NCBI GenBank assembly: GCA_028285265.1
Contig: JANQPX010000030.1
Location: forward strand, 761,793 to 825,792
Length of the DNA: 64,000 bases
Direction: 5' to 3'
From: Geminicoccaceae bacterium
Lineage (GTDB): Bacteria > Pseudomonadota > Alphaproteobacteria > Geminicoccales > Geminicoccaceae
Shown here: positions 1 through 64,000 of the stretch, piece after piece
Layout of the letters: each line of letters opens with the position of its first letter
How positions within the stretch are numbered: position 1 is the first letter of the stretch
Translations under genes and position numbers: made by a program
Notes under the pieces: model-generated
Seen by the model: only the letters and a program-made list of their open reading frames with translations
Databases searched by the model: none
Told to the model about the DNA's origin: nothing

Positions 1-207
<207 letters not shown>

Positions 208-219
208 CTATCTATTGGC

Positions 220-930
220 TCATTGAGAAAGGGCGAAGGCGGCTAGCTCAGCCCGCAGTTCTGCTATTCCTTCCTGGTCTTTGGCGCTGACCGCAATGGG
301 GTCTGGGTGAGCACCGATTTTGTGCTTTATCACAGACCGCAGCTCCTGCAACAAGGATGTGAGCTGGTCAGCCTTAACCTGATCAGCTTTGGTCAAAACG
401 ATGCGGTAAGCGACCGCGGCGTTGGCGAGTAGTTTCATATAGTCTTCGTCGACGGCTTTTAGCCCATGGCGCGAGTCGACAAGAATGCAGACAATCCGGA
501 GCGTCGGACGACCTTTGAGATATGTCTGGATCAAGCGATGCCAACTCTCCACGGTCGGCTTTGGGGCTTTCGCAAAACCGTAGCCTGGCAGATCAGCGAG
601 GATCAGACGATTGCCTAGATTGAAGAGGTTGATCTGCTGTGTGCGTCCCGGTGTGTTGGAGGTGCGCGCCAGCTGCTTTTGGTTCGTGAGCGCATTGATG
701 AGGGTCGACTTTCCGACGTTGGAACGTCCGACAAACGCGACTTCCGGCAGATCGGTCGCTGGCAGTTGCTTGATCGATGCGACGCTCAACATGAAGTCAC
801 AGCTTTGAGCGAAGAGGTGACGCCCGATTTCCAGGACCTCATCATCGTGCTGGTCGTGAGAAGCTAGACCGCCCATCTGCGCATCAATCACCTTGGGAGA
901 GCCAAGAACGGAGAAAGAGCTGTTGGCCAA
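220..930 (-). CDS. engB: Ribosome biogenesis GTP-binding protein YihA/YsxC
   Basis: G1 motif GRSNVGKST, DLPGYG and TKAD; located between yidC and argB. Confidence 0.95.
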   Translation of the reverse strand: MANSSFSVLGSPKVIDAQMGGLASHDQHDDEVLEIGRHLFAQSCDFMLSVASIKQLPATDLPEVAFVGRSNVGKSTLINALTNQKQLARTSNTPGRTQQINLFNLGNRLILADLPGYGFAKAPKPTVESWHRLIQTYLKGRPTLRIVCILVDSRHGLKAVDEDYMKLLANAAVAYRIVLTKADQVKADQLTSLLQELRSVIKHKIGAHPDPIAVSAKDQEGIAELRAELAAFALSQ

Positions 931-1017
931 CGATCAAAGGCGAACCCAAGCTGAGCGTGATACCAACCGCAATCCGACCAAACGGACCTCATATGATGCT
1001 AATGCAGATCAACGCGG

Positions 1018-2790
1018 TCATTCGTTCACCTTGACACCCATACGGCGCATGATGACCCATTGTTGCGCGATTGAAAGCACGTTGTTCCAAGTCCAGTAGA
1101 TCACGAGCCCAGCAGCGAATGTTGCGAACAAGAAGATGAACATGAGCGGAAGAAACAACATCACCTTGGCCTGAATGGGGTCGGCGGGCTGCGGGTTGAG
1201 TTTCGTTTGGAGGAACATCGTAAGACCCATCAAGAGCGGCCAGATGCCGATCATCAAAAAGCTTGGTGGGTCGAAGGGAAGAAGTCCAAAGAGGTTGAAC
1301 ATTGAGGTCGGGTCAGGTGCTGACAGGTCCTGAACCCAGCCGAAGAACGGCGCGTGCCGCATCTCAATTGACACAAATAGGACTTTGTAGAGCGCGAAAA
1401 AGACCGGGATTTGCACCAAAATTGGCAAACAGCCCGACATTGGATTTACCTTCTCCTTTTTGTAGAGCTCCATCATCTCCTTTTGCATACGCATCTTGTC
1501 ATCGCCGGCCTGCTCCCGAATTCGCGTCATTTCGGGTTGCAACTTCTTCATCTGGCTCATCGCTCGGTATGACTTGTTTGCGAGCGGGAAGAAGAGAAGT
1601 TTGACCAAGAGCGTTAGGATGAGGATAGCGACGCCGTAGTTTCCGACCCAACCATAAGCGAAATGGAGAAAATAGAAGATCGGTTTGGTCAGCCAGTAGA
1701 ACCAGCCGAAGTCAATCGCGCGGTCGAACAGCGGGATGCTGAAGTCCGCCGCATAGGCGTCGAGCTTGTCCAGTTCTTTGGCTCCGGCGTAGAGCCGGTC
1801 GGTGATCTCGACGGAACCACCGGCTGGTACCGTCATTGCCGGACGCAGATAGTCTGTTTGGTACCGGTCCTCACCATTGCTGAGATAATGCTGAAACTTC
1901 GCGGTAAACTCGACTGACTGATCCGGAATAAGCGCGGCGAGCCAATATTTGTCAGAGATTCCGAGCCAACCGCTCTGACTCTGCTCTTCAAACTTACCAT
2001 TTTCTTCTTGTAGATCGGAGTAGTCGACTTCAGTCAATTGCTCATTAAAGACACCCATCGGCCCTTCATGGAGGATAAAGAAGCCTGATATCTCGGGCGT
2101 GCCCCACCGGCGCACCAGGCCGTAGGGATAGAGCGTCACCGTGTCGTCGCCCTTGTTCAAAACCCGTTGTGTGACGGTAATGAGGTAGTCTTGGTCGATC
2201 GCAAGTTTACGCTCGAATGTGAGGCCCTGACCGTTATCCCATGTCAACGTAACGGGCTGGTCTAAACGAAGCTCGCTATTGTCCGCTGTCCAGACCGTCT
2301 CTTGATTAGGCACGACAGCATCTTGGTTCTCCGGAGCCGGAGTCCAGCCAAATTCGGCAAAGTAAGCATTTGGCGAACCAGCAGGGTTAAACAGCGTGAC
2401 GTCGGCAGCTTCATCCTCGATCGAAACCTTGTAGTCAGTCAAGACGATGTCGTCGATGCGTCCACCCGTCAGGGCGAAGGAGCCGGTGAGGCGACCATTA
2501 TCGATGGCGATGCGTGTACCATCGGCGATGATGGCATCGCGCGAGGCTTCGATTGGCTGGCCCGTGGGGACACTTCCTGGCACTGCAGGGGCTGAGCCTT
2601 GGTTTCCAGCTCCCGAGACCGAGGGGGTCGGCGAGGGGGGTAGTCCCGTTGAGCCACCCATGCTCTCCTCGATCGCCGCCTGGCGGCGCTGCTCCTCCTG
2701 AAGCCGCGGCAGCTCGTAGAAGTATTGAAAGGCGATAATGATCGTCACTGAGAGGACGATAGCCAGTACCAGATTTCTTTGCTCGGGCAT
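1018..2790 (-). CDS. yidC: Membrane protein insertase YidC
   Basis: MPEQRNLVLAIVLSVTIIIAFQ N-terminus and C-terminal conserved region (NYGVAILILTLLVKLLFFPLANKSYRAMSQMKKLQPEM). Start set at the internal Met rather than the ORF start at 2850. Confidence 0.96.
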   Translation of the reverse strand: MPEQRNLVLAIVLSVTIIIAFQYFYELPRLQEEQRRQAAIEESMGGSTGLPPSPTPSVSGAGNQGSAPAVPGSVPTGQPIEASRDAIIADGTRIAIDNGRLTGSFALTGGRIDDIVLTDYKVSIEDEAADVTLFNPAGSPNAYFAEFGWTPAPENQDAVVPNQETVWTADNSELRLDQPVTLTWDNGQGLTFERKLAIDQDYLITVTQRVLNKGDDTVTLYPYGLVRRWGTPEISGFFILHEGPMGVFNEQLTEVDYSDLQEENGKFEEQSQSGWLGISDKYWLAALIPDQSVEFTAKFQHYLSNGEDRYQTDYLRPAMTVPAGGSVEITDRLYAGAKELDKLDAYAADFSIPLFDRAIDFGWFYWLTKPIFYFLHFAYGWVGNYGVAILILTLLVKLLFFPLANKSYRAMSQMKKLQPEMTRIREQAGDDKMRMQKEMMELYKKEKVNPMSGCLPILVQIPVFFALYKVLFVSIEMRHAPFFGWVQDLSAPDPTSMFNLFGLLPFDPPSFLMIGIWPLLMGLTMFLQTKLNPQPADPIQAKVMLFLPLMFIFLFATFAAGLVIYWTWNNVLSIAQQWVIMRRMGVKVNE

Positions 2791-2862
2791 GTCGTCCCGA
2801 TCTCCTTGCCTCTGCTCAATAGCCCCTGCTTTGAGGCCTTCCAATTCCAATCGTCGAGGCGC

Positions 2863-3174
2863 TTAGGCCTCAGTTCCATATCGGCGATGATCGCTGCACC
2901 GCTTTCCACCGCTGCCTTGCAGCTGCTCGCTCGCCGTTCCGTTCCCGGGAACCGGGTCAAAGCCGCTGCCACCAAACGGGTGGCAACGAGATAACCGGCA
3001 AACCGTCAGCCAGCTGCCCCTTATTGCCCCGTGTCGGGCGAGCGCGTCCAGAGCATAGTCGGAACATGTCGGCAAAAAGCGACAACGTGGCCCGATCCAG
3101 GGAGATATGACCAACCGATAGCCGTGGATCAAGGCCTGAAGTCCGCGGACCGCGAGGGAAGGTCGGCTAGGCAT
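2863..3174 (-). CDS. yidD: Membrane protein insertion efficiency factor YidD
   Basis: [29 protein letters not shown]...[17 protein letters not shown]; position between rnpA and yidC. Confidence 0.94.
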
Positions 3175-3584
3175 TATTTCCGTTTGACGCTTCGTTGGTG
3201 TGACTGTCGCGGTTTGACCGTTATCACGCGAAGGAGTGCTGTCTCGAGATCACGAACAAGCGTTCGGAAAGCACATGTCAAAATCTCGGCCCGAGCGATG
3301 AGGACGTAATTGTGAGCCATCGTGGCAGCATCGGGAAACACGAGCCGAGCCGCTTCGCGCAATCGTCGTTTCGCCCGATTACGCACCACCGCATTGCCAA
3401 GACGTTTCGTGGCTGTGAATCCAAGGCCGACATGGCCTTGTTCTCCCGAATCGGAGCCCACCGAGCGTGGGCCCACCTGGAGCACAAATGAGGGCGCAAC
3501 CCAACGTCGGCCTGTCGCTGCAACCGCAAGAAACTCAGACCGCTTTTTGAGATGGACCACGCTTTGGGAAACGGCCGGCTGCAT
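3174..3584 (-). CDS. rnpA: Ribonuclease P protein component
   Basis: [26 protein letters not shown]...[29 protein letters not shown]. Start assigned to MQPAVSQ; the frame is open to 3719 across rpmH. Confidence 0.92.
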
Positions 3585-3630
3585 CGTCGCGGCGGCGTAA
3601 CCCTTGAAATCGCTGCGCTGGCCTTGGCGC

Positions 3631-3765
3631 TCAGGCTGACAGACGCTTCCGTCCCTTCGACCGCCTACGGGCGAGGACACGGCGCCCACCAACAGAGGAG
3701 GACCGTGCGCGAAAGCCATGGCGACGCTTGCGAACGAGGTTGCTAGGTTGAAAGGTACGTTTCAC
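3631..3765 (-). CDS. rpmH: 50S ribosomal protein L34 (GTG start)
   Basis: Reverse complement reads [44 protein letters not shown]. Too short for the supplied ORF track. Confidence 0.96.
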
Positions 3766-4070
3766 GAGATCTCTACCTTAGGTAAACCGGTCTAAAACCA
3801 AGCTTGGATATAGAATCTGGAGGCTGTTATGTCAAATTGACGCTTCTCGAATTCTGCTTTTTTTGAAGCCCGGTGTTGTTCCGCTGGGCCGTCGCCATTT
3901 GTTGAACATGCTGCTCATGCGACGCTGAACCAAATGTGACTGGCTGTGGTTTGGCTTCGAGACGCATTCCATGGTTGTTTAGGTGCTCGTCAGAGTGCGA
4001 CATCTCTCTGGGCAACTTAGAACCCTGGTTCTCAGCTCGCGGTTCAAAGATGCGCTCCAGATTTAACCTT

Positions 4071-4937
4071 ATGATGGAGGATTCGGCCGTGGATCGACGC
4101 ACGGTTCTTTTGACCAGCCTTGCTTCTGCTGCTCTCGTCGGAAGTGGGGGAACATCGGCTTTAGCGGCACCAAAAGCGGTTCTATGGGAACGCTGGGTTG
4201 CCCATGATGCAACGGCCGAGACCGAGATCGACCATGAAACCTGGGGCGAATTCCTTAAGAGCTATCTCGCCACCGGTAGCGATGGCGTGAACCGACTTGC
4301 CTACGGCGAGGTAACGGCTGAAGACGCTGCGGCACTCAAAGGCTACATTGAAGGCCTCGCTGCGGTTCCAATTTCAGCCTATGCGAGACCGCAGCAGATG
4401 GCTTATTGGATCAATCTCTATAATGCGCTTACGGTGCAGGTCATCCTCGATCACTATCCCGTAGACAGCATCCAAGATATCGACATCTCCCCTGGCTTCT
4501 TCAGCAGTGGTCCATGGGGCAAAAAACTGGTGACGATCGAGAACGAAACTGTTTCGCTTGACGACATCGAGCATCAAATTTTGAGACCCATCTGGAAGGA
4601 TCCGCGCATTCACTACGCGGTCAACTGCGCCTCGATCGGCTGTCCCAATCTGCAGCCTGCGCCTTTCCAAGCCGGCCAACTCGACCGCCAGCTTGACCAG
4701 GCTGCGATCGAATTCGTTAACCATCGTCGAGGCGTCGACATTCGAGAGGGTCGCGCCAAAACCTCCAGTATCTATGCTTGGTTTGAGGAAGATTTCGGCG
4801 GTGACGACAAGGGCGTGATCGCTCATTTGAAGGCCTTCGCTGAGCCTGATCTTGCGATGAAGCTCGAAAAGATCAATCGAATTGCCGATCATGACTATGA
4901 TTGGCAACTGAATGATCTTGAGGCATCGACGGGATAA
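4071..4937 (+). CDS. DUF547 domain-containing protein with putative Tat-like signal (DRRTVLLTS)
   Basis: YWINLYNALTVQVILDHYPVDSI...DDIEHQILRPIWKDPRIHYAVNCASIGCPNLQP is DUF547-like. Exact start uncertain. Confidence 0.82.
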   Translation: MMEDSAVDRRTVLLTSLASAALVGSGGTSALAAPKAVLWERWVAHDATAETEIDHETWGEFLKSYLATGSDGVNRLAYGEVTAEDAAALKGYIEGLAAVPISAYARPQQMAYWINLYNALTVQVILDHYPVDSIQDIDISPGFFSSGPWGKKLVTIENETVSLDDIEHQILRPIWKDPRIHYAVNCASIGCPNLQPAPFQAGQLDRQLDQAAIEFVNHRRGVDIREGRAKTSSIYAWFEEDFGGDDKGVIAHLKAFAEPDLAMKLEKINRIADHDYDWQLNDLEASTG

Positions 4938-4970
4938 GCGCGACGTTCGATCGACAAGAACCAATCAAAG

Positions 4971-4991
4971 CTGGGGCTGCAATCGCCCCAG
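4971..4991 (+). terminator. Stem-loop after first DUF547 gene (possible terminator, no clear T-tract)
   Basis: CTGGGGC-TGCAATC-GCCCCAG perfect 7-bp stem. Confidence 0.35.
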
Positions 4992-5479
4992 ATATCTGGA
5001 AATTCTTCGTCAACCAAGCCGATCCCAATCATGCGGTGAAGACAAGGAGAGCCTTCAAGCTGCAACGGGGGTAGGATTCAATGTCCTGTAAGCATGAGCC
5101 TTTCGACGAGGCTCTGCTTTCTCAAACAGCGATCTTCGGAAATCGAAAACTCGACCTCTTCACCATTTCTTTACTTTTCCCTCGCATTGACGCGGTGTTT
5201 CATGCTCTGTGCGATCCGAGCGAGCCAAAAAGAGCAATGCTTTAACGGTCATCACGGGAGACTTCTTATCCCCTCGAGGTCTCAGCCTGCGATGGGTCCA
5301 TTGCTGCAAGGAGTTGACGAAGCTCCTGTGTCAGCATCAAAACGGCGGCGCATATGGTCGGGAAATGTGAGGTTGCTTTGTTGGGGGAAGCGAAGATGTG
5401 TCACGCTAATGGGCTGCGCGCGCATCTGTAAGCTTAACGGTGGCGTCGCGATTTTATGCCTCGGAGGTTTCGTGAATCA

Positions 5480-6304
5480 ATGAGATCCTTTGGCACGTTC
5501 TTATCAGGATATTGGATTGTCTGCGCTCTATGCCTCAGTTCGGTTCAAGCCGAGCAATTTGATGAGCGTTGGGGGCGGCATGACGAGCGCTCAGCTATGC
5601 GGATTGATCACCAAGTCTGGGAGAGATTTTTGCTCCATTACGTTCGACAGGACGGTGACGGCGTGCATCGTGTGGCCTATGGGCACGTCAAGGATCGTGA
5701 CCGAGATGCGCTTGCCCGTTACATCGAGTTCTTAGCCGGTATTGACCAAGAGGCTTATCGCCGTTCCGAGCAGCTGGCCTACTGGATCAACCTCTACAAC
5801 GCACTCATGGTACAGCTCGTTCTAGATCACTATCCCGTCGCCTCGATTCGGCAGGTGACGCGACGTGAGGACGGCGTCGAGGGATCGGCTTGGGAATGGC
5901 CACTCATCGAGATTGATGGCGTCTCCCTATCTTTGGACGACATCGAGAAGAATATTCTCCAACCCATCTGGAACGACCCACGCCTCTATTACGCGATCAC
6001 TTGTGCCGCCGTAGGCTGTCCAAATCTTCAGCCCATTCCGTTCTCGGGCGATGAGATCGACCGACAATTGAGCGATGCAGCCATGGCCTATGTCAACGAT
6101 CCTCGGTGTATTGCGATCAAAGATGGAGAGTTGCATGTCTCCAGTCTTTACCGATGGCATCTCCAAGCGTTTGGTGGCTCGGAGCAATCTGTGATCCAGC
6201 ACTTGATGGCTTACGCTGAACCCAATCTTGCGATGGCGTTACAAAAATTCGATCGTTTAAACGGTGATCATTTCGATTGGCGTCTGAATGATAGTGCCAA
6301 CTGA
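5480..6304 (+). CDS. DUF547 domain-containing protein (paralog of the preceding gene)
   Basis: YWINLYNALMVQLVLDHYPVASIRQV...DDIEKNILQPIWNDPRLYYAITCAAVGCPNLQP; strongly similar to the 4071-4937 product. Confidence 0.82.
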   Translation: MRSFGTFLSGYWIVCALCLSSVQAEQFDERWGRHDERSAMRIDHQVWERFLLHYVRQDGDGVHRVAYGHVKDRDRDALARYIEFLAGIDQEAYRRSEQLAYWINLYNALMVQLVLDHYPVASIRQVTRREDGVEGSAWEWPLIEIDGVSLSLDDIEKNILQPIWNDPRLYYAITCAAVGCPNLQPIPFSGDEIDRQLSDAAMAYVNDPRCIAIKDGELHVSSLYRWHLQAFGGSEQSVIQHLMAYAEPNLAMALQKFDRLNGDHFDWRLNDSAN

Positions 6305-6428
6305 AGGGACTTTGGTCGTTCGACCGTACACAAAACCGCGAGCGATATGGTGCTAATGGTCTAAATTTATGGCTTTTTCTATGCCTCAGGGCTATCACCG
6401 GTTCCGACGATAGCCAGACCTATTGGAC

Positions 6429-7835
6429 ATGCCGACTACATCAAGCACGCCATCACCTGCGCGATCGCTGTCAGCAAGGCTTCTCCTTCTGACCATAGCT
6501 TTTGTGCTGCTCGGTGAAATCCTAATTTATGTGCCCTCGATCTCGCGTTTTCGGAAAGTGTACATCGAAGAGCGCATCTCGGCGGGACATTTGGCGACCC
6601 AGTCTTTGGAAGCCAGCACGTCGGGCCGGGTTGACCGTCAGCTGGAGGAAGATCTTCTCAACCATGCCGGTGTGCTTGCTGTGACGCTGCATACGCCTCG
6701 CGCGAGGTTGATGTTGGGTCGGCTTCCGGCGGTTGAGCGGGTCTTTGACCTTCGTGCAGCGACGCCCTGGACACTGATTGTCGATGCATTCGATGTGCTT
6801 TGGCATGGCGGCGAACGCACAATTCGGGCGCTTGGGCCGTCGCCACAGGATCCAGGTCTTCTCGTCGATATCAGTATGCGCGAACGCGCACTGTGGAACT
6901 CAATGGTTGATTATTCTTGGAGAATTTTCAATCTCTCAATTGTTCTCTCTCTACTCACAGCCCTGATGGTGTACTTGTCACTTCAGCTCCTTATGGTAAG
7001 ACCGCTCCGGCGGATTACGGAGAGTGTGATCGCCTTTCGTGATCAACCCGAGCATACGGATATCGCTCTCAAAAGTTCGACACGTCGTGACGAAATTGGG
7101 GTGGTTCAAACCGAACTTGCCAATATGCAAGCTGGTCTTCGCCAGGCGCTCGCCCAGAAAACACGTCTCGCTGCATTGGGCGCAGCCGTCAGCAAGATCA
7201 ATCATGACCTTCGCAATCTGCTCGCGAACGCGATGTTGCTCTCGGACAGTCTGGACATCAGCCAAGATCCGAAGGTCAAGCAAATTGCGCCGCGCTTGGT
7301 CGAATCGATGGAGCGCGCTGCCAAACTTTGCAGCGACACGTTGAACTTTGCCCGTGCTGAAACGGTAGATCCACAAAAGCGACGCTTCGCTCTAAAGGAC
7401 TTGGTCGACGAGGTCATTGCCACAATTGAAGGACAGGCAGGCCTAATGGTACGTTGGCGCAATGAAGTCGACGAAAGCACCATCGTGCAGGCTGATCGCG
7501 ATCAACTCTTTCGCGTATTGATGAACCTCGGCCGAAATGCTCAGCAGGCTGTTCAGGGGCAGGTGGACGGCGATGGTGCTGGGCTGGTCTCGTTCATGGC
7601 TTGGCAAAGCGGTCGTGAGATCTTGATTGAGATCGCTGATACGGGGCCTGGCATAGCAGAGAGTGCGCGCGATCATCTATTCGAAGCCTTCGCGGGATCA
7701 ACGCATCCTGGTGGCACCGGCCTTGGGCTTGCAATAGCGCGCGAAATCATGCGTGCTCACGGCGGCGATATTGAACTGGATCGGAGTGGTTCGGACGGCA
7801 CCGCCTTTCGGCTACGCCTGCCAATGGGAAGATAG
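6429..7835 (+). CDS. Membrane sensor histidine kinase (HAMP + kinase core)
   Basis: Two TM segments, HAMP-like linker, H-box KINHDLRNLLANAM, N-box NLGRNAQQAV, G-boxes DTGPGIAESARDHLFEAF and GGTGLGLAIAREI. Confidence 0.9.
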   Translation: MPTTSSTPSPARSLSARLLLLTIAFVLLGEILIYVPSISRFRKVYIEERISAGHLATQSLEASTSGRVDRQLEEDLLNHAGVLAVTLHTPRARLMLGRLPAVERVFDLRAATPWTLIVDAFDVLWHGGERTIRALGPSPQDPGLLVDISMRERALWNSMVDYSWRIFNLSIVLSLLTALMVYLSLQLLMVRPLRRITESVIAFRDQPEHTDIALKSSTRRDEIGVVQTELANMQAGLRQALAQKTRLAALGAAVSKINHDLRNLLANAMLLSDSLDISQDPKVKQIAPRLVESMERAAKLCSDTLNFARAETVDPQKRRFALKDLVDEVIATIEGQAGLMVRWRNEVDESTIVQADRDQLFRVLMNLGRNAQQAVQGQVDGDGAGLVSFMAWQSGREILIEIADTGPGIAESARDHLFEAFAGSTHPGGTGLGLAIAREIMRAHGGDIELDRSGSDGTAFRLRLPMGR

Positions 7836-7939
7836 TCTAAACTGGCGTCCCTCAATGAGTGTGACGTGGCATAGGTTACGAGAACAACAGCTCGTAACAC
7901 ACGCCTTCCCTGATGAACCCACCTCCCTCGGCTCGATTG

Positions 7940-8539
7940 TCAATTGCTTGATGCAATCGTGTCCAACGTGCCAAGTCTGGGGCGGTGATGGGCGCGTCGA
8001 TACACAACCCGAGGTGACACAATCGTTTCGCTGAGGAAAGGTTCAAAATCGAAAAAGACCTCAGATACAATCACCGTCTCTCCTTCGCGGACAGTGAAGT
8101 CGTCTGCGAGATCAGCGATTCCGCCCTCAGTCCCAACGTCGCTCGAAGTCAAAAAGGTGCCGCCGCCGGCTCGTTGCCAAGCAATCGTAGCGCCGTTGCC
8201 GTCAGGATTGACCACCGACGAAATGACCACCCGACCGCGATCGGAGAGATCAAAGGGCGCGGCAACATGCGATGCCGCCAGGAAAATGTCATCTAAGTCA
8301 TTTTCGCTGATGGTCTCCACGCGTGCGACCAAATCGGACATGGTCGTGGCAACGCGATCAATTTTCTGGTTCAACAGGACAAAGCGACCTAGCTCAGCGC
8401 TTGCAAGAAGCATGGCGAGAATAACCGGTAGGGCCAGAGCAAACTCGACGGCGACATTGGCCCGATCTGATCGAATGGCACGTAGGCAGGCGAGGAGGCG
8501 CCGTAGATCGGGCAATTTTGGTGTAACGGCCGAGTTCAT
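7940..8539 (-). CDS. TadE/TadG-like minor pseudopilin
   Basis: N-terminal RANVAVEFALALPVILAMLLASAELGRF TadE-type segment; C-terminal RPRLGTLDT; adjacent to tad genes. Confidence 0.78.
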   Translation of the reverse strand: MNSAVTPKLPDLRRLLACLRAIRSDRANVAVEFALALPVILAMLLASAELGRFVLLNQKIDRVATTMSDLVARVETISENDLDDIFLAASHVAAPFDLSDRGRVVISSVVNPDGNGATIAWQRAGGGTFLTSSDVGTEGGIADLADDFTVREGETVIVSEVFFDFEPFLSETIVSPRVVYRRAHHRPRLGTLDTIASSN

Positions 8540-8583
8540 GGCACAATTTCCTGAGCTTTGTGTGGATCTGAAAACGTGGTCTT

Positions 8584-9195
8584 TTAGCTGCCGAATGGCT
8601 CGTTTCTCACCGCAATATTCGCGTCTAGCGGGACGGTATCGCCGAAGATCGGACGAAAGAGTGGGATCATGATTTCCCAGTCATACTGTAGGCGATACAC
8701 GACGATATCTCCGGCTCCTCCTAGGCCCGGAATGCCCATGTCTTCGTCCCACGCGCCATTTCCATTGATGTCGTCGAATGCCTCACCATCATCAAATTCC
8801 CCATTCCCATTCGCATCCGTGAAGGGCTCGGCCTGACCGACATCAGCAAAACTCTCATAGACCAAGGTTTCCATATTGATGTTGTCCGTCTCGATAATGC
8901 CGTAGGCATTGTCATCGACGATATTCAAGATCCGCTCCTGACGGCTCAGCCCATTTCCCTCAGAGCCTGTGATTCCGAAGCGGGAGGCCTGCCGAGCCCC
9001 CCCTTCCAATAGGGTTTGTGCAAAGAGGATTCCCGAAAACTCGAAGATTCCGCAGAGAAGGCCAAGCAAGACCGGCGCGATGAACGCGAACTCAACCATG
9101 GCTTGGCCAGCATCGCCAAGGGTCCGACCCATCTGCGACAACCGGCAAAAAAAATCGCTTCTAAGTTGATTAATTGCCGATAAAACCATTGCCAT
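8584..9195 (-). CDS. TadE-like minor pseudopilin with EF-hand/dockerin-like acidic insert
   Basis: GQAMVEFAFIAPVLLGLLCGIFEFSGILFAQTLLEGGARQASRFG, plus DANGNGEFDDGEAFDDINGNGAWDED. Confidence 0.8.
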   Translation of the reverse strand: MAMVLSAINQLRSDFFCRLSQMGRTLGDAGQAMVEFAFIAPVLLGLLCGIFEFSGILFAQTLLEGGARQASRFGITGSEGNGLSRQERILNIVDDNAYGIIETDNINMETLVYESFADVGQAEPFTDANGNGEFDDGEAFDDINGNGAWDEDMGIPGLGGAGDIVVYRLQYDWEIMIPLFRPIFGDTVPLDANIAVRNEPFGS

Positions 9196-9259
9196 ACACC
9201 TCTTCGTCGGGATAGGTCCTTAGTATGTTTGTATTTACAGTTGAAAAAAGGGGCCAGCC

Positions 9260-10435
9260 ATGATCGTCGAAGGCAGACTGAAAGCGTGGCAATCGTTGCT
9301 TGCGGCCAGCATCGCTATTTTGGTGTCGGCATGCGCGCCTAATAGCGTTCGAACGCCGACGACTGCAGGTATTGAAGAACCTCTGGCCGCTGCGGAGCAG
9401 GAAACGGGACGTTATGGCACGCTTTTGCGGTTGGCTTCGTCGACCCGAGCCTCCGGCGATCCTGCAGCGGCTGTCAGCATGTATCAGCAAGCCATTAACT
9501 TGGAGCAGGGGCGGCCGGAGGCCTATGCTCTCCTTGGAAATACCTTGATCGAGCTTGGTGCCCCCGATCAAGCTATCGAGGTCTTTGAGCAAAGTCTGAA
9601 GCGCGACAAAACTGGTCTCGCTGCTCGGCTTGGCTATGCACGCTCCCTCGTCGATTTGAAGCGTCCCGAGGTCGCGATCCCGCACTATGAAACTGTTTTG
9701 AATTCCGCGCCCGAAAATCTCCAGGCGCTTAACGGGCTTGGCGTCGCTTATGACCTCTCCGGACAGCATCAATCGGCACAAAAAGTATACCGGGACGGGC
9801 TTGCCATCGCGCCAGACAGCATGCTGCTGCGAAACAACCTTGGACTTTCGCTCGCTCTTGCCGGCGACCACGATGATGCCATCGGATTGCTCAAAGTCGT
9901 TGCTGAGGAACCCGGAGCGAGAGCTCAGAACCGTCAGAATTTGGCGCTTGCTTATGGCCTTTCCGGCGATCTCGCAGCTGCTGAACGTATCAGCCGGCTT
10001 GATTTGGACGAAGAGTCCGTCCAATCCAATGTCGCCTATTATGCAGCGCTCGCCGCTATCGAAGATAACCGAAAGCGCGCCACGGCCCTTGGGGCAGGAC
10101 CGTCGGATCGAGATGAAGCATCCTCGTCGGAAGGCTCCGGTGGTCTGCTGACGGCGCTCGCCTCTGGCGATGAGGGGCTCGAGCTCGCATTGATGCCCAA
10201 TGGACGTTGGTATGTTCACCTTGGCGACTATGCCGGTGCAAGCCAGGTCGCCTCGGCCTGGCGTCAGCTGCGCGCTGACCATACGGATCTTCTGAGCCAA
10301 TATGATCGTCTCGCCGGTTCTGAGGATGGCCGCCAACCGCTGTTGGTTGGTCCCATCATGCAAGCCAAACAGGCCGAGGGGCTTTGCCGTAATCTCAATA
10401 GTCGCGGTCTGACCTGCCGCCCTATGGCCCTTTAA
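9260..10435 (+). CDS. TPR lipoprotein, TadD-like, with SPOR-like C-terminus
   Basis: Signal peptide with lipobox-like LVSACAP; several TPR units; C-terminal LLVGPIMQAKQAEGLCRNLNSRGLTCRPMAL resembles SPOR. Confidence 0.78.
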   Translation: MIVEGRLKAWQSLLAASIAILVSACAPNSVRTPTTAGIEEPLAAAEQETGRYGTLLRLASSTRASGDPAAAVSMYQQAINLEQGRPEAYALLGNTLIELGAPDQAIEVFEQSLKRDKTGLAARLGYARSLVDLKRPEVAIPHYETVLNSAPENLQALNGLGVAYDLSGQHQSAQKVYRDGLAIAPDSMLLRNNLGLSLALAGDHDDAIGLLKVVAEEPGARAQNRQNLALAYGLSGDLAAAERISRLDLDEESVQSNVAYYAALAAIEDNRKRATALGAGPSDRDEASSSEGSGGLLTALASGDEGLELALMPNGRWYVHLGDYAGASQVASAWRQLRADHTDLLSQYDRLAGSEDGRQPLLVGPIMQAKQAEGLCRNLNSRGLTCRPMAL

Positions 10436-11075
10436 GCCAAGGGCGCCACGATCGCTCGTGCAGTTCATCCTATTGCTGCGCGCGTATCGCTGCCCCAGGC
10501 CGTCAGCATGGCCTCTGCTGTGGATGCTCACGCGCCCTAAGGAGAGTCGTCTTGATCGGCGGAACGACGTGGCCATGATTTGGGATCTTGTGGCATGTTC
10601 TGACGCACATTGACCCTGTGTCGGTGGTGACTTGGTGATCGTATAGCCTGTGACGTAGCGTTGGTTCGACAATCCAAAAGCTCGGCTATCGGGCGCGTTA
10701 GCCTTGATCTCGTGGTTCAATATGGATGGGCCTTCGTGCATCACTGGAGCCCCACCGGCTGTCGTCGTGCGAGCTTTGGAGAGCGATGGACATTGGAGGT
10801 GACGGCACGTCGAACGATTGACGAGGCTTCCAGTCGATCGTTCAAGATTTCCGATCGTAGACGCCAATGTATGGGTTCGACGACTCGATCGTGTCGGTCG
10901 CTTCCAAAGCCTCCGATCTGGGCAAGATCATCTTCGCAATTGTCGATGTTGCCTCGTACAGATAGTCGACACATTACGTCAAACATTGAGATCCTTTGGT
11001 TTCAAGCATGGTCATATTGCTTGATCCATGGCGCGTGGTTTGCTTAGCGAATGCTAGAAGCTCCATTGATTTGTC

Positions 11076-12053
11076 TTAGGAAATCATGTTGTCCATGACG
11101 CTAATGATCGCCGGGCCTACGAGGACAATGAAGAGTACTGGTAGAATGAAAACGATCATGGGCACCGTGAGTGTCGCCGGAAGCCTTGCTGCCTTTTCTT
11201 CGGCTCGAAGAAGTCGCTGATCTCGGAACTCATTTGCAAGGACGCGGAGTGACTGTGACAGTGGCGTGCCATATTTTTCCGTCTGAACCAATGTGTTTAC
11301 GACGCCGCGGATAGCACTCAGATTGGTGCGCCGATTGAGGTTGAGAAGCGCTTGGCGACGTTCTGGTAAGAAGCCCAACTCGACGGATGTGAGCTGCAAT
11401 TCTTCTGCGAGCTCTGGACTTGCGTTACTGATCTCTCGCGACACTCTTTCGAGCCCTGCATCGAGCGACAGTCCAGATTCGGCGCAAATCACAAGCAGGT
11501 CTAGGCCGTCCGGCAGTGATTTTGCAAGCCGCTGTTGACGTTTGGTCGTGTTGTTCGACACGGTGAGATCAGGGGCGATGAAACCCAGTAAACAAGCGCC
11601 ACATACAAAGAGTAAGTTGATGGTTGGTTCAAAGTCGCCAAGCCTCAAGACATAAAAGGCAAGGAAGCTGAGCAAGCCGAAGGCGAACGGTGTTACAGCC
11701 TTAAAGAACAGAAAAATGATCACTGCATCTTGGGATCGGTAGCCGGCCTGGGCCAGCCGATCGCGCAATTTGCTGACCTGTTGGTTTTGCATCAGCTGAA
11801 GCGTGCTGACGACACGCCTCATGAATGTCATGCTTTCTTTGCGTCGTCTCTGACGACTCTCAGGCGTCAGAAGCTCTCTTTTCAACTGATCGCGTCGCTC
11901 GGCGACTCGCCGTGCTCGGCTGTGCATCGGATCTCGCTCAATGAGGCCAAACCAAATTGCAACTACCACCAGGAAAGCGGCGACACCAAGGAGGAGCACG
12001 AGAAGACTGTCGGATGTCAATCCGAATGGCAAATATCGATCAATCTCGCTCAT
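11076..12053 (-). CDS. tadC: Tad secretion inner-membrane protein TadC
   Basis: T2SSF-like domain (SLPDGLDLLVICAESGLSLDAGLERVSREI); order after tadB. Confidence 0.88.
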   Translation of the reverse strand: MSEIDRYLPFGLTSDSLLVLLLGVAAFLVVVAIWFGLIERDPMHSRARRVAERRDQLKRELLTPESRQRRRKESMTFMRRVVSTLQLMQNQQVSKLRDRLAQAGYRSQDAVIIFLFFKAVTPFAFGLLSFLAFYVLRLGDFEPTINLLFVCGACLLGFIAPDLTVSNNTTKRQQRLAKSLPDGLDLLVICAESGLSLDAGLERVSREISNASPELAEELQLTSVELGFLPERRQALLNLNRRTNLSAIRGVVNTLVQTEKYGTPLSQSLRVLANEFRDQRLLRAEEKAARLPATLTVPMIVFILPVLFIVLVGPAIISVMDNMIS

Positions 12054-13072
12054 ATCTCGAATCTCACCATCTTTGCCATGATAAACAGACCCACCAAAAG
12101 ACTGCTCAGTCCGATACCGATCATGATCCAGCCGCGCGGGTCGACAAAAAGGGTGCTCATATAGCCCGGATTAATGAATGAAATCAGGGCGCACATGATG
12201 AACGGCAGGGAACCGATAATCATGGCAGATGCTCGGGCTTCTGAGGACATTGCCTTGACCTTTAGGCGCATTTGCTCGCGACGCCGAACCATATTGGCGA
12301 GGTTTTCAATGATCTCTGCGAGATTGCCACCGGTCTCGCGTTGGATGGACATGCTAATGACGAGAAAATTGAACTCAGGAATTTGTAGTCGTTTTGCTGT
12401 CGACCACATCGCCTCGTCCATTGAAACGCCAATTTTCGCTTGATCGCTAATTCTCTGAAACTCGAGGCCAACCGGATCCGCAATTTCCTCAGCGATGGTT
12501 TTCATCGTTTCGTTCACGGGCAGTCCAGAACGGACGCCCCGGACAATCAGATCCAGTGCTTCAGGCAGCAGCGACGAGAACTTCTTTGTACGATTGGCGA
12601 TCTGCCGGCTGATGACGACATGCGGCACACCAAATCCTACGGCAAAACCGGCCAGGAGATTAACGGCGAGAGAAAAGTCTAAGACCAACCAAAGCAGCAG
12701 AGCCACTGTGAAACACAGACCTGAACAGATCAGAAGATAGTCCCCGATCTTGAGGGGCCAGCCGCTCCGTTCCAGGCGCTGACGAAGCATGCCGACATTG
12801 GGGACAACACCCTTAATGAGACGGTCGACGCTCGCAATTTTACTATCCGACGTGTTGCGTCGAAGGCTCTCGAGAGGTTGCGTGCTGGGTTTGTCGGGTG
12901 TCGATCGTTGTCCGGCAACTTGATTGATGCGCCGTTGCATCTGTTTGTCTTTGCCACCGAGCAAATCGAAGCTGGAAAGCAACAAGACCAGCACAATAAA
13001 GGCGCCACCCCCGAGAATGATGAGCTTAACGGCATCTGAAGGGCTCGCGAAGATTTCTAGCATGACGCTCAA
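12050..13072 (-). CDS. tadB: Tad secretion inner-membrane protein TadB
   Basis: T2SSF-like domain (LPEALDLIVRGVRSGLPVNETMKTIAEEI...QRETGGNLAEIIENLANMVRRR); 4-bp overlap with tadC. Confidence 0.9.
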   Translation of the reverse strand: MSVMLEIFASPSDAVKLIILGGGAFIVLVLLLSSFDLLGGKDKQMQRRINQVAGQRSTPDKPSTQPLESLRRNTSDSKIASVDRLIKGVVPNVGMLRQRLERSGWPLKIGDYLLICSGLCFTVALLLWLVLDFSLAVNLLAGFAVGFGVPHVVISRQIANRTKKFSSLLPEALDLIVRGVRSGLPVNETMKTIAEEIADPVGLEFQRISDQAKIGVSMDEAMWSTAKRLQIPEFNFLVISMSIQRETGGNLAEIIENLANMVRRREQMRLKVKAMSSEARASAMIIGSLPFIMCALISFINPGYMSTLFVDPRGWIMIGIGLSSLLVGLFIMAKMVRFEI

Positions 13073-14505
13073 ACCATCATCGCTTGTTGTAGTGGCCTAT
13101 CTAGGCCGTAGTACGCAGCTCTCTTCGTGAAGTGGGGGCGAACGCCACTCGACTTGTACTGTCCTTTCAAGGTCCCGTCGCGATTCTCGCCTTCATACTC
13201 ATAGGAGAACAGATCCTGCGTGGTGATCACATCGCCCTCCATGCCGATAATCTCGGTGACATGAGTAACGCGGCGAACACCATCGCGCATTCTCGAGACC
13301 TGAACGATGAGATTGACAGCCCCAACGATCTGTGTGCGCACGGCTTTGCTTGTCAAATTCACGCCGGCCATGCCGATCATGTTTTCCATACGCGTCAGCG
13401 CTTCTCGAGGATTGTTGGCGTGCAGCGTACACATTGATCCGTCATGGCCTGTGTTCATGGCCTGAAGCATGTCGAGTGCCTCAGCGCCTCGCACCTCGCC
13501 GCATATGATACGGTCCGGTCTCATACGCAGTGCATTTTTGACAAGATCACGCATTGTGATCTCGCCCGTGCCCTCGAGATTTGGCGGACGAGTTTCAAGC
13601 CTTACGACGTGAGGTTGTTGGAGCTGGAGCTCAGCAGCATCTTCGATGGTAACGACACGATCGCCTGGATCAATCAGCTGAGACATCGCATTAAGCATCG
13701 TCGTTTTGCCGGATCCTGTGCCGCCGGAAATGACAACATTTAGGCCACAAGCGGCGGCGATCTTGATGACTTTGGCCAAGCTTTCAGAGATGTTGCCTTG
13801 CTTCTGCATGACATCCAGAGTGATGCTCTTCTTTGAGAATTTTCGGATTGAGATCGAGCATCCATCAATGGCGAGTGGCGGTGCAATAATGTTAACGCGT
13901 GACCCATCGGGAAGACGGGCATCCGCAATCGGACAAGTTTCATCGACTCGGCGACCGACACGGGTAACAATTCGCTGTGCAATATTCATGACATGAGTAT
14001 TGTCACGAAAACGGACGTCAGTGAGTTCGAGTTTACCTTTGCGTTCCACATAAACTTGGCTGGGACCATTGATCATAATGTCGTTGACGCCCTCATCAGC
14101 CAAAAGCGGCTCAAGAGGGCCAAGTCCAACCATGTCATCGACGAGTGTTACCGTGAGCTGTTGTTGCTCTCTGCTGGTAACCGAAAGGCGCTCTTCAGTT
14201 ACAATTTCAGAGATCAGTTCCGCTATCTGCCGTTGCAGCTCAGCTCTCGGAAGTTTCGCAGCAGCACTGGCATCAATTCGTTCCAGCAATGCTGATTGAA
14301 TCCGATTGAACACAGCACTTGTTGCTGTCGCTCTTTTATTCGCTACATTCTTGGGATCGCTCGGCTTCCCCGTCGATTGTGGAATGCTATTGCTTGTCTG
14401 TTTTGTCGCACTTTCTTCATTTGCCGCCACATTTGTCGACTGCGGCTGAGCCGAAGGTGGAGGGTTGTCCGAGCCAGCTTCCGGTTGTAGACGTCGACCA
14501 AACAT
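13069..14505 (-). CDS. cpaF: Pilus assembly ATPase TadA/CpaF
   Basis: Walker [16 protein letters not shown], Walker B-like [35 protein letters not shown]. Confidence 0.96.
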
Positions 14506-14514
14506 CGGATACCT

Positions 14515-15735
14515 CTAGTTCTTGCCCAAGAGTTTACTTAGAAGATTAGCTTGCGTGACACCTGACCCTGCAGCACTGCCGCATAGTCGAGTAACGATGT
14601 CGCCCAAACCTTTAGCCACTGGCCCCTTGCCCGCAGCAACCGGCTGTCCAAAATTCGTCGCTGAAGCGACGGTTTTGGCATCAAAAGGCAGGACAAAGTC
14701 GACTTTGCGTCCAATGCCCTTTTCAAACTCTGCCTTTGGCATTTCTCCAGACTTGTGCTCGCCAACGCGGCTCGCGACGATGACACTCTTACAAGACGCG
14801 TTGAGTGACGGCAGGAAACTGATCGTACGCATGGTGTCCCGCATGCCGGCAAGCGACAGGTCGGAGACCAAGATGAGATCAGTGGCTTGTTCTAGAACCT
14901 GGAGAGTGCACGTGTTGGCAGAACGCGGCACGTCGACGATAACGTAATGGAACTTACCACGGAGTTCGTTCAGAAGTAGTTCAACTGCTGCGTAGTCGAT
15001 AAGTAACGTCTCATCAGGGCTTTCTTCGGCGCTGATTACTGACAATCGATCCGAATACTCCATCATCATGCGATCGAGGAACAAGCTATCGATCCGATCC
15101 GCACTTTCCAAAGCCTCTCGCAGGCCATGGCTGGGCTCGATGTCCAGCGATAAAGCGACCGTTCCGAATTGGAGATCAAGATCGACAAGGGCAACTTTGC
15201 GGCGGCGCTGTTGTGCAATGATCCATGACAGGCTGGTCGCTGCGGTTGTTGCTCCGACACCACCTCTTGTCCCCATCACCGCCACAAGTTTCCCGAGTTT
15301 GTTGTTACTCTTGCTATGCTCGGTTTCATCCGAAATGTTGGAGATCGCTTTGTGTAGCAGTCCAGACGACAACGGCTTCACCAGATAGTCCGTCACGCCA
15401 TGATGGAGCAGGTCCCGAAAGAGACCGCAGTCGTTCCGCTCGCCGATAGCAATCACGGACACGCCTGGTTCACAGACGTCGGCGAGATTATCAATGTCCG
15501 AAAGGGGCAGATCGGAGCCCGATATATCCACCATCAGGAGTTTTGGCGAAGGATGATGACTGAGATACTTGATCGCATCTTTCACCGTGCCCTTACGGAT
15601 CGATGCATGGGGCAGCATCAAGTCTGAAATGACGCGATCGATCTCGGTATGGGTGCTTGAATCAGCGCAAAAGGCCATCACGTGTGCTTGTTCGGTGCCT
15701 TGCCGCTCAGCAGTTGCGATTGCTGTCGTCATCAA
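14515..15735 (-). CDS. cpaE: Pilus assembly protein CpaE/TadZ (receiver-like + ParA/MinD-like ATPase)
   Basis: VAVMGTRGGVGATTAATSLSWIIAQ, LVDLDLQFGTVALSLDIEPSHGLREAL. Confidence 0.92.
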   Translation of the reverse strand: MMTTAIATAERQGTEQAHVMAFCADSSTHTEIDRVISDLMLPHASIRKGTVKDAIKYLSHHPSPKLLMVDISGSDLPLSDIDNLADVCEPGVSVIAIGERNDCGLFRDLLHHGVTDYLVKPLSSGLLHKAISNISDETEHSKSNNKLGKLVAVMGTRGGVGATTAATSLSWIIAQQRRRKVALVDLDLQFGTVALSLDIEPSHGLREALESADRIDSLFLDRMMMEYSDRLSVISAEESPDETLLIDYAAVELLLNELRGKFHYVIVDVPRSANTCTLQVLEQATDLILVSDLSLAGMRDTMRTISFLPSLNASCKSVIVASRVGEHKSGEMPKAEFEKGIGRKVDFVLPFDAKTVASATNFGQPVAAGKGPVAKGLGDIVTRLCGSAAGSGVTQANLLSKLLGKN

Positions 15736-16484
15736 TTCACCCTCTCTTCTTCGAGTTCGGGCTGCTCACCCTCTCTGTAGCGGACAATTCCTTCAGCCTG
15801 ATGGACACCATCGGCTGGACCAACGTCACGTCCCCGCAACAGATCGCGCGGTTCGGCGATCATCAGACCGAGATTTGTCTCGGTTGCGCAGCCGAAATTG
15901 CTATGAGGTTGGTTTGCGTAATCGAGCCCACTCTGCCGGCTCCAATCTGGGCAGGCCGGTGTCGTAACCAGATAGCGCTCCAGAACAATTTCGACCCGGC
16001 GGTTTTTTCGCCATGCTTGCTCGCCATCGCCTCGGGCCGCCGGCACACGTTCTCCGAGTGAACTGGCATGAATAGTCCCTCTATGGACGCCGTGATCTCC
16101 CAAGAAGCGCTTGACGGTTTCGATCCGCCTCGCGGCAAGATCGAGGTTATAAAGATCGGTCGCGCGTTCGTCGGCGTGGCCTTCCAACCGAATGCTATCT
16201 GTTTTTAATGGCCTGACGGTGCTCAGAAAGGCGATCAGACGGTCTTGTTCGCTACCGACGATATTGGCCCGATCTGTTGAAAAGTAGATTGTATGTCGGT
16301 ATTGAGCGCGATCCACTTCCAGCTTCTTAGAGGAACTCGCAGCGAGCCAGCCACCAGTTGCATCGAGTTCTGCACTGCCTGGGGCGCAGGCTGCCAAGGT
16401 GATCCCTGCCAAGATGATGCTCGCTACTTTGCGAGCATACTTAGCTGGCAGCAGTGAGCGACTTTTGAAAGGTATGTTCATCAA
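15732..16484 (-). CDS. cpaD: Pilus assembly lipoprotein CpaD
   Basis: Lipobox LAACAPG; C-terminal CPDWS...NFGCATETNLGLMIAEPRDLLRGRDVGPADG, typical of CpaD; position between cpaE and cpaC. Confidence 0.88.
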   Translation of the reverse strand: MMNIPFKSRSLLPAKYARKVASIILAGITLAACAPGSAELDATGGWLAASSSKKLEVDRAQYRHTIYFSTDRANIVGSEQDRLIAFLSTVRPLKTDSIRLEGHADERATDLYNLDLAARRIETVKRFLGDHGVHRGTIHASSLGERVPAARGDGEQAWRKNRRVEIVLERYLVTTPACPDWSRQSGLDYANQPHSNFGCATETNLGLMIAEPRDLLRGRDVGPADGVHQAEGIVRYREGEQPELEEERVN

Positions 16485-16492
16485 ATGTTCTC

Positions 16493-17944
16493 CTAATCAA
16501 GGACAAAGCCGACCGGGCCCACGAGACGTTGTTTGTTGGGCCCTTGGAGATCGCCATGGCCAGGCTTGATTTTGGCATGGTGCAGTCGACCTTCGAGAAT
16601 CCGCTCAATATCATTGGGAGCCTGGTAACCGTCCGTCGGCATTGCCAAAACTGGCTGACTTACCGGATTTACCAGATAAGGTGTCACCAAGATGACAAGT
16701 TCTGTTTCATTCGTTTGAAAACGTTGTGAGCGGAACAACGTGCCGAGTACCGGCAGGTCGCCTAAGCCTGGAAACTTGCTGACCGTGTTCTGCACGTCAT
16801 TCGATAGTAACCCGCCGACGGCAAAGCTCTGACCGCTGCCCAGCTCGACCGTTGTTTCTGCGCGGCGCGTCGCAAGAGCTGGAATGGTGAGGCCGCCAAT
16901 GGTGATGGCTCCGTTATCGGAGAGTTCACTGACTTCCGGTCGAACCCTCAAGCTGATGCGGTTTGCGCTCAACACGGTCGGCGTAAAGGCGAGGCTGATC
17001 CCGAATTCCTTGAACTCGATTTCAATCTCATTGTCGTCACTCGCGACGGGTATAGGAAACTCCCCACCGGCTAGGAAGCTCGCCGTTTCGCCGGAGAGGG
17101 CGGTCAAATTGGGTTCGGCCAAGACGGTGACGAGCCCTTCTTCCGCTAAGGCGTCGATTGCGGTGCTGACCGACGCACTTCCCGAATTGAAGCTGCCGAA
17201 GCCAATGCCAGGAGCATTGCCGCCCGCATTGGCGGGAGATCGAAAAATAGCACCACCGTCGCTAATGAGGTCACGGCCGCTTGCAAACCCAAACGTAAAG
17301 TTACCGCTATTGAAGAGTGTCTCCCAATTGATGCCGAACTCTTTGATCACCTCTCTGGATACTTCAGCGACCCGAACGCGGAGATGTACTTGAGTAGGTG
17401 CACTCACACGCGTGCGATTTAGAAGCGTTTCTTCTTCGCCCAAATAACGTGCGGCAAGTGCGCGAAGTTCCTCCGCTTCACTCGGACTCTCGATAATGCC
17501 ATCCAGCACAATGCTGCCATCGACGGAGCCCACCTCGACGTTACTCGACGGGAGAAGGCGATCGATCGACTCGCGCAACCCAGCAAGATTATGATCAATG
17601 CGAACCGTCGATCTCAGGAGGACGTTATCTTCATCGTCAACGGCGAAAAGGCTTGTTGTTCCGGCCCGTCGACCGAAGAGATAAATGATGCTCGGCGATT
17701 GGGCTTGCACATCGGCGACTTCTGGATCGGCGACGAAAACTGTAGATGCTGGCCTAGGTAGCCGAATGACTTGCCCCTTGCCGACTTCAATTCTTACCTG
17801 CTCCGAAGCGCCAAGTCGTTCAATCTTTTCTGTTTGAGCATGAGCATGCTTTGAGGCTGAGGGAAGACAAAGTAACAAACTTACTGCGACTATCGATCCA
17901 AAGGTCGCTAAGCAACCTAGACTCCGTCTCAATTCGACAGACAT
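16493..17944 (-). CDS. cpaC: Secretin CpaC/RcpA
   Basis: BON-like N-terminal region, then secretin (EPNLTALSGETASFLAGGEFPIPV...GQSFAVGGLLSNDVQNTVSKFPGLGDLPVLGTLFRS). Confidence 0.94.
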   Translation of the reverse strand: MSVELRRSLGCLATFGSIVAVSLLLCLPSASKHAHAQTEKIERLGASEQVRIEVGKGQVIRLPRPASTVFVADPEVADVQAQSPSIIYLFGRRAGTTSLFAVDDEDNVLLRSTVRIDHNLAGLRESIDRLLPSSNVEVGSVDGSIVLDGIIESPSEAEELRALAARYLGEEETLLNRTRVSAPTQVHLRVRVAEVSREVIKEFGINWETLFNSGNFTFGFASGRDLISDGGAIFRSPANAGGNAPGIGFGSFNSGSASVSTAIDALAEEGLVTVLAEPNLTALSGETASFLAGGEFPIPVASDDNEIEIEFKEFGISLAFTPTVLSANRISLRVRPEVSELSDNGAITIGGLTIPALATRRAETTVELGSGQSFAVGGLLSNDVQNTVSKFPGLGDLPVLGTLFRSQRFQTNETELVILVTPYLVNPVSQPVLAMPTDGYQAPNDIERILEGRLHHAKIKPGHGDLQGPNKQRLVGPVGFVLD

Positions 17945-18798
17945 TAGTTCGATTCCTCAATATTTACAGTTTCAGCCTCGCTGCCTCGCAGCACTAGTAG
18001 CCTGTTGGTTGGATGCTTCCCTGACCTTAAAACGGTCGAAACATCCCTGTCCCAGGTCGGGACATAGTCCGCCGGAACGGATGCCACGGCATCTTCATCA
18101 TCTCGCGCGAGGCTGCGGAGGCTTAGGGAGAGCTTCCCAAGCTCAGTGACTAAGGCGACGCTCTCAGCCTGCCGCGGAGAGACCTCAAGTGTTGCCGTGC
18201 GAGCCTTTTCATGATGCTTACCTCGTTGGGGATCGTCGCCAGTTTCTACCCCCATGGCGATAATTCTAATGTTGGGAAGAACGGTCTCGCTGACCCGTCG
18301 GGTCGTATCGCCGTCAAGCGTCTGTGTTAAAATCAAGTCGACGCGATCGCCTGGAAAGATAAGGCCAGAATTGCCTGAAGTTGCGTTGATTGGCACGGAA
18401 ACGGCACGCATGCCTGGTGACAGGACGGCAGCGAGAAAGCCCCGGTCACCTGGCTTTACGACGCTGGCCGTTGTGATCGGCTGACCGGCAAAGAGGCCTC
18501 GCCGCACAACAGAACCAACGATGTCATCTTTCTTCGTGCTCTGTTTCACAATGTAGTTGTCCGGAATATCGTCACTCGGCCAACGCTGCCACCGGATATC
18601 TTGTGGTTTAATAAAGTGCCCTGAAGGAACATTGATTTCTGCAACGAGTACTTCGCTCGTGTCTTCTTCGACTTCTTTTGGTGCTTGGATAATCGTGACA
18701 GGTCTTTGCTGATTGCTGATCCAACTTTGGGCATACATAGCTGTTACGCCAGCTACGACGAAAGCAAGAAGCAAGACAAGAATGCGGCGCGGACCCAT
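17944..18798 (-). CDS. cpaB: Pilus assembly protein CpaB/RcpC
   Basis: SAF domain-like VAEINVPSGHFIKPQDIRWQRWP...GDRVDLILTQ; between cpaC and the prepilin peptidase. Confidence 0.9.
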   Translation of the reverse strand: MGPRRILVLLLAFVVAGVTAMYAQSWISNQQRPVTIIQAPKEVEEDTSEVLVAEINVPSGHFIKPQDIRWQRWPSDDIPDNYIVKQSTKKDDIVGSVVRRGLFAGQPITTASVVKPGDRGFLAAVLSPGMRAVSVPINATSGNSGLIFPGDRVDLILTQTLDGDTTRRVSETVLPNIRIIAMGVETGDDPQRGKHHEKARTATLEVSPRQAESVALVTELGKLSLSLRSLARDDEDAVASVPADYVPTWDRDVSTVLRSGKHPTNRLLVLRGSEAETVNIEESN

Positions 18799-18809
18799 GG
18801 TGGGGCTCC

Positions 18810-19361
18810 CTAAAGTTGCTGCAACGCGTAAATGATGGCAAACCCGCCGGCGGCGATCGCGACGCCGTAGGGAAGAGACCCAGCAGTTTCGGATTGGGTC
18901 AGATGACTAGACGGGGGACTTGAAGCCGTCGCCGTCAGGTCACAAAACTTGTTTCGGATAAAGCCGCAAATTGGAGCGTGAAACCAATCGAGTTGAGGCT
19001 TTGGAATCTGTCGAGTGATGAGTGTGAAGATTGCTAGACCACCGCCTGCAAGGCTCGTCACAAGCAAGAAGAGTGCGATATGGTCGGGGCCAGCCCAGAG
19101 GGCTAGACCGGACATCAGCTTGACGTCACCGCCACCTAGGGCGTGGAAACTGAACGCTATGAAACCGGCACCGAACACCAGGCCGGCGACGATGCAGGCG
19201 CTAAGCCAGTCAATGGGGGTCGGGCTGACGATGACAAATATACCGTAGAGGACAGCAACGGCCGAGGTGAGCCAGTTCGGCAAACGGCGATACTCGATAT
19301 CGGTCAATGAACCTGCAACAAGAAGGCCGGCCAGGGCTGACAGACTGAGCGTGGTTAGCAT
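18810..19361 (-). CDS. cpaA: Prepilin peptidase CpaA/TadV
   Basis: SLTDIEYRRLPNWLT and GGGDVKLMSGLALWAG aspartyl protease motifs. Confidence 0.92.
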   Translation of the reverse strand: MLTTLSLSALAGLLVAGSLTDIEYRRLPNWLTSAVAVLYGIFVIVSPTPIDWLSACIVAGLVFGAGFIAFSFHALGGGDVKLMSGLALWAGPDHIALFLLVTSLAGGGLAIFTLITRQIPKPQLDWFHAPICGFIRNKFCDLTATASSPPSSHLTQSETAGSLPYGVAIAAGGFAIIYALQQL

Positions 19362-19443
19362 GATCTGGCCCGCTGGCCAGATGGCTGCTCATCAGACAAT
19401 CGCAGTGAATGGGAAAGGTCAGCACTCATGGCAGGGCATGTCA

Positions 19444-19656
19444 TCAGGAGAGGGCGTCGCTGAACGCGGCAAGAAGCTTTGGAAAGGGCAGTCCGAGCAA
19501 ATTTTCTCGGAGTTGAACGAGTGTCACAATGATCACAGTGACCGCAAACGCCGCGATCAAACCGTATTCGATCGCTGTCGATCCCGCTTCCTGCAACCGA
19601 AAACGCGCCAAAACGTCGCGTAGTGTACGGCCTCGATTTCGACGTTTTGTGTCCAC
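19444..19656 (-). CDS. Flp-family pilin, divergent copy
   Basis: EAGSTAIEYGLIAAFAVTVIIVTLVQLRENL Flp-type segment. Confidence 0.88.
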   Translation of the reverse strand: MDTKRRNRGRTLRDVLARFRLQEAGSTAIEYGLIAAFAVTVIIVTLVQLRENLLGLPFPKLLAAFSDALS

Positions 19657-19786
19657 GGGAAACTCCTGACGAAGAAGCGATCGACAAGGAAGGGATGAGC
19701 TGGGTGACCATGGAACTGGTCATGACCGCTGACACCAGCGGCTCGTCTTGCCGCTGATGTCAATTTGGTCATCACACAACGACGGA

Positions 19787-20002
19787 TCAGCCGCCTGAGG
19801 TGGTACCGCCGGAGGTTCCGCCTGAGCTGCCGCCGGATGCGCCGCCAAGGCTGTCGGAAACCGTGGTGAAGGTGGTGTTCAGGTTATCGCCAAGAGTTCC
19901 TAGAATGGTAATGATGGCCACAGAAACTAGGGCGGCAATCAGTCCGTATTCAATGGCTGTCGCACCGCTTTCGTCTTCGAGAAGGTTTTTCAAGGTCTTC
20001 AT
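19787..20002 (-). CDS. flp: Flp-family pilin with Gly/Ser/Thr-rich C-terminal tail
   Basis: MKTLKNLLEDESGATAIEYGLIAALVSVAIITILGTLGDNLNTTFTTVSDSLGGASGGSSGGTSGGTTSGG. Confidence 0.94.
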   Translation of the reverse strand: MKTLKNLLEDESGATAIEYGLIAALVSVAIITILGTLGDNLNTTFTTVSDSLGGASGGSSGGTSGGTTSGG

Positions 20003-20841
20003 GGAACGTTCCCTTATGCATTTTATGGTCGCCCTTGAAAACTGACGCAATTATATTAACAAAAGATTTCGATTCATAATTTTCTTGTACATTTATATTG
20101 CATTAACTATTGCTGCATTCTTGTTTTGTTTCTTGGTTTCTATTAGGGGAATTTTTGCCAATCTTGTGTGGGCGAACGCCGTGATCGACGAACCTTTTCG
20201 TTTGCAAAAGAGTGCATTGGACAGCCCAATTTGATTGCACCAAGAGTGCTAGCAGGAACGCTTAAAGCCAATTCGAGGAGGGCAGAGAGTTCGACTCCAT
20301 GCGTTGCCATCGCTTGTGTTCCTATCATTGTCTTGCGTGTCACAACGTCAGGTTTGGCATCTCCAAGGTTCGATCCATGCCATGACGTCGGATTGAGCAT
20401 TTCGGGATTCTCTGCAGGTCAATGATGGTTCGTTCGCGATCTAGGGCGATTCGTCACCTTGGATCGTATCATGGGGCCACTCCAGCAGGACGTGCTCGAG
20501 CGGACTTGATCAGGCCAGGAAGGAGCACCTCGGCGATCTTCCGCCGGGCTGATCACTCTCGACTGGTGTTTTGCGCGGTTTAAAAAATCGGCGCTTGCCA
20601 TCGAGGGTATGATGGAGCCTCATACGGTCGTCTCGAGCATCGTCTGAGAGCCCGATCTCAACAGCAACGTGCCGATCTTTGGTGTGTAGCAGCCTAGGTG
20701 GCCTCCGATGCCTGCCGAATGATGTTCTGTGCGTCGACGACTCGAAAGAACTGTCGCATCTGCGTATTTCCAGGGAAGCCGGGGGCCCATAAAGTCTAGA
20801 GGAGATGAAGATCGGCTTCGTTCTCTTTTTGTCTGCGTTTC

Positions 20842-22425
20842 TTGACTGTGAAGGAGCAGGTGATGGCGGATCTCAATGGGCGCCGGCGGGGTGGTAGGTC
20901 TGCGCGACGAGCGGAACGCGCAAAGCCACTTGCAGACACGATTAGGCCTGTTTGGCCTGGTTTAGAGGGCGGGCGCTACAAGCCGCTGGCCGACGTTGAC
21001 ATCCCAAAAATTCACCATGCGGCCCTTGACGTGCTCGAACAAGTTGGTTTCGCCGACGCTATTCCTTCCTGCGTTGAGACGACCACAGCGAAGGGAGCGT
21101 TCATCAATGAATATGGCCGTCTCTGCTTCCCACGTGCTTTGGTTGAAGACACAATCGCCAAAGCCGCGCGCCGCTTCCCCTTGGTGGGGCAGGATCCGAA
21201 GCACGATATGGAGCCCTATGGCAAGAGGGTCTATTTTGGCACGGCTGGCGCTGCTGTACATATTGTCGATGCAGCGAGTGGAGGTTATCGCGAGTCGACC
21301 CTCGAAGATCTCTATCGTATCGCGCGTCTGGTCGACAGCTTGGATCACATTCATTTCTTCCAGCGTTCTGTCATCGCGCGTGACATGACGGATCCGCGTG
21401 ATCTTGACATCAACACCTGTTATGCCGCCATCAAGGGCACGTCAAAGCATGTCGGCACAGCGTTTACCGTGCCTCAGCATGTCGAAGAGGCCCTTGCGAT
21501 GCTGCACTGTGTCGCTGGATCTGAGGCAGCCTGGCGCGCGAGACCTTTTGTCTCGATGTCGAATTGCTTTGTCGTGCCACCGATGAAGTTCGCAGCTGAT
21601 GCCTGCCGATGTCTGGAAGTGGGTGTGCAGGGTGGTATGCCTGTTCTGCTACTGGCAGCCGGGCAGGCGGGCGCGACCAGCCCGGCCTCGCTCGTCGGCG
21701 CTGTCGTGCAGCAAATTGCTGAAGTCTTGGGCGGCCTCGTTTATGTGAATTGCGTGAAGCCGGGCGCCCCAGCGATTTTCGGACCTTGGCCATTTGTATC
21801 CGATCTGAGAACCGGGGCAATGTCGGGTGGCTCTGGGGAACAAGCGCTTCTGATGGCGGCTTGTGCACAGATGGCCCATTATTATGACCTGACAGGCGGC
21901 GTCTGCGCTGGCATGACAGACAGCAAGGTCGCCGACGCCCAGTCTGGCTATGAGAAAGGTTACAACTATGCGCTCGTCGGGAATGCAGGTGCAAATCTCA
22001 TCTACGAGGCTGCCGGCATGCATGCCAGCCTACTAGGCTTCTGTTTGGAGAGTCTCGTCATCGACAATGATGCGATTGGCGCTACGCTCCGAACGCTTCG
22101 AGGCTTAGAGCTGAGTGATGAAGCTCTTTCGGTCGAGGTTATCCGTGACGCCTGTATTGGCGGCCCTGGCCATTTTCTCGAGAGCAAACAGACTCTCGGC
22201 CTCATGCAAAGCGCATATGTCTATCCAACGGTCGGAGACAGGACGAGCCCCAAGGAATGGGAGGAACAGGGCTCGACCGACGTGTTACAAAAGGCGATCG
22301 CCAGAACGGCCGATATATTGGCAGCTCATCACCCGAACCATATCAATGCCGACCTAGACCAATCCATCCGTGAACGTTTCCCTATCAAGCTACCATCGAA
22401 CTCTGCGCTGGATGGGACGGCGTGA
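20842..22425 (+). CDS. Trimethylamine methyltransferase (MttB) family protein, continuous ORF without an internal amber codon
   Basis: Family features HHAALDVLEQVGFADAIPSC, RVYFGTAGAAVHIVDA, GGVCAGMTDSKVADAQSGYEKGYN; C-terminal LGLMQSAYVYPTVGDRTSPKEWEEQG. Confidence 0.9.
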   Translation: MTVKEQVMADLNGRRRGGRSARRAERAKPLADTIRPVWPGLEGGRYKPLADVDIPKIHHAALDVLEQVGFADAIPSCVETTTAKGAFINEYGRLCFPRALVEDTIAKAARRFPLVGQDPKHDMEPYGKRVYFGTAGAAVHIVDAASGGYRESTLEDLYRIARLVDSLDHIHFFQRSVIARDMTDPRDLDINTCYAAIKGTSKHVGTAFTVPQHVEEALAMLHCVAGSEAAWRARPFVSMSNCFVVPPMKFAADACRCLEVGVQGGMPVLLLAAGQAGATSPASLVGAVVQQIAEVLGGLVYVNCVKPGAPAIFGPWPFVSDLRTGAMSGGSGEQALLMAACAQMAHYYDLTGGVCAGMTDSKVADAQSGYEKGYNYALVGNAGANLIYEAAGMHASLLGFCLESLVIDNDAIGATLRTLRGLELSDEALSVEVIRDACIGGPGHFLESKQTLGLMQSAYVYPTVGDRTSPKEWEEQGSTDVLQKAIARTADILAAHHPNHINADLDQSIRERFPIKLPSNSALDGTA

Positions 22426-22925
22426 CAGACTTCAGGGTACGGACGGCGCAGGTCAGTGATGAAGCTGAGGTCACATTGCTGCTTGAAGAATCGTACGGCA
22501 AGCTATTGCCCGCCGCTTATGGTGCAGAGCCTACCAAAGACCTCCTGCCGGTCATCGCGAGAGCTAAACCTGAGCTTCTAGCATCGACAACATATTATGT
22601 GGCTGCAAACGAGCAGGGGCACCTTGTCGGTGCTGGTGGTTGGACCAGAGAGAGGCCAGGCTCCGGCGAGGTTGAAGTCGGTGTCGGACATGTCCGCCAT
22701 GTCGCGACTCATCCGGATTGGACAGGGCGCGGTGTCGGCCGTGCCCTGATTGATCACATCGTGGGGCAAGCAAAGGCCAAGGGTGTTCAACGTCTCGAAT
22801 GTTACGCCAGCCTTAATGCTGTCGATTTTTATGTTCGTCTCGGCTTTATGCAGCTGCGATCGATCGATATTGCCGTTGGCAGCGATGCCGTCATGCCTTC
22901 TCTTTTGATGGAACGGATTCTTTGA
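22422..22925 (+). CDS. GNAT-family N-acetyltransferase
   Basis: HVRHVATHPDWTGRGVGRALIDHIVGQAKAKGVQRLECYASLNAVDFYVRLGF; GTG start overlapping the mttB stop. Confidence 0.92.
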   Translation: MTDFRVRTAQVSDEAEVTLLLEESYGKLLPAAYGAEPTKDLLPVIARAKPELLASTTYYVAANEQGHLVGAGGWTRERPGSGEVEVGVGHVRHVATHPDWTGRGVGRALIDHIVGQAKAKGVQRLECYASLNAVDFYVRLGFMQLRSIDIAVGSDAVMPSLLMERIL

Positions 22926-22927
22926 GC

Positions 22928-23698
22928 ATGACCTTCGATCTCCCCCCGATCATCGGCCATCGTGGCTCAGCGGGCTTGGCGCCTGAGAATACACTTGCAG
23001 GCATTCGTCGTGCCCATGAGGAAGGAGCACGCTGGGTCGAGTTCGACGTCAAGCTGACATATGATGGTATCCCGATCTTGATGCATGACGATCGGCTCGA
23101 CCGTACGACGGACGGCAGCGGAAATGTTGCAACAATAACCTACGATGATCTCCAGAAACTCGATGCCGGGGCTTGGTTTGCGCCGTCGTTTGCTGGCGAA
23201 CGGGTGCCGAGCCTGAAAGCAGCCTTGGATCTCTGCTTCGAGCTTGGCCTTGGCATCAATATGGAATTGAAACCTTGTCCCGGTCGAGCCAAGGAAACGG
23301 CCGACATAGCCCTGACGACGTTGGAGGATGTTTGGCCAAATCGTGCCAGCACGCCGCCCCCTTTGATTTCAAGTTTTGATAAGCGGGCATTGGCGGCAGC
23401 GGCGAGTTTGAGGCCTGACCTACCGCGTGGCTGCCTTGTAGGTCGAGTGCCGCTGACTTGGCGTACCGCCGTCGAGCGGTTCGGTTGTCGTACGCTCAAT
23501 GTGAGCGATCGCTGGATCCGCAAGGCGCATGTCGAAGCAGCACGCAAGCAAGGCATTCCTATTCTAGTTTATACGGTAAATGATCCCAATCGCGCGCGAG
23601 CCTTGCTGGAGATGGGGGTAACCTCGATCTTTACAGATCAGGTCGACGTCATGATGAGAACGTTGAGAGACGCGAACGGCGTTGAAAAAGTCAGTTAA
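22928..23698 (+). CDS. ugpQ: Glycerophosphodiester phosphodiesterase
   Basis: IGHRGSAGLAPENTLAGIRRAHEEGARWVEFDVKLTYDGIPILMHDDRLDRTTDGSG. Confidence 0.93.
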   Translation: MTFDLPPIIGHRGSAGLAPENTLAGIRRAHEEGARWVEFDVKLTYDGIPILMHDDRLDRTTDGSGNVATITYDDLQKLDAGAWFAPSFAGERVPSLKAALDLCFELGLGINMELKPCPGRAKETADIALTTLEDVWPNRASTPPPLISSFDKRALAAAASLRPDLPRGCLVGRVPLTWRTAVERFGCRTLNVSDRWIRKAHVEAARKQGIPILVYTVNDPNRARALLEMGVTSIFTDQVDVMMRTLRDANGVEKVS

Positions 23699-23769
23699 CA
23701 GCGCTCAAGCCTCAGACAGGACCTTGACACCTCTGACGAGCTCAATTACCTCATCGTAACGCTTTGAAT

Positions 23770-23846
23770 GCGGGTGTAGCTCAGTTGGTTAGAGCGCTGG
23801 CCTGTCACGCCAGAGGCCGCGGGTTCAAGTCCCGTCACTCGCGCCA
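23770..23846 (+). tRNA. tRNA-Asp (anticodon GTC)
   Basis: GCGGGTG acceptor pairs with CACTCGC, G discriminator, encoded CCA; anticodon loop CTGTCAC. Confidence 0.96.
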
Positions 23847-24083
23847 ATTTCTGAAACCATTTGATCTATACGCCTCTGATTCCCCATGTGAGTACTCTTC
23901 AGAAGCGCAGACGCGGCGATGCAGCCGTCGGCTGGCGAGAATTAGCGCTGCCGTAGGTCGCTTTGTTGTTGTCTGATAGCTTTCGATAACCGTTGTTTGG
24001 GGCTATGGTTCAATTCGTTAGTTTGAGGTTGGGGACGTTGAGACCACCGGCGTCTCCTTAAAACAGGATTGGGGGAACGTCGA

Positions 24084-25283
24084 ATGCGGAGTTATTGGCC
24101 CTTGTTGCTGGTCGGCCTTTTGGTTGTGGCCCCAGTTGAGGTGCCGCTTAATGCAGCGGAAGAGAGCCCTTCCGAGCAGGCCAACAAAGGTACCGTCGGC
24201 ATTATGACGGGGGAGTTTGGTGGTTCCGACGTTCGCATCGCCGCTGATCTGACAGCAGTGCTTGATGAAGGTGACCTCCTTCGCGTGCTCTCACTCCTCG
24301 GACAGGGATCCCTTAAGAATATTAATGACATGCTGTATCTGCGCGGCATTGATATGGCGATTGTCCAGGCGGATGTACTGTCCTTTATCAAACAGCAACA
24401 GCTGTATTCGCGTATCGACCAAAAGCTTAACTACGTCACGAAGCTTTATGGTGAAGAGCTTCATGTTCTCGCGCAGCGAAACATTGCGTCGATCGCCGAC
24501 TTACAGGGCAGAAAAGTCAATTTTGTCAGTGACGCCAGTGGCAACTATGTCACCGGACAACTTCTTTTCGAGGCGTTTGGCGTCACAGTCGAGCCAGTTT
24601 TTGTTGATACGGCCTTAGCCATCGAACTGATGCGGAAGGGTGAAATCGATGCGACCGTACTGGTTACCGGCAAGCCAGCCGCTCCGATAAGGGCTGTTCG
24701 ATCGCAGGATAATCTGCACCTGTTGCCGGTGCCTACAGCCGAAATCTACGATCCCTATCGGCAAGTCGAACTTGTCGCGACTGACTACCCTAATCTGATC
24801 GAGCCCGGTGGATCGATAGAGACGATTGCCGTCGATTCCGTTTTGATGGTTTATAATTGGCAAAGTGATCATTGGCGCTATGCAAAAGTCGCTCGTTTCG
24901 TCGACGCTTTTCTCGGCCGCTTTGAGGAGTTTCTGCAGTCTCCACGAGATGCAAAATGGAGTGAAGTCGATCTCGGTGCAGACCTTGAGGGCTGGAGCCG
25001 GTTTCCACCCGTTGAGAATTGGCTGAGGGACAATCCGGTGTCACGGTCGTCAGCTGTCGCTAACGCGCCTGCTTCTTCAGCGACGTCGAATCAAGAGACG
25101 GCTTTGGCACAGAACCCCAGTCTTCGTCGCGACTTTCGCGAATTCTTGGATGAACAGACAACGCAAATCGATCCGGCGGCGTTGAATCAGTTAGACCGGC
25201 AAGAGTTGTTCGAGCGTTTTCTCATTTGGCAACGAGAGCGTGCTGTTCAGGGGCGGGGCCAAGCGAAGACGCCGACCTTCTAA
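24084..25283 (+). CDS. TAXI-family TRAP transporter solute-binding protein
   Basis: Signal peptide, GTVGIMTGEFGGSDVRIAADL, then periplasmic-binding fold (MAIVQADVLSF...LQGRKVNFVSDASGNYVTGQLLFEAFGV). Confidence 0.75.
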   Translation: MRSYWPLLLVGLLVVAPVEVPLNAAEESPSEQANKGTVGIMTGEFGGSDVRIAADLTAVLDEGDLLRVLSLLGQGSLKNINDMLYLRGIDMAIVQADVLSFIKQQQLYSRIDQKLNYVTKLYGEELHVLAQRNIASIADLQGRKVNFVSDASGNYVTGQLLFEAFGVTVEPVFVDTALAIELMRKGEIDATVLVTGKPAAPIRAVRSQDNLHLLPVPTAEIYDPYRQVELVATDYPNLIEPGGSIETIAVDSVLMVYNWQSDHWRYAKVARFVDAFLGRFEEFLQSPRDAKWSEVDLGADLEGWSRFPPVENWLRDNPVSRSSAVANAPASSATSNQETALAQNPSLRRDFREFLDEQTTQIDPAALNQLDRQELFERFLIWQRERAVQGRGQAKTPTF

Positions 25284-25495
25284 TCTGTTCACCTCAATAA
25301 GAGCCTCGTGCTGCGCGCAGCCCGAGAGCCGCTGGCGGTACCACGTCTGAAAGTGGTCTTTCATCGGGTGACGCCAGCCGTTGAGGGGGACAACCGGATT
25401 TGGCTAAGATTCTTTACCGAGATGACGTCATGGATGACCGACGGGATCTCATACCAACAAGCAGTTAGACGGCTTTAGGGCAGAACGGAACGTCG

Positions 25496-26569
25496 ATGAA
25501 TTGGGTGGAAGTCATGGTACAGAATAGGCCTGATGTCACATCAGTGAAGTCAGTGATTTCAAGGGTGTTGGCAGGCTCACTGTTAACGGCTGCTTTCGTC
25601 ATGAGCGAGCCAGCTTCCGCCGCTGGACCGGACGGCTTTCCCGATCGGCCGATAACACTATTCGTGCCTTATGGTGAGGGTGGGGGATCAGACCAGCTTA
25701 GCCGTACGATGGCGGAGAGCATTCAGGCGATCGAACCGATTGCGTTCGATGTGCAAAACCGACCAGGGCAGGCGGGTCAGAAGGTCATACCCGAGTTCAT
25801 GGAGACTCCATCGGACGGATACACCGTCATTCAGCATATCGACGATGCGGTCTCTGCCTACGCTGCCGGCAGTATTCCGGAGAATCCGGCTGAAGACTGG
25901 ATTCCACTCGCCATGGTGCAGATCACTTTTTCGCAGCTCTATATTCGCGGCGATGATCCACGGTTCAGCGATTGGAATAGCTTTCTCGACTATGCGCGAG
26001 CCAATCCCAATGAGCTCGTGATCGCGAATGTTTCCTATGATGGCTCGATGGAGCGGGTGAACATGCAGCGGCTCGAACGGGCCCTAGGATTTGAGGTTCG
26101 CCAGGTGAGCTTCGACAAACCTAAGGAGCGATATGAGGCACTCCTTTACGGTCGGGTCGATTTATTGTTCGAACAGCCGGGGGATGTGAGCAAATATCTG
26201 GACTCGTCGGAGATGAAGCCGATCCTGACATTCTTCTCGGAACGCCCAGACGCGTTTGCTGACGTGCCTACTCACCGTGATGTTGGGGCTGACTTTGACT
26301 CATTGCTTCGATTCCGCGGGTTTTATGTCAAGGACGGAACTGACCCCGACATCGTCAGCTATCTCGAAGATGTGTTCCGAGCAGGGTTCGAGAGTCAGGC
26401 ATTTCAAGAGTTTAATCGCAAGAAATACATGCATTTGATCGACAGCTATCGTGATCGCGAAGAGTCGATTGGATTGATTGACGAGACCGTCACGCAGTAT
26501 CAAGCGACCTATCAAGACATGCTCTATGAAGTGCTGCAGGACTACATTAAAGAAGGCGGCGAATCCTAA
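25496..26569 (+). CDS. Tripartite tricarboxylate transporter (TctC/Bug) substrate-binding protein
   Basis: GFPDRPITLFVPYGEGGGSDQLSRTMAESI, FDVQNRPGQAGQKV, NELVIANVSYDGSME typical of the Bug family. Confidence 0.85.
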   Translation: MNWVEVMVQNRPDVTSVKSVISRVLAGSLLTAAFVMSEPASAAGPDGFPDRPITLFVPYGEGGGSDQLSRTMAESIQAIEPIAFDVQNRPGQAGQKVIPEFMETPSDGYTVIQHIDDAVSAYAAGSIPENPAEDWIPLAMVQITFSQLYIRGDDPRFSDWNSFLDYARANPNELVIANVSYDGSMERVNMQRLERALGFEVRQVSFDKPKERYEALLYGRVDLLFEQPGDVSKYLDSSEMKPILTFFSERPDAFADVPTHRDVGADFDSLLRFRGFYVKDGTDPDIVSYLEDVFRAGFESQAFQEFNRKKYMHLIDSYRDREESIGLIDETVTQYQATYQDMLYEVLQDYIKEGGES

Positions 26570-26606
26570 ACCAAAACGCCTCCACCGCAACGTTTGCGGA
26601 CGGATT

Positions 26607-26641
26607 CTTAGGGGGCTCTCCCTAAGATGCGAAGCGCTTCG
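26607..26641. repeat. Inverted-repeat pair: CTTAGGG-GGCTCT-CCCTAAG and palindrome CGAAGCGCTTCG
   Basis: Direct reading; 38 bp downstream of the TctC-like stop codon. Confidence 0.5.
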
Positions 26642-27057
26642 AATTGAGTTCGTTTTGCGCGTCACCTTCGGAGTCTCGCTAGGCTTTGAGCAAGATCGAT
26701 AAGCCCATCGGACACGTTCTCGAGGTGAGCAGGCGCTTCTGCACGCGATCATGCCTGATGGCCTCTCGAAACCGATCGCCAGCTACACGCTCGACGCTGC
26801 ATTGGGCGTCTCTACAATGAATATCGTGGACGGCTTCGCCGCCAGCATCGTCGGCCAACGCGCCATCTCTTCAGCTCGAAGGTTTTGGCTCGGCGTCATC
26901 TGCCCCCGATAAGCGTGGGAATGCCACACGTCTGCAATATCCATCCCAATGTCTAAACGGCCAGGTGGCAGCGCTTAGACCTGATCCGACCTCGGATCAC
27001 CATCAATCCGTCTTGAGCCCAGACCTTTCCCTGCCAAATCGGCACGACGCATCCTGG

Positions 27058-29652
27058 CTAAGCGACCTCGACCGTCGTTTCCATTTCTGGAGCTGTGACA
27101 TGCTTGGACGGCTCTTCAGATACGGATGTTGCCGCACGGTCGTTGGCGTCGCTCTCTTTGGTGTTGCCATGGGTTTCATTGTTGAGCTCTTCCAGGCGCC
27201 CTTGGGTTTCGATCACATGACGATCGATGTCCGAGGCAGAATTGGAGGAGCGGTCAGCCAATTCGCGAACTTCGACGGCAACGACGGCGAAGCCTTTGCC
27301 AGCTTCGCCGGCGCGAGCAGCCTCAACTGAAGCGTTGATCGCTAGCAGCTGAGTCTGCTTCGAGATCGCGCCGATATCCGTTGCGATACGGCTGATCTGA
27401 TCGAGCACGGATGCGGTGAATTTTCGCGATTCGTCGAGGGCGGCGCGTTTGGCCGTGACGTCTGATCCATACATGATGACGCTGCCCAGCTCTCCACGAT
27501 AATCGTTGACTGGCTGGAAAGAGGCGCTGAACCAAATTGGCTCTTGTCCCTCTTGAGAAATCTCAATCTCGCGTGAGACGTAGCCACCTTTCAAGATGTT
27601 GTCGACTTCTTGGGCGTTAAGGATCGCGCGTAAGGCCAAATGCTTCAATGAAGACAGCTCATCAGTCTGACTAATGCCGAGAATCTGACGGCCGAAGCTG
27701 TTGATCGAACGCAAACCACCGCCTTCATCCCACTCAAACATGACGTTTGAGGATTCGATCGCAGAGATGCGTGCAGACTGCTGCATGGCTGCCTGCTTTG
27801 TCTCGGTTACGTTGGCCTGAATCGAGACGAAATGTCTGAGCTTACCGGCGCCGTCAAAGACGGGATTGATTGAAAGTGAGATCCAATACGGCTCGCCAGC
27901 TTTGGTGTAGTTTAAGATCTCTTCGTAAAACGGCTCTTGCTCATGGAGCTTTGTGCGGATACGCGCGATTGTTCCCTTATCTGTATGGCGTCCCTGTAGA
28001 AGCTCGCCGGGCTTTCGGCCGATGACCTCCTCGGTGCTATAACCCGTCAGTCGAGTGAAGCCAGCATTGGCATACTCTGTCTTGCCGCTGGGGTCCGCGA
28101 TAATGACGGAGTTGTCGGTTTCATCGGCGACCAATGATAGAAGGCGCATCCGCTCGCGATTGGCGACTTCCTCGGTCACGTCTTTGACAAAGGCGGTATA
28201 GGTAATTTTGCCGTCGATCTCGACCTTGGAGAGTGAGAGCGCGCCGGTGAGGCGATCACCATCGATCCTCTCGATTTCGACCTCACGGCTGGTGCCAACG
28301 ATCTTATCCTGTGCTGTGCGTCGGTTAGCATTGACAAAGCCGTCGTGATTGGACTGCATCCGCTTAGGAACGAGCATCTTCACGTTCTTTCCGACGACGT
28401 CTTCGCGTCGGTATCCCCAGAGACGCTCTGCGGCGGCGTTGAAGAAGGTTATGTTGTTGTGCTCATCGATGGAGACGACGGCGTCGAGGGCCTGTTCAAG
28501 CGTTTGATTGATACTTTCCTGAGCATTTCGCTGTGCGCTGATGTCTTTAACGAAGGCGGTATAGGTGATGCTGTTGCCAGTCTTTACCTTGGAAAGCGCG
28601 AGGTTGACCCAGACGGAAGAGCCGTCTTTACGCACGAGTTCGAGGTCCCGACTGGTACCAACGATTTTGTCTTGTCCTGTCCGGCGATTGGCATTGACCA
28701 GGTCGTCATGGCCGGCTTGAAATTGGCTTGGGACGAGCATGCGCACATTGTTGCCTATGACCTCGGCGCGCTGGTAGCCCCAAAGGTGTTCGGCTGCAGC
28801 GTTAAAGAAGGTTACATTGTTGTGCTCGTCGATGGAGACGACAGCGTCGACCGCCTGCTCCAGGGTTTGGTTAATGCGTTCTTGGGCGTTTCGCTGCTCG
28901 CTGATGTCTTTTACAAAGGCCGTGTAGGTAATGGCGTTGCCGATTTTCACCTTGGACAGCGCAAGGTTGACCCAGACGATAGAACCGTCCCTGCGGACGA
29001 GTTCGAGATCACGGCTGGTGCCGACTATTTTATCCTGTCCCGTCCGTCGGTTAGCGTCGACCAGGCCGTCATGGCCCGCTTGAACCTGGCTAGGGACGAG
29101 CATGCGGACATTGTTGCCCATGACCTCGTCGCTCCTGTATCCCCAAAGACGCTCGGCAGCGGGATTGAAAAAGGTCACGTTATTCGATTCATCAATCGAA
29201 ACGACGGCGTCGACGGCCTGCTCGAGTGTCTGATTGATGCGCTCCCGCGCATCGCGCTCAGAAGAGATATCGCGAACGAACGCGGCGTAGCCGTATGACA
29301 GGCCCATGCGGGTCTTGGAGAGCGCGAGGCTAACCCAAACTGTAGAACCGTCTCGCCGTGTCAGCTCGAGTTCTCGGTTGGTGCCAACAATTTTGTCCTG
29401 CCCAGTGCGTCGATTGGCTTCGACCAATTCATCATGGCCAGCCTGGAACTGGCTTGGAACGAGCATCTTGACGTTTTTGCCAATGACCTCTTGACGTGTA
29501 TATCCCCAGAGCTTTTCCGCCGCGTCGTTAAAGTAGGTGATGCGGTTCCGCGTGTTGATGATCACGACAGCGTCAAGCGCCTGGTCAAGCGTCTTTTTCA
29601 GCATTCGACCAGACGCGCGATGTAAAAGCCAATTTATCATCTTGATATCCAA
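27058..29652 (-). CDS. Multi-PAS sensor protein with short C-terminal methyl-accepting chemotaxis-like signalling region
   Basis: Four near-identical PAS units, two divergent PAS units, then [48 protein letters not shown]. Confidence 0.88.
28147..29598 (-). repeat. Four tandem in-frame PAS-coding repeats, 363 bp (121 aa) each
   Basis: Repeated consensus [31 protein letters not shown]...[48 protein letters not shown]. Confidence 0.92.
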
Positions 29653-29768
29653 CCGCCGTGATTAGTTGGCGTTACGAATATCAGTCAACACTGAAGACGG
29701 AGTTAAGTGCGCTGAAGAACGGGGCAGTTGAGCTAAACTTGCCAAATGACTCGTCAACAAAGAGCTTG

Positions 29769-29855
29769 TGGTGCGGACGGCGGGACTCGAACCCGCACGG
29801 GCTATCGCCCTCCAGATTTTAAGTCTGGTATGTCTACCAGTTCCATCACGTCCGC
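29769..29855 (-). tRNA. tRNA-Leu (anticodon TAA)
   Basis: Minus strand gcggacgtgatggaa...cagacttaaaatctgg...gggttcgagtcccgccgtccgcacca; long variable arm and encoded CCA. Confidence 0.95.
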
Positions 29856-30027
29856 GCCGGCGACCGATCCATCCTCAGACTCGTTTCGTCCGGGGTGATT
29901 TCGCTGCTGAAGTGGGATACGGGATTTCTAGCGTCGGGGCAATGCGAAGCTTCGCGTCGAGACGCGCTTGTTGCGAAACTTCTTTGTTGGAAGGCTGCTT
30001 TTTTGGCCTTGGCTTACCGAACCGCGC

Positions 30028-32202
30028 CTAAGCGACCTCTTCTGTCAGAGGGAAGGCTTTTGGTAGGAGGCGCGTGTTGAAGATCTCGGCGTTGATAGCG
30101 CTTGCAGGTATAGGCTTCGAGATCAAGAAGCCCTGAACGATGTCGCAATCGTGGTTCTGAAGGTAGTTGAGCTGTGCCGTGGTTTCGACGCCCTCGGCGA
30201 CCACTTTGAGATCGAGGTCATGGGTCATCGCGATCAAGGACTGGACGATCGCCCTGCTGCTTTGGGCGAATTCGACGTCCCGGACAAAGGAACGATCGAT
30301 TTTGATAATCGCGCCCGGGAAGGCTCGGAGATGGTTGAGCGACGAGTAGCCTGTGCCGAAGTCGTCGAGTGCGACACGAATGCCGAGTTCGGAAAATGAT
30401 GTAAGAAGACGGTAGGCTTCTGCTGGCTTCTGCAGGATGTCGCTCTCGGTGATCTCGATTTCGAGGAGACGCGGGTCTAAATCGTAACGGGCAAGGGTCC
30501 GACGGACGAATTCCAAAATACCTGCATTTTGAAATTGGCGTGCGGAGAAATTGACGGCGACATGAACCTCTGGATGTCCGGCATCGCGCCAGGCGGCGAG
30601 CTGGGCACAGGTCGTCTCGAGGACCCACTCCCCAATGGGAAGAATCAGGCTGCTTTCCTCGGCGAGTTCGATAAACTCGCCGGGAGCGACGAGACCGAGC
30701 TCAGGATGGTTCCAGCGGAGCAGCGCTTCGAAACCGATCAGACGGCCAGTGCTGAGATTGACTTGTGGCTGGAAGTAGAGCTCGAATTGTTGTTGGCGAA
30801 TCGCGCGACGAAGATTGCGTTCAAGCTCGATCCTATAGGCGGCACGGCGATGCATTTCCGGGGTGTAGAAATGGAAGCTGCCAGAGCGCTGACCCTTGCC
30901 GGCATACATGGCGGTGTCGGCACTCACGATGATCGAGTCGGCGCAATCGGCATCAGTGGGATAATGAGCGATGCCGATGCTAGCGCCGACATCGACGTCG
31001 CAACTGCCGATATTCACAGGTTTGCGCATCTCAGCAAGAATACGCTCGGCGGTATCGGCGAGTGTCGCTTTGTCGTCGACGTCGGTAATGACGATGGTGA
31101 ACTCATCTCCACCAAGACGGGCGACCAGGTCCGAGGGACGCACGCAGTCTTTCAGGCGGCTTGCGATGTCCCGTAGCAGCAAGTCACCGGCAGCATGACC
31201 GTAGGTGTCGTTGACCGCTTTGAAGCGGTTCAAATCAATGAGCATGAGGCCGACATGGCTCTTCTGCCGGTCGGCGATCGCGATGCTTCGGTCCAAGAAC
31301 TCGCGAAAGTGATAGCGGTTGGCGAGTCCCGTGAGTTGATCGATCTGGGCGAGTTCAGCGAGATGCCGCTCGGCTTTCCTGCGTTCTATCGCATAGCGAA
31401 TCGACCGTTCAAGAAGCGGCGCAGTGATCTCGCCTTTGACCAAATAGTCCGTTGCTCCCGCGCGCATCGCTTCGAGATCGATTTCACGATTGCCTTCGCC
31501 GGTGAGAACGATGAAGGGCATGCAACAGCCGAGATGTACGGCTTCACGCACCAGCTCTAGGCCGTTTCGAGCGCCTAAGCGATAGTCGACGATGGCAACG
31601 TCGTGCTGCCCTTCAAGGGCACGCTCCAGCGCAGGCTGCCAGGATGCAATCCACTCCATCTTGAGATGCCGGCCGAAGATGTCAGCTAGTAATGATTTCG
31701 TCAGGAAATAGTCATCCTCGTCGTCCTCAATCAGCAGGACGCGCATGTCTGTAGCTTGGGCCTGCCCTCCAGCCCCTGTCAGCATGCCGACGGAAGGTAG
31801 GTTTTGGCAAGCTTGATCAGTGCAGGTTGACGGGCTGCAAGCATAGCGCAGGACACGACCAAGGCGTTCGGCATCCAAGCCTGATTTGTCCAAGAAGTTC
31901 GCAGCGCCTGCGGCAAGCGCTTGCTGATCGACTCCTGAGTCCTCCGCACCCGTCAAGATGATCATTGGCAATGTGCAGCCGATCGCCTTTAACCGGCGCA
32001 CAAATTCGACGCCGGACTCGCTACCGATGCAAAAATCGACAAGGCAGGCCTGAACGTCAGCATCAAGCAGTGTCTTGAGCGCGGTGTCATAGTCGGAGGC
32101 GCGGATCAGGTTAACGTCGAGATCTTGGATTTCGACCATGAGCTCTTGGACCAGCGCATAGTCGTCGTCGTCGTCTTCGACGAGAAGGACAGTAAGCTTC
32201 AT
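30028..32202 (-). CDS. Dual-receiver (REC-REC) GGDEF-EAL protein
   Basis: Two receiver domains (CLVDFCIGSESG and AIVDYRLGARNG), RLGGDEFTIV, EALLRWNHPELGLVAPGEFI, DDFGTGYSSLNHLR. Start set at MKLTVLLVEDD. Confidence 0.94.
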   Translation of the reverse strand: MKLTVLLVEDDDDDYALVQELMVEIQDLDVNLIRASDYDTALKTLLDADVQACLVDFCIGSESGVEFVRRLKAIGCTLPMIILTGAEDSGVDQQALAAGAANFLDKSGLDAERLGRVLRYACSPSTCTDQACQNLPSVGMLTGAGGQAQATDMRVLLIEDDEDDYFLTKSLLADIFGRHLKMEWIASWQPALERALEGQHDVAIVDYRLGARNGLELVREAVHLGCCMPFIVLTGEGNREIDLEAMRAGATDYLVKGEITAPLLERSIRYAIERRKAERHLAELAQIDQLTGLANRYHFREFLDRSIAIADRQKSHVGLMLIDLNRFKAVNDTYGHAAGDLLLRDIASRLKDCVRPSDLVARLGGDEFTIVITDVDDKATLADTAERILAEMRKPVNIGSCDVDVGASIGIAHYPTDADCADSIIVSADTAMYAGKGQRSGSFHFYTPEMHRRAAYRIELERNLRRAIRQQQFELYFQPQVNLSTGRLIGFEALLRWNHPELGLVAPGEFIELAEESSLILPIGEWVLETTCAQLAAWRDAGHPEVHVAVNFSARQFQNAGILEFVRRTLARYDLDPRLLEIEITESDILQKPAEAYRLLTSFSELGIRVALDDFGTGYSSLNHLRAFPGAIIKIDRSFVRDVEFAQSSRAIVQSLIAMTHDLDLKVVAEGVETTAQLNYLQNHDCDIVQGFLISKPIPASAINAEIFNTRLLPKAFPLTEEVA

Positions 32203-32213
32203 CGGTTGACCGA

Positions 32214-32678
32214 TCACACCCGACGCGCCGAGCATTCCGGCGGTAAAGCGACGATTTGAATCCAGTATCGACAAATCACGCGCACGGCGTCGACCAATCC
32301 TTCAAAGCTCACAGGCTTGGTGATGAAGGAGCTGACGCCTAGACCATAGGTGCGAACGATGTCCTCCTCTGCAATTGAGGTAGTTAGGACAATGACCGGG
32401 ATGCGGCACAGCTCTGGATCTTCTTTGATCTCGCGCAGCGCTTCACGGCCGTCCTTTTTGGGCATATTGAGGTCAAGGAGAATGATGCCGGGATAAGCGG
32501 TGTCTTTGAGCTCAGCATAGGGGCCCTCTCTGCGGAGGTAAGCCATAAGCTGTTCGCCGTCCTCTACGAAGGTGATCTTATTGGCGATGCGGTTTTCAAC
32601 AAACGCCTCTTCGATCATCATTCGATCATCGGGATCGTCGTCGGCGACGAGGATAGAGATCGGCCGTTCCGTCATCAT
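32214..32678 (-). CDS. Single-domain response regulator (Rcp1-like)
   Basis: SILVADDDPDDRMMIEEAF, GIILLDLNMPKKDGREALREIK. Confidence 0.94.
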   Translation of the reverse strand: MMTERPISILVADDDPDDRMMIEEAFVENRIANKITFVEDGEQLMAYLRREGPYAELKDTAYPGIILLDLNMPKKDGREALREIKEDPELCRIPVIVLTTSIAEEDIVRTYGLGVSSFITKPVSFEGLVDAVRVICRYWIQIVALPPECSARRV

Positions 32679-34732
32679 CAGGCTCCCGCCGTATCAGTTC
32701 GTGCGTGCCGGATCGGCAGTTCGATGGTGAAGCTGCTGCCCTCACCTGAAACGCTTTTGACGTCGATCAGGCCATGATGCCGTTCAACGATCTTTCGACA
32801 GGTCGCGAGCCCGATCCCTGTGCCTTCAAATTCGGCGCGGCTGTGAAGGCGTTGGAAGATACCGAAGATGCGGTCGGCATACTTCATGTCGAAACCGATT
32901 CCATTGTCGGAGACTTCGATTTGGCAGCAGCGTTGTTTGACATGTTGCCCGAGATCGACCATCTCAGCCCGGATCTGAACCTTTGGCGATTGGTCTGGGT
33001 TATGAAACTTCAAGGCGTTGGAGACGAGATTTTGAAAGAGCTGGTGCATCTGTGTGCGATCAGCGTCGACGACGGGGAGAGGCGCGACCGTAACCTCTCC
33101 TTCAACTTCCTCGATCCTCACTTCCAGATCGGAGACAACGTCCTCTAGAACCTCGTTCAGATCGATCGGTTGGAAAGGTTTGCCTTTGGTGGTGACGCGA
33201 GAGTAGTCGAGGAGGTCATTGATCAGGGCACGCATTCGGACAACAGAATTCTGCATCCGATCGATATACATCTTACCGTCATCACCGAGCTCTGGCTCGT
33301 ATTTGCGCTTCAGACGATCGCCAAAGGCCTCGACCTTTCGCAAGGGTTCTTGAAGATCATGGGACGCAATGGAGGCGAAGGCTTCCAGCTCGCGATTGCT
33401 CCGAGCGAGCGCCGCCTCGCGATCTTTGAGTTCGGTGATGTCGGTATGCAGTACCACCACACCACCGTCGCCCGTGCGGTGTTCATTGATCAGAATCCAG
33501 CGGCCATTTGGCAGGCGCCGCTGGAGCACATGACCGGAAAGATGGTGCTGCTCCATGCGCTCAAAGGCGTGCTGATCGAAGGTTTTGTCGTCTGGTACTG
33601 GGTCGATGCCTACTTTAATTTCAGCACGAAGCAGGTTCTCATAGCTCGTGCCATACGCAATGGTATCGCCAAGTTCAGGGTAGAGCTCGAGAAAACGACT
33701 GTTCCAGGTGACCAACCGGTCATTCGAATCGAAGAGGGCAAAGGCTTGCGGTATGCTTTCAATAATCGCGTCTCGTGTCCGCGTGCTTGCCGCGGCGGCT
33801 TCGATTTCCGCTTCCTTGATCCGCGTTTGATCGAGGATGACACCGTTCCATACGACCGACCCGTCAGCTTCGCGGTGGGGCCTTGCGATGGCATGGGTGA
33901 ACTTTCGGGTTCCATCGCGCGTAATGATCGTCGCCTCAACGTCCCAAAGCTGAAGCGCGCGCGATGCCGACAATAGACGGTCGCGAAAGGTGGCGTAGTA
34001 GTCAGGCCCGTGGCAGTCGAACAGGGCTTGCGGATCAGAAAGGATCTCTTCGGGCGACACGCCAAACAGATCTTCAGCGGCTTCACTGATGTAAGTGTAG
34101 CCGATGTCGCCGTTCGGCCGGACGACACGTTGATAGACAACCCCTGGAATGTTCTTGGCGAGCGCCGAGAAACGCTCTTTGGCGGAAAGAAGCGCACGGG
34201 TTCGTCTCGTGGAGTCGATCGCGTAGCTGGTGAGAAGCTTGAGACTGTTCAGTGCCTTGGGATCAACCACCGGGAGCACGCCTGGCGACGATTCGACAAC
34301 GATGAGATCGCCCAGCGGTTCACCCGCGTGGTTATGGACACGGTGCTGTCCGCCCAGATTGAGCTGGGTTTGCTCTAAGCAGGCACTGATCGCCTTGGGA
34401 TCACCGGCAGCGCTGCTTTCCAGGAGCTCCTGAAGGACCAATCCCAGGGATGAGGATGTTGAGGCGCCGGACCAGATACCGCCATCGTCAGGATCAAGAG
34501 CGACGATCAAGCAAGCAGCCCCCCCATAAAGGCTGCTCAGGGCGACAGCGATGACTTTGAGGCATTCAGCAAGCTCGGCATCACGAGCAATCAAGCTGAG
34601 AACCTGGTCATGGGTATCGAGCAAGCAACCGACAACGGTCGCGCCATCCATGTCCAGATTGGCCGGCACATCCGTTTCGGCATGAGGTTCGTTTTGGGCC
34701 AGCGCGACGTCCATTAGCAATCCCATGACCAA
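32678..34732 (-). CDS. Soluble PAS-PAS histidine kinase with possible N-terminal GAF-like region
   Basis: Two PAS regions, H-box FASIASHDLQEPLRKVEAFGDRL, N-box FQNLVSNALKFHNP, GTGIGLATCRKIVERH. Confidence 0.9.
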   Translation of the reverse strand: MVMGLLMDVALAQNEPHAETDVPANLDMDGATVVGCLLDTHDQVLSLIARDAELAECLKVIAVALSSLYGGAACLIVALDPDDGGIWSGASTSSSLGLVLQELLESSAAGDPKAISACLEQTQLNLGGQHRVHNHAGEPLGDLIVVESSPGVLPVVDPKALNSLKLLTSYAIDSTRRTRALLSAKERFSALAKNIPGVVYQRVVRPNGDIGYTYISEAAEDLFGVSPEEILSDPQALFDCHGPDYYATFRDRLLSASRALQLWDVEATIITRDGTRKFTHAIARPHREADGSVVWNGVILDQTRIKEAEIEAAAASTRTRDAIIESIPQAFALFDSNDRLVTWNSRFLELYPELGDTIAYGTSYENLLRAEIKVGIDPVPDDKTFDQHAFERMEQHHLSGHVLQRRLPNGRWILINEHRTGDGGVVVLHTDITELKDREAALARSNRELEAFASIASHDLQEPLRKVEAFGDRLKRKYEPELGDDGKMYIDRMQNSVVRMRALINDLLDYSRVTTKGKPFQPIDLNEVLEDVVSDLEVRIEEVEGEVTVAPLPVVDADRTQMHQLFQNLVSNALKFHNPDQSPKVQIRAEMVDLGQHVKQRCCQIEVSDNGIGFDMKYADRIFGIFQRLHSRAEFEGTGIGLATCRKIVERHHGLIDVKSVSGEGSSFTIELPIRHARTDTAGA

Positions 34733-34851
34733 GTCGTGGCTTTCAAGGTCGCTCGGCAGGCGTTGCCGATCGCGAAGCCGATGAGCTCTCTTCTTGCAAG
34801 GCCCGCGGCTTATGGTGATGAATATTCGAACGAAAGTTTTAAAATTAAGTT

Positions 34852-34880
34852 AGACGAAGTCATTCATTCGTCTGTTTTTT
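34852..34880 (+). terminator. Terminator-like hairpin in the divergent intergenic region
   Basis: AGACGAA-GTCATTCA-TTCGTCT followed by G-TTTTTT (34875-34880). Confidence 0.5.
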
Positions 34881-35115
34881 GAATAACTTTGTAAAAATTT
34901 TACTAGAAAGGGCAAACATCTAATATTTATTTCTTTAACAAGCGTTATCCAAATTTTAGCGCATTCTTAACTTGCTGACTGGTAATGATGCGAGCCGAGG
35001 GACTGAGATTGTCCCGAGTCGCTTGTGATCGTCTTGTGTCTTTAAGAACGCCAAGACTTGGCTCGCGAATTGTCGCTACAGCTACCCAGTTGATCATGAC
35101 GTAGGTGATTGAGTC

Positions 35116-36336
35116 ATGGAATTACTAGAAACGCGTCGCGAAGCGCCCGAGGCCCTAATGGGGGCCGAACAGGATCGTGTCGTGCGGCGGCAGACCCGTG
35201 TGGCTGAGCTTCAAGAGCAGGTTGCCCGACTTGCCGAAACGATGCGGATCGCGGTGGTGTTTGGTGGCAATAAGCACGTCCCTGGCGCTGTCATCAATCC
35301 GACCTTCAATCCACGTCATTGGAAAAGCTATGAAGCGGTCGCAGAAGATATTGCGGCTGCCCTTCGTCGTATCGGATTTCGCTATGTCATTACGATTCCC
35401 GATGACATGAGCTTAGGTCACCAGCTTCGTCGCCATCAAATCCACTTTGCTTGGCTTAATACCGGCGGCGTCCAAGGACTGGGGTCCGTCAGCCATGCGG
35501 CGGCGATGCTTGAAATGTTCGGCATTCCGTATGTCGGTCATAGTCCACTCAGCGCTGCGACCATGGACAATAAACAGGTCATGAAGCGGGATCTGATGAT
35601 TGCCGGGGTTCCCACGGCACCGTTTATGGTGTGGCAGCCCAACAGGGGGCCTTTAACTCCGGGGCAAAATCCCCGCCTTGAGAAGGCGTTCGGTGCTTAT
35701 GACGGGCCTTTCATCGTTAAGCCAATTTCTGGCCGGGCGTCGCGCTTCGTCGTCGCTGTTGACCACGCCGATGGCTTAGCGGCGACAGCTGAGGGCATAT
35801 ATAACGCAACCCAAAATCCGGTTCTTATCGAGAGTTATCTGTCCGGCCGCGAGTTTTGTGTTGCTGTCTGCGGTGAGGTGATTGCGCGTCAGGGGCAGCT
35901 TGAACGGCTTGGGCATCCCTTTGCTTTCGCTGTCATCGAGCGCGTGCTCGATCAGGATGAGCGTGTGTTTACGTCCATGGACCATCGTCCGATCACCACC
36001 GACAGAGTCCGCTGTCTCGACCGTAAGCGCGAGTCGGATCTCTACGATAAGCTGGTAACGATGGCTCGCAGTATCTACGAGGAATTTGAGCTTGAAACAC
36101 TTATCCGGCTCGATGTGCGTGCCGACGATAAGGGCGATCTTTATGTCCTTGAGGCCAACCCGAAGCCGGATCTTGCCGCAGCGGCGGAGAATCGAACAAG
36201 CATCGTCGGTGCTGGTCTAAAAAACGAAGGCATGAGCTACGACGATCTCATCCTCTCCCTGATTGCCGATCGTATCGATGTGCTGTTCAGCCAGCGCCGC
36301 GCGGTGGTCAGTCATCTCGATTCTTTGTTGAACTAG
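35116..36336 (+). CDS. D-alanine--D-alanine ligase-like ATP-grasp protein
   Basis: MRIAVVFGG N-terminus-like, GIPYVGHSPLSAATMDNKQVMKRDLMIAGVPTAPF, LIRLDVRADDKGDLYVLEANPKPDL. Confidence 0.83.
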   Translation: MELLETRREAPEALMGAEQDRVVRRQTRVAELQEQVARLAETMRIAVVFGGNKHVPGAVINPTFNPRHWKSYEAVAEDIAAALRRIGFRYVITIPDDMSLGHQLRRHQIHFAWLNTGGVQGLGSVSHAAAMLEMFGIPYVGHSPLSAATMDNKQVMKRDLMIAGVPTAPFMVWQPNRGPLTPGQNPRLEKAFGAYDGPFIVKPISGRASRFVVAVDHADGLAATAEGIYNATQNPVLIESYLSGREFCVAVCGEVIARQGQLERLGHPFAFAVIERVLDQDERVFTSMDHRPITTDRVRCLDRKRESDLYDKLVTMARSIYEEFELETLIRLDVRADDKGDLYVLEANPKPDLAAAAENRTSIVGAGLKNEGMSYDDLILSLIADRIDVLFSQRRAVVSHLDSLLN

Positions 36337-36371
36337 CCATGGTCTTGTCTTTCGCATGTTGACGACACGAC

Positions 36372-39300
36372 ATGGTTGAGGGCGGCTCGCTTCGTCGGCG
36401 ATTGATCGACGGCGTCACCATGACGCTCGTCGCCGGCCTTTCCTTTGTTCTTCTGATTTATGTCGGGTTCGGCGAGGCTAATCGAAGCTACGAGCAGTTT
36501 TACGTCGGCAAGCTGACGGCGCAAGCTAAGGTCTTGGTCAACGCAATTGAGGGGTTTTTGAAGCGTGACCTGCCGTTAGATCAATATGTTGGCTTTCGCC
36601 CGCGAGCGGAACGACTCTTAAACTCTGATAGAACTGTGGCAACGATCGCTGTCTTCGACAGCAATAACCGTTTGGTTTTCACCAGCGGTGATTCAGCAAT
36701 CGGTCTCTTGCCTGAGTCTCAGGCGAATGATGCCATGGTCCAGGAGGAGTTGAGCGTCCGTAGCGACAGCGCCATCCTCCAAGTCGTTCTGCCGCTTAAA
36801 AACAACCGCGAGATCGTAGGCAGCATCGCGATTGCTATGCCACATGATCTGATCTCCCAGCAGGTAGAAGAGCGGTTCCTTACCTTGATTCCCATCGGAT
36901 TGGGACTGTCCATCGCATTTGGGTTCTTTGTGAGTGGTGCAAGTGGTTGGCTTGTGCGCCAGCGATGGCCGGTTCTTCAGATGGCCTATGCCGGGCTCTT
37001 TCTCCTCGTTGCCGCTTTGGTCATTGGCAATCTTGTGTCGCTATATGCCAAAGGCACGCAGATCAAGACCAAGGCTCTCGCCGATTCGCTCGGCCAACGG
37101 ATGACCGAAGTGGTCGGATTCAATCTGGATATCGAACAGATCCCTGGCCTGGACCGAGCTTTTTCGGAATATCGACGGCTCAACCCGGACATTGCTGCCG
37201 CAGCGTTAGTCATCGACGACACGATACTCATCCACACCGATTCGTTCATGGTTGGTCGGTCATGGGAAAGTGATCGCGGCGTCTATGAATATTTGGTCAA
37301 TATCAGCCCGAGCGGCAGTGAGCGCCGAGTCAATATCGCGGTTACTCTTCCGCAGGAAATCGTCTATCGACAGACACTGCGCAGTGTTAAGAATTTCGCT
37401 GCATTGTTTATTGCGTCGGCCTTTCTGGCCAGTCTCTTTCTTCAATTGGCTGGATCGGTCAACCAACGGGATGGACCCAAGCGTAAACGACCAGATGACG
37501 TCGAGGCAGCCGATACAACTGCCGTCGATGACGAGCAATGCTTGAAACTGGTGAAGCCAGTGTTCTACGTCACGATGTGCGTAGAGCATTTGTCGTATGC
37601 GTTTCTTGCCAGCTATATCGCTGAACTTATTGGTGCGTCCGGCCTCTCCGGCGGTCTGACATCGGCGATATTTGCCGTCTATTATCTCGGGTTTGCGCTA
37701 ACCCTGGTGCCAGCCGGGCATCTTGCGCAACAATTTAGCCCGAAGCCTTTGATGGTCTGCGGGCTTTTCCTTTCTGCCGGTTCCTTCCTACTCTTGATGG
37801 CGGGCGATATCGGGCTCCTCATCGTTGCGCGCGCCGCGGCCGGCATCGGTCAGGCGATGCTCTTTATCGGTGTTCAATCGTTTATCCTCAGCGTTGCTGC
37901 TCCGGAGCGAAAGACGCAAGGCGCCGCCATCATTGTCTATGGTTTTCAGGGCGGCATGATTTCCGGCATGGCGATTGGCTCATTGCTCGTTGGTTATATC
38001 GGAGCAGAAGGAGTCTTTGCCGTCGGCGCGGTCACAACCTCGCTAACGCTGGTCTATGCTGCCTTTCTCGTGCCGACCATCGCTAAGGCGTCGCCTGTCG
38101 AACCGGTGGGTTTTGTTGGTAGCGTCAAGACCCTCGGCCGGAATGTGGCCATGGCTGCAGGGAATTGGCAGCTTTTGCAGGCAATCGCGTTGATCGGCAT
38201 TCCTGCGAAAGCGGTCCTGACGGGCATTGTCGTTTTTGCCATTCCGCTCCTTATGAGCCAAGAAGGTTATCGCCAAGAGGATATCGGGCAAATCCTGATG
38301 CTGTATGCCGCGGCGGTGGTCGTCGCGAATGAAATGATCTCCCGCTGGGTCGATCGTACCGGAAAGTCGCAGCAGGTTCTCCTTTTTGGCGCGCTGCTAA
38401 GTGGCTTTGGACTTTGGCTGATCGGGTATCTGGGGCTCGGCTGGCTCGAGCATGTTCCCTACGGCGGGTCCGTCGAGGTGATCAGCATCATCATCGGCGT
38501 GATTGTCCTTGGCCTCGCTCATGGTCTGATCAATGCTCCAATCGTAAGTCACGTTGCCGGTCTGCCGGTCGGTGAGCAAATTGGTGTGGGTGCGCTGACG
38601 GCTACCTATCGGTTCTTGGAACGCATTGGCCATGTCGCAGGACCGTTGCTGGTGGGGCAGATGTTCCTGCTGATTGGCGAGGACGCCATGGTTCTTGCCT
38701 GGTCCGGCGGCGCTATCGCAGTCTTCGGGCTCATCTATTTCTTATTTGGCCGGGGCACAGCGACCAAGCCCAAGCCCAAGCGACAAAAGCCGGTTGCCGT
38801 GACGTATCGCGATCACATCGACGACTTCATCGGCCTTCAACTTGATCGTCAGCATCAGGCGATCATGTTGACGCTTTCATCCGCCAATCCGTCGGTTGAT
38901 GCCGATCCAGCCCAGGCTGTCTTACTTCAACATATGTTCGCCAAGGGCTCGGACGTCGGTAGGGCTGAGCTAGCCGCCTATCATGCCATCACGTCGGATG
39001 CCTTGGATGTATCGGCGGTCATTGCCAACCGCCGTCGCGCGTTGCGCTTCAAGAACTTTCTTGATGATGTCCATGGCGAGGTGCCGACTGAGCAGCCCCT
39101 GCTTGCAATCGTTTATTCGCCGAGGCTCGATCCCAGCCGCTCAGATCTCGCAAGTTGGCTCAGCCGCCGACCCGGCAGCCGATTGGTGATCATGAAGGAT
39201 ATCGACGCTTGGTTGGACCAGATGAGGGGTTGGCTCGCTCTGCTCAATTTGGACGCGAGCCTAGGTGATCAGCGCCAAGGTGCAGAAGCGCTGATGGCCG

Positions 39301-39440
39301 AGCTGAAAGCCCATTTGGACCAGGGTGGTGGGGAGCTCGCGTGGATTGGAAAGATCAGGCTAGGCGATACTGATAGGCTTCAGGAATCCAGGGAAGTCGA
39401 GCCTGCCGCTAAGCCTAACCTTCGAGCCGTCGGCGAATGA
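36372..39440 (+). CDS. Fusion protein: N-terminal membrane sensor region (two Cache-like extracytoplasmic segments), MFS transporter core and C-terminal cytosolic domain
   Basis: 1022 aa. TM plus extracytoplasmic segments (VATIAVFDSNNRLVFTSGDSAIG; IAAAALVIDDTILIHTDSFMVGRSW), then MFS core (LSYAFLASYIAELIGASGLSGGLTSAIFAVYYLGFALTLVPAGHLAQQFSPKPLM), then about 200 soluble residues. Confidence 0.78.
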   Translation: MVEGGSLRRRLIDGVTMTLVAGLSFVLLIYVGFGEANRSYEQFYVGKLTAQAKVLVNAIEGFLKRDLPLDQYVGFRPRAERLLNSDRTVATIAVFDSNNRLVFTSGDSAIGLLPESQANDAMVQEELSVRSDSAILQVVLPLKNNREIVGSIAIAMPHDLISQQVEERFLTLIPIGLGLSIAFGFFVSGASGWLVRQRWPVLQMAYAGLFLLVAALVIGNLVSLYAKGTQIKTKALADSLGQRMTEVVGFNLDIEQIPGLDRAFSEYRRLNPDIAAAALVIDDTILIHTDSFMVGRSWESDRGVYEYLVNISPSGSERRVNIAVTLPQEIVYRQTLRSVKNFAALFIASAFLASLFLQLAGSVNQRDGPKRKRPDDVEAADTTAVDDEQCLKLVKPVFYVTMCVEHLSYAFLASYIAELIGASGLSGGLTSAIFAVYYLGFALTLVPAGHLAQQFSPKPLMVCGLFLSAGSFLLLMAGDIGLLIVARAAAGIGQAMLFIGVQSFILSVAAPERKTQGAAIIVYGFQGGMISGMAIGSLLVGYIGAEGVFAVGAVTTSLTLVYAAFLVPTIAKASPVEPVGFVGSVKTLGRNVAMAAGNWQLLQAIALIGIPAKAVLTGIVVFAIPLLMSQEGYRQEDIGQILMLYAAAVVVANEMISRWVDRTGKSQQVLLFGALLSGFGLWLIGYLGLGWLEHVPYGGSVEVISIIIGVIVLGLAHGLINAPIVSHVAGLPVGEQIGVGALTATYRFLERIGHVAGPLLVGQMFLLIGEDAMVLAWSGGAIAVFGLIYFLFGRGTATKPKPKRQKPVAVTYRDHIDDFIGLQLDRQHQAIMLTLSSANPSVDADPAQAVLLQHMFAKGSDVGRAELAAYHAITSDALDVSAVIANRRRALRFKNFLDDVHGEVPTEQPLLAIVYSPRLDPSRSDLASWLSRRPGSRLVIMKDIDAWLDQMRGWLALLNLDASLGDQRQGAEALMAELKAHLDQGGGELAWIGKIRLGDTDRLQESREVEPAAKPNLRAVGE

Positions 39441-39489
39441 AGCCGGCTGTGATCAATGGCGTTTATCATCGCAAAGGAGATGTTTGCCT

Positions 39490-40710
39490 ATGAACCGACT
39501 TACCCATCGAGGTTCAGGGATGTTGGGCCGACTAGCCTGCGGGGCTGTTCTGGTCGCTGCCCTGATCGCGTCATCTGCTAGCCGTACCGAAGCCGTCCCA
39601 GCCTATGACGGTTGGTTCCGTCATAGCGAGAATATTACTGGCGCTTGGACCTTTTCCGAAGTAGCGGGTGATCCCGATCAAGTGAAGATCAAGAGCACGG
39701 TATCCGGGCCTGGAGATCCGAAGCAGGTCTTGGTTCTCTATCCAAAGCGTTCTTCCGCTTATGATATTGCAATCAGTAAGATTCTCGACGTGTTCGCTAG
39801 CAAGAATACGCCGTTAGCGTTTCACGTCATCAATTTCAGGAACAATGATGGGCGAGGTGCTGCCGTCCTCGATCTTGTGGAAGAGAACAACTACGATTTG
39901 ATCTTCTCCATGGGCTCCCAGTCTACGGCTTGGCTCTATCAGTATTACCGTGATGGCGATACGCCGGTCGTCACGGTTTGTTCGAAGGATCCCGTCAAAC
40001 TTGGCCATATCAACGACTACGAGAACGGCTCAGGAACCAACTTTGCCTTTACGTCTCTGAACATGCCAACCGAAGTTCAGCTCGCTTATCTCATGGACTT
40101 TATGCCGGGCGTAAAGAACCTTGGCATTCTTGTGGCGCGCAACAATATTAGTGCCGTCCGCACGCAGGCAAAGCCGATGCAAGAAGCCGTCGAAGCGTTA
40201 GGCGTGAACACGGTCTATCTGGCGGTCCAGGATCCTGCGAAAGCCAAGGAGGAATTGCCGGGACTCATCGAGGATGCTCTTGCCGAAATGCGCAAGACCG
40301 ACCCTTCACTCGATAACTCCATGTTTTGGATCACGGGATCGACCAGCGTGTTTCGAGAAATCAGCACGATCAATCGCCATGCCGGTCCTGTGCCCGTGCT
40401 AAGTGCCGTTCCAGAGGTGGTCCAAGCCGGTGATGAGAGTGCGGTCGTTTCGATCGGCATCAGCTTTGAAAGTAACGGTTACCTTGCCGCAGTCTACGGC
40501 TATGACGTGATCATGGGGCATGCCAAGGCAGGTGATCTCAAAGTTGGTATCGTTTCACCTCCAGACATCGCGATTAATTTCCGCCGCGCACGCGCGATCG
40601 GCGTTGAGGTGCCTTTCAGCTTCTTCGAGAGCGCCAACTATGTCTACGATTACGAGGGCAAGGCCGTCCGTCTGCGAGGCCGCGATCTCTCCCGAAACGC
40701 TGGAAGCTGA
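39490..40710 (+). CDS. ABC transporter substrate-binding protein (ABC_sub_bind-like)
   Basis: Signal peptide; VLVLYPKRSSAYDIAISKI, YDLIFSMGSQSTAW, MDFMPGVKNLGILVARNN, C-terminal INFRRARAIGVEVPFSFFESA. Confidence 0.75.
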   Translation: MNRLTHRGSGMLGRLACGAVLVAALIASSASRTEAVPAYDGWFRHSENITGAWTFSEVAGDPDQVKIKSTVSGPGDPKQVLVLYPKRSSAYDIAISKILDVFASKNTPLAFHVINFRNNDGRGAAVLDLVEENNYDLIFSMGSQSTAWLYQYYRDGDTPVVTVCSKDPVKLGHINDYENGSGTNFAFTSLNMPTEVQLAYLMDFMPGVKNLGILVARNNISAVRTQAKPMQEAVEALGVNTVYLAVQDPAKAKEELPGLIEDALAEMRKTDPSLDNSMFWITGSTSVFREISTINRHAGPVPVLSAVPEVVQAGDESAVVSIGISFESNGYLAAVYGYDVIMGHAKAGDLKVGIVSPPDIAINFRRARAIGVEVPFSFFESANYVYDYEGKAVRLRGRDLSRNAGS

Positions 40711-41247
40711 GCGCATGCTTGTCGTCAGCTGACCTGGGCTTCGTGAAAGTGGCCGGACGTTAAAAGCGCTTTACTGCGAAGTCGTTGAATTTGGACAGCG
40801 GTGTCATCTTCATGAGAAGGCGCCGCTGTTCTTGCTTGATGTCAGGATGAACGATGAACGCGCAGCCGCCGGTGCTCCGTCAAAGATAGGAGTATGCCCT
40901 TAGGAAGTGCGGGCTTCGGCCATCATTGCCTTGTTGCTGCGTAGACTCCGATACTCTTCGATCGATCTAACCGTTAAGATGAAGTCAGCTCCCTATTGGG
41001 CATAGAGCCAACAACTCTCGGTGCTGACACAATGGGGCGGGAGCGGCATTGCCAGTTCGCAGGCAAGGACGCCATGCATGATGCTCAATAAGCTCGAGAC
41101 GAAACGTCGCCTGCATGCCAATATCGTTCACTGGAATAACTGAAGCGAGTCGGCATGGCGCTATCGCTAGCGCCACGGATGACGTCATGCTGATCATCGA
41201 CCATTGCATTAGTCACTGCGTTGGTCGCCAGCAGGGGGAGGCGGAGT

Positions 41248-42417
41248 ATGACCAGGCATCTCCGAAATGATTGGTCCGTGGATGACGAGGACGCGATCCT
41301 TGAAACCATCGATAAGTGGGTTGAAGCGGAGGTCCGCCCGATCGCGCGCGAATATGATCAAGCTGATGAATACCCCCATGACCTCGTTGAGCAGATGAAG
41401 GAGTTGGGGCTCTTCGGTGCTACCATTTCGCCAGCTTATGGCGGGCTGGGCCTTCCAACATCGACCTACGCGAAGATCGTGACTAAAGTCACAGCTGTCT
41501 GGATGGTGCCATCAGGCATTTTCAACTCGCATCTGATTATGGCGTCCGCCATCGAGCGCTGCGGCACCGAAGATCAAAAGGCTGCCTGGCTGCCAGAGAT
41601 GGCACGTGGTGATCTTCGAGGTGGGATTGCCCTGACCGAACCTAATGCTGGCACCGATCTACAAGCGATAAAGACGCGGGCTGAAAAGGACGGCGATAAT
41701 TACATCCTCAATGGGTCCAAAATGTGGATCACCAACTCGCTTTATGGTGATTGCCTGTTGGTGCTTGCCAAAACGGATATCGACGCAACGCCGCGACACA
41801 AGGGCATGAGTGCATTTCTCTGTAAGCGCGGAGAGGGCTATGACGTTGCGCAAAAACTGAAAAAGCTAGGCTATCGATCGATCGACACGTGTGAGCTGGT
41901 TTTGGACAACAAACGTGTTCCCGCGGCCGCCCTTCTCGGCGGGGAGGAGGGGCGCGGCTTGCAGCAGGTCTTGGGCGGCCTTGAGCTTGGTCGGATCAAT
42001 GTTGCAGCCCGTGGTGCAGGCATTGCTGAAGGAGCCCTTCAAATGGCAACTCGCTATGCGCAGACTCGCCAAACATTTGGAAAGATGATTGCTGAACATC
42101 AAGCAATCCAGCTCAAAATCGGTGAGATGGCATCGCGTGTCGCGGCAGCCAAGCTCCTGGTCGATGACGCTGCAAGGCGCTTCGATTCCGGGGAACGTTG
42201 CGACATGGAGGCTGGTATGGCCAAATATTTTGCGACTGAAACGGGTGTCTATTGCGCTGAGGAGGCCATGCGGATTTTCGGCGGCTATAGCTATGCGCCC
42301 GAATATGAGATCGAGCGATTTTATCGCGACGCCATGTTGATGTGCATCGGGGAGGGCACCAATGAACTCCAACGTATCATCGTCGCAAAGCAGTATGTTG
42401 AGCGTAACCCAGCCTGA
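41248..42417 (+). CDS. Acyl-CoA dehydrogenase family protein
   Basis: GGIALTEPNAGTDLQAIKTRAEKDGDNYILNGSKMWITNS, RQTFGKMIAEHQAIQLKIGEM, RIFGGYSYAPEYEIERFYRDA. Confidence 0.95.
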   Translation: MTRHLRNDWSVDDEDAILETIDKWVEAEVRPIAREYDQADEYPHDLVEQMKELGLFGATISPAYGGLGLPTSTYAKIVTKVTAVWMVPSGIFNSHLIMASAIERCGTEDQKAAWLPEMARGDLRGGIALTEPNAGTDLQAIKTRAEKDGDNYILNGSKMWITNSLYGDCLLVLAKTDIDATPRHKGMSAFLCKRGEGYDVAQKLKKLGYRSIDTCELVLDNKRVPAAALLGGEEGRGLQQVLGGLELGRINVAARGAGIAEGALQMATRYAQTRQTFGKMIAEHQAIQLKIGEMASRVAAAKLLVDDAARRFDSGERCDMEAGMAKYFATETGVYCAEEAMRIFGGYSYAPEYEIERFYRDAMLMCIGEGTNELQRIIVAKQYVERNPA

Positions 42418-42453
42418 TCGCCATCACTAAGCAACCCTGCAACGAGGTGGTCG

Positions 42454-43557
42454 ATGAAGCTTGAAGGCATCAAAGTTGTCGATCTTTCGCAGTTTCTGCC
42501 AGGACCGCAGATGACCGCAATGATGGCTGATCATGGAGCCGACGTGTTGAAGGTCGAGCCACCGGCCGGGGACCCCTCCAGGCAAATGGCGCCGTTCGAG
42601 GCCGGTCAGTCCGTGTGGTTTCGAACGACCAATCGAGGCAAGCGCTCCGTCACCCTTGATCTGAAATCCGACGTGGGCCTGTCCACGCTCTACGACCTTG
42701 TGAAAGACGCGGACGTTTTTGTGGAAGCGTTTAGGCCGGGCGTGGCGAAACGATTGGGGGTCGACTATCCGACCCTTTCGGGTCTGAACCCGCGCCTGGT
42801 CTATTGTTCAATCTCGGCCTTTGGACAAGACGGACCACTTGCTGATCACCCCGCTCACGATATGGCAGTCGAAGCGCTGTTGGGGTTTATGAGTGTCAAT
42901 GATGACCGCGAGGGCGTGCCGGTTGTCCCTGCTGTTCCCGCGGCCGATATGGCCGCGTCGCTCACCGCCCTCTCCGGCGTGCTTATGGCACTGATCGGTC
43001 GCGATAAAACGGGGCGTGGAGATTATCTTGATATCGCAATGTTCGACAGTCTGGCACCGTGGTCTGGTCATATCGCAGGGCCGGCTTTTGCTGAAGGGCG
43101 TTCGGTACGTTCGAGCGAACAGCGTTCGCTTGGAGGCGCTGCCTTCTACCAGGTCTATGAAACTGCAGATGACCGTTATCTCGTGCTCGCCGGCCGCGAG
43201 GAGAAGTTTGTTCGCAATCTACTCAATGCACTGAGCCGCCCTGATCTCATCGAGGCTAGTATCAGCGATGCGGGCGCGCCGCAACACCCGGTCATTCAGG
43301 CGCTGAGCGAGATATTTCGCACGCGAACACTCGCGGACTGGATCCAGTGGTTTAACGACAAAAATGTCTGCTTTGCGCCGGTCCTCGACTTCGTTGAAGC
43401 TTTTGAGAGTGAGCAGATGATCGCCCGTGGTATGATGTTGATCGGTCCCGACGGTCAGCATCTTATTGGTAGTTCGATCAAGTTTCTGCATGAGCCAGGG
43501 GCCGTCTCGTTCGAAGCTCCGATCCTTCGCTCAAACGATACGAACGACGCCTCATGA
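42454..43557 (+). CDS. CaiB/BaiF-type CoA transferase
   Basis: KVVDLSQFLPGPQMTAMMADHGADVLKVEPPAGDPSR, NRGKRSVTLDLKS, ADVFVEAFRPGVAKRLGVDY. Confidence 0.95.
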   Translation: MKLEGIKVVDLSQFLPGPQMTAMMADHGADVLKVEPPAGDPSRQMAPFEAGQSVWFRTTNRGKRSVTLDLKSDVGLSTLYDLVKDADVFVEAFRPGVAKRLGVDYPTLSGLNPRLVYCSISAFGQDGPLADHPAHDMAVEALLGFMSVNDDREGVPVVPAVPAADMAASLTALSGVLMALIGRDKTGRGDYLDIAMFDSLAPWSGHIAGPAFAEGRSVRSSEQRSLGGAAFYQVYETADDRYLVLAGREEKFVRNLLNALSRPDLIEASISDAGAPQHPVIQALSEIFRTRTLADWIQWFNDKNVCFAPVLDFVEAFESEQMIARGMMLIGPDGQHLIGSSIKFLHEPGAVSFEAPILRSNDTNDAS

Positions 43558-44942
43558 GCCACTACTTCGCGCATCTGGAGATCGAGCAGCTGCTCAAAGA
43601 CTATCCGATTGGTCATGAGTTCGTTCAAGCTTATGGCCGGATGAGCAGAGATGAACTGCGTAACAAGCAGGAGGAGCGATTTTTAAGGGTCATGGCGCGA
43701 GCTTGGGACATTCCCTTCTACCGGCGCCGTTGGCAGGGAGTGGGATTAGAACCAGGGGACATTCGGGGACTCGACGATATCACGAAGCTACCGGTCTATG
43801 ACAAGGCCGATATCATGGAATCGATCGAGGCCTGTCCGCCCTTCGGTGACTTTACCGGATGGTCGCGGGATCCTCGGTCCGCTGTAGTCCCTGTGACCTT
43901 CCACACCACATCAGGCACAACCGGCAAACCGCAAATTCTCTTGTTCGGGCCCAAAGGCCGAGAAGTTGGTAATCTCCTAGCGGCGCGTATGTATCAATGG
44001 CAGGGGCTTACTTCTGGTGATGTGGTCCATTCGGTCTATGGCCATGGCACCATTAATGGCGGCCACTATATTCGAGAGGCTGTGACACATTTCACGAGCG
44101 CACTGTTTGTCCCTGCCGGCACCGGAGCGGAGACGAGGTCCGCCCGACAGGTGGAGCTCATGCGCGACTTTGGTGCGACCGTTTTGGTCGGTTTTGTCGA
44201 CTATCTTCGCAAGCTCTCCAACACAGCCCACGAACTCGGCATCATCCCGGGAGAAGACATTAAGATCCGGATGATCTCTGGTCATCTCGGGATGGAAGAT
44301 CGGTCCTTGGTCGAAGATGATTGGGGAGGCGCAAAAGTCTATGATTGGTATGGCGTTGCCGACACCGGCAGCATCGCCGGAGAGGGGCCAGATCGTGATG
44401 GCCTCTATATCTGGGAGGATGCCCACTTCCTAGAGCTCCTTGATATCGAAGATGGACGCCCTGTCGCGCCTGGTGAAAAAGGCGATATGGTTTGCACGTG
44501 CCTCTATAAAGACGACATCTTCCCGGTCATTCGCTTCAATACCCATGATGTCAGTGCAGCCAAGCTGGGATCGAATGCGACCGGTATGGTATTCGAGCGC
44601 ATCGAAGGTTTCCTTGGTCGTTCCGACAATATGGTGAAGCTGCGTGGCATCAATGTTTTTCCCCATGCCGTCGGTCAAATCCTTGCCGATGAGCAGGCAT
44701 TCAATGGAGCGTTTGTTTGCTTCATCGATCGCGATCAGACGGGTCGGGATGAAATGACGGTTATGGTTGAGATCAAGGATCAGGCGAGCGGGTCTCTTCA
44801 TGCTGACCTGGCGGAAAAACTGAAGCATGGCCTTGGTGTCAGTGTATTGGTTGAGCATGTTCCCGAGGGGGCGACGGCCGTTTTTACAGAAATCGATCGG
44901 CGGCAAAAGCCATTGCGTTTGATCGATCGGCGAGGGCGATGA
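43554..44942 (+). CDS. Phenylacetate-CoA ligase-like AMP-binding enzyme
   Basis: TFHTTSGTTGKPQILLFGPKG, DWYGVADTGSIAGEGPDRDGLYIWEDAHFLE, GRSDNMVKLRGINVFPHAVGQIL. Confidence 0.9.
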   Translation: MSHYFAHLEIEQLLKDYPIGHEFVQAYGRMSRDELRNKQEERFLRVMARAWDIPFYRRRWQGVGLEPGDIRGLDDITKLPVYDKADIMESIEACPPFGDFTGWSRDPRSAVVPVTFHTTSGTTGKPQILLFGPKGREVGNLLAARMYQWQGLTSGDVVHSVYGHGTINGGHYIREAVTHFTSALFVPAGTGAETRSARQVELMRDFGATVLVGFVDYLRKLSNTAHELGIIPGEDIKIRMISGHLGMEDRSLVEDDWGGAKVYDWYGVADTGSIAGEGPDRDGLYIWEDAHFLELLDIEDGRPVAPGEKGDMVCTCLYKDDIFPVIRFNTHDVSAAKLGSNATGMVFERIEGFLGRSDNMVKLRGINVFPHAVGQILADEQAFNGAFVCFIDRDQTGRDEMTVMVEIKDQASGSLHADLAEKLKHGLGVSVLVEHVPEGATAVFTEIDRRQKPLRLIDRRGR

Positions 44943-46249
44943 CTGCAGGCGCGCTTCGCGAGGCTTATCTCAACAGTACGCGCGATCCGGTCGAGGAGGT
45001 CGAAGCCTGTTTGCAACGATGTGCCAATGATCGTTTGAATGCGCTGATTGCGGTGGATCATGACGGCGCCTTATCAGCGGCGGAAGCGGCAAGAGAACGG
45101 TATCAACGTGGCGCATCGATCGGTGTCTGGGACGGTATATCCTTTGTCGCCAAGGATAATATTGCTGCCGCTACACTGCCTTGGACCGCCGGTATTGGCG
45201 CCTATCGTGATCGCATCGCCCAGAAGGATGCGGAGGTAGTGGCCGATCTAAAGCGGGCGGGGGCTGTGCTGATCGGTAAGGCTAATCTCCATGAGGCGGC
45301 ACTTGGTACCACAAATGATAATCCCTGGTATGGTCGATGTCACAACCCGCATCAACGAGGGTACACGCCAGGCGGATCCTCCGGCGGTTCTGGAGCTGCG
45401 GTCGGCAGTGCTTTGGTACCGCTTGCACTCGGCACCGATACACTGGGATCCGTTCGCGTGCCGGCCGCATTCTGCGGTGTTTACGGGTATAAGCCCGGGC
45501 CGGGGCTTGTCTCTCAACAAGGCGTGACACCGCTGTCGCCAAGGTTAGACACGATCGGCTTAATCTCAGATTCTTCGACGGATCTCGAGATCTACGGACT
45601 GTCTCTTTCAAAACTGCCCAGCACAAACCGTCAGATGTGGCCGACCATCGGCATTCTCGACGACGAAGCTCTCGCTGGGTGCGCGCCTACGATCGTCTCG
45701 CAATATGGTGATGTGGTGGCGGCTCTCCGGGAAACTGATGCCCGATTACACTATGTGCCATGGTTTGACGATCCATCTGCCAATCGACGCGCCGGTCTTG
45801 CTCTGGTGATTACAGATGCGTACGCAGAGCATGCCGTGACGTTAGCGACAAAGAGCAACGGCTTTTCCGCCGAAATCCTTGAGTTCTTGTTCTTTGGGCG
45901 CGATTTCCCAACGGGTAAGCTTCAGGCGTCCAAGGCAAGGATTGAGCGGATGCAGCTCCATCAAGCCCAACATTGGACGTCCGTCGATGTTGTCTTGACT
46001 CCCGTGACGCCTTACCCAGCGCATCCGTTCGAGGAAGACCCGCCCGACGACCTCGCTGATTTCACGGCGCCTGCCAATCTCATCGGCCTTCCCGCCGTCA
46101 GCTTTCCGTTCGGCCATGATGATGGTGGTCTTCCTCTTGGACTTCAGCTCCTTGGGAAAAGGGGCGAGGATCGTGATCTTCTTACTGCAACGCGGTGGCT
46201 CGACCAGGCACTCAATCCTGATCACTTTGCGATGAACAAGGAGAGTTGA
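44939..46249 (+). CDS. Amidase signature family protein
   Basis: GISFVAKDNI, GKANLHEAALGTTNDNPWYG, GYTPGGSSGGSGAAVGSALVPLALGTDTLGSVRVPAAFCGVYGYKP. Confidence 0.93.
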   Translation: MTAGALREAYLNSTRDPVEEVEACLQRCANDRLNALIAVDHDGALSAAEAARERYQRGASIGVWDGISFVAKDNIAAATLPWTAGIGAYRDRIAQKDAEVVADLKRAGAVLIGKANLHEAALGTTNDNPWYGRCHNPHQRGYTPGGSSGGSGAAVGSALVPLALGTDTLGSVRVPAAFCGVYGYKPGPGLVSQQGVTPLSPRLDTIGLISDSSTDLEIYGLSLSKLPSTNRQMWPTIGILDDEALAGCAPTIVSQYGDVVAALRETDARLHYVPWFDDPSANRRAGLALVITDAYAEHAVTLATKSNGFSAEILEFLFFGRDFPTGKLQASKARIERMQLHQAQHWTSVDVVLTPVTPYPAHPFEEDPPDDLADFTAPANLIGLPAVSFPFGHDDGGLPLGLQLLGKRGEDRDLLTATRWLDQALNPDHFAMNKES

Positions 46250-47115
46250 GTTTGCTCACCCGGGAAAAACTGGCCTGGCCGAATGGCGCACGCTTAGCGC
46301 TTTCCATTGTCGTGAATGTTGAGGAGGGGTCTGAGCTTAGCGTCGCCCGTGGTGATCCCGGCATGGAGCCGGTGGACGAACTTGGCGTGTTTGTTAAGTC
46401 GCCAATCCGCAATTTCGGCAATGAGAGCAACTATCTCTACGGTCTAAAAGCAGGGGCGCCTCGGATTGTCGATCTGTTGGTTAAGTACAATGTCGCCGCG
46501 ACATGGACCGTCGCTGCGCAATCTCTGGAGGTGGCCCCCGATCTCGCTGAGGTGATCGGTAAGCTTGGCCATGAGCCTGCAGCACATGGGGTTCGTTGGG
46601 TGCACCAATTCAAAATGGACGAGGCTGAGGAGCGTGAGTTCATCCGTGGTGCTGCCGATAGAATTGAGAAGGCCTGTGGACGACGACCAGTGGGTTGGCT
46701 CAGTCGCTATCTGCATACGGCGAACACCAGGCGTCTGCTCGCCGAGGCGGGCTATCGCTATCATATGGATGATTATTCCGGCGATGTTCCCTTTTTCGCG
46801 CCTGACCAGCCCGATATGGTGGTTGTGCCCTATCAGCTCGATACGAACGATATGAAAATGTGGGTCAACCCGGCCTATACGCCGGGGATGTGGCTGGACT
46901 ACGCCAAGCGCAGCTTCGACACGCTTTACCAAGAGGGAGATGAAACGCCGCGCATGATGTCGCTCGGGCTTCATCTACGCATCATAGGACGTCCCGGTCG
47001 GATCTGGGCTCTGGAAGCCTTTCTTCAACATGCAACAGCCCGGCGTGAGGTCTGGATTACGACCCGCGAAGCGATTGCCAATCGCCTCCGGGCCGTCACA
47101 ACTGCTGCTCATTGA
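46246..47115 (+). CDS. Polysaccharide deacetylase-family protein (PuuE-like)
   Basis: WPNGARLALSIVVNVEEGSE, RIVDLLVKYNVAATWTVAAQSLE, HEPAAHGVRWVHQFKMDEAEE; likely TTG start. Confidence 0.86.
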   Translation: MSLLTREKLAWPNGARLALSIVVNVEEGSELSVARGDPGMEPVDELGVFVKSPIRNFGNESNYLYGLKAGAPRIVDLLVKYNVAATWTVAAQSLEVAPDLAEVIGKLGHEPAAHGVRWVHQFKMDEAEEREFIRGAADRIEKACGRRPVGWLSRYLHTANTRRLLAEAGYRYHMDDYSGDVPFFAPDQPDMVVVPYQLDTNDMKMWVNPAYTPGMWLDYAKRSFDTLYQEGDETPRMMSLGLHLRIIGRPGRIWALEAFLQHATARREVWITTREAIANRLRAVTTAAH

Positions 47116-47256
47116 CGATCAGAACGACGTGGTACGTGAGGCGTCCACAATAAGGTCATACCGAGTCGCGCCGCGCGATCGGCTGGCCAGTACTCAGCCC
47201 AAACGTTCGGCCCCTTAGAAGACCGATATCGTGTCCGGAATGCCCCGGGTATTCGG

Positions 47257-47517
47257 CTAAGTCGCCGCTAACAGGACGTCCAGTTCACCAGTTCGATCGA
47301 GTTCCGCGAGCTCGTCTGACCCGCCAATGCCCTTGCCATCGATGAAGATTTGCGGGACCGACGTCCGCCCGTCGGCACGGTCCAACATTTCCTGACGTCG
47401 TGCGCGTTCTATCCAAAGATTGATTTCGGTGTAGTCAACATTCTTGCTGTTCAGAAGGGCTTTTGCGCGCATGCAGTAGGGGCAGATTGGCGTCGTATAG
47501 ATCTCAACATTGGGCAT
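47257..47517 (-). CDS. grxC: Glutaredoxin 3
   Basis: VEIYTTPICPYCMRAKALLNSKNVDYTEI, TSVPQIFIDGKGIGGSDEL. Confidence 0.95.
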   Translation of the reverse strand: MPNVEIYTTPICPYCMRAKALLNSKNVDYTEINLWIERARRQEMLDRADGRTSVPQIFIDGKGIGGSDELAELDRTGELDVLLAAT

Positions 47518-47731
47518 TGGTGGTCATCACTTTCATTCTTAAGTCGAGAGGTCGCGATTCGCTGATTGTCTGCAGTCCCAGAGCGTCAACCGTTGATATG
47601 GTGCCCCCGACGACTGTTGCCACCCTCATTGCTGCTTCCAGAGAACGTTCGGAAGACATGATCTAGATAGGAGAAACCCTACCGACCTGTTGATGTTGGC
47701 CCGGGTGCTGTCAACACGAGCTGACATCCGT

Positions 47732-48379
47732 TTAGCCATCGAGGGTCGCAGCGCCGTAGACGTGCCATAGCAAGATCGCGGCACAGCCGCGAAGGGGTCG
47801 CCAGGGCTCAGCAAGCCGATCCATGGTTTTGCGATCTGGCCTCGTCTCAAGACCCTTCAGGCGCTGCATCCCAATTTGCACGGCAAGGTCGTCAGCCGGC
47901 CAGCTGTCGGCTCGGCTGAGTGCGAACAGGAGGTAGATCTCGGCACTCCAGCGGCCAAAACCTCTGAGCTCGGTGAGCTTGGCAATAGCGTCTTCATCGG
48001 ACAGATGAACAAGGCCATCTAAGTCCAGAGAGCCGCCGGCGATCGCCAAAGCAAGACCTCGTCCATACTCGATTTTACGCCCAGACAGGCCAACAGCGCG
48101 AAGCTCGTCATCGCTCAAGCTCAGCAACCGTTCTGGCGTTGGTTCGTGATTGCAGGCTGCTTCCAACCGGTTCCAGATAGCAGCGGCGGCACGCGTTGAA
48201 ACCTGTTGCGAGACCATGATGCGAAGAAAGGTTGCAAAACCAGGTTGCCTAAGTCGCGGAATTGGATAGCCGATGCGAGCGACTGCGGTGCGAATGTCTG
48301 AGTCAATTGAGGCTAGCTGATCAATCGCGCGGGCGAGGACCGGACCTCTTAGGGCTTCGATGCATGGTTCGAGTTTCAT
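47732..48379 (-). CDS. DNA-3-methyladenine glycosylase II (AlkA-like HhH-GPD)
   Basis: FATFLRIMVSQQVSTRAAAAIWNRL, LRGFGRWSAEIYLLFALSRADSWPADDLAVQ. Confidence 0.92.
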   Translation of the reverse strand: MKLEPCIEALRGPVLARAIDQLASIDSDIRTAVARIGYPIPRLRQPGFATFLRIMVSQQVSTRAAAAIWNRLEAACNHEPTPERLLSLSDDELRAVGLSGRKIEYGRGLALAIAGGSLDLDGLVHLSDEDAIAKLTELRGFGRWSAEIYLLFALSRADSWPADDLAVQIGMQRLKGLETRPDRKTMDRLAEPWRPLRGCAAILLWHVYGAATLDG

Positions 48380-48533
48380 GGCCTGTCTTTTGCTAGAGCA
48401 TTGACAGAGTTTCAATGGGGTACACAATCAAACATAAGAGAGGAGAGGCATAAACCATGGCGACCAACAAGCCAAAACGCCGAACTCGAAGCGCGCAATC
48501 GCTGCAGCGAATGGCGCCTGCATTGAGTAAGCG

Positions 48534-49100
48534 GTGACACCGCTTCAGCAAAGAGCAGCAGATTTCAGCAGTCGCGTTAACTGGCTGATCGAGCGAATCA
48601 TCGCATTGCTGATGGCCCTGCTCGTCGCGGATGTCTGGCTTGGCGTCGTAGCTCGCTACGTGCTGCGCGTCCAAATCCCCTGGACTGAGGAATTAGCCCG
48701 CTACCTTATGATTTGGGCAGCCTTGCTTGCCATTTCTTCGGGGATCGCAAGGCGTGAGCATATCGGTTTTCGCCTCTTGCTTGAACGCTTCCCTGACCGC
48801 TTGCAAAAGGGGCTCTTGATCTCGTTCGACGCCATCGCGTTTGCATTCTTTGCGTTCCTTTTTGTTTACGGCATTGGCATGACAGGCACCGGAGCCAAGC
48901 AATTCGCCATGATCTTTGGGATGAGCATGGCAGTTCCTTATGCTTCCGTTCCCGTATCGGCATTGCTGGCCTGCCTTCAAATCCTCCTCGCCGGTATCCG
49001 CGATGCCGGCCGGATCGAGCAGTCTCCCGTTCAAAACGAAGACGCGGACCAATCTGATATCCGCGTCCCTTCGCGCGCACCGGCGGATACCAAGTCATGA
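48534..49100 (+). CDS. dctQ: TRAP transporter small permease (DctQ)
   Basis: Four TM segments, VLRVQIPWTEELARYLMIWAALLAISSGIARREHIG; GTG start. Confidence 0.92.
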   Translation: MTPLQQRAADFSSRVNWLIERIIALLMALLVADVWLGVVARYVLRVQIPWTEELARYLMIWAALLAISSGIARREHIGFRLLLERFPDRLQKGLLISFDAIAFAFFAFLFVYGIGMTGTGAKQFAMIFGMSMAVPYASVPVSALLACLQILLAGIRDAGRIEQSPVQNEDADQSDIRVPSRAPADTKS

Positions 49101-50377
49101 TCGTCGTGATTATCCTCTTCTTCACGCTCCTTGCCCTTGGGATGCCGATCGGGTTCGTGCTGGGCATCGCCGGGATTGCCGGAATCATCGATGCCGGCGG
49201 AACCAGCTTTCTCTCGATGGCGCCGAAGCGGTTTTTTGCAGGGCTCAATCTGTTCCCCTTTCTCGCGATGCCGTTCTTCATTCTTGCAGGCGAGATCATG
49301 AATCATGCCGGCATCACCCAGCGTCTCGTCTTATTTGCTGAGACCCTTGTCGGTTATATGAGAGGCGGACTTGCCCACACGAACATGGTCGCATCGGTTT
49401 TTTTTGCTGGCATTACGGGTGCGGCAACTGCCGATGCAGCTGCGTTTGGAAAGACACTCGTTCCAGCCATGGTTAAGCAGGGCTACCAGCGACCCTTCGC
49501 ATGCGCTGTGACGGCGGCTGGCTCGATTATCGGCCCGACCATTCCGCCTTCTTCCTTAATGGTGATCTATGGATCGATCATGGGTGTTTCGATCGGCGGG
49601 CTGTTTGCGGCCGGTATTTTGCCGGGCCTTTTGATCTGCCTTGTTTGCATGGCGATCATCGCCGGACTCGCGCGGCGCCATAACTTGCCAAAGGCTGAAA
49701 ATGCACCGAGTCTTCGTGAAATCCTCTATGCTTTTCGCTCGTCGCTCGTCGCGCTCATTATGCCGATTATCATCTTAGGCGGTATTCTTGGTGGCGTGGT
49801 TACGCCGACGGAAGCGGCGTCGGTTGCCGTTGCCTACGCACTCTTTGTTGGTGTTGTTATCTACCGTGCGATCAGCTTCGAGGACTTTGTGCACATGCTG
49901 ATCCGCACCGCGCGTGTGACCGGTGTGATTTTCCTGATCATTGCCTCTGCCTCGATTTTAGGCTGGTGGCTCGCCTTCATGCAGATTCCCCAGGCAATTG
50001 CTTCTGGGTTTCTGGGCGTATCCGATAACCCCAACGTTATCATTGCGCTGATCCTGCTCCTTCTCCTCGCGGTTGGTATGCTGATGGATATCACCGCCAT
50101 TTTGATCATCCTTGCTCCCGTCCTCGCGCCTCTGACGCTCGCAATCGGTATGGATCCTGTACATGCGGGCATCGTTTTCGTGCTTGCATTGAACATCTCC
50201 CTGATGACGCCGCCCGTCGGTGCCTGTCTGTTCGTCCTGTCTTCGGTCACAGGTGAACGTATTGAGAAGATCGCTGGTGCTCTTTGGCCATTCTTGTTAG
50301 CCGAAGTCGCCGTCTTAGTCCTGATCGCATATTGGCCGGAGCTGGCATTGTTCTTGCCAAGTCTCTTCGGTCTCTAA
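49097..50377 (+). CDS. dctM: TRAP transporter large permease (DctM)
   Basis: FFAGITGAATADAAAFGKTLVPAMVKQGYQRPFACAVTAAGSIIGPTIPPSSLMVIYG. Confidence 0.96.
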   Translation: MIVVIILFFTLLALGMPIGFVLGIAGIAGIIDAGGTSFLSMAPKRFFAGLNLFPFLAMPFFILAGEIMNHAGITQRLVLFAETLVGYMRGGLAHTNMVASVFFAGITGAATADAAAFGKTLVPAMVKQGYQRPFACAVTAAGSIIGPTIPPSSLMVIYGSIMGVSIGGLFAAGILPGLLICLVCMAIIAGLARRHNLPKAENAPSLREILYAFRSSLVALIMPIIILGGILGGVVTPTEAASVAVAYALFVGVVIYRAISFEDFVHMLIRTARVTGVIFLIIASASILGWWLAFMQIPQAIASGFLGVSDNPNVIIALILLLLLAVGMLMDITAILIILAPVLAPLTLAIGMDPVHAGIVFVLALNISLMTPPVGACLFVLSSVTGERIEKIAGALWPFLLAEVAVLVLIAYWPELALFLPSLFGL

Positions 50378-50436
50378 ATTGGCGATCAGGACGAACTAAG
50401 GGGCCGAGGGAGCCCTGTAGAAAGAGGGAAACGACC

Positions 50437-51492
50437 ATGAAGCTATTGCGCAATACTCTTCTCGCGCCGGCCGTCCTGGCTGTGACGCTGGGCGTAGGGG
50501 CCCCGATCGCATCGGCTGAAAAGGTGATGAAGATTGGGCATCTGAACAATGATGACCCCTTCGAAAATCCGGCTGGTGCCTTCACACGTGTCTTTAAGAA
50601 TATTGTTGAGAGCGCGACAAACGGCGATATCAAGATTGAAATCTTCCCAAACGGACAGCTCGGCAAGGACTTCGAGATCGCCCAACAGGTTAGGGATGGT
50701 GTGATCCAAGCGTCGCTCGCTTCAGTCGGCGGACTTGCATCCCACTACCCGAAGATCGGTGTGATCGATGTCGCCTTTGCCTTTCCCCATATCTCTGCCG
50801 TCTACGATGTCTTCGACGGTCCATTCGGCGAGGCATTGGCCCGTGACATCGAAGCCGACCTCGGCGATGTCAAAGTGTTGGGATTTGCCGATACTGGGGG
50901 CTTCTTCTCGATCACGAATTCGAAGAAACCCGTGGCCAAGCTGGAGGATCTAGAAGGGCTGCGAATCCGCACCATGACCCTCGAAAGCCACCAGACCTTG
51001 ATTAACTCGCTTGGTGCCGAGGCCTATCCGCTCGCCTGGGCTGAAGTCTATTCGGGGCTGCAAACCGGCGTCATCGACGGTCAAATGAATCCGGTTCCGA
51101 TCATTGCTTTTTCGAACTTTGAGGAGGTTCAGGGTTACCTAACGCTGACCGAGCATCTGTTCACGCCCTACACCATCCTGGTCAACAAGGCCTTCTACGA
51201 CGGTCTAACCGACGACGAGAAATACATCATGCACTATGCTGCCAAGTCCGGCATCGTCGCGTCACGCGGCATCGCCAGATCGATCGAGGCGTCTGATCGC
51301 GGCTTGCCCAAACTTCAGTCTAAGATGGAGATCCATGCACTCTCGCAGGAAGACCGCGAAGCCTTCAAACAGGCCGCACAGCCGGCGGTGATCGAGCTCA
51401 TCAAATCCGCCTATGGCGAAAAAGGTGAGGAATTGCTCAACCTTTTCTTGCAGGAAGTGGACAAGGCTAAAGAGCGAGTTTATCTGCAATAG
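50437..51492 (+). CDS. dctP: TRAP transporter substrate-binding protein (DctP)
   Basis: Signal peptide, IEIFPNGQLGKDFEIAQQVRDGVIQASLAS, LEGLRIRTMTLESHQTLINSLGAEAYPLAWAEVYSGLQTGVIDGQMNP. Confidence 0.95.
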   Translation: MKLLRNTLLAPAVLAVTLGVGAPIASAEKVMKIGHLNNDDPFENPAGAFTRVFKNIVESATNGDIKIEIFPNGQLGKDFEIAQQVRDGVIQASLASVGGLASHYPKIGVIDVAFAFPHISAVYDVFDGPFGEALARDIEADLGDVKVLGFADTGGFFSITNSKKPVAKLEDLEGLRIRTMTLESHQTLINSLGAEAYPLAWAEVYSGLQTGVIDGQMNPVPIIAFSNFEEVQGYLTLTEHLFTPYTILVNKAFYDGLTDDEKYIMHYAAKSGIVASRGIARSIEASDRGLPKLQSKMEIHALSQEDREAFKQAAQPAVIELIKSAYGEKGEELLNLFLQEVDKAKERVYLQ

Positions 51493-51516
51493 CCGACGTT
51501 CGTCGTCTGTGGATTG

Positions 51517-51548
51517 ACCGGCGGCGGGCAGCCGCCGGTTTCTTCTTA
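51517..51548 (+). terminator. Rho-independent terminator after the TRAP operon
   Basis: ACCGGCGGC-GGGCA-GCCGCCGGT perfect 9-bp stem followed by TTCTTCTT. Confidence 0.85.
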
Positions 51549-51740
51549 TCCGCTCAGCGTTTGGGGCTGTCCGTACCGCGCTCAGCGCATTTGACTTCTC
51601 ATCGGTGGCGACCGAGCCAAGATGGTCTTGGTGGGTTCGATATGCATCTTTCCAACGCAACATCGACCCGATCATATCAACGGCCTTAGTGGTGCTGCTG
51701 AACCCTCAATCTAACTGGCAGGGCTGCAGATCTAACCTTC

Positions 51741-52226
51741 TTAGTCGCGGAAATTGATGTATTGAAGCGGGTGCTCGTATTTTTGCTCCTTGACCAGGGC
51801 AATGGCATTTTGAAGGTCGTCACGCTTTTTGCCTGAAACGCGAAGTTCGTCGCCCTGGATGGCGACCTGAACCTTCAGCTTCGCTCCCTTGATCGCTTTG
51901 ACAATCTTCTGTGCGAGTTCGCGATCGACGCCTTGCCGGATTGCTACGGTCTGGCGAACGCTGTTACCACTTGCTTTTTCTGGCTTTTGGAAGTCGAAGG
52001 CACGTGTGTCGACCTTTCGCTTCGCCATATGGCCGCGTAGCAATTCCTGCACCTGTTTGAGCTTAAAGTCGTCGTCCGCCCTGATCACCAGGCTCTCATC
52101 GGAACGCTCAATAGAGCAATCACTGCCCTTAAAGTCGTAACGCGTCTCGATCTCACGTCGGGCACCTTGCAGCGCGTTGTCGACCTCAGGCAATTCTGTA
52201 CGAGACACAATATCAAAGCTTGGCAT
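51741..52226 (-). CDS. yajQ: YajQ family cyclic-di-GMP-binding/nucleotide-binding protein
   Basis: MPSFDIVSRTELPEVDNALQGARREIETRYDFKGS...KVQVAIQGDELRVSGKKRDDLQ. Confidence 0.95.
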   Translation of the reverse strand: MPSFDIVSRTELPEVDNALQGARREIETRYDFKGSDCSIERSDESLVIRADDDFKLKQVQELLRGHMAKRKVDTRAFDFQKPEKASGNSVRQTVAIRQGVDRELAQKIVKAIKGAKLKVQVAIQGDELRVSGKKRDDLQNAIALVKEQKYEHPLQYINFRD

Positions 52227-52483
52227 GGCTTATCATCCAAAATGCGTTGTCGATCATGCTGAAGACCATGTCGATGTAGACTATCCCGTTCTGGAAATCG
52301 AGCCGCTTGGCGAGGCATCGAGATCCGGCTGCGCAAAATGATGGCGCGGCATGCCGTTAACACTTCTTTAACCAAGACTGTGTAGAGACCCAAGATCGAT
52401 GGCAGGGCATGAAGCTCGCTGCCCATTCGGTGTCATGTTCTTAGTCCGGCAGGGATGAACCTCATTGGGATTGACGCTATCTC

Positions 52484-53134
52484 CTAAGATGCGCTTTGGG
52501 AGGCATCAGGCAAGGCTGTGCCGATCATGCAATCCCGGGTCACAATGGCGGCGAGCTCGGTCTCATTCAGACCGCCGGTTCCGCTCGGGCGGCGCGGCAG
52601 CACCATGTAGCGAAGATCGGCAGTGCTGTCGTGAACGCGAACCTCGACATCGTCAGGGATCGACGTGCCGAATTCGTGAAGGACAGCGCGAGGTTCGCGC
52701 ACGACGCGTGAACGAAAGGCGCGTGCTTTGTACCAATCAGGCGGCAATCCCAGAAGCAGCCTTGGGTAGCAGGAGCATAGCGTGCAGCAAATGACGTTGT
52801 GGACATGATCGGTGTTTTCAACGACGCGGATGGGAATGGCGCCAGCATCGATACCCAGTTCGGCGGCGGCCTTGTTGGCATCGGCGAGGAGGCGTTCCTT
52901 GTAGGCAGGGTCTATCCAGGCGCGGGCAACCACGCGAGCGCCGTCAGCTGGAGAACGCGCATCAATGGATTCAAGTGTTTTTCGAAGCTCGCTAGCACTG
53001 AATACGCCCTTTTTGATCAGGAGCTCGCCGACCGCTTCGGCCATGACCTGATAGTACTCATAAGGCTGATCCTCGATATCTGGCTGGCTGGGATGGGAAT
53101 GGTGGGTGTGATCGTTTTGAGTGTCGTCGCTCAT
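52484..53134 (-). CDS. Nitrile hydratase alpha / thiocyanate hydrolase gamma-like metal-binding subunit
   Basis: CTLCSC metal-claw motif in VICCTLCSCYPRLLLGLPPDWYKARAFRSRVVREPRAVLHEFG; C-terminal RDCMIGTALP. Start overlaps the upstream stop (ATGA). Confidence 0.9.
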   Translation of the reverse strand: MSDDTQNDHTHHSHPSQPDIEDQPYEYYQVMAEAVGELLIKKGVFSASELRKTLESIDARSPADGARVVARAWIDPAYKERLLADANKAAAELGIDAGAIPIRVVENTDHVHNVICCTLCSCYPRLLLGLPPDWYKARAFRSRVVREPRAVLHEFGTSIPDDVEVRVHDSTADLRYMVLPRRPSGTGGLNETELAAIVTRDCMIGTALPDASQSAS

Positions 53135-53439
53135 GACGCCGTCTCCAGCTGAGATCCTATCGGTGTCAACCAATGTTCATAGATGTCGACCACAAGGCTG
53201 TCCGCTGCCAACCCTCGATAGCTGGGCCAGATGTCCTGTTGAGCAAAGCGAACGCGGTAAAGTGTCCTTCTCGGTAGCCCGTCCCTACCATAGGCGAGTT
53301 CTTCCGGATTGGCGAAATCCCCGGCGATGCTTTCGACCACACCTTCGCAGCCGCGAACATAGTAGGGGGTGCGTACGTGCCCGGGCGGATGAGCCTCGCG
53401 TACTCGCACGCGGTCGCCGGGCTGAAAGGCAGTGCTCAT
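53131..53439 (-). CDS. Nitrile hydratase beta C-terminal-domain subunit (thiocyanate hydrolase alpha-like)
   Basis: FQPGDRVRVREAHPPGHVRTPYYVRGCEGVVESIAGDFANPEELAYG...LYRVRFAQQDIW corresponds to the C-terminal half of NHase beta. Confidence 0.87.
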   Translation of the reverse strand: MSTAFQPGDRVRVREAHPPGHVRTPYYVRGCEGVVESIAGDFANPEELAYGRDGLPRRTLYRVRFAQQDIWPSYRGLAADSLVVDIYEHWLTPIGSQLETAS

Positions 53440-53756
53440 TGGCCTTGCCCCGCCTTCCAGCGCGCCTCGATATCGAACATTCGTTGGCCGAGTTCGTCCA
53501 CGCTAATCACGCCCTTTTCCAGGAGTGTGTTGCCAATCGAGGCCATCCAGCGCTGATAATACGTCATTTCATCATAGGCGCCTGGCCCGAGGTCTTCGAT
53601 ATTGCGCCTAAGTTCGTCGACCGTCATGATCTGGCGCTTCTGATCGATCAAAAGCCGAAGAATTGCATCGACCCGTTTCTCCCATGGCGCGTAGTCATGT
53701 TCCGTGCGCTCAACCGCCCCGGCCTCAAGGCCTCCCATGTCATGCTGGCGCTGCAT
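53436..53756 (-). CDS. Nitrile hydratase beta N-terminal-domain subunit (thiocyanate hydrolase beta-like)
   Basis: MQRQHDMGGLEAGAVERTEHDYAPWEKRVDAILRLL resembles the NHase beta N-terminus; 4-bp overlap with next gene. GGGAG lies upstream of the chosen ATG; a start at 53795 is possible. Confidence 0.8.
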   Translation of the reverse strand: MQRQHDMGGLEAGAVERTEHDYAPWEKRVDAILRLLIDQKRQIMTVDELRRNIEDLGPGAYDEMTYYQRWMASIGNTLLEKGVISVDELGQRMFDIEARWKAGQGQ

Positions 53757-54052
53757 CAGGCTCGTCTCCCAAGGATATTCAACGCAAGAACTCATGATGG
53801 CTGCTACCCACAAACTTGCCAACGGCAAATGCCGTCGCCTAATCAAGGCGTCACTACGATGCCGCAGTTGTGAAAGTTTTTCGCGGTCGGAAGGGCCGAG
53901 AAGTATGACACCCGAGGTCCAAGGGGCATCCTCGCCGTTGCCGAACTGGCAAGCGGTCTGTAGAACGGGCGCCAATGCATGAACGAGACTGAGATGATGG
54001 CTATGGTGACTGACCGCCGACGATCGTATGGCATCGACGGGATGAGCCTAAG

Positions 54053-55249
54053 ATGAGCAATCCGCAGCGCTTCATTAATCGGATGATCGTGTTTTTGGCC
54101 CTAGCCTTATTGGCGATGGGCTTTGCCTACGACATCGTCTTTCGCATGTTCATGTACAATCCGATCCTGAACGGCTTGATTCTTGCTGTTCTACTCATCG
54201 GTATTTTCTATGTCATGCGTCGAGTGTGGATGCTCAAACCAGAAATCCGATGGATTGAGAGCCTCCGCACAAGCAAGCCTGGTTACGCGATGCAGGCTGC
54301 GCCCTTTTTGCTGACGCCTGTTGCCAATGCGCTTGGTGAACAAGAGCGACGTGGTCGCGTGGTTTTGCCGGCCAACTCAGTTCGCTTTCTTCTGGATAGC
54401 ATCGCCGCAAGGCTGGATGAACAGCGGGACATCACCCGATATGAGATCGGTCTGCTCATTTTCCTGGGTCTGCTGGGCACGTTCTGGGGCCTCCTTGAGA
54501 CAATCAACTCGGTAAGCCAGGTTATCTCAGGGCTTTCTGTCGGTGGTGATGGAGACATCGCAACGGTTTTTGATGAGCTAAAGACCGGGCTTGCAGCGCC
54601 GATGGAAGGAATGGGAACGGCCTTTAGCTCGTCCCTCTTTGGACTTGCAGGCTCGCTCATCCTGGGCTTTCTGGACCTTCAGGCCACCCAAGGGCAAAAC
54701 ACGTTCTACAACGAAATGGAAGAATGGCTTGGTGGCCTCACCCGTCTTAGCGGTGCTGAGCCCGTACCTTCGGCGGCGTCTGGCGTGGTGAGTGCCGGCA
54801 GCGATGTTCCGATCCCGGCCTACCTACAGGCGTTGATGGAACAAACTGCTGAAAACATGCAAAACATGCAGCGTAGCATTGAACGATCGGAGGAAAATCA
54901 GCGGACTGTACAAAGCAGCCTCGTTGGGCTGACCGAGCGTCTCACCACACTCGGTGATCAAATCGCTACCGAGCAGGCTCTATTGGGGCGGCTGATTTCG
55001 AATCAAGATGACCTCAGGCCAGTTCTAGCCCGGCTTGCGGAGGGCAATGACAGTGCCGTCGATGAGACGACGCGCAATCACATCCGCAACATGGATGTTT
55101 ATCTGGCCCGCATCCTTGACGAGGCAGTGCAAGGTCGGAATCAGATGACCAACGAGCTCAGAAGCGAGATCAAAATGGTGGCGCGTACCATCGCTGCGGT
55201 CGCATCCGGAGCCGAACCGCCGGCAACCCGCCGCGGCACAGCCGACTAA
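54053..55249 (+). CDS. MotA/TolQ/ExbB proton-channel family protein
   Basis: EIGLLIFLGLLGTFWGLLETINSV...LKTGLAAPMEGMGTAFSSSLFGLAGSLILGFLDLQ. Confidence 0.87.
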   Translation: MSNPQRFINRMIVFLALALLAMGFAYDIVFRMFMYNPILNGLILAVLLIGIFYVMRRVWMLKPEIRWIESLRTSKPGYAMQAAPFLLTPVANALGEQERRGRVVLPANSVRFLLDSIAARLDEQRDITRYEIGLLIFLGLLGTFWGLLETINSVSQVISGLSVGGDGDIATVFDELKTGLAAPMEGMGTAFSSSLFGLAGSLILGFLDLQATQGQNTFYNEMEEWLGGLTRLSGAEPVPSAASGVVSAGSDVPIPAYLQALMEQTAENMQNMQRSIERSEENQRTVQSSLVGLTERLTTLGDQIATEQALLGRLISNQDDLRPVLARLAEGNDSAVDETTRNHIRNMDVYLARILDEAVQGRNQMTNELRSEIKMVARTIAAVASGAEPPATRRGTAD

Positions 55250-55270
55250 AAGCGCGAAGCTCGAACGATT

Positions 55271-57115
55271 ATGGCCCGCTCCCGCCGCGACCTCAGACAA
55301 TCCAACGCCGATATCTGGCCAGGCTTTGTCGACGCGCTATCGACACTTCTGCTGGTCATCATCTTTCTTCTGGTGGTGTTCGTACTGGGTCAGTTCTTCT
55401 TGAGCCAATTGCTAGAGGGCAAGGACAGTAAGCTCTTGAGCCTCGAACAGGCTATCGCCGAGCTGACCGACCAGCTTGACCTTGAGCAAGATACCAATGC
55501 GGAACTTCGCCGCTCGGTTGCGAAATTGACGGCGGATCTGCAGGCAGCCAATGCGGATCGTGAAGACAACACCGTGAATCTTGCAGAAATCGAGGCGGAA
55601 CGAGACCAGTATCGTGATCAGCTGATCACCTTGGAAGAGGACAAGAAGCTACTGGCGCAGACGCTTTCCGAGCTTCGCCGTGACCTTGGTCAGGCCGACG
55701 AGGTCGAGGATGACCTGGAACGTGCAAACCAGTTGCGTGCTGAACTCGAGGCCGAACTCGAAGCGGCGAAGAAAACGATCGAAGCGAACAAGGAAACGAT
55801 TGAAACCCGACTCGCTGAATTGGTGCAGCTTCGCCGTGACATCGAAGCTCTGAAGGACGTGCGAAAGGAACTCGACCTCGATGTTGCCGAGGCCACTGCA
55901 CTGCTACGAGAGGCGGAGCAAGCGAAAGCTGACGCGGCCGCCGAGATAGAGCGTCTGACAACGCTTCTCAGTGCCGCAAGGGATGAGAGCGAAACGCTTA
56001 AGCTCCAAGTCGCTGAGCTCGATGAATCTGAAACCGAACGGAAAGGGTTGGAAGAAAGACTTGCTGAGCTTCAGACTCTCCTCTCCACAAATGAGCAGAC
56101 TCAGGAGGAGCAAGAAACTGAGATCGAACGGCTGCAAGCCGCACTGGATGATGCGAGCAATGCGAAGGATGAAGACAATGCCCTTTTGGCAGAGCGGGAA
56201 CGCCGCATCGCCGAGCTTGCGGCGCAGCTAGAGAGTGCTCAGGGTCGGCCAGAAATCTCGAAGGCCAGTCTCGAGGAACTAAGGCGGTCGCGCGAAGCGC
56301 TCCTTATTGAACTCGGTCAAACTCGTGACCGGGCAGCGCAATTGGAAGGGCGTCTCGCCAGCGAGCAAGACCGGACCTTGCTTGCTCAGCGCGAGCTTGA
56401 GCAGCGGGCGGTGCGGCTTGCGGAACTGCTCCGAACGGTCGGCGAGGCCAATCAAGAGGCGGCGGCTCAGCGTGAGTTAGCAAATGAATCGCTCAATCAG
56501 ATTGATATTTTGAACCGACAGATCAACGAGTTACGCATACAGCTGGCGTCACTTGAGGAGGCGCTGGACCTTGAACGGAGCCGTGTCGAGGCGCAGCGGG
56601 TGACCATTGCCGATCTTGGTAGCAAGCTGAACGTCGCACTTGCCGGCAAGGTTGAAGAGCTGAATCGCTTTCGCTCCGAGTTCTTCGGGCGACTCCGGGA
56701 AATCTTAGGAAGCCGGTCCGGCATACGTGTCGTTGGTGACAGATTCGTTTTCCAGTCGGAGATCCTGTTCCCAAGCGGTTCGGCCGATCTCGAGACGAGC
56801 GGTGAGGATGAGATGAGAGCACTTGCCCAGAGTCTCAGAGAGATTTCTGCGGAGATTCCTTCAGATCTTCCGTGGGTTTTACAAATTGACGGTCACACGG
56901 ACCGCCGGCCAATTCGAAGTGCTAATTTCCCATCCAATTGGGAGCTTTCAGCTGCCAGGGCGACGACGGTTGGGAAGTTCCTCATCCGTCAGGGCATTCC
57001 GCCAAGGCGTATCGCCGTTGCGGGATTTGCTCAGTACCAACCTCTTGATGAACGTAATGACGAGATCGCCTTTCGTCGTAATCGCCGGATCGAAATCAAA
57101 CTGACGACCCGTTGA
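55271..57115 (+). CDS. MotB/OmpA-like peptidoglycan-binding protein with long coiled coil
   Basis: Single N-terminal TM (FVDALSTLLLVIIFLLVVFVLGQFF), about 380-residue Glu-rich coiled coil, C-terminal OmpA domain (LQIDGHTDRRPI...NWELSAARATTVGKFLIRQGIPPRRIAVAGFAQYQP). Confidence 0.9.
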   Translation: MARSRRDLRQSNADIWPGFVDALSTLLLVIIFLLVVFVLGQFFLSQLLEGKDSKLLSLEQAIAELTDQLDLEQDTNAELRRSVAKLTADLQAANADREDNTVNLAEIEAERDQYRDQLITLEEDKKLLAQTLSELRRDLGQADEVEDDLERANQLRAELEAELEAAKKTIEANKETIETRLAELVQLRRDIEALKDVRKELDLDVAEATALLREAEQAKADAAAEIERLTTLLSAARDESETLKLQVAELDESETERKGLEERLAELQTLLSTNEQTQEEQETEIERLQAALDDASNAKDEDNALLAERERRIAELAAQLESAQGRPEISKASLEELRRSREALLIELGQTRDRAAQLEGRLASEQDRTLLAQRELEQRAVRLAELLRTVGEANQEAAAQRELANESLNQIDILNRQINELRIQLASLEEALDLERSRVEAQRVTIADLGSKLNVALAGKVEELNRFRSEFFGRLREILGSRSGIRVVGDRFVFQSEILFPSGSADLETSGEDEMRALAQSLREISAEIPSDLPWVLQIDGHTDRRPIRSANFPSNWELSAARATTVGKFLIRQGIPPRRIAVAGFAQYQPLDERNDEIAFRRNRRIEIKLTTR

Positions 57116-57356
57116 TAAAGACCTGACTTCCAAGGGCGAGGCTAGAGGTCGGGATGAAGCGGGGCCTTTGCGAGGTGAGGGGCGTGTTCCCTTGGGTGCT
57201 AGGTTTTGAAAGGCCTGCACTCTGGCCAACCTTCAGCTTCGATGGTACAACGACGAACACTGCCAAGGACTATTGGCGAGATATGCGTTCGATCGTTTAT
57301 TGAGTGTGGCAGCCAGCTCGTTGATAGCGCTTAAGCGACCATTGGCATTTTTCGGT

Positions 57357-57431
57357 GCGGGTGTAGCTCAGTGGTAGAGCAGTAGCTTCCCAAGCTACGT
57401 GTCGTGAGTTCGATTCTCATCACCCGCTCCA
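57357..57431 (+). tRNA. tRNA-Gly (anticodon CCC)
   Basis: GCGGGTG acceptor, anticodon stem-loop GTAGC-TTCCCAA-GCTAC, encoded CCA. Confidence 0.95.
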
Positions 57432-57475
57432 AATTCCTCTTTCTATCCAGACACTTAATCATTTTTGCCTCTCGC

Positions 57476-58561
57476 CTATTTTACAAGTTGGACACGCGGC
57501 GGGCACGAGCCCTCCGGATTTAGGATTTCATTCATATACGAATCGATGGCTCTAACCGTATCTCTTTGGTACCCCACATCGTACTTCGCATAGATCTCCG
57601 TCGTCGATTCGCTCGACGAGTGGCCCATGATGCCAGCGACGTCCCACGGCTGCACTCGACGCCTTCTTAATTCGGTCGCCATCGTGCGTCGAAGTGTCAT
57701 GGGTACAACGCCTTCGCCTATGTCAGCACGCTGCACACATTTGTTCCAAGCCGTCGTGATGCGCTCCAGCGGCCTGCCTCGAAACTGCACCAGGTGGCCG
57801 GCTGGCGCTTGCTCGATCAGAGGATAGAGTGTCTCAGTGATCGGCACGATCGGACGTCGCTTCTTCGTTTGCTCTCTCTCTGGCGGATTCAGATAGATGA
57901 TTCGGTGCTCGAGGTCACACTGAAATCGCGACAGCTCCAAGAGCGCGCCTGGCCGCGACAGCGTGTTGAGACCGAGCATGATGAACATGAAGAGATGAGG
58001 CGTCGGTCGCGATGCTTCGACGAGCGCTCTGACTTCTGGCAGTTCCAAAGTGCGCTGCGCTGGGTTTCGCTCCTTGACCTTGATGATCTTTGGCGGTGAT
58101 TGGATCTCTTGGCGCTCATGAGCTCGATTCAATGCTGCCATGCCAGATGCCATGATCTTTTTCACGTAGCTACTGGAGAGCTCCTTGGAGCGCAGCCATT
58201 CGACGAATTCTTCTTGGCGGGCGATCGTCAGCTGGCTTATGAGCGCTTCCCGCCAGAACTCTGCCCAATAGGCGAGCTGGATCTTCTGAGCACGTGCGCT
58301 TGCTATGTGCTTTGCGTGACCTTCCCAATATCGAACAAGAACTGTGGCCAATGGTGTCTCTGAGATGGACTCTTGGTCCATCGCCCCATTTTTGGTAACC
58401 CATTCAGCTAGCTTCTGCTGGGCTTCCCGAAGGTCTCCAGTGCTAAGCGACTCGCGTCGTGTCTGTCCAGATCCTGGATCGTACCACGTCCGGTACCACG
58501 ACGGTCTCCCTTTACGCTTCGAGAGCCAGAAGTCCCCGATTTGGCTTTGCTTCCTCGGCAT
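57476..58561 (-). CDS. Tyrosine recombinase/integrase
   Basis: C-terminal catalytic region LSRPGALLEL...PMTLRRTMATELRRR...GHSSSESTTEIYAKY, 45 bp from the tRNA-Gly 3' end. Confidence 0.92.
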   Translation of the reverse strand: MPRKQSQIGDFWLSKRKGRPSWYRTWYDPGSGQTRRESLSTGDLREAQQKLAEWVTKNGAMDQESISETPLATVLVRYWEGHAKHIASARAQKIQLAYWAEFWREALISQLTIARQEEFVEWLRSKELSSSYVKKIMASGMAALNRAHERQEIQSPPKIIKVKERNPAQRTLELPEVRALVEASRPTPHLFMFIMLGLNTLSRPGALLELSRFQCDLEHRIIYLNPPEREQTKKRRPIVPITETLYPLIEQAPAGHLVQFRGRPLERITTAWNKCVQRADIGEGVVPMTLRRTMATELRRRRVQPWDVAGIMGHSSSESTTEIYAKYDVGYQRDTVRAIDSYMNEILNPEGSCPPRVQLVK

Positions 58562-58785
58562 TGCACTTCACTCGCATCAAGAAAATCTTGAATGTGCCGG
58601 CCACGATAGGCCACGCGCCGTTCAGAAAACTTCAGATACGCAATGCGACCTTCTCTTCGCGCGCGTCGAAGTAGCGGGAGCGAGATCATTAAGATCTGAG
58701 CCGCTTCATGCTCGTTGTAGAGCTTGTCCAGCTGGATGATGTTCGAAACGTGGGCAGGCTCTATCACCCCTATGCCCTCTCTCAT
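58408..58785 (-). CDS. Excisionase-like HTH protein
   Basis: LYNEHEAAQILMISLPLLRRARREGRIAYLKFSERRVAYRGRHIQDFLD is an HTH_17/AlpA-type motif; 3' end overlaps the integrase 5' end. Confidence 0.78.
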   Translation of the reverse strand: MREGIGVIEPAHVSNIIQLDKLYNEHEAAQILMISLPLLRRARREGRIAYLKFSERRVAYRGRHIQDFLDASEVQCRGSKAKSGTSGSRSVKGDRRGTGRGTIQDLDRHDASRLALETFGKPSRS

Positions 58786-58812
58786 TAGCCACTCCGTCGC
58801 GAAAGAGCTTGT

Positions 58813-59367
58813 TTAGATACCGAAACGCACGCCAAGCCGGAGGCTGTGCTGAAAGACTTCGTCGTCAGTGTCGAAGCCGGGCAGCCAGGTGACGCGATAG
58901 TGTGGTACGATCGCCACGGCGTCGTTGATGTCGAAGTTTAGACCGAGCTCGCCGTGAGCGACGAAGTTCGTCTCATCATCTTCGACGTCTTGCCCGAGGA
59001 TTTCCGTCGAGACCTCCTGATAGACGAAACCGGCCCCGCCACCGGCATAGAAGTATCGAGCGAAGTCTCGATAGATCCCGCCTTGAACGGCCACGTGGTA
59101 GTAGTCCAGATCGTCACTGCCGGGGTCGTTCTCGAGGTCAATCACGGCTGCTGATAGGCTGACGTCGAGTTCCACGCGGACAATCTGAAGATCGGCCCCG
59201 AACCTCCCTCCGAGCATGGCCCCCGGTCCAATCTCAATGCCGACGTCGTCGATCGAGTTGTCGGGATACAAGTCTACGCCGATGTCGCCTTGCAGATAGA
59301 AGTCTTGTGCTGCCGCTGGCGTGGTAATGACGAGGGCAAAAATTGCCGTGGCAAAAATTGCTTTCAT
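58813..59367 (-). CDS. Outer-membrane beta-barrel protein
   Basis: Signal peptide MKAIFATAIFALVITTPAAAQ, alternating beta-strand pattern, C-terminal HSLRLGVRFGI. Confidence 0.75.
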   Translation of the reverse strand: MKAIFATAIFALVITTPAAAQDFYLQGDIGVDLYPDNSIDDVGIEIGPGAMLGGRFGADLQIVRVELDVSLSAAVIDLENDPGSDDLDYYHVAVQGGIYRDFARYFYAGGGAGFVYQEVSTEILGQDVEDDETNFVAHGELGLNFDINDAVAIVPHYRVTWLPGFDTDDEVFQHSLRLGVRFGI

Positions 59368-59427
59368 TGAACCATTTCCTCCGATGGCGTGGTTGGCCGA
59401 GGTTGCCCTCGACAAGGGGCTGGCTGC

Positions 59428-59784
59428 ATGACGGCCCTCGGCACCAAGCGGCGACGCAAGCACGGGCTGACGGATGTCGAAGTTCGGCGAGCTGCTGAGG
59501 GTGCGATGCGCTCAGCCCTAGGACAGCAAGCGCTTCGCGAAAGTTGGGGCCGTGGCCTGTACATGTACGTCATGGAGCATGGCCGGCAGCCGCATGACAT
59601 GTTCACCATCGATAAGCTCAAGCGTGCGGCCAATGATTTCCGATGGGATCTCGAAGAACTGAAACAGGAAGGCGACAGCAAATGCCCGCTACGCCAAGCG
59701 AATCGCCGTTTCTGGCAGGCGGCAGCTGATTTCGAAAAAGAGCTTAGTGATCGGTTTTTGGTCCGCGAGACCGTCGATGCGTGA
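59428..59784 (+). CDS. Hypothetical island protein
   Basis: Coherent basic-to-acidic ORF (MTALGTKRRRKHGLTDVEVRRAAEG...); no family recognised. Start uncertain. Confidence 0.5.
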   Translation: MTALGTKRRRKHGLTDVEVRRAAEGAMRSALGQQALRESWGRGLYMYVMEHGRQPHDMFTIDKLKRAANDFRWDLEELKQEGDSKCPLRQANRRFWQAAADFEKELSDRFLVRETVDA

Positions 59785-59964
59785 ATTGGCTTTCGCCCTC
59801 AGAGCCTCTCTAAGCGCCTCGAATGACCGCTCCGCCGCCGTCATGCCAGAACGATCGACGTCGGCGCTCCTGCCCATGCTCGCGGCCGAGGAAATCATGT
59901 TTAGCATCGCCGTCGGGGTGAAACTTTCAGCGGTCAGCGAGAGCTCCTCACTTGAGAGGGCATC

Positions 59965-60432
59965 GTGACCAATCGTGGTCTGAACCCGGACAATCGCATC
60001 TCGGCTGAGGAAGCTCGTGAGCTAGGCATAGGCGGTATTGTTGGAAGGATCCGCAGAAAGCCGTCCCACCAGGTTGGCAGCTCGCCGGCCAAATCCAAGC
60101 GGCGGAAATGGGGCAACAATCCAAAGTGGTACGCTTCCAAGACTGTCGGTCTCAGATGGTTCCGGAGCACGAAGGAAGCTGAGCGAGCTCGCGAGCTTGA
60201 TCTCCTGGTCGACGCCGGCGACGTCATCGCCTGGTGGCACGAGGCGCCGATCTATTGCGGCTTCGATAACGAAGATGGAACGCCCTGCCGCATGATGCCG
60301 GATTTCAAGATCAAGTGGGCGGACGGGACTGAGACTTGGGAAGATACCAAGGGCGCAAAGCCGACCGAGGATTGGCGCATCAAGCGGAACGCTGTACGCG
60401 ATTTGTGGGGCATCGATGTTCAGGTCATTTGA
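59965..60432 (+). CDS. DUF1064-like phage/island protein
   Basis: KWYASKTVGLRWFRSTKEAERARELDLLVDAGDV...MMPDFKIKWADGTETWEDTKGAKPTEDWRIKRNAVRDLWGI matches the DUF1064 pattern. Confidence 0.75.
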   Translation: MTNRGLNPDNRISAEEARELGIGGIVGRIRRKPSHQVGSSPAKSKRRKWGNNPKWYASKTVGLRWFRSTKEAERARELDLLVDAGDVIAWWHEAPIYCGFDNEDGTPCRMMPDFKIKWADGTETWEDTKGAKPTEDWRIKRNAVRDLWGIDVQVI

Positions 60433-60555
60433 AGCGGCGCTGGGAGAACCTCACAGACGGGTACGAGCGTTGCAGGGCTGGCAGTAATGCGACCGGAAGC
60501 GGACGCTCGGAGCGGGCGGCTAAAGACCTAGTCTGACCCCGACCGGACCTTTCTC

Positions 60556-61449
60556 TTGCTGATAATGCGTTGTGCAGCTAATCGCACTACAGTGGAAATC
60601 AACAAGCCGGGGCGCCTCTTCATGCGTTGGCCCAAGTTTCGTGACTATGTGAGGAAATCCCTTTCATACCTCAGGATTGTCCCTCGGTTTTTCGCTAAAG
60701 CCCATATGGCCGTTTCAGTCATGGAGCCCTGGGGAATCCTGTTAGCCGTCATCGGTCTTGCGGTCTCAATCTATTCATTTCAGATTGACTATCAGGATCG
60801 AACAGTAGAGCGAAAGCTCCGCGCGTGGGAGATCGTCACAACACCAGGGCCAGTAAACGGGGGGAAGTATGAATCTGCTGAATTCTTGATCCGCTTAGGT
60901 AACGACCTTTCATCCGCAGAGCTGTCCGGCATCGTTTTGCGAACACGTAATCTCTCAGGTATAAACTTAGCAAATGCCAATCTATCCAACGGCATATTCC
61001 ATTCGGTCCATCTGGATAGCGCAAACCTTCGTAGCGCAAATCTAAGCAATACCAATCTGAATGGTGTTAGCCTCAGCGAAGCAAATCTGTATGAAGCCAA
61101 TCTCCGCCAAGCCAATCTCTGCGAGACAGATCTATCTTCGGCAGATCTTCGCTTCGCCAGTCTCAATGAGGCTGAATTGTGCGCTGCAAATCTTAGTCAT
61201 GTAGATCTTCGAGGCGCAGATCTTCGAGGTGCAGATCTTCGAGACGCCGATCTCACACGGGCCAATCTCCTAGAGGTTAGTTTTACGAACGCTAATCTCA
61301 GTCGCGCCAATCTCCGCTTGGCAATATCTCTTTTTCAGAGGCAGATCGATGCTGCCTGCGGAGACGAACTTACTGAACTACCGATAGGCCTGAAAATTCA
61401 AAAATGTTCGGATACGGATTGGTATGATCAATTTTTCCGTAATCGCTAG
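60556..61449 (+). CDS. Membrane-anchored pentapeptide-repeat protein
   Basis: TM segment WGILLAVIGLAVSIYSFQI, then A(N/D)L repeats (LSGINLANANLSNGIFHSVHLDSANLRSANLSNTNL...LRGADLRGADLRDADLTRANL). Start codon uncertain (60556, 60565 or 60622). Confidence 0.88.
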   Translation: MLIMRCAANRTTVEINKPGRLFMRWPKFRDYVRKSLSYLRIVPRFFAKAHMAVSVMEPWGILLAVIGLAVSIYSFQIDYQDRTVERKLRAWEIVTTPGPVNGGKYESAEFLIRLGNDLSSAELSGIVLRTRNLSGINLANANLSNGIFHSVHLDSANLRSANLSNTNLNGVSLSEANLYEANLRQANLCETDLSSADLRFASLNEAELCAANLSHVDLRGADLRGADLRDADLTRANLLEVSFTNANLSRANLRLAISLFQRQIDAACGDELTELPIGLKIQKCSDTDWYDQFFRNR

Positions 61450-61749
61450 CGTCCGAAGGTGGCACATCCCGGAAGCCAGCCCACCGTCAGAAATGCGCCC
61501 CAAAAGCAGCTATTCCGTGTGACTTTCTGCCGGAGTGGCAGCTCGGTGGCGCATTGCCGACGGTTGGCCGGGAGAGCTAGATGCCGGAATTGACCCAAGG
61601 CGGAAGGAACGCCCTCGCTGAATTTTCTGCGAATTTTTTCCTTGGCGGAAAAATGCCGGGGACTATTGAGGTTTGGGAGCAAAAATTGCCGCTTGAGGTG
61701 ACAAGAGCTATGGTGGTGCCTGTTCATTTATTGATTAGAGGTCTAGACA

Positions 61750-63693
61750 TTGGTCCAGAGTGTAGAGCAGTTCAGGATCTTCCTATCCTCCCCTGGCGAT
61801 GTTCACAAAGAACGCGACATCGCCCGTGAGCTAATCAAAGACGCGCTGCCCTATACACCCTTCATTCGAGAGCGGGCAACCTTTGACGTTGTCAGCTGGG
61901 ATGATCCCAAAGCAAAACCTGGTCTCGATGCTCGTCTAACGCCTCAAGAAGCCATCAATCAAAAACTACGGAGACCCTCAGAGTGTGACATTGTCATCGT
62001 CATTCTTTGGAGCCGGATGGGCACACCTTTACCCCCCGATATCACCCGGTCTGACGGCTCCTCCTATCAATCGGGTACCGAGTGGGAGTTTGAGGATGCG
62101 CTGAATGCCGCTGATTCACGCATCATACTTCTCTATCGGCGAACAGAAGAACCCAAGTTTGGTGGAAGAGATCCAGAACTCCAAGATAAGCTGGATCAGC
62201 TTCAAAAAGTCGACGCGTTCTTTGAGAATCTTAAGGGAGATGACGGCTCGCTCCAGAGGACCGTCGCCAACTACGCCAACGCAGACGAGTTTCGGGATCT
62301 ACTGCGTCAAAATCTCGAGTCAGTAGTCAGTGATTTTTTGGGTGAGAGCTTCAGCAAGGAGCTTGGTGTCACTAAAGCTGCAGTTGAGAATATGCTCGCG
62401 ATTCTCAAAGAGCAGAAGGTTCCGCCAGATCAGTTGGAACCCAAGCTCAAGGAGATTGCGGAGCGTCATCTAGAGCTGACTGAAAAGCTCCACATACTTT
62501 CGAATTCTAATGACGAGCCAGAGATTACCAAGCTGCGCGAGCAAGCTGCGGAAGCCATCGAACAAGGTGATTATGATCGCACCGATGAGCTTCTGGCTGA
62601 AGCAGCTGCTATTGATCGGCGCGCAATCGACGAGCAGCAAGGGGAATTGGATCGGCGCAAGGCCAGCGCTGCTCTGACCATCGGCCAACAAGGGGAATTG
62701 GAACGCGCTCGTTTGAACTATCGACAAGCTGCCGAGCATTTTTCTGAAGCTGCAAGTTTGGTCTCGACGGTCGATAGTGAAGATCACTTCAGCTATTTGA
62801 TGAAGCAAGCATCGGTGCTCAACGACCAAGGCAGGGAATTCGGCGACAGCCCAGCGCTGCTCGAAGCCGTGAAGGTCTACCGGCACATCGTCAAGGAATA
62901 CACCCGCGAGCGCGTGCCGCTCGACTGGGCCATGACCCAGAATAATCTCGGCAACGCGCTTTCTACCCTTGGCGAGCGCGAGAGCGGCACGCCCAGCCTT
63001 GAGGTGGCGGTCGACGCCTATCGCGCCGCCCTGGAGGAATACACCCGTGAGCGCGTGCCGCTCGACTGGGCCATGACCCAGAATAATCTCGGCACCGCGC
63101 TCATTACCCTTGGCGAGCGCGAGAGCGGCACGGCCAGCCTTGAGGCAGCGATCGACGCCTTTCGCGCCGCCCTGGAGGAAAGGACCCGCGAGCGCGTGCC
63201 GCTCGACTGGGCCACGACCCAGAATAATCTCGGCACCGCGCTCATTACCCTTGGCGAGCGCGAGAGCGGCACGGCCAGCCTCGAGGCGGCGGTCGACGCC
63301 TATCGCGCCGCCCTGGAGGAAGGGACCCGCGAGCGCGTGCCGCTCGACTGGGCCATGACCCAGAATAATCTCGGCACCGCGCTCTGGACCCTTGGCGAGC
63401 GCGAGAGCGGTACGGCCCGCCTGGAGGCGGCGGTCGACGCCTATCGCGCCGCCCTGGAGGAGAGGACCCGCGAACGCGTGCCGCTCCAATGGGCGAACAC
63501 CCAGAATAATCTCGGCACCGCGCTCTGGACCCTTGGCGAGCGCGCTGGTCGCAAGGACCATCTGGAAACCGCTCTAAAATCCGTGAAAAACGCCTCTGAG
63601 GTGTATCTTCAGGAAGCCAAGCAAACGCAATTCGAAGCCTACTTTGAAGAGCGCATTTCGGAGATTGAAGCTGCGATCACGCGTATTTCGTGA
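61750..63693 (+). CDS. DUF4062-like N-terminal domain fused to a TPR array
   Basis: FRIFLSSPGDVHKERDIARELIKD...SECDIVIVILWSRMGTPLP...SGTEWEFEDAL, then TPRs. TTG start with AGAGG 8 nt upstream. Confidence 0.8.
   Translation: MVQSVEQFRIFLSSPGDVHKERDIARELIKDALPYTPFIRERATFDVVSWDDPKAKPGLDARLTPQEAINQKLRRPSECDIVIVILWSRMGTPLPPDITRSDGSSYQSGTEWEFEDALNAADSRIILLYRRTEEPKFGGRDPELQDKLDQLQKVDAFFENLKGDDGSLQRTVANYANADEFRDLLRQNLESVVSDFLGESFSKELGVTKAAVENMLAILKEQKVPPDQLEPKLKEIAERHLELTEKLHILSNSNDEPEITKLREQAAEAIEQGDYDRTDELLAEAAAIDRRAIDEQQGELDRRKASAALTIGQQGELERARLNYRQAAEHFSEAASLVSTVDSEDHFSYLMKQASVLNDQGREFGDSPALLEAVKVYRHIVKEYTRERVPLDWAMTQNNLGNALSTLGERESGTPSLEVAVDAYRAALEEYTRERVPLDWAMTQNNLGTALITLGERESGTASLEAAIDAFRAALEERTRERVPLDWATTQNNLGTALITLGERESGTASLEAAVDAYRAALEEGTRERVPLDWAMTQNNLGTALWTLGERESGTARLEAAVDAYRAALEERTRERVPLQWANTQNNLGTALWTLGERAGRKDHLETALKSVKNASEVYLQEAKQTQFEAYFEERISEIEAAITRIS
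62899..63603 (+). repeat. Five tandem in-frame TPR-coding repeats of 141 bp (47 aa); last copy diverges
   Basis: Units start at 62899, 63040, 63181, 63322 and 63463; consensus YTRERVPLDWAMTQNNLGTALITLGERESGTASLEAAVDAYRAALEE. Confidence 0.95.
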
Positions 63694-63907
63694 GACCATC
63701 GGACAGTATCGCCAGCAATAGGACGAAATTGAGATATCGGATGCTGTTGCTTAGACCGAAAGTTTTCGACGCGGCCGGTCTTGGCACTTCGCGGCCATGG
63801 CCCTTCTGGCGAGAATGCGCTCGAAAGCAGACATGTCAGGCGAGTTCCGGCCTTAAAGGCTGCTTTGCCTAGCAAAGCGGGCGCGGCTCGATGTGGCGCT
63901 AGTTCAC

Positions 63908-63934
63908 CCTTTTGACCCAGCCTGTGTCAAAAGG
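63908..63934. repeat. Inverted repeat near the window end
   Basis: CCTTTTGAC-CCAGCCTGT-GTCAAAAGG, 9-bp perfect arms, followed by CGTTTTG. Confidence 0.5.
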
Positions 63935-64000
63935 CGTTTTGAGACAGTAGTTTAAACTTAGTCTTTGCTATTAAGCCGTGTAAGCCTTTGGTGAACTTAC

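Follow-up and report, generated by a model that had tools for sequence, protein, structure and literature searches.

The window analysed here, a stretch of 64,000 nucleotides from a Geminicoccaceae bacterium, comes from an 8.5-Mb draft genome, where it occupies the end of an 826-kb contig. An initial annotation had singled out three co-directional, closely spaced genes within it as a candidate undescribed module. The three open reading frames were indeed found there, all on the plus strand, with the expected domains and with gaps of 35 nt and 43-49 nt:

35116-36336, plus strand: ATP-grasp ligase gene, 406 aa (Pfam and NCBIfam models, family alignment)
36372-39440, plus strand: sensor-MFS fusion gene, 1022 aa, starting 35 nt after the ligase gene (open reading frame, MFS_1 match, homologues)
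39490-40710, plus strand (open reading frame from a TTG at 39484): binding-protein gene, probably of the TrpX / ABC_sub_bind type (NCBIfam models, PDB structures, relatives)
34733-35115, unstranded: A+T-rich divergent intergenic region upstream of the ligase gene (sequence)

For the binding-protein gene, the ATG at 39490, preceded by AAAGGAG at 39473-39479, is a likelier start than the TTG at 39484, and the gap is then 49 nt. The source genome contains a single copy each of the full sensor-MFS protein and the binding protein. The intergenic region is presumed to be the shared promoter region of two divergent operons. No sigma-70-like site was found within 34733-35115, promoter-like sites there did not rise above those of shuffled sequences, and a four-way alignment of divergent regions revealed no clear conservation of a common promoter motif.

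Several other features of the window were recorded in passing. A Tad/Flp-pilus-like operon with a secretin, a T2SSE ATPase and a T2SSF-type gene occupies 11076-19361 (minus strand). The MttB-family methyltransferase reading frame at 20842-22425 (plus strand) lacks an in-frame amber stop and is probably a non-pyrrolysine MttB homologue; an Rfam PYLIS_3 match lies inside it (21913-22012, plus strand). A chemoreceptor-like protein with an MCP signalling domain and five PAS domains is encoded at 27058-29652 (minus strand). Finally, the features at 57357-63693 suggest an integrated element that reaches the contig end: a tRNA-Gly, after it a phage-type integrase (57476-58561, minus strand), and then genes for a pentapeptide-repeat and a DUF4062/TPR protein.

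The nearest solved structures to the ATP-grasp protein are D-Ala-D-Ala ligases, and the protein passes the Pfam model Dala_Dala_lig_C (52 vs 24), but it falls far below the D-Ala-D-Ala ligase family cut-offs (NF002378, 82.2 bits vs 243; TIGR01205, 76.2 vs 245.65). Its putative Mg-ATP residues are K202, E239, E246, R331, D333, E346 and N348, with the signature N348-PKPDL-353; K202, E239, E246, D333, E346 and N348 are invariant in 16 family members, and the ATP/Mg residues are kept in the Vibrio proteins too. The ATP-grasp fold and these residues are shared with DdlB, in which we take the Mg-ATP residues to be K144, E180, E187, D257, E270 and N272. In contrast, the DdlB substrate triad, presumably E15, S150 and Y216, is not kept when mapped by alignment only, the place of S150 being taken by A208. 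The N-terminal loop, GG(N/D)K..PGAVI, is likewise without the Ddl motif, and FTSMD.(R/K)PIT stands in place of the Y216 loop. A separate and much stronger Ddl candidate is present in the source genome, at C62:390720. These features support the view that the ATP-grasp protein is probably not the cell's D-Ala-D-Ala ligase; from the fold, we infer an amide ligase activity. A peptidoglycan role was accordingly rejected as the leading idea, on the residues, the missed family cut-offs and the separate Ddl candidate. Two further observations of the initial annotation were borne out: the family has a conserved N-terminal helical stretch, and the ligase gene lies outside any peptidoglycan cluster, since no peptidoglycan genes were found near the module.

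The protein encoded by the middle gene is divided as follows:

36480-36869, plus strand, residues ~37-166: first extracytoplasmic sensor segment, predicted Cache fold (AF2 model, WalK Cache match, weak NF053592 match)
37050-37376, plus strand, residues ~227-335: second extracytoplasmic sensor segment, Cache-like (AF2 topology; split relatives with single-Cache proteins apart)
37554-38750, plus strand, residues ~395-793: MFS transporter part (MFS_1, E 2.8e-35; invariant residues)
38805-39437, plus strand, residues ~812-1022: C-terminal soluble domain (only in the window's own bacterial family)

Four hydrophobic segments (residues ~15-33, 169-187, 201-219 and 342-360) precede the MFS part, and the protein should therefore contain two extracytoplasmic loops. 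An AF2 model of residues 1-375, built from 17 sequences taken from the window and the sampled genomes, had a pLDDT of 80.9 and placed helix-plus-sheet sensor folds in both loops, in agreement with the sensory domain proposed for the first 350 residues. The first segment was modelled with a pLDDT of ~88 except at residues ~110-130, and the second with a topology of a long helix, a helix and four strands. The best close Foldseek match to this model was the Cache domain of WalK (TM 0.61-0.65 by target length, ~146 columns); many dCache chemoreceptor domains matched with a looser fit, and NF053592 weakly matched residues 6-183. The elements of the Cache topology, a long N-terminal helix and an antiparallel sheet in a loop between two TM helices, are all present in the model. 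As modelled, the Cache fold is thus firm for one domain and assigned by topology for the other. The window protein does not reach the Pfam Cache cut-offs (sCache_4, 14.1 bits vs 22.1), whereas the split relative L031 exceeds that of sCache_3_2 (33.4 bits vs 28.4).

The MFS part that follows is complete, as had been claimed: MFS_1 matches the 12-TM region from residue ~400 onwards with 122.3 bits (cut-off 33.4). Within it R487, G491, G493, G532 and G536 are invariant in 17 relatives; we take R487 to be the motif-B arginine, and the TM5 glycines presumably resemble antiporter motif C. In the alignment, most members lack the motif-A aspartate of loop 2/3. The drug-exporter-type model TIGR00880 scores 35.5 bits, under its cut-off of 131, and a lipoteichoic acid flippase model matches weakly (E 0.021). 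Homologues in other alphaproteobacterial genomes are ~770-1040 aa long, and those outside the window's own family ~800 aa. The C-terminal soluble domain of about 200 aa is present as described, but it is one family's addition and not a general part of the module: it occurs in four other genomes of the window's family (L003, L032, L033 and L035), is poorly conserved, and is absent from the ~800-aa proteins elsewhere. Its AF2 model, from five sequences, reached a pLDDT of 67.5, and Foldseek gave no match to it below E 0.9.

The third protein has a hydrophobic, signal-peptide-like N-terminus, and its nearest solved structures are TrpX-type (PDB 6hni, 3lft and 3lkv). It scores 48.3 bits with the TrpX NCBIfam model (cut-off 390) and lies below the ABC_sub_bind cut-off of 25.9, which its relatives L021 (34.9) and L037 (46.9) exceed. 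By these matches it is probably a TrpX / ABC_sub_bind-type protein, predicted to be secreted. TrpX-type proteins are associated with aromatic amino acid binding. The module protein probably shares the sequence family of these proteins and presumably their fold, but differs from them in being linked to an MFS protein: no ABC permease or ATPase gene was found in the window operon or in any module neighbourhood read, as the initial annotation had noted for this locus.

A survey of gene neighbourhoods, with genes in other genomes called by our own script based on open reading frames and codon scores, found the order ATP-grasp, sensor-MFS, binding protein kept in 14 other alphaproteobacterial genomes (G002, G029, G030, G020, G124, G178, G225, G111, G398, G101, G096, G233, G461 and G680; the module is spread over two contigs in G020 and the ligase truncated at a contig end in G030). 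It recurs on three Vibrio plasmids, so that the neighbourhood extends well beyond this strain, to several alphaproteobacterial families and to Vibrio, and the unusual combination is not due to chance. The genomes searched are a sample: among 385 alphaproteobacterial genomes, 10 carry a ligase of this family and 12 a sensor-MFS, and the two occur together in 9 (hypergeometric P 4.7e-15, shared ancestry ignored). Moreover, the protein distances of the three families correlate (Mantel r 0.83-0.90), and at one site two genomes of the same genus, L025 and L107, are distinguished by just the three genes. The three of 12 sensor-MFS genomes that have no ligase carry distant variants with other enzymes nearby, either TauD and a homocitrate-synthase-like gene or a pantoate-transferase-like gene, and in two of the three also SpoIIE phosphatases. 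At L029 (7734-14940) and L030 (5316-13551), TauD dioxygenase and homocitrate-synthase-like genes replace the ligase, and L030 also has a SpoIIE phosphatase. Conversely, G155 has two ligase copies (L065 and L066) with no MFS seen; downstream of each copy the contig breaks off, so an MFS gene may have been missed. Neither a description of the module nor a characterised homologous cluster was found in the open-access full-text literature, type VI papers included, and to that extent the module is undescribed, as proposed.

Plasmids of Vibrio gigantis, V. tubiashii and V. crassostreae carry the three genes, with a second binding-protein gene after them, inside a type VI secretion cluster, where tssH lies on one side and the FHA gene/tssJ on the other (L037 7759-12946, L038 7768-12949 and L039 7760-13045). 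Two other type VI clusters, L070 and L072, contain the sensor-MFS and binding-protein genes without a ligase. In Aureimonas and Azospirillum a different amide ligase, of the glutamate-cysteine ligase family, or a different ATP-grasp gene adjoins the same kind of MFS and binding protein; on the Aureimonas plasmid pAU20a (L042 6492-16555) the genes encode a sensor-MFS, a glutamate-cysteine-ligase-family protein, a binding protein, SpoIIE, DUF3365 and a response regulator. In split relatives a Cache-type protein of ~260 aa is encoded by a separate gene, followed by a sensor-MFS gene for ~700 aa. The culturable Azospirillum brasilense Sp7 has a split variant on its plasmid ABSP7_p1, at about 597.7-603.6 kb. 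A split relative from Azospirillum has a HAMP domain between Cache and MFS (37.1 bits vs a cut-off of 25), and two others have weaker HAMP matches; HAMP was not detected in the fused sensor-MFS form. This predicted HAMP link is the strongest hint that the sensor may act on the transporter.

The three-gene unit stands as described, but the module is larger than had been claimed, since a PAS domain encoded in the divergent operon accompanies it in most genomes. The genes of this operon are:

32678-34732, minus strand: histidine kinase with PAS_3-PAS_7 and a GAF-like N-terminus, divergent from the three genes (Pfam)
33770-34192, minus strand: module-linked PAS_3 domain of this kinase (identity with PAS domains that adjoin the module in other genomes)
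32214-32678, minus strand: CheY-like response regulator, 154 aa (reading frame with receiver-type sequence)
30028-32274, minus strand: third gene of the operon, protein with two Response_reg domains, GGDEF and EAL (Pfam)

By its sequence the kinase is cytosolic. Proteins encoded beside the module in eight other genomes resemble the N-terminal half of this kinase, and the PAS domains of these neighbours, fused to histidine kinase or GGDEF-EAL outputs, share 55-77% identity with its PAS_3 domain. The position of the PAS gene varies among module genomes (divergent, convergent or downstream, with a smallest gap of 8 nt). The CheY-like regulator has a homologue in the same place in L022, L024 and L108 (272 bits), and the place of the third gene is taken by RR-HK proteins in L022 and L024 and by an RR-type protein in L108. 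No second match to the module-linked PAS was found in the source genome. Over the 385 genomes its scores fall into two groups, with eight genomes at or above 218 bits and the next at 116, and seven of the eight carry the module (P 1.2e-12, shared ancestry ignored). The exceptions lie on both sides: L107 keeps the PAS gene without the three genes, and in the module genomes L027 and L028 the neighbouring signalling gene is not the PAS gene but encodes a dCache kinase or a dCache adenylate cyclase. On this distribution, the PAS protein appears to be a fourth partner in most module genomes.

Two known systems resemble parts of this arrangement. In the Vibrio AI-2 receptor LuxP-LuxQ, AI-2 reaches tandem PDC/Cache-type sensor domains through the periplasmic protein LuxP (PMC8534201). 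Likewise, all module loci have a binding-protein gene beside a gene for a tandem Cache membrane protein. However, the output of LuxQ is a histidine kinase and that of the module an MFS transporter, and each of the module's two Cache domains has a loop of its own, with a pair of TM helices separating the loops. Judged by its anatomy, the module may work like LuxP-LuxQ with a transporter replacing the kinase. The second system is RsbQ-RsbP, in which an enzyme gene neighbours a conserved PAS domain whose fused output, a phosphatase, kinase or diguanylate cyclase, differs among bacteria (PMC3183031). The module also combines an enzyme gene with a conserved PAS, having histidine kinase or GGDEF-EAL outputs, but its enzyme belongs to the ATP-grasp proteins, not to the alpha/beta hydrolases, and it includes a transporter and a binding protein as well. 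Because these defining features fail, the module is a member of neither system. Transport and signal transduction are also joined in the KsAmt5 kinase fusion and the BceAB-BceS flux sensor (PMC8534201); there the transporter controls a kinase, whereas in the module the sensor domains sit on the transporter.

The results presented above suggest, tentatively and with some doubt, a model whereby the module makes, moves and senses a small amide- or dipeptide-like molecule. The ATP-grasp enzyme would join an amino group to a carboxylate, using ATP, and its product would cross the inner membrane through the MFS part, most likely from the inside out. The molecule would then be captured by the secreted binding protein, which would dock on the two Cache segments of the MFS protein, and docking would alter transport activity as a form of feedback. 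The cytosolic PAS protein, in some genomes a histidine kinase and in others a c-di-GMP enzyme, would read the same or a linked signal and set gene expression or c-di-GMP. The outward direction is suggested only because the MFS part resembles the drug-exporter type (TIGR00880, below cut-off) and has TM5 glycines like those of antiporter motif C. Gene conservation, co-inheritance, the predicted sensor fold, the intact ATP/Mg site, the HAMP link of a relative and the PAS partner all favour this circuit, as do the other amide-ligase or ATP-grasp genes found in Aureimonas and Azospirillum and the lack of an ABC permease in the neighbourhoods read. Against it, synthesis is not always part of the system, because the type VI relatives L070 and L072 have the sensor-MFS and binding protein without the ligase; the lone PAS gene of L107, the other signalling genes of L027 and L028, and the undetected HAMP in the fused form also count against it.

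The same parts could be read differently. The binding protein might hand an external amino-acid-like compound to the Cache-MFS protein for ligand-gated import, after which the ATP-grasp enzyme would conjugate it inside the cell, with no self-made signal. The TrpX-type relatives of the binding protein, the amino-acid chemoreceptors that make up most of the dCache matches of the model, and the ligase-free variants all fit such an importer; however, almost every fused alphaproteobacterial sensor-MFS is accompanied by the ligase and the MFS part is closer to exporters than to importers, and we consider import unlikely. It is less likely still that the MFS part is transport-dead and serves as a UhpC-like receptor, through which the signal from the Cache segments and binding protein would reach the neighbouring PAS kinase or cyclase. 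Signalling genes do adjoin the module in most genomes, and the motif-A aspartate is missing in most members, but the motif-B arginine and the TM5 glycines never vary among the relatives aligned, which is the pattern of functional transporters, and the PAS partner seems cytosolic and occurs alone in one genome (L107).

An envelope or self-protection function, in which a cell-wall precursor or antibiotic would be modified by the ligase and then flipped or expelled by the MFS part, would draw on the distant relationship to Ddl and the weak flippase match. We regard it as very improbable, given the loss of the Ddl substrate residues, the stronger Ddl candidate elsewhere in the genome and the lack of nearby peptidoglycan genes; it would also leave the binding protein and the sensors unexplained. 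Finally, every domain of the module is common by itself, and the genes might be accidental neighbours with unrelated functions. This is hardly conceivable, being ruled out by the conserved order, the co-occurrence and the correlated distances across families.

The make-move-sense circuit is the reading that we favour. In a bolder form, which we think rather unlikely, the module would define a new class of receptor-gated transporters, in which a secreted binding protein and tandem Cache domains (via HAMP in the split relative) directly switch an MFS transporter within a self-contained chemical communication system, its signal coming from a dedicated ATP-grasp enzyme and being read by the module-linked PAS, and which has been built into Vibrio type VI clusters. 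The usual outputs of sensor domains are kinases, cyclases, phosphatases and chemoreceptors. If correct, the presence of Cache domains (Cache-HAMP in the relative) on an MFS protein with its own binding protein would make transport itself an output of extracytoplasmic signalling. The linked ligase would point to a small molecule, and the PAS proteins and type VI clusters may offer phenotypes, namely c-di-GMP, kinase output and secretion, by which that molecule could be found.
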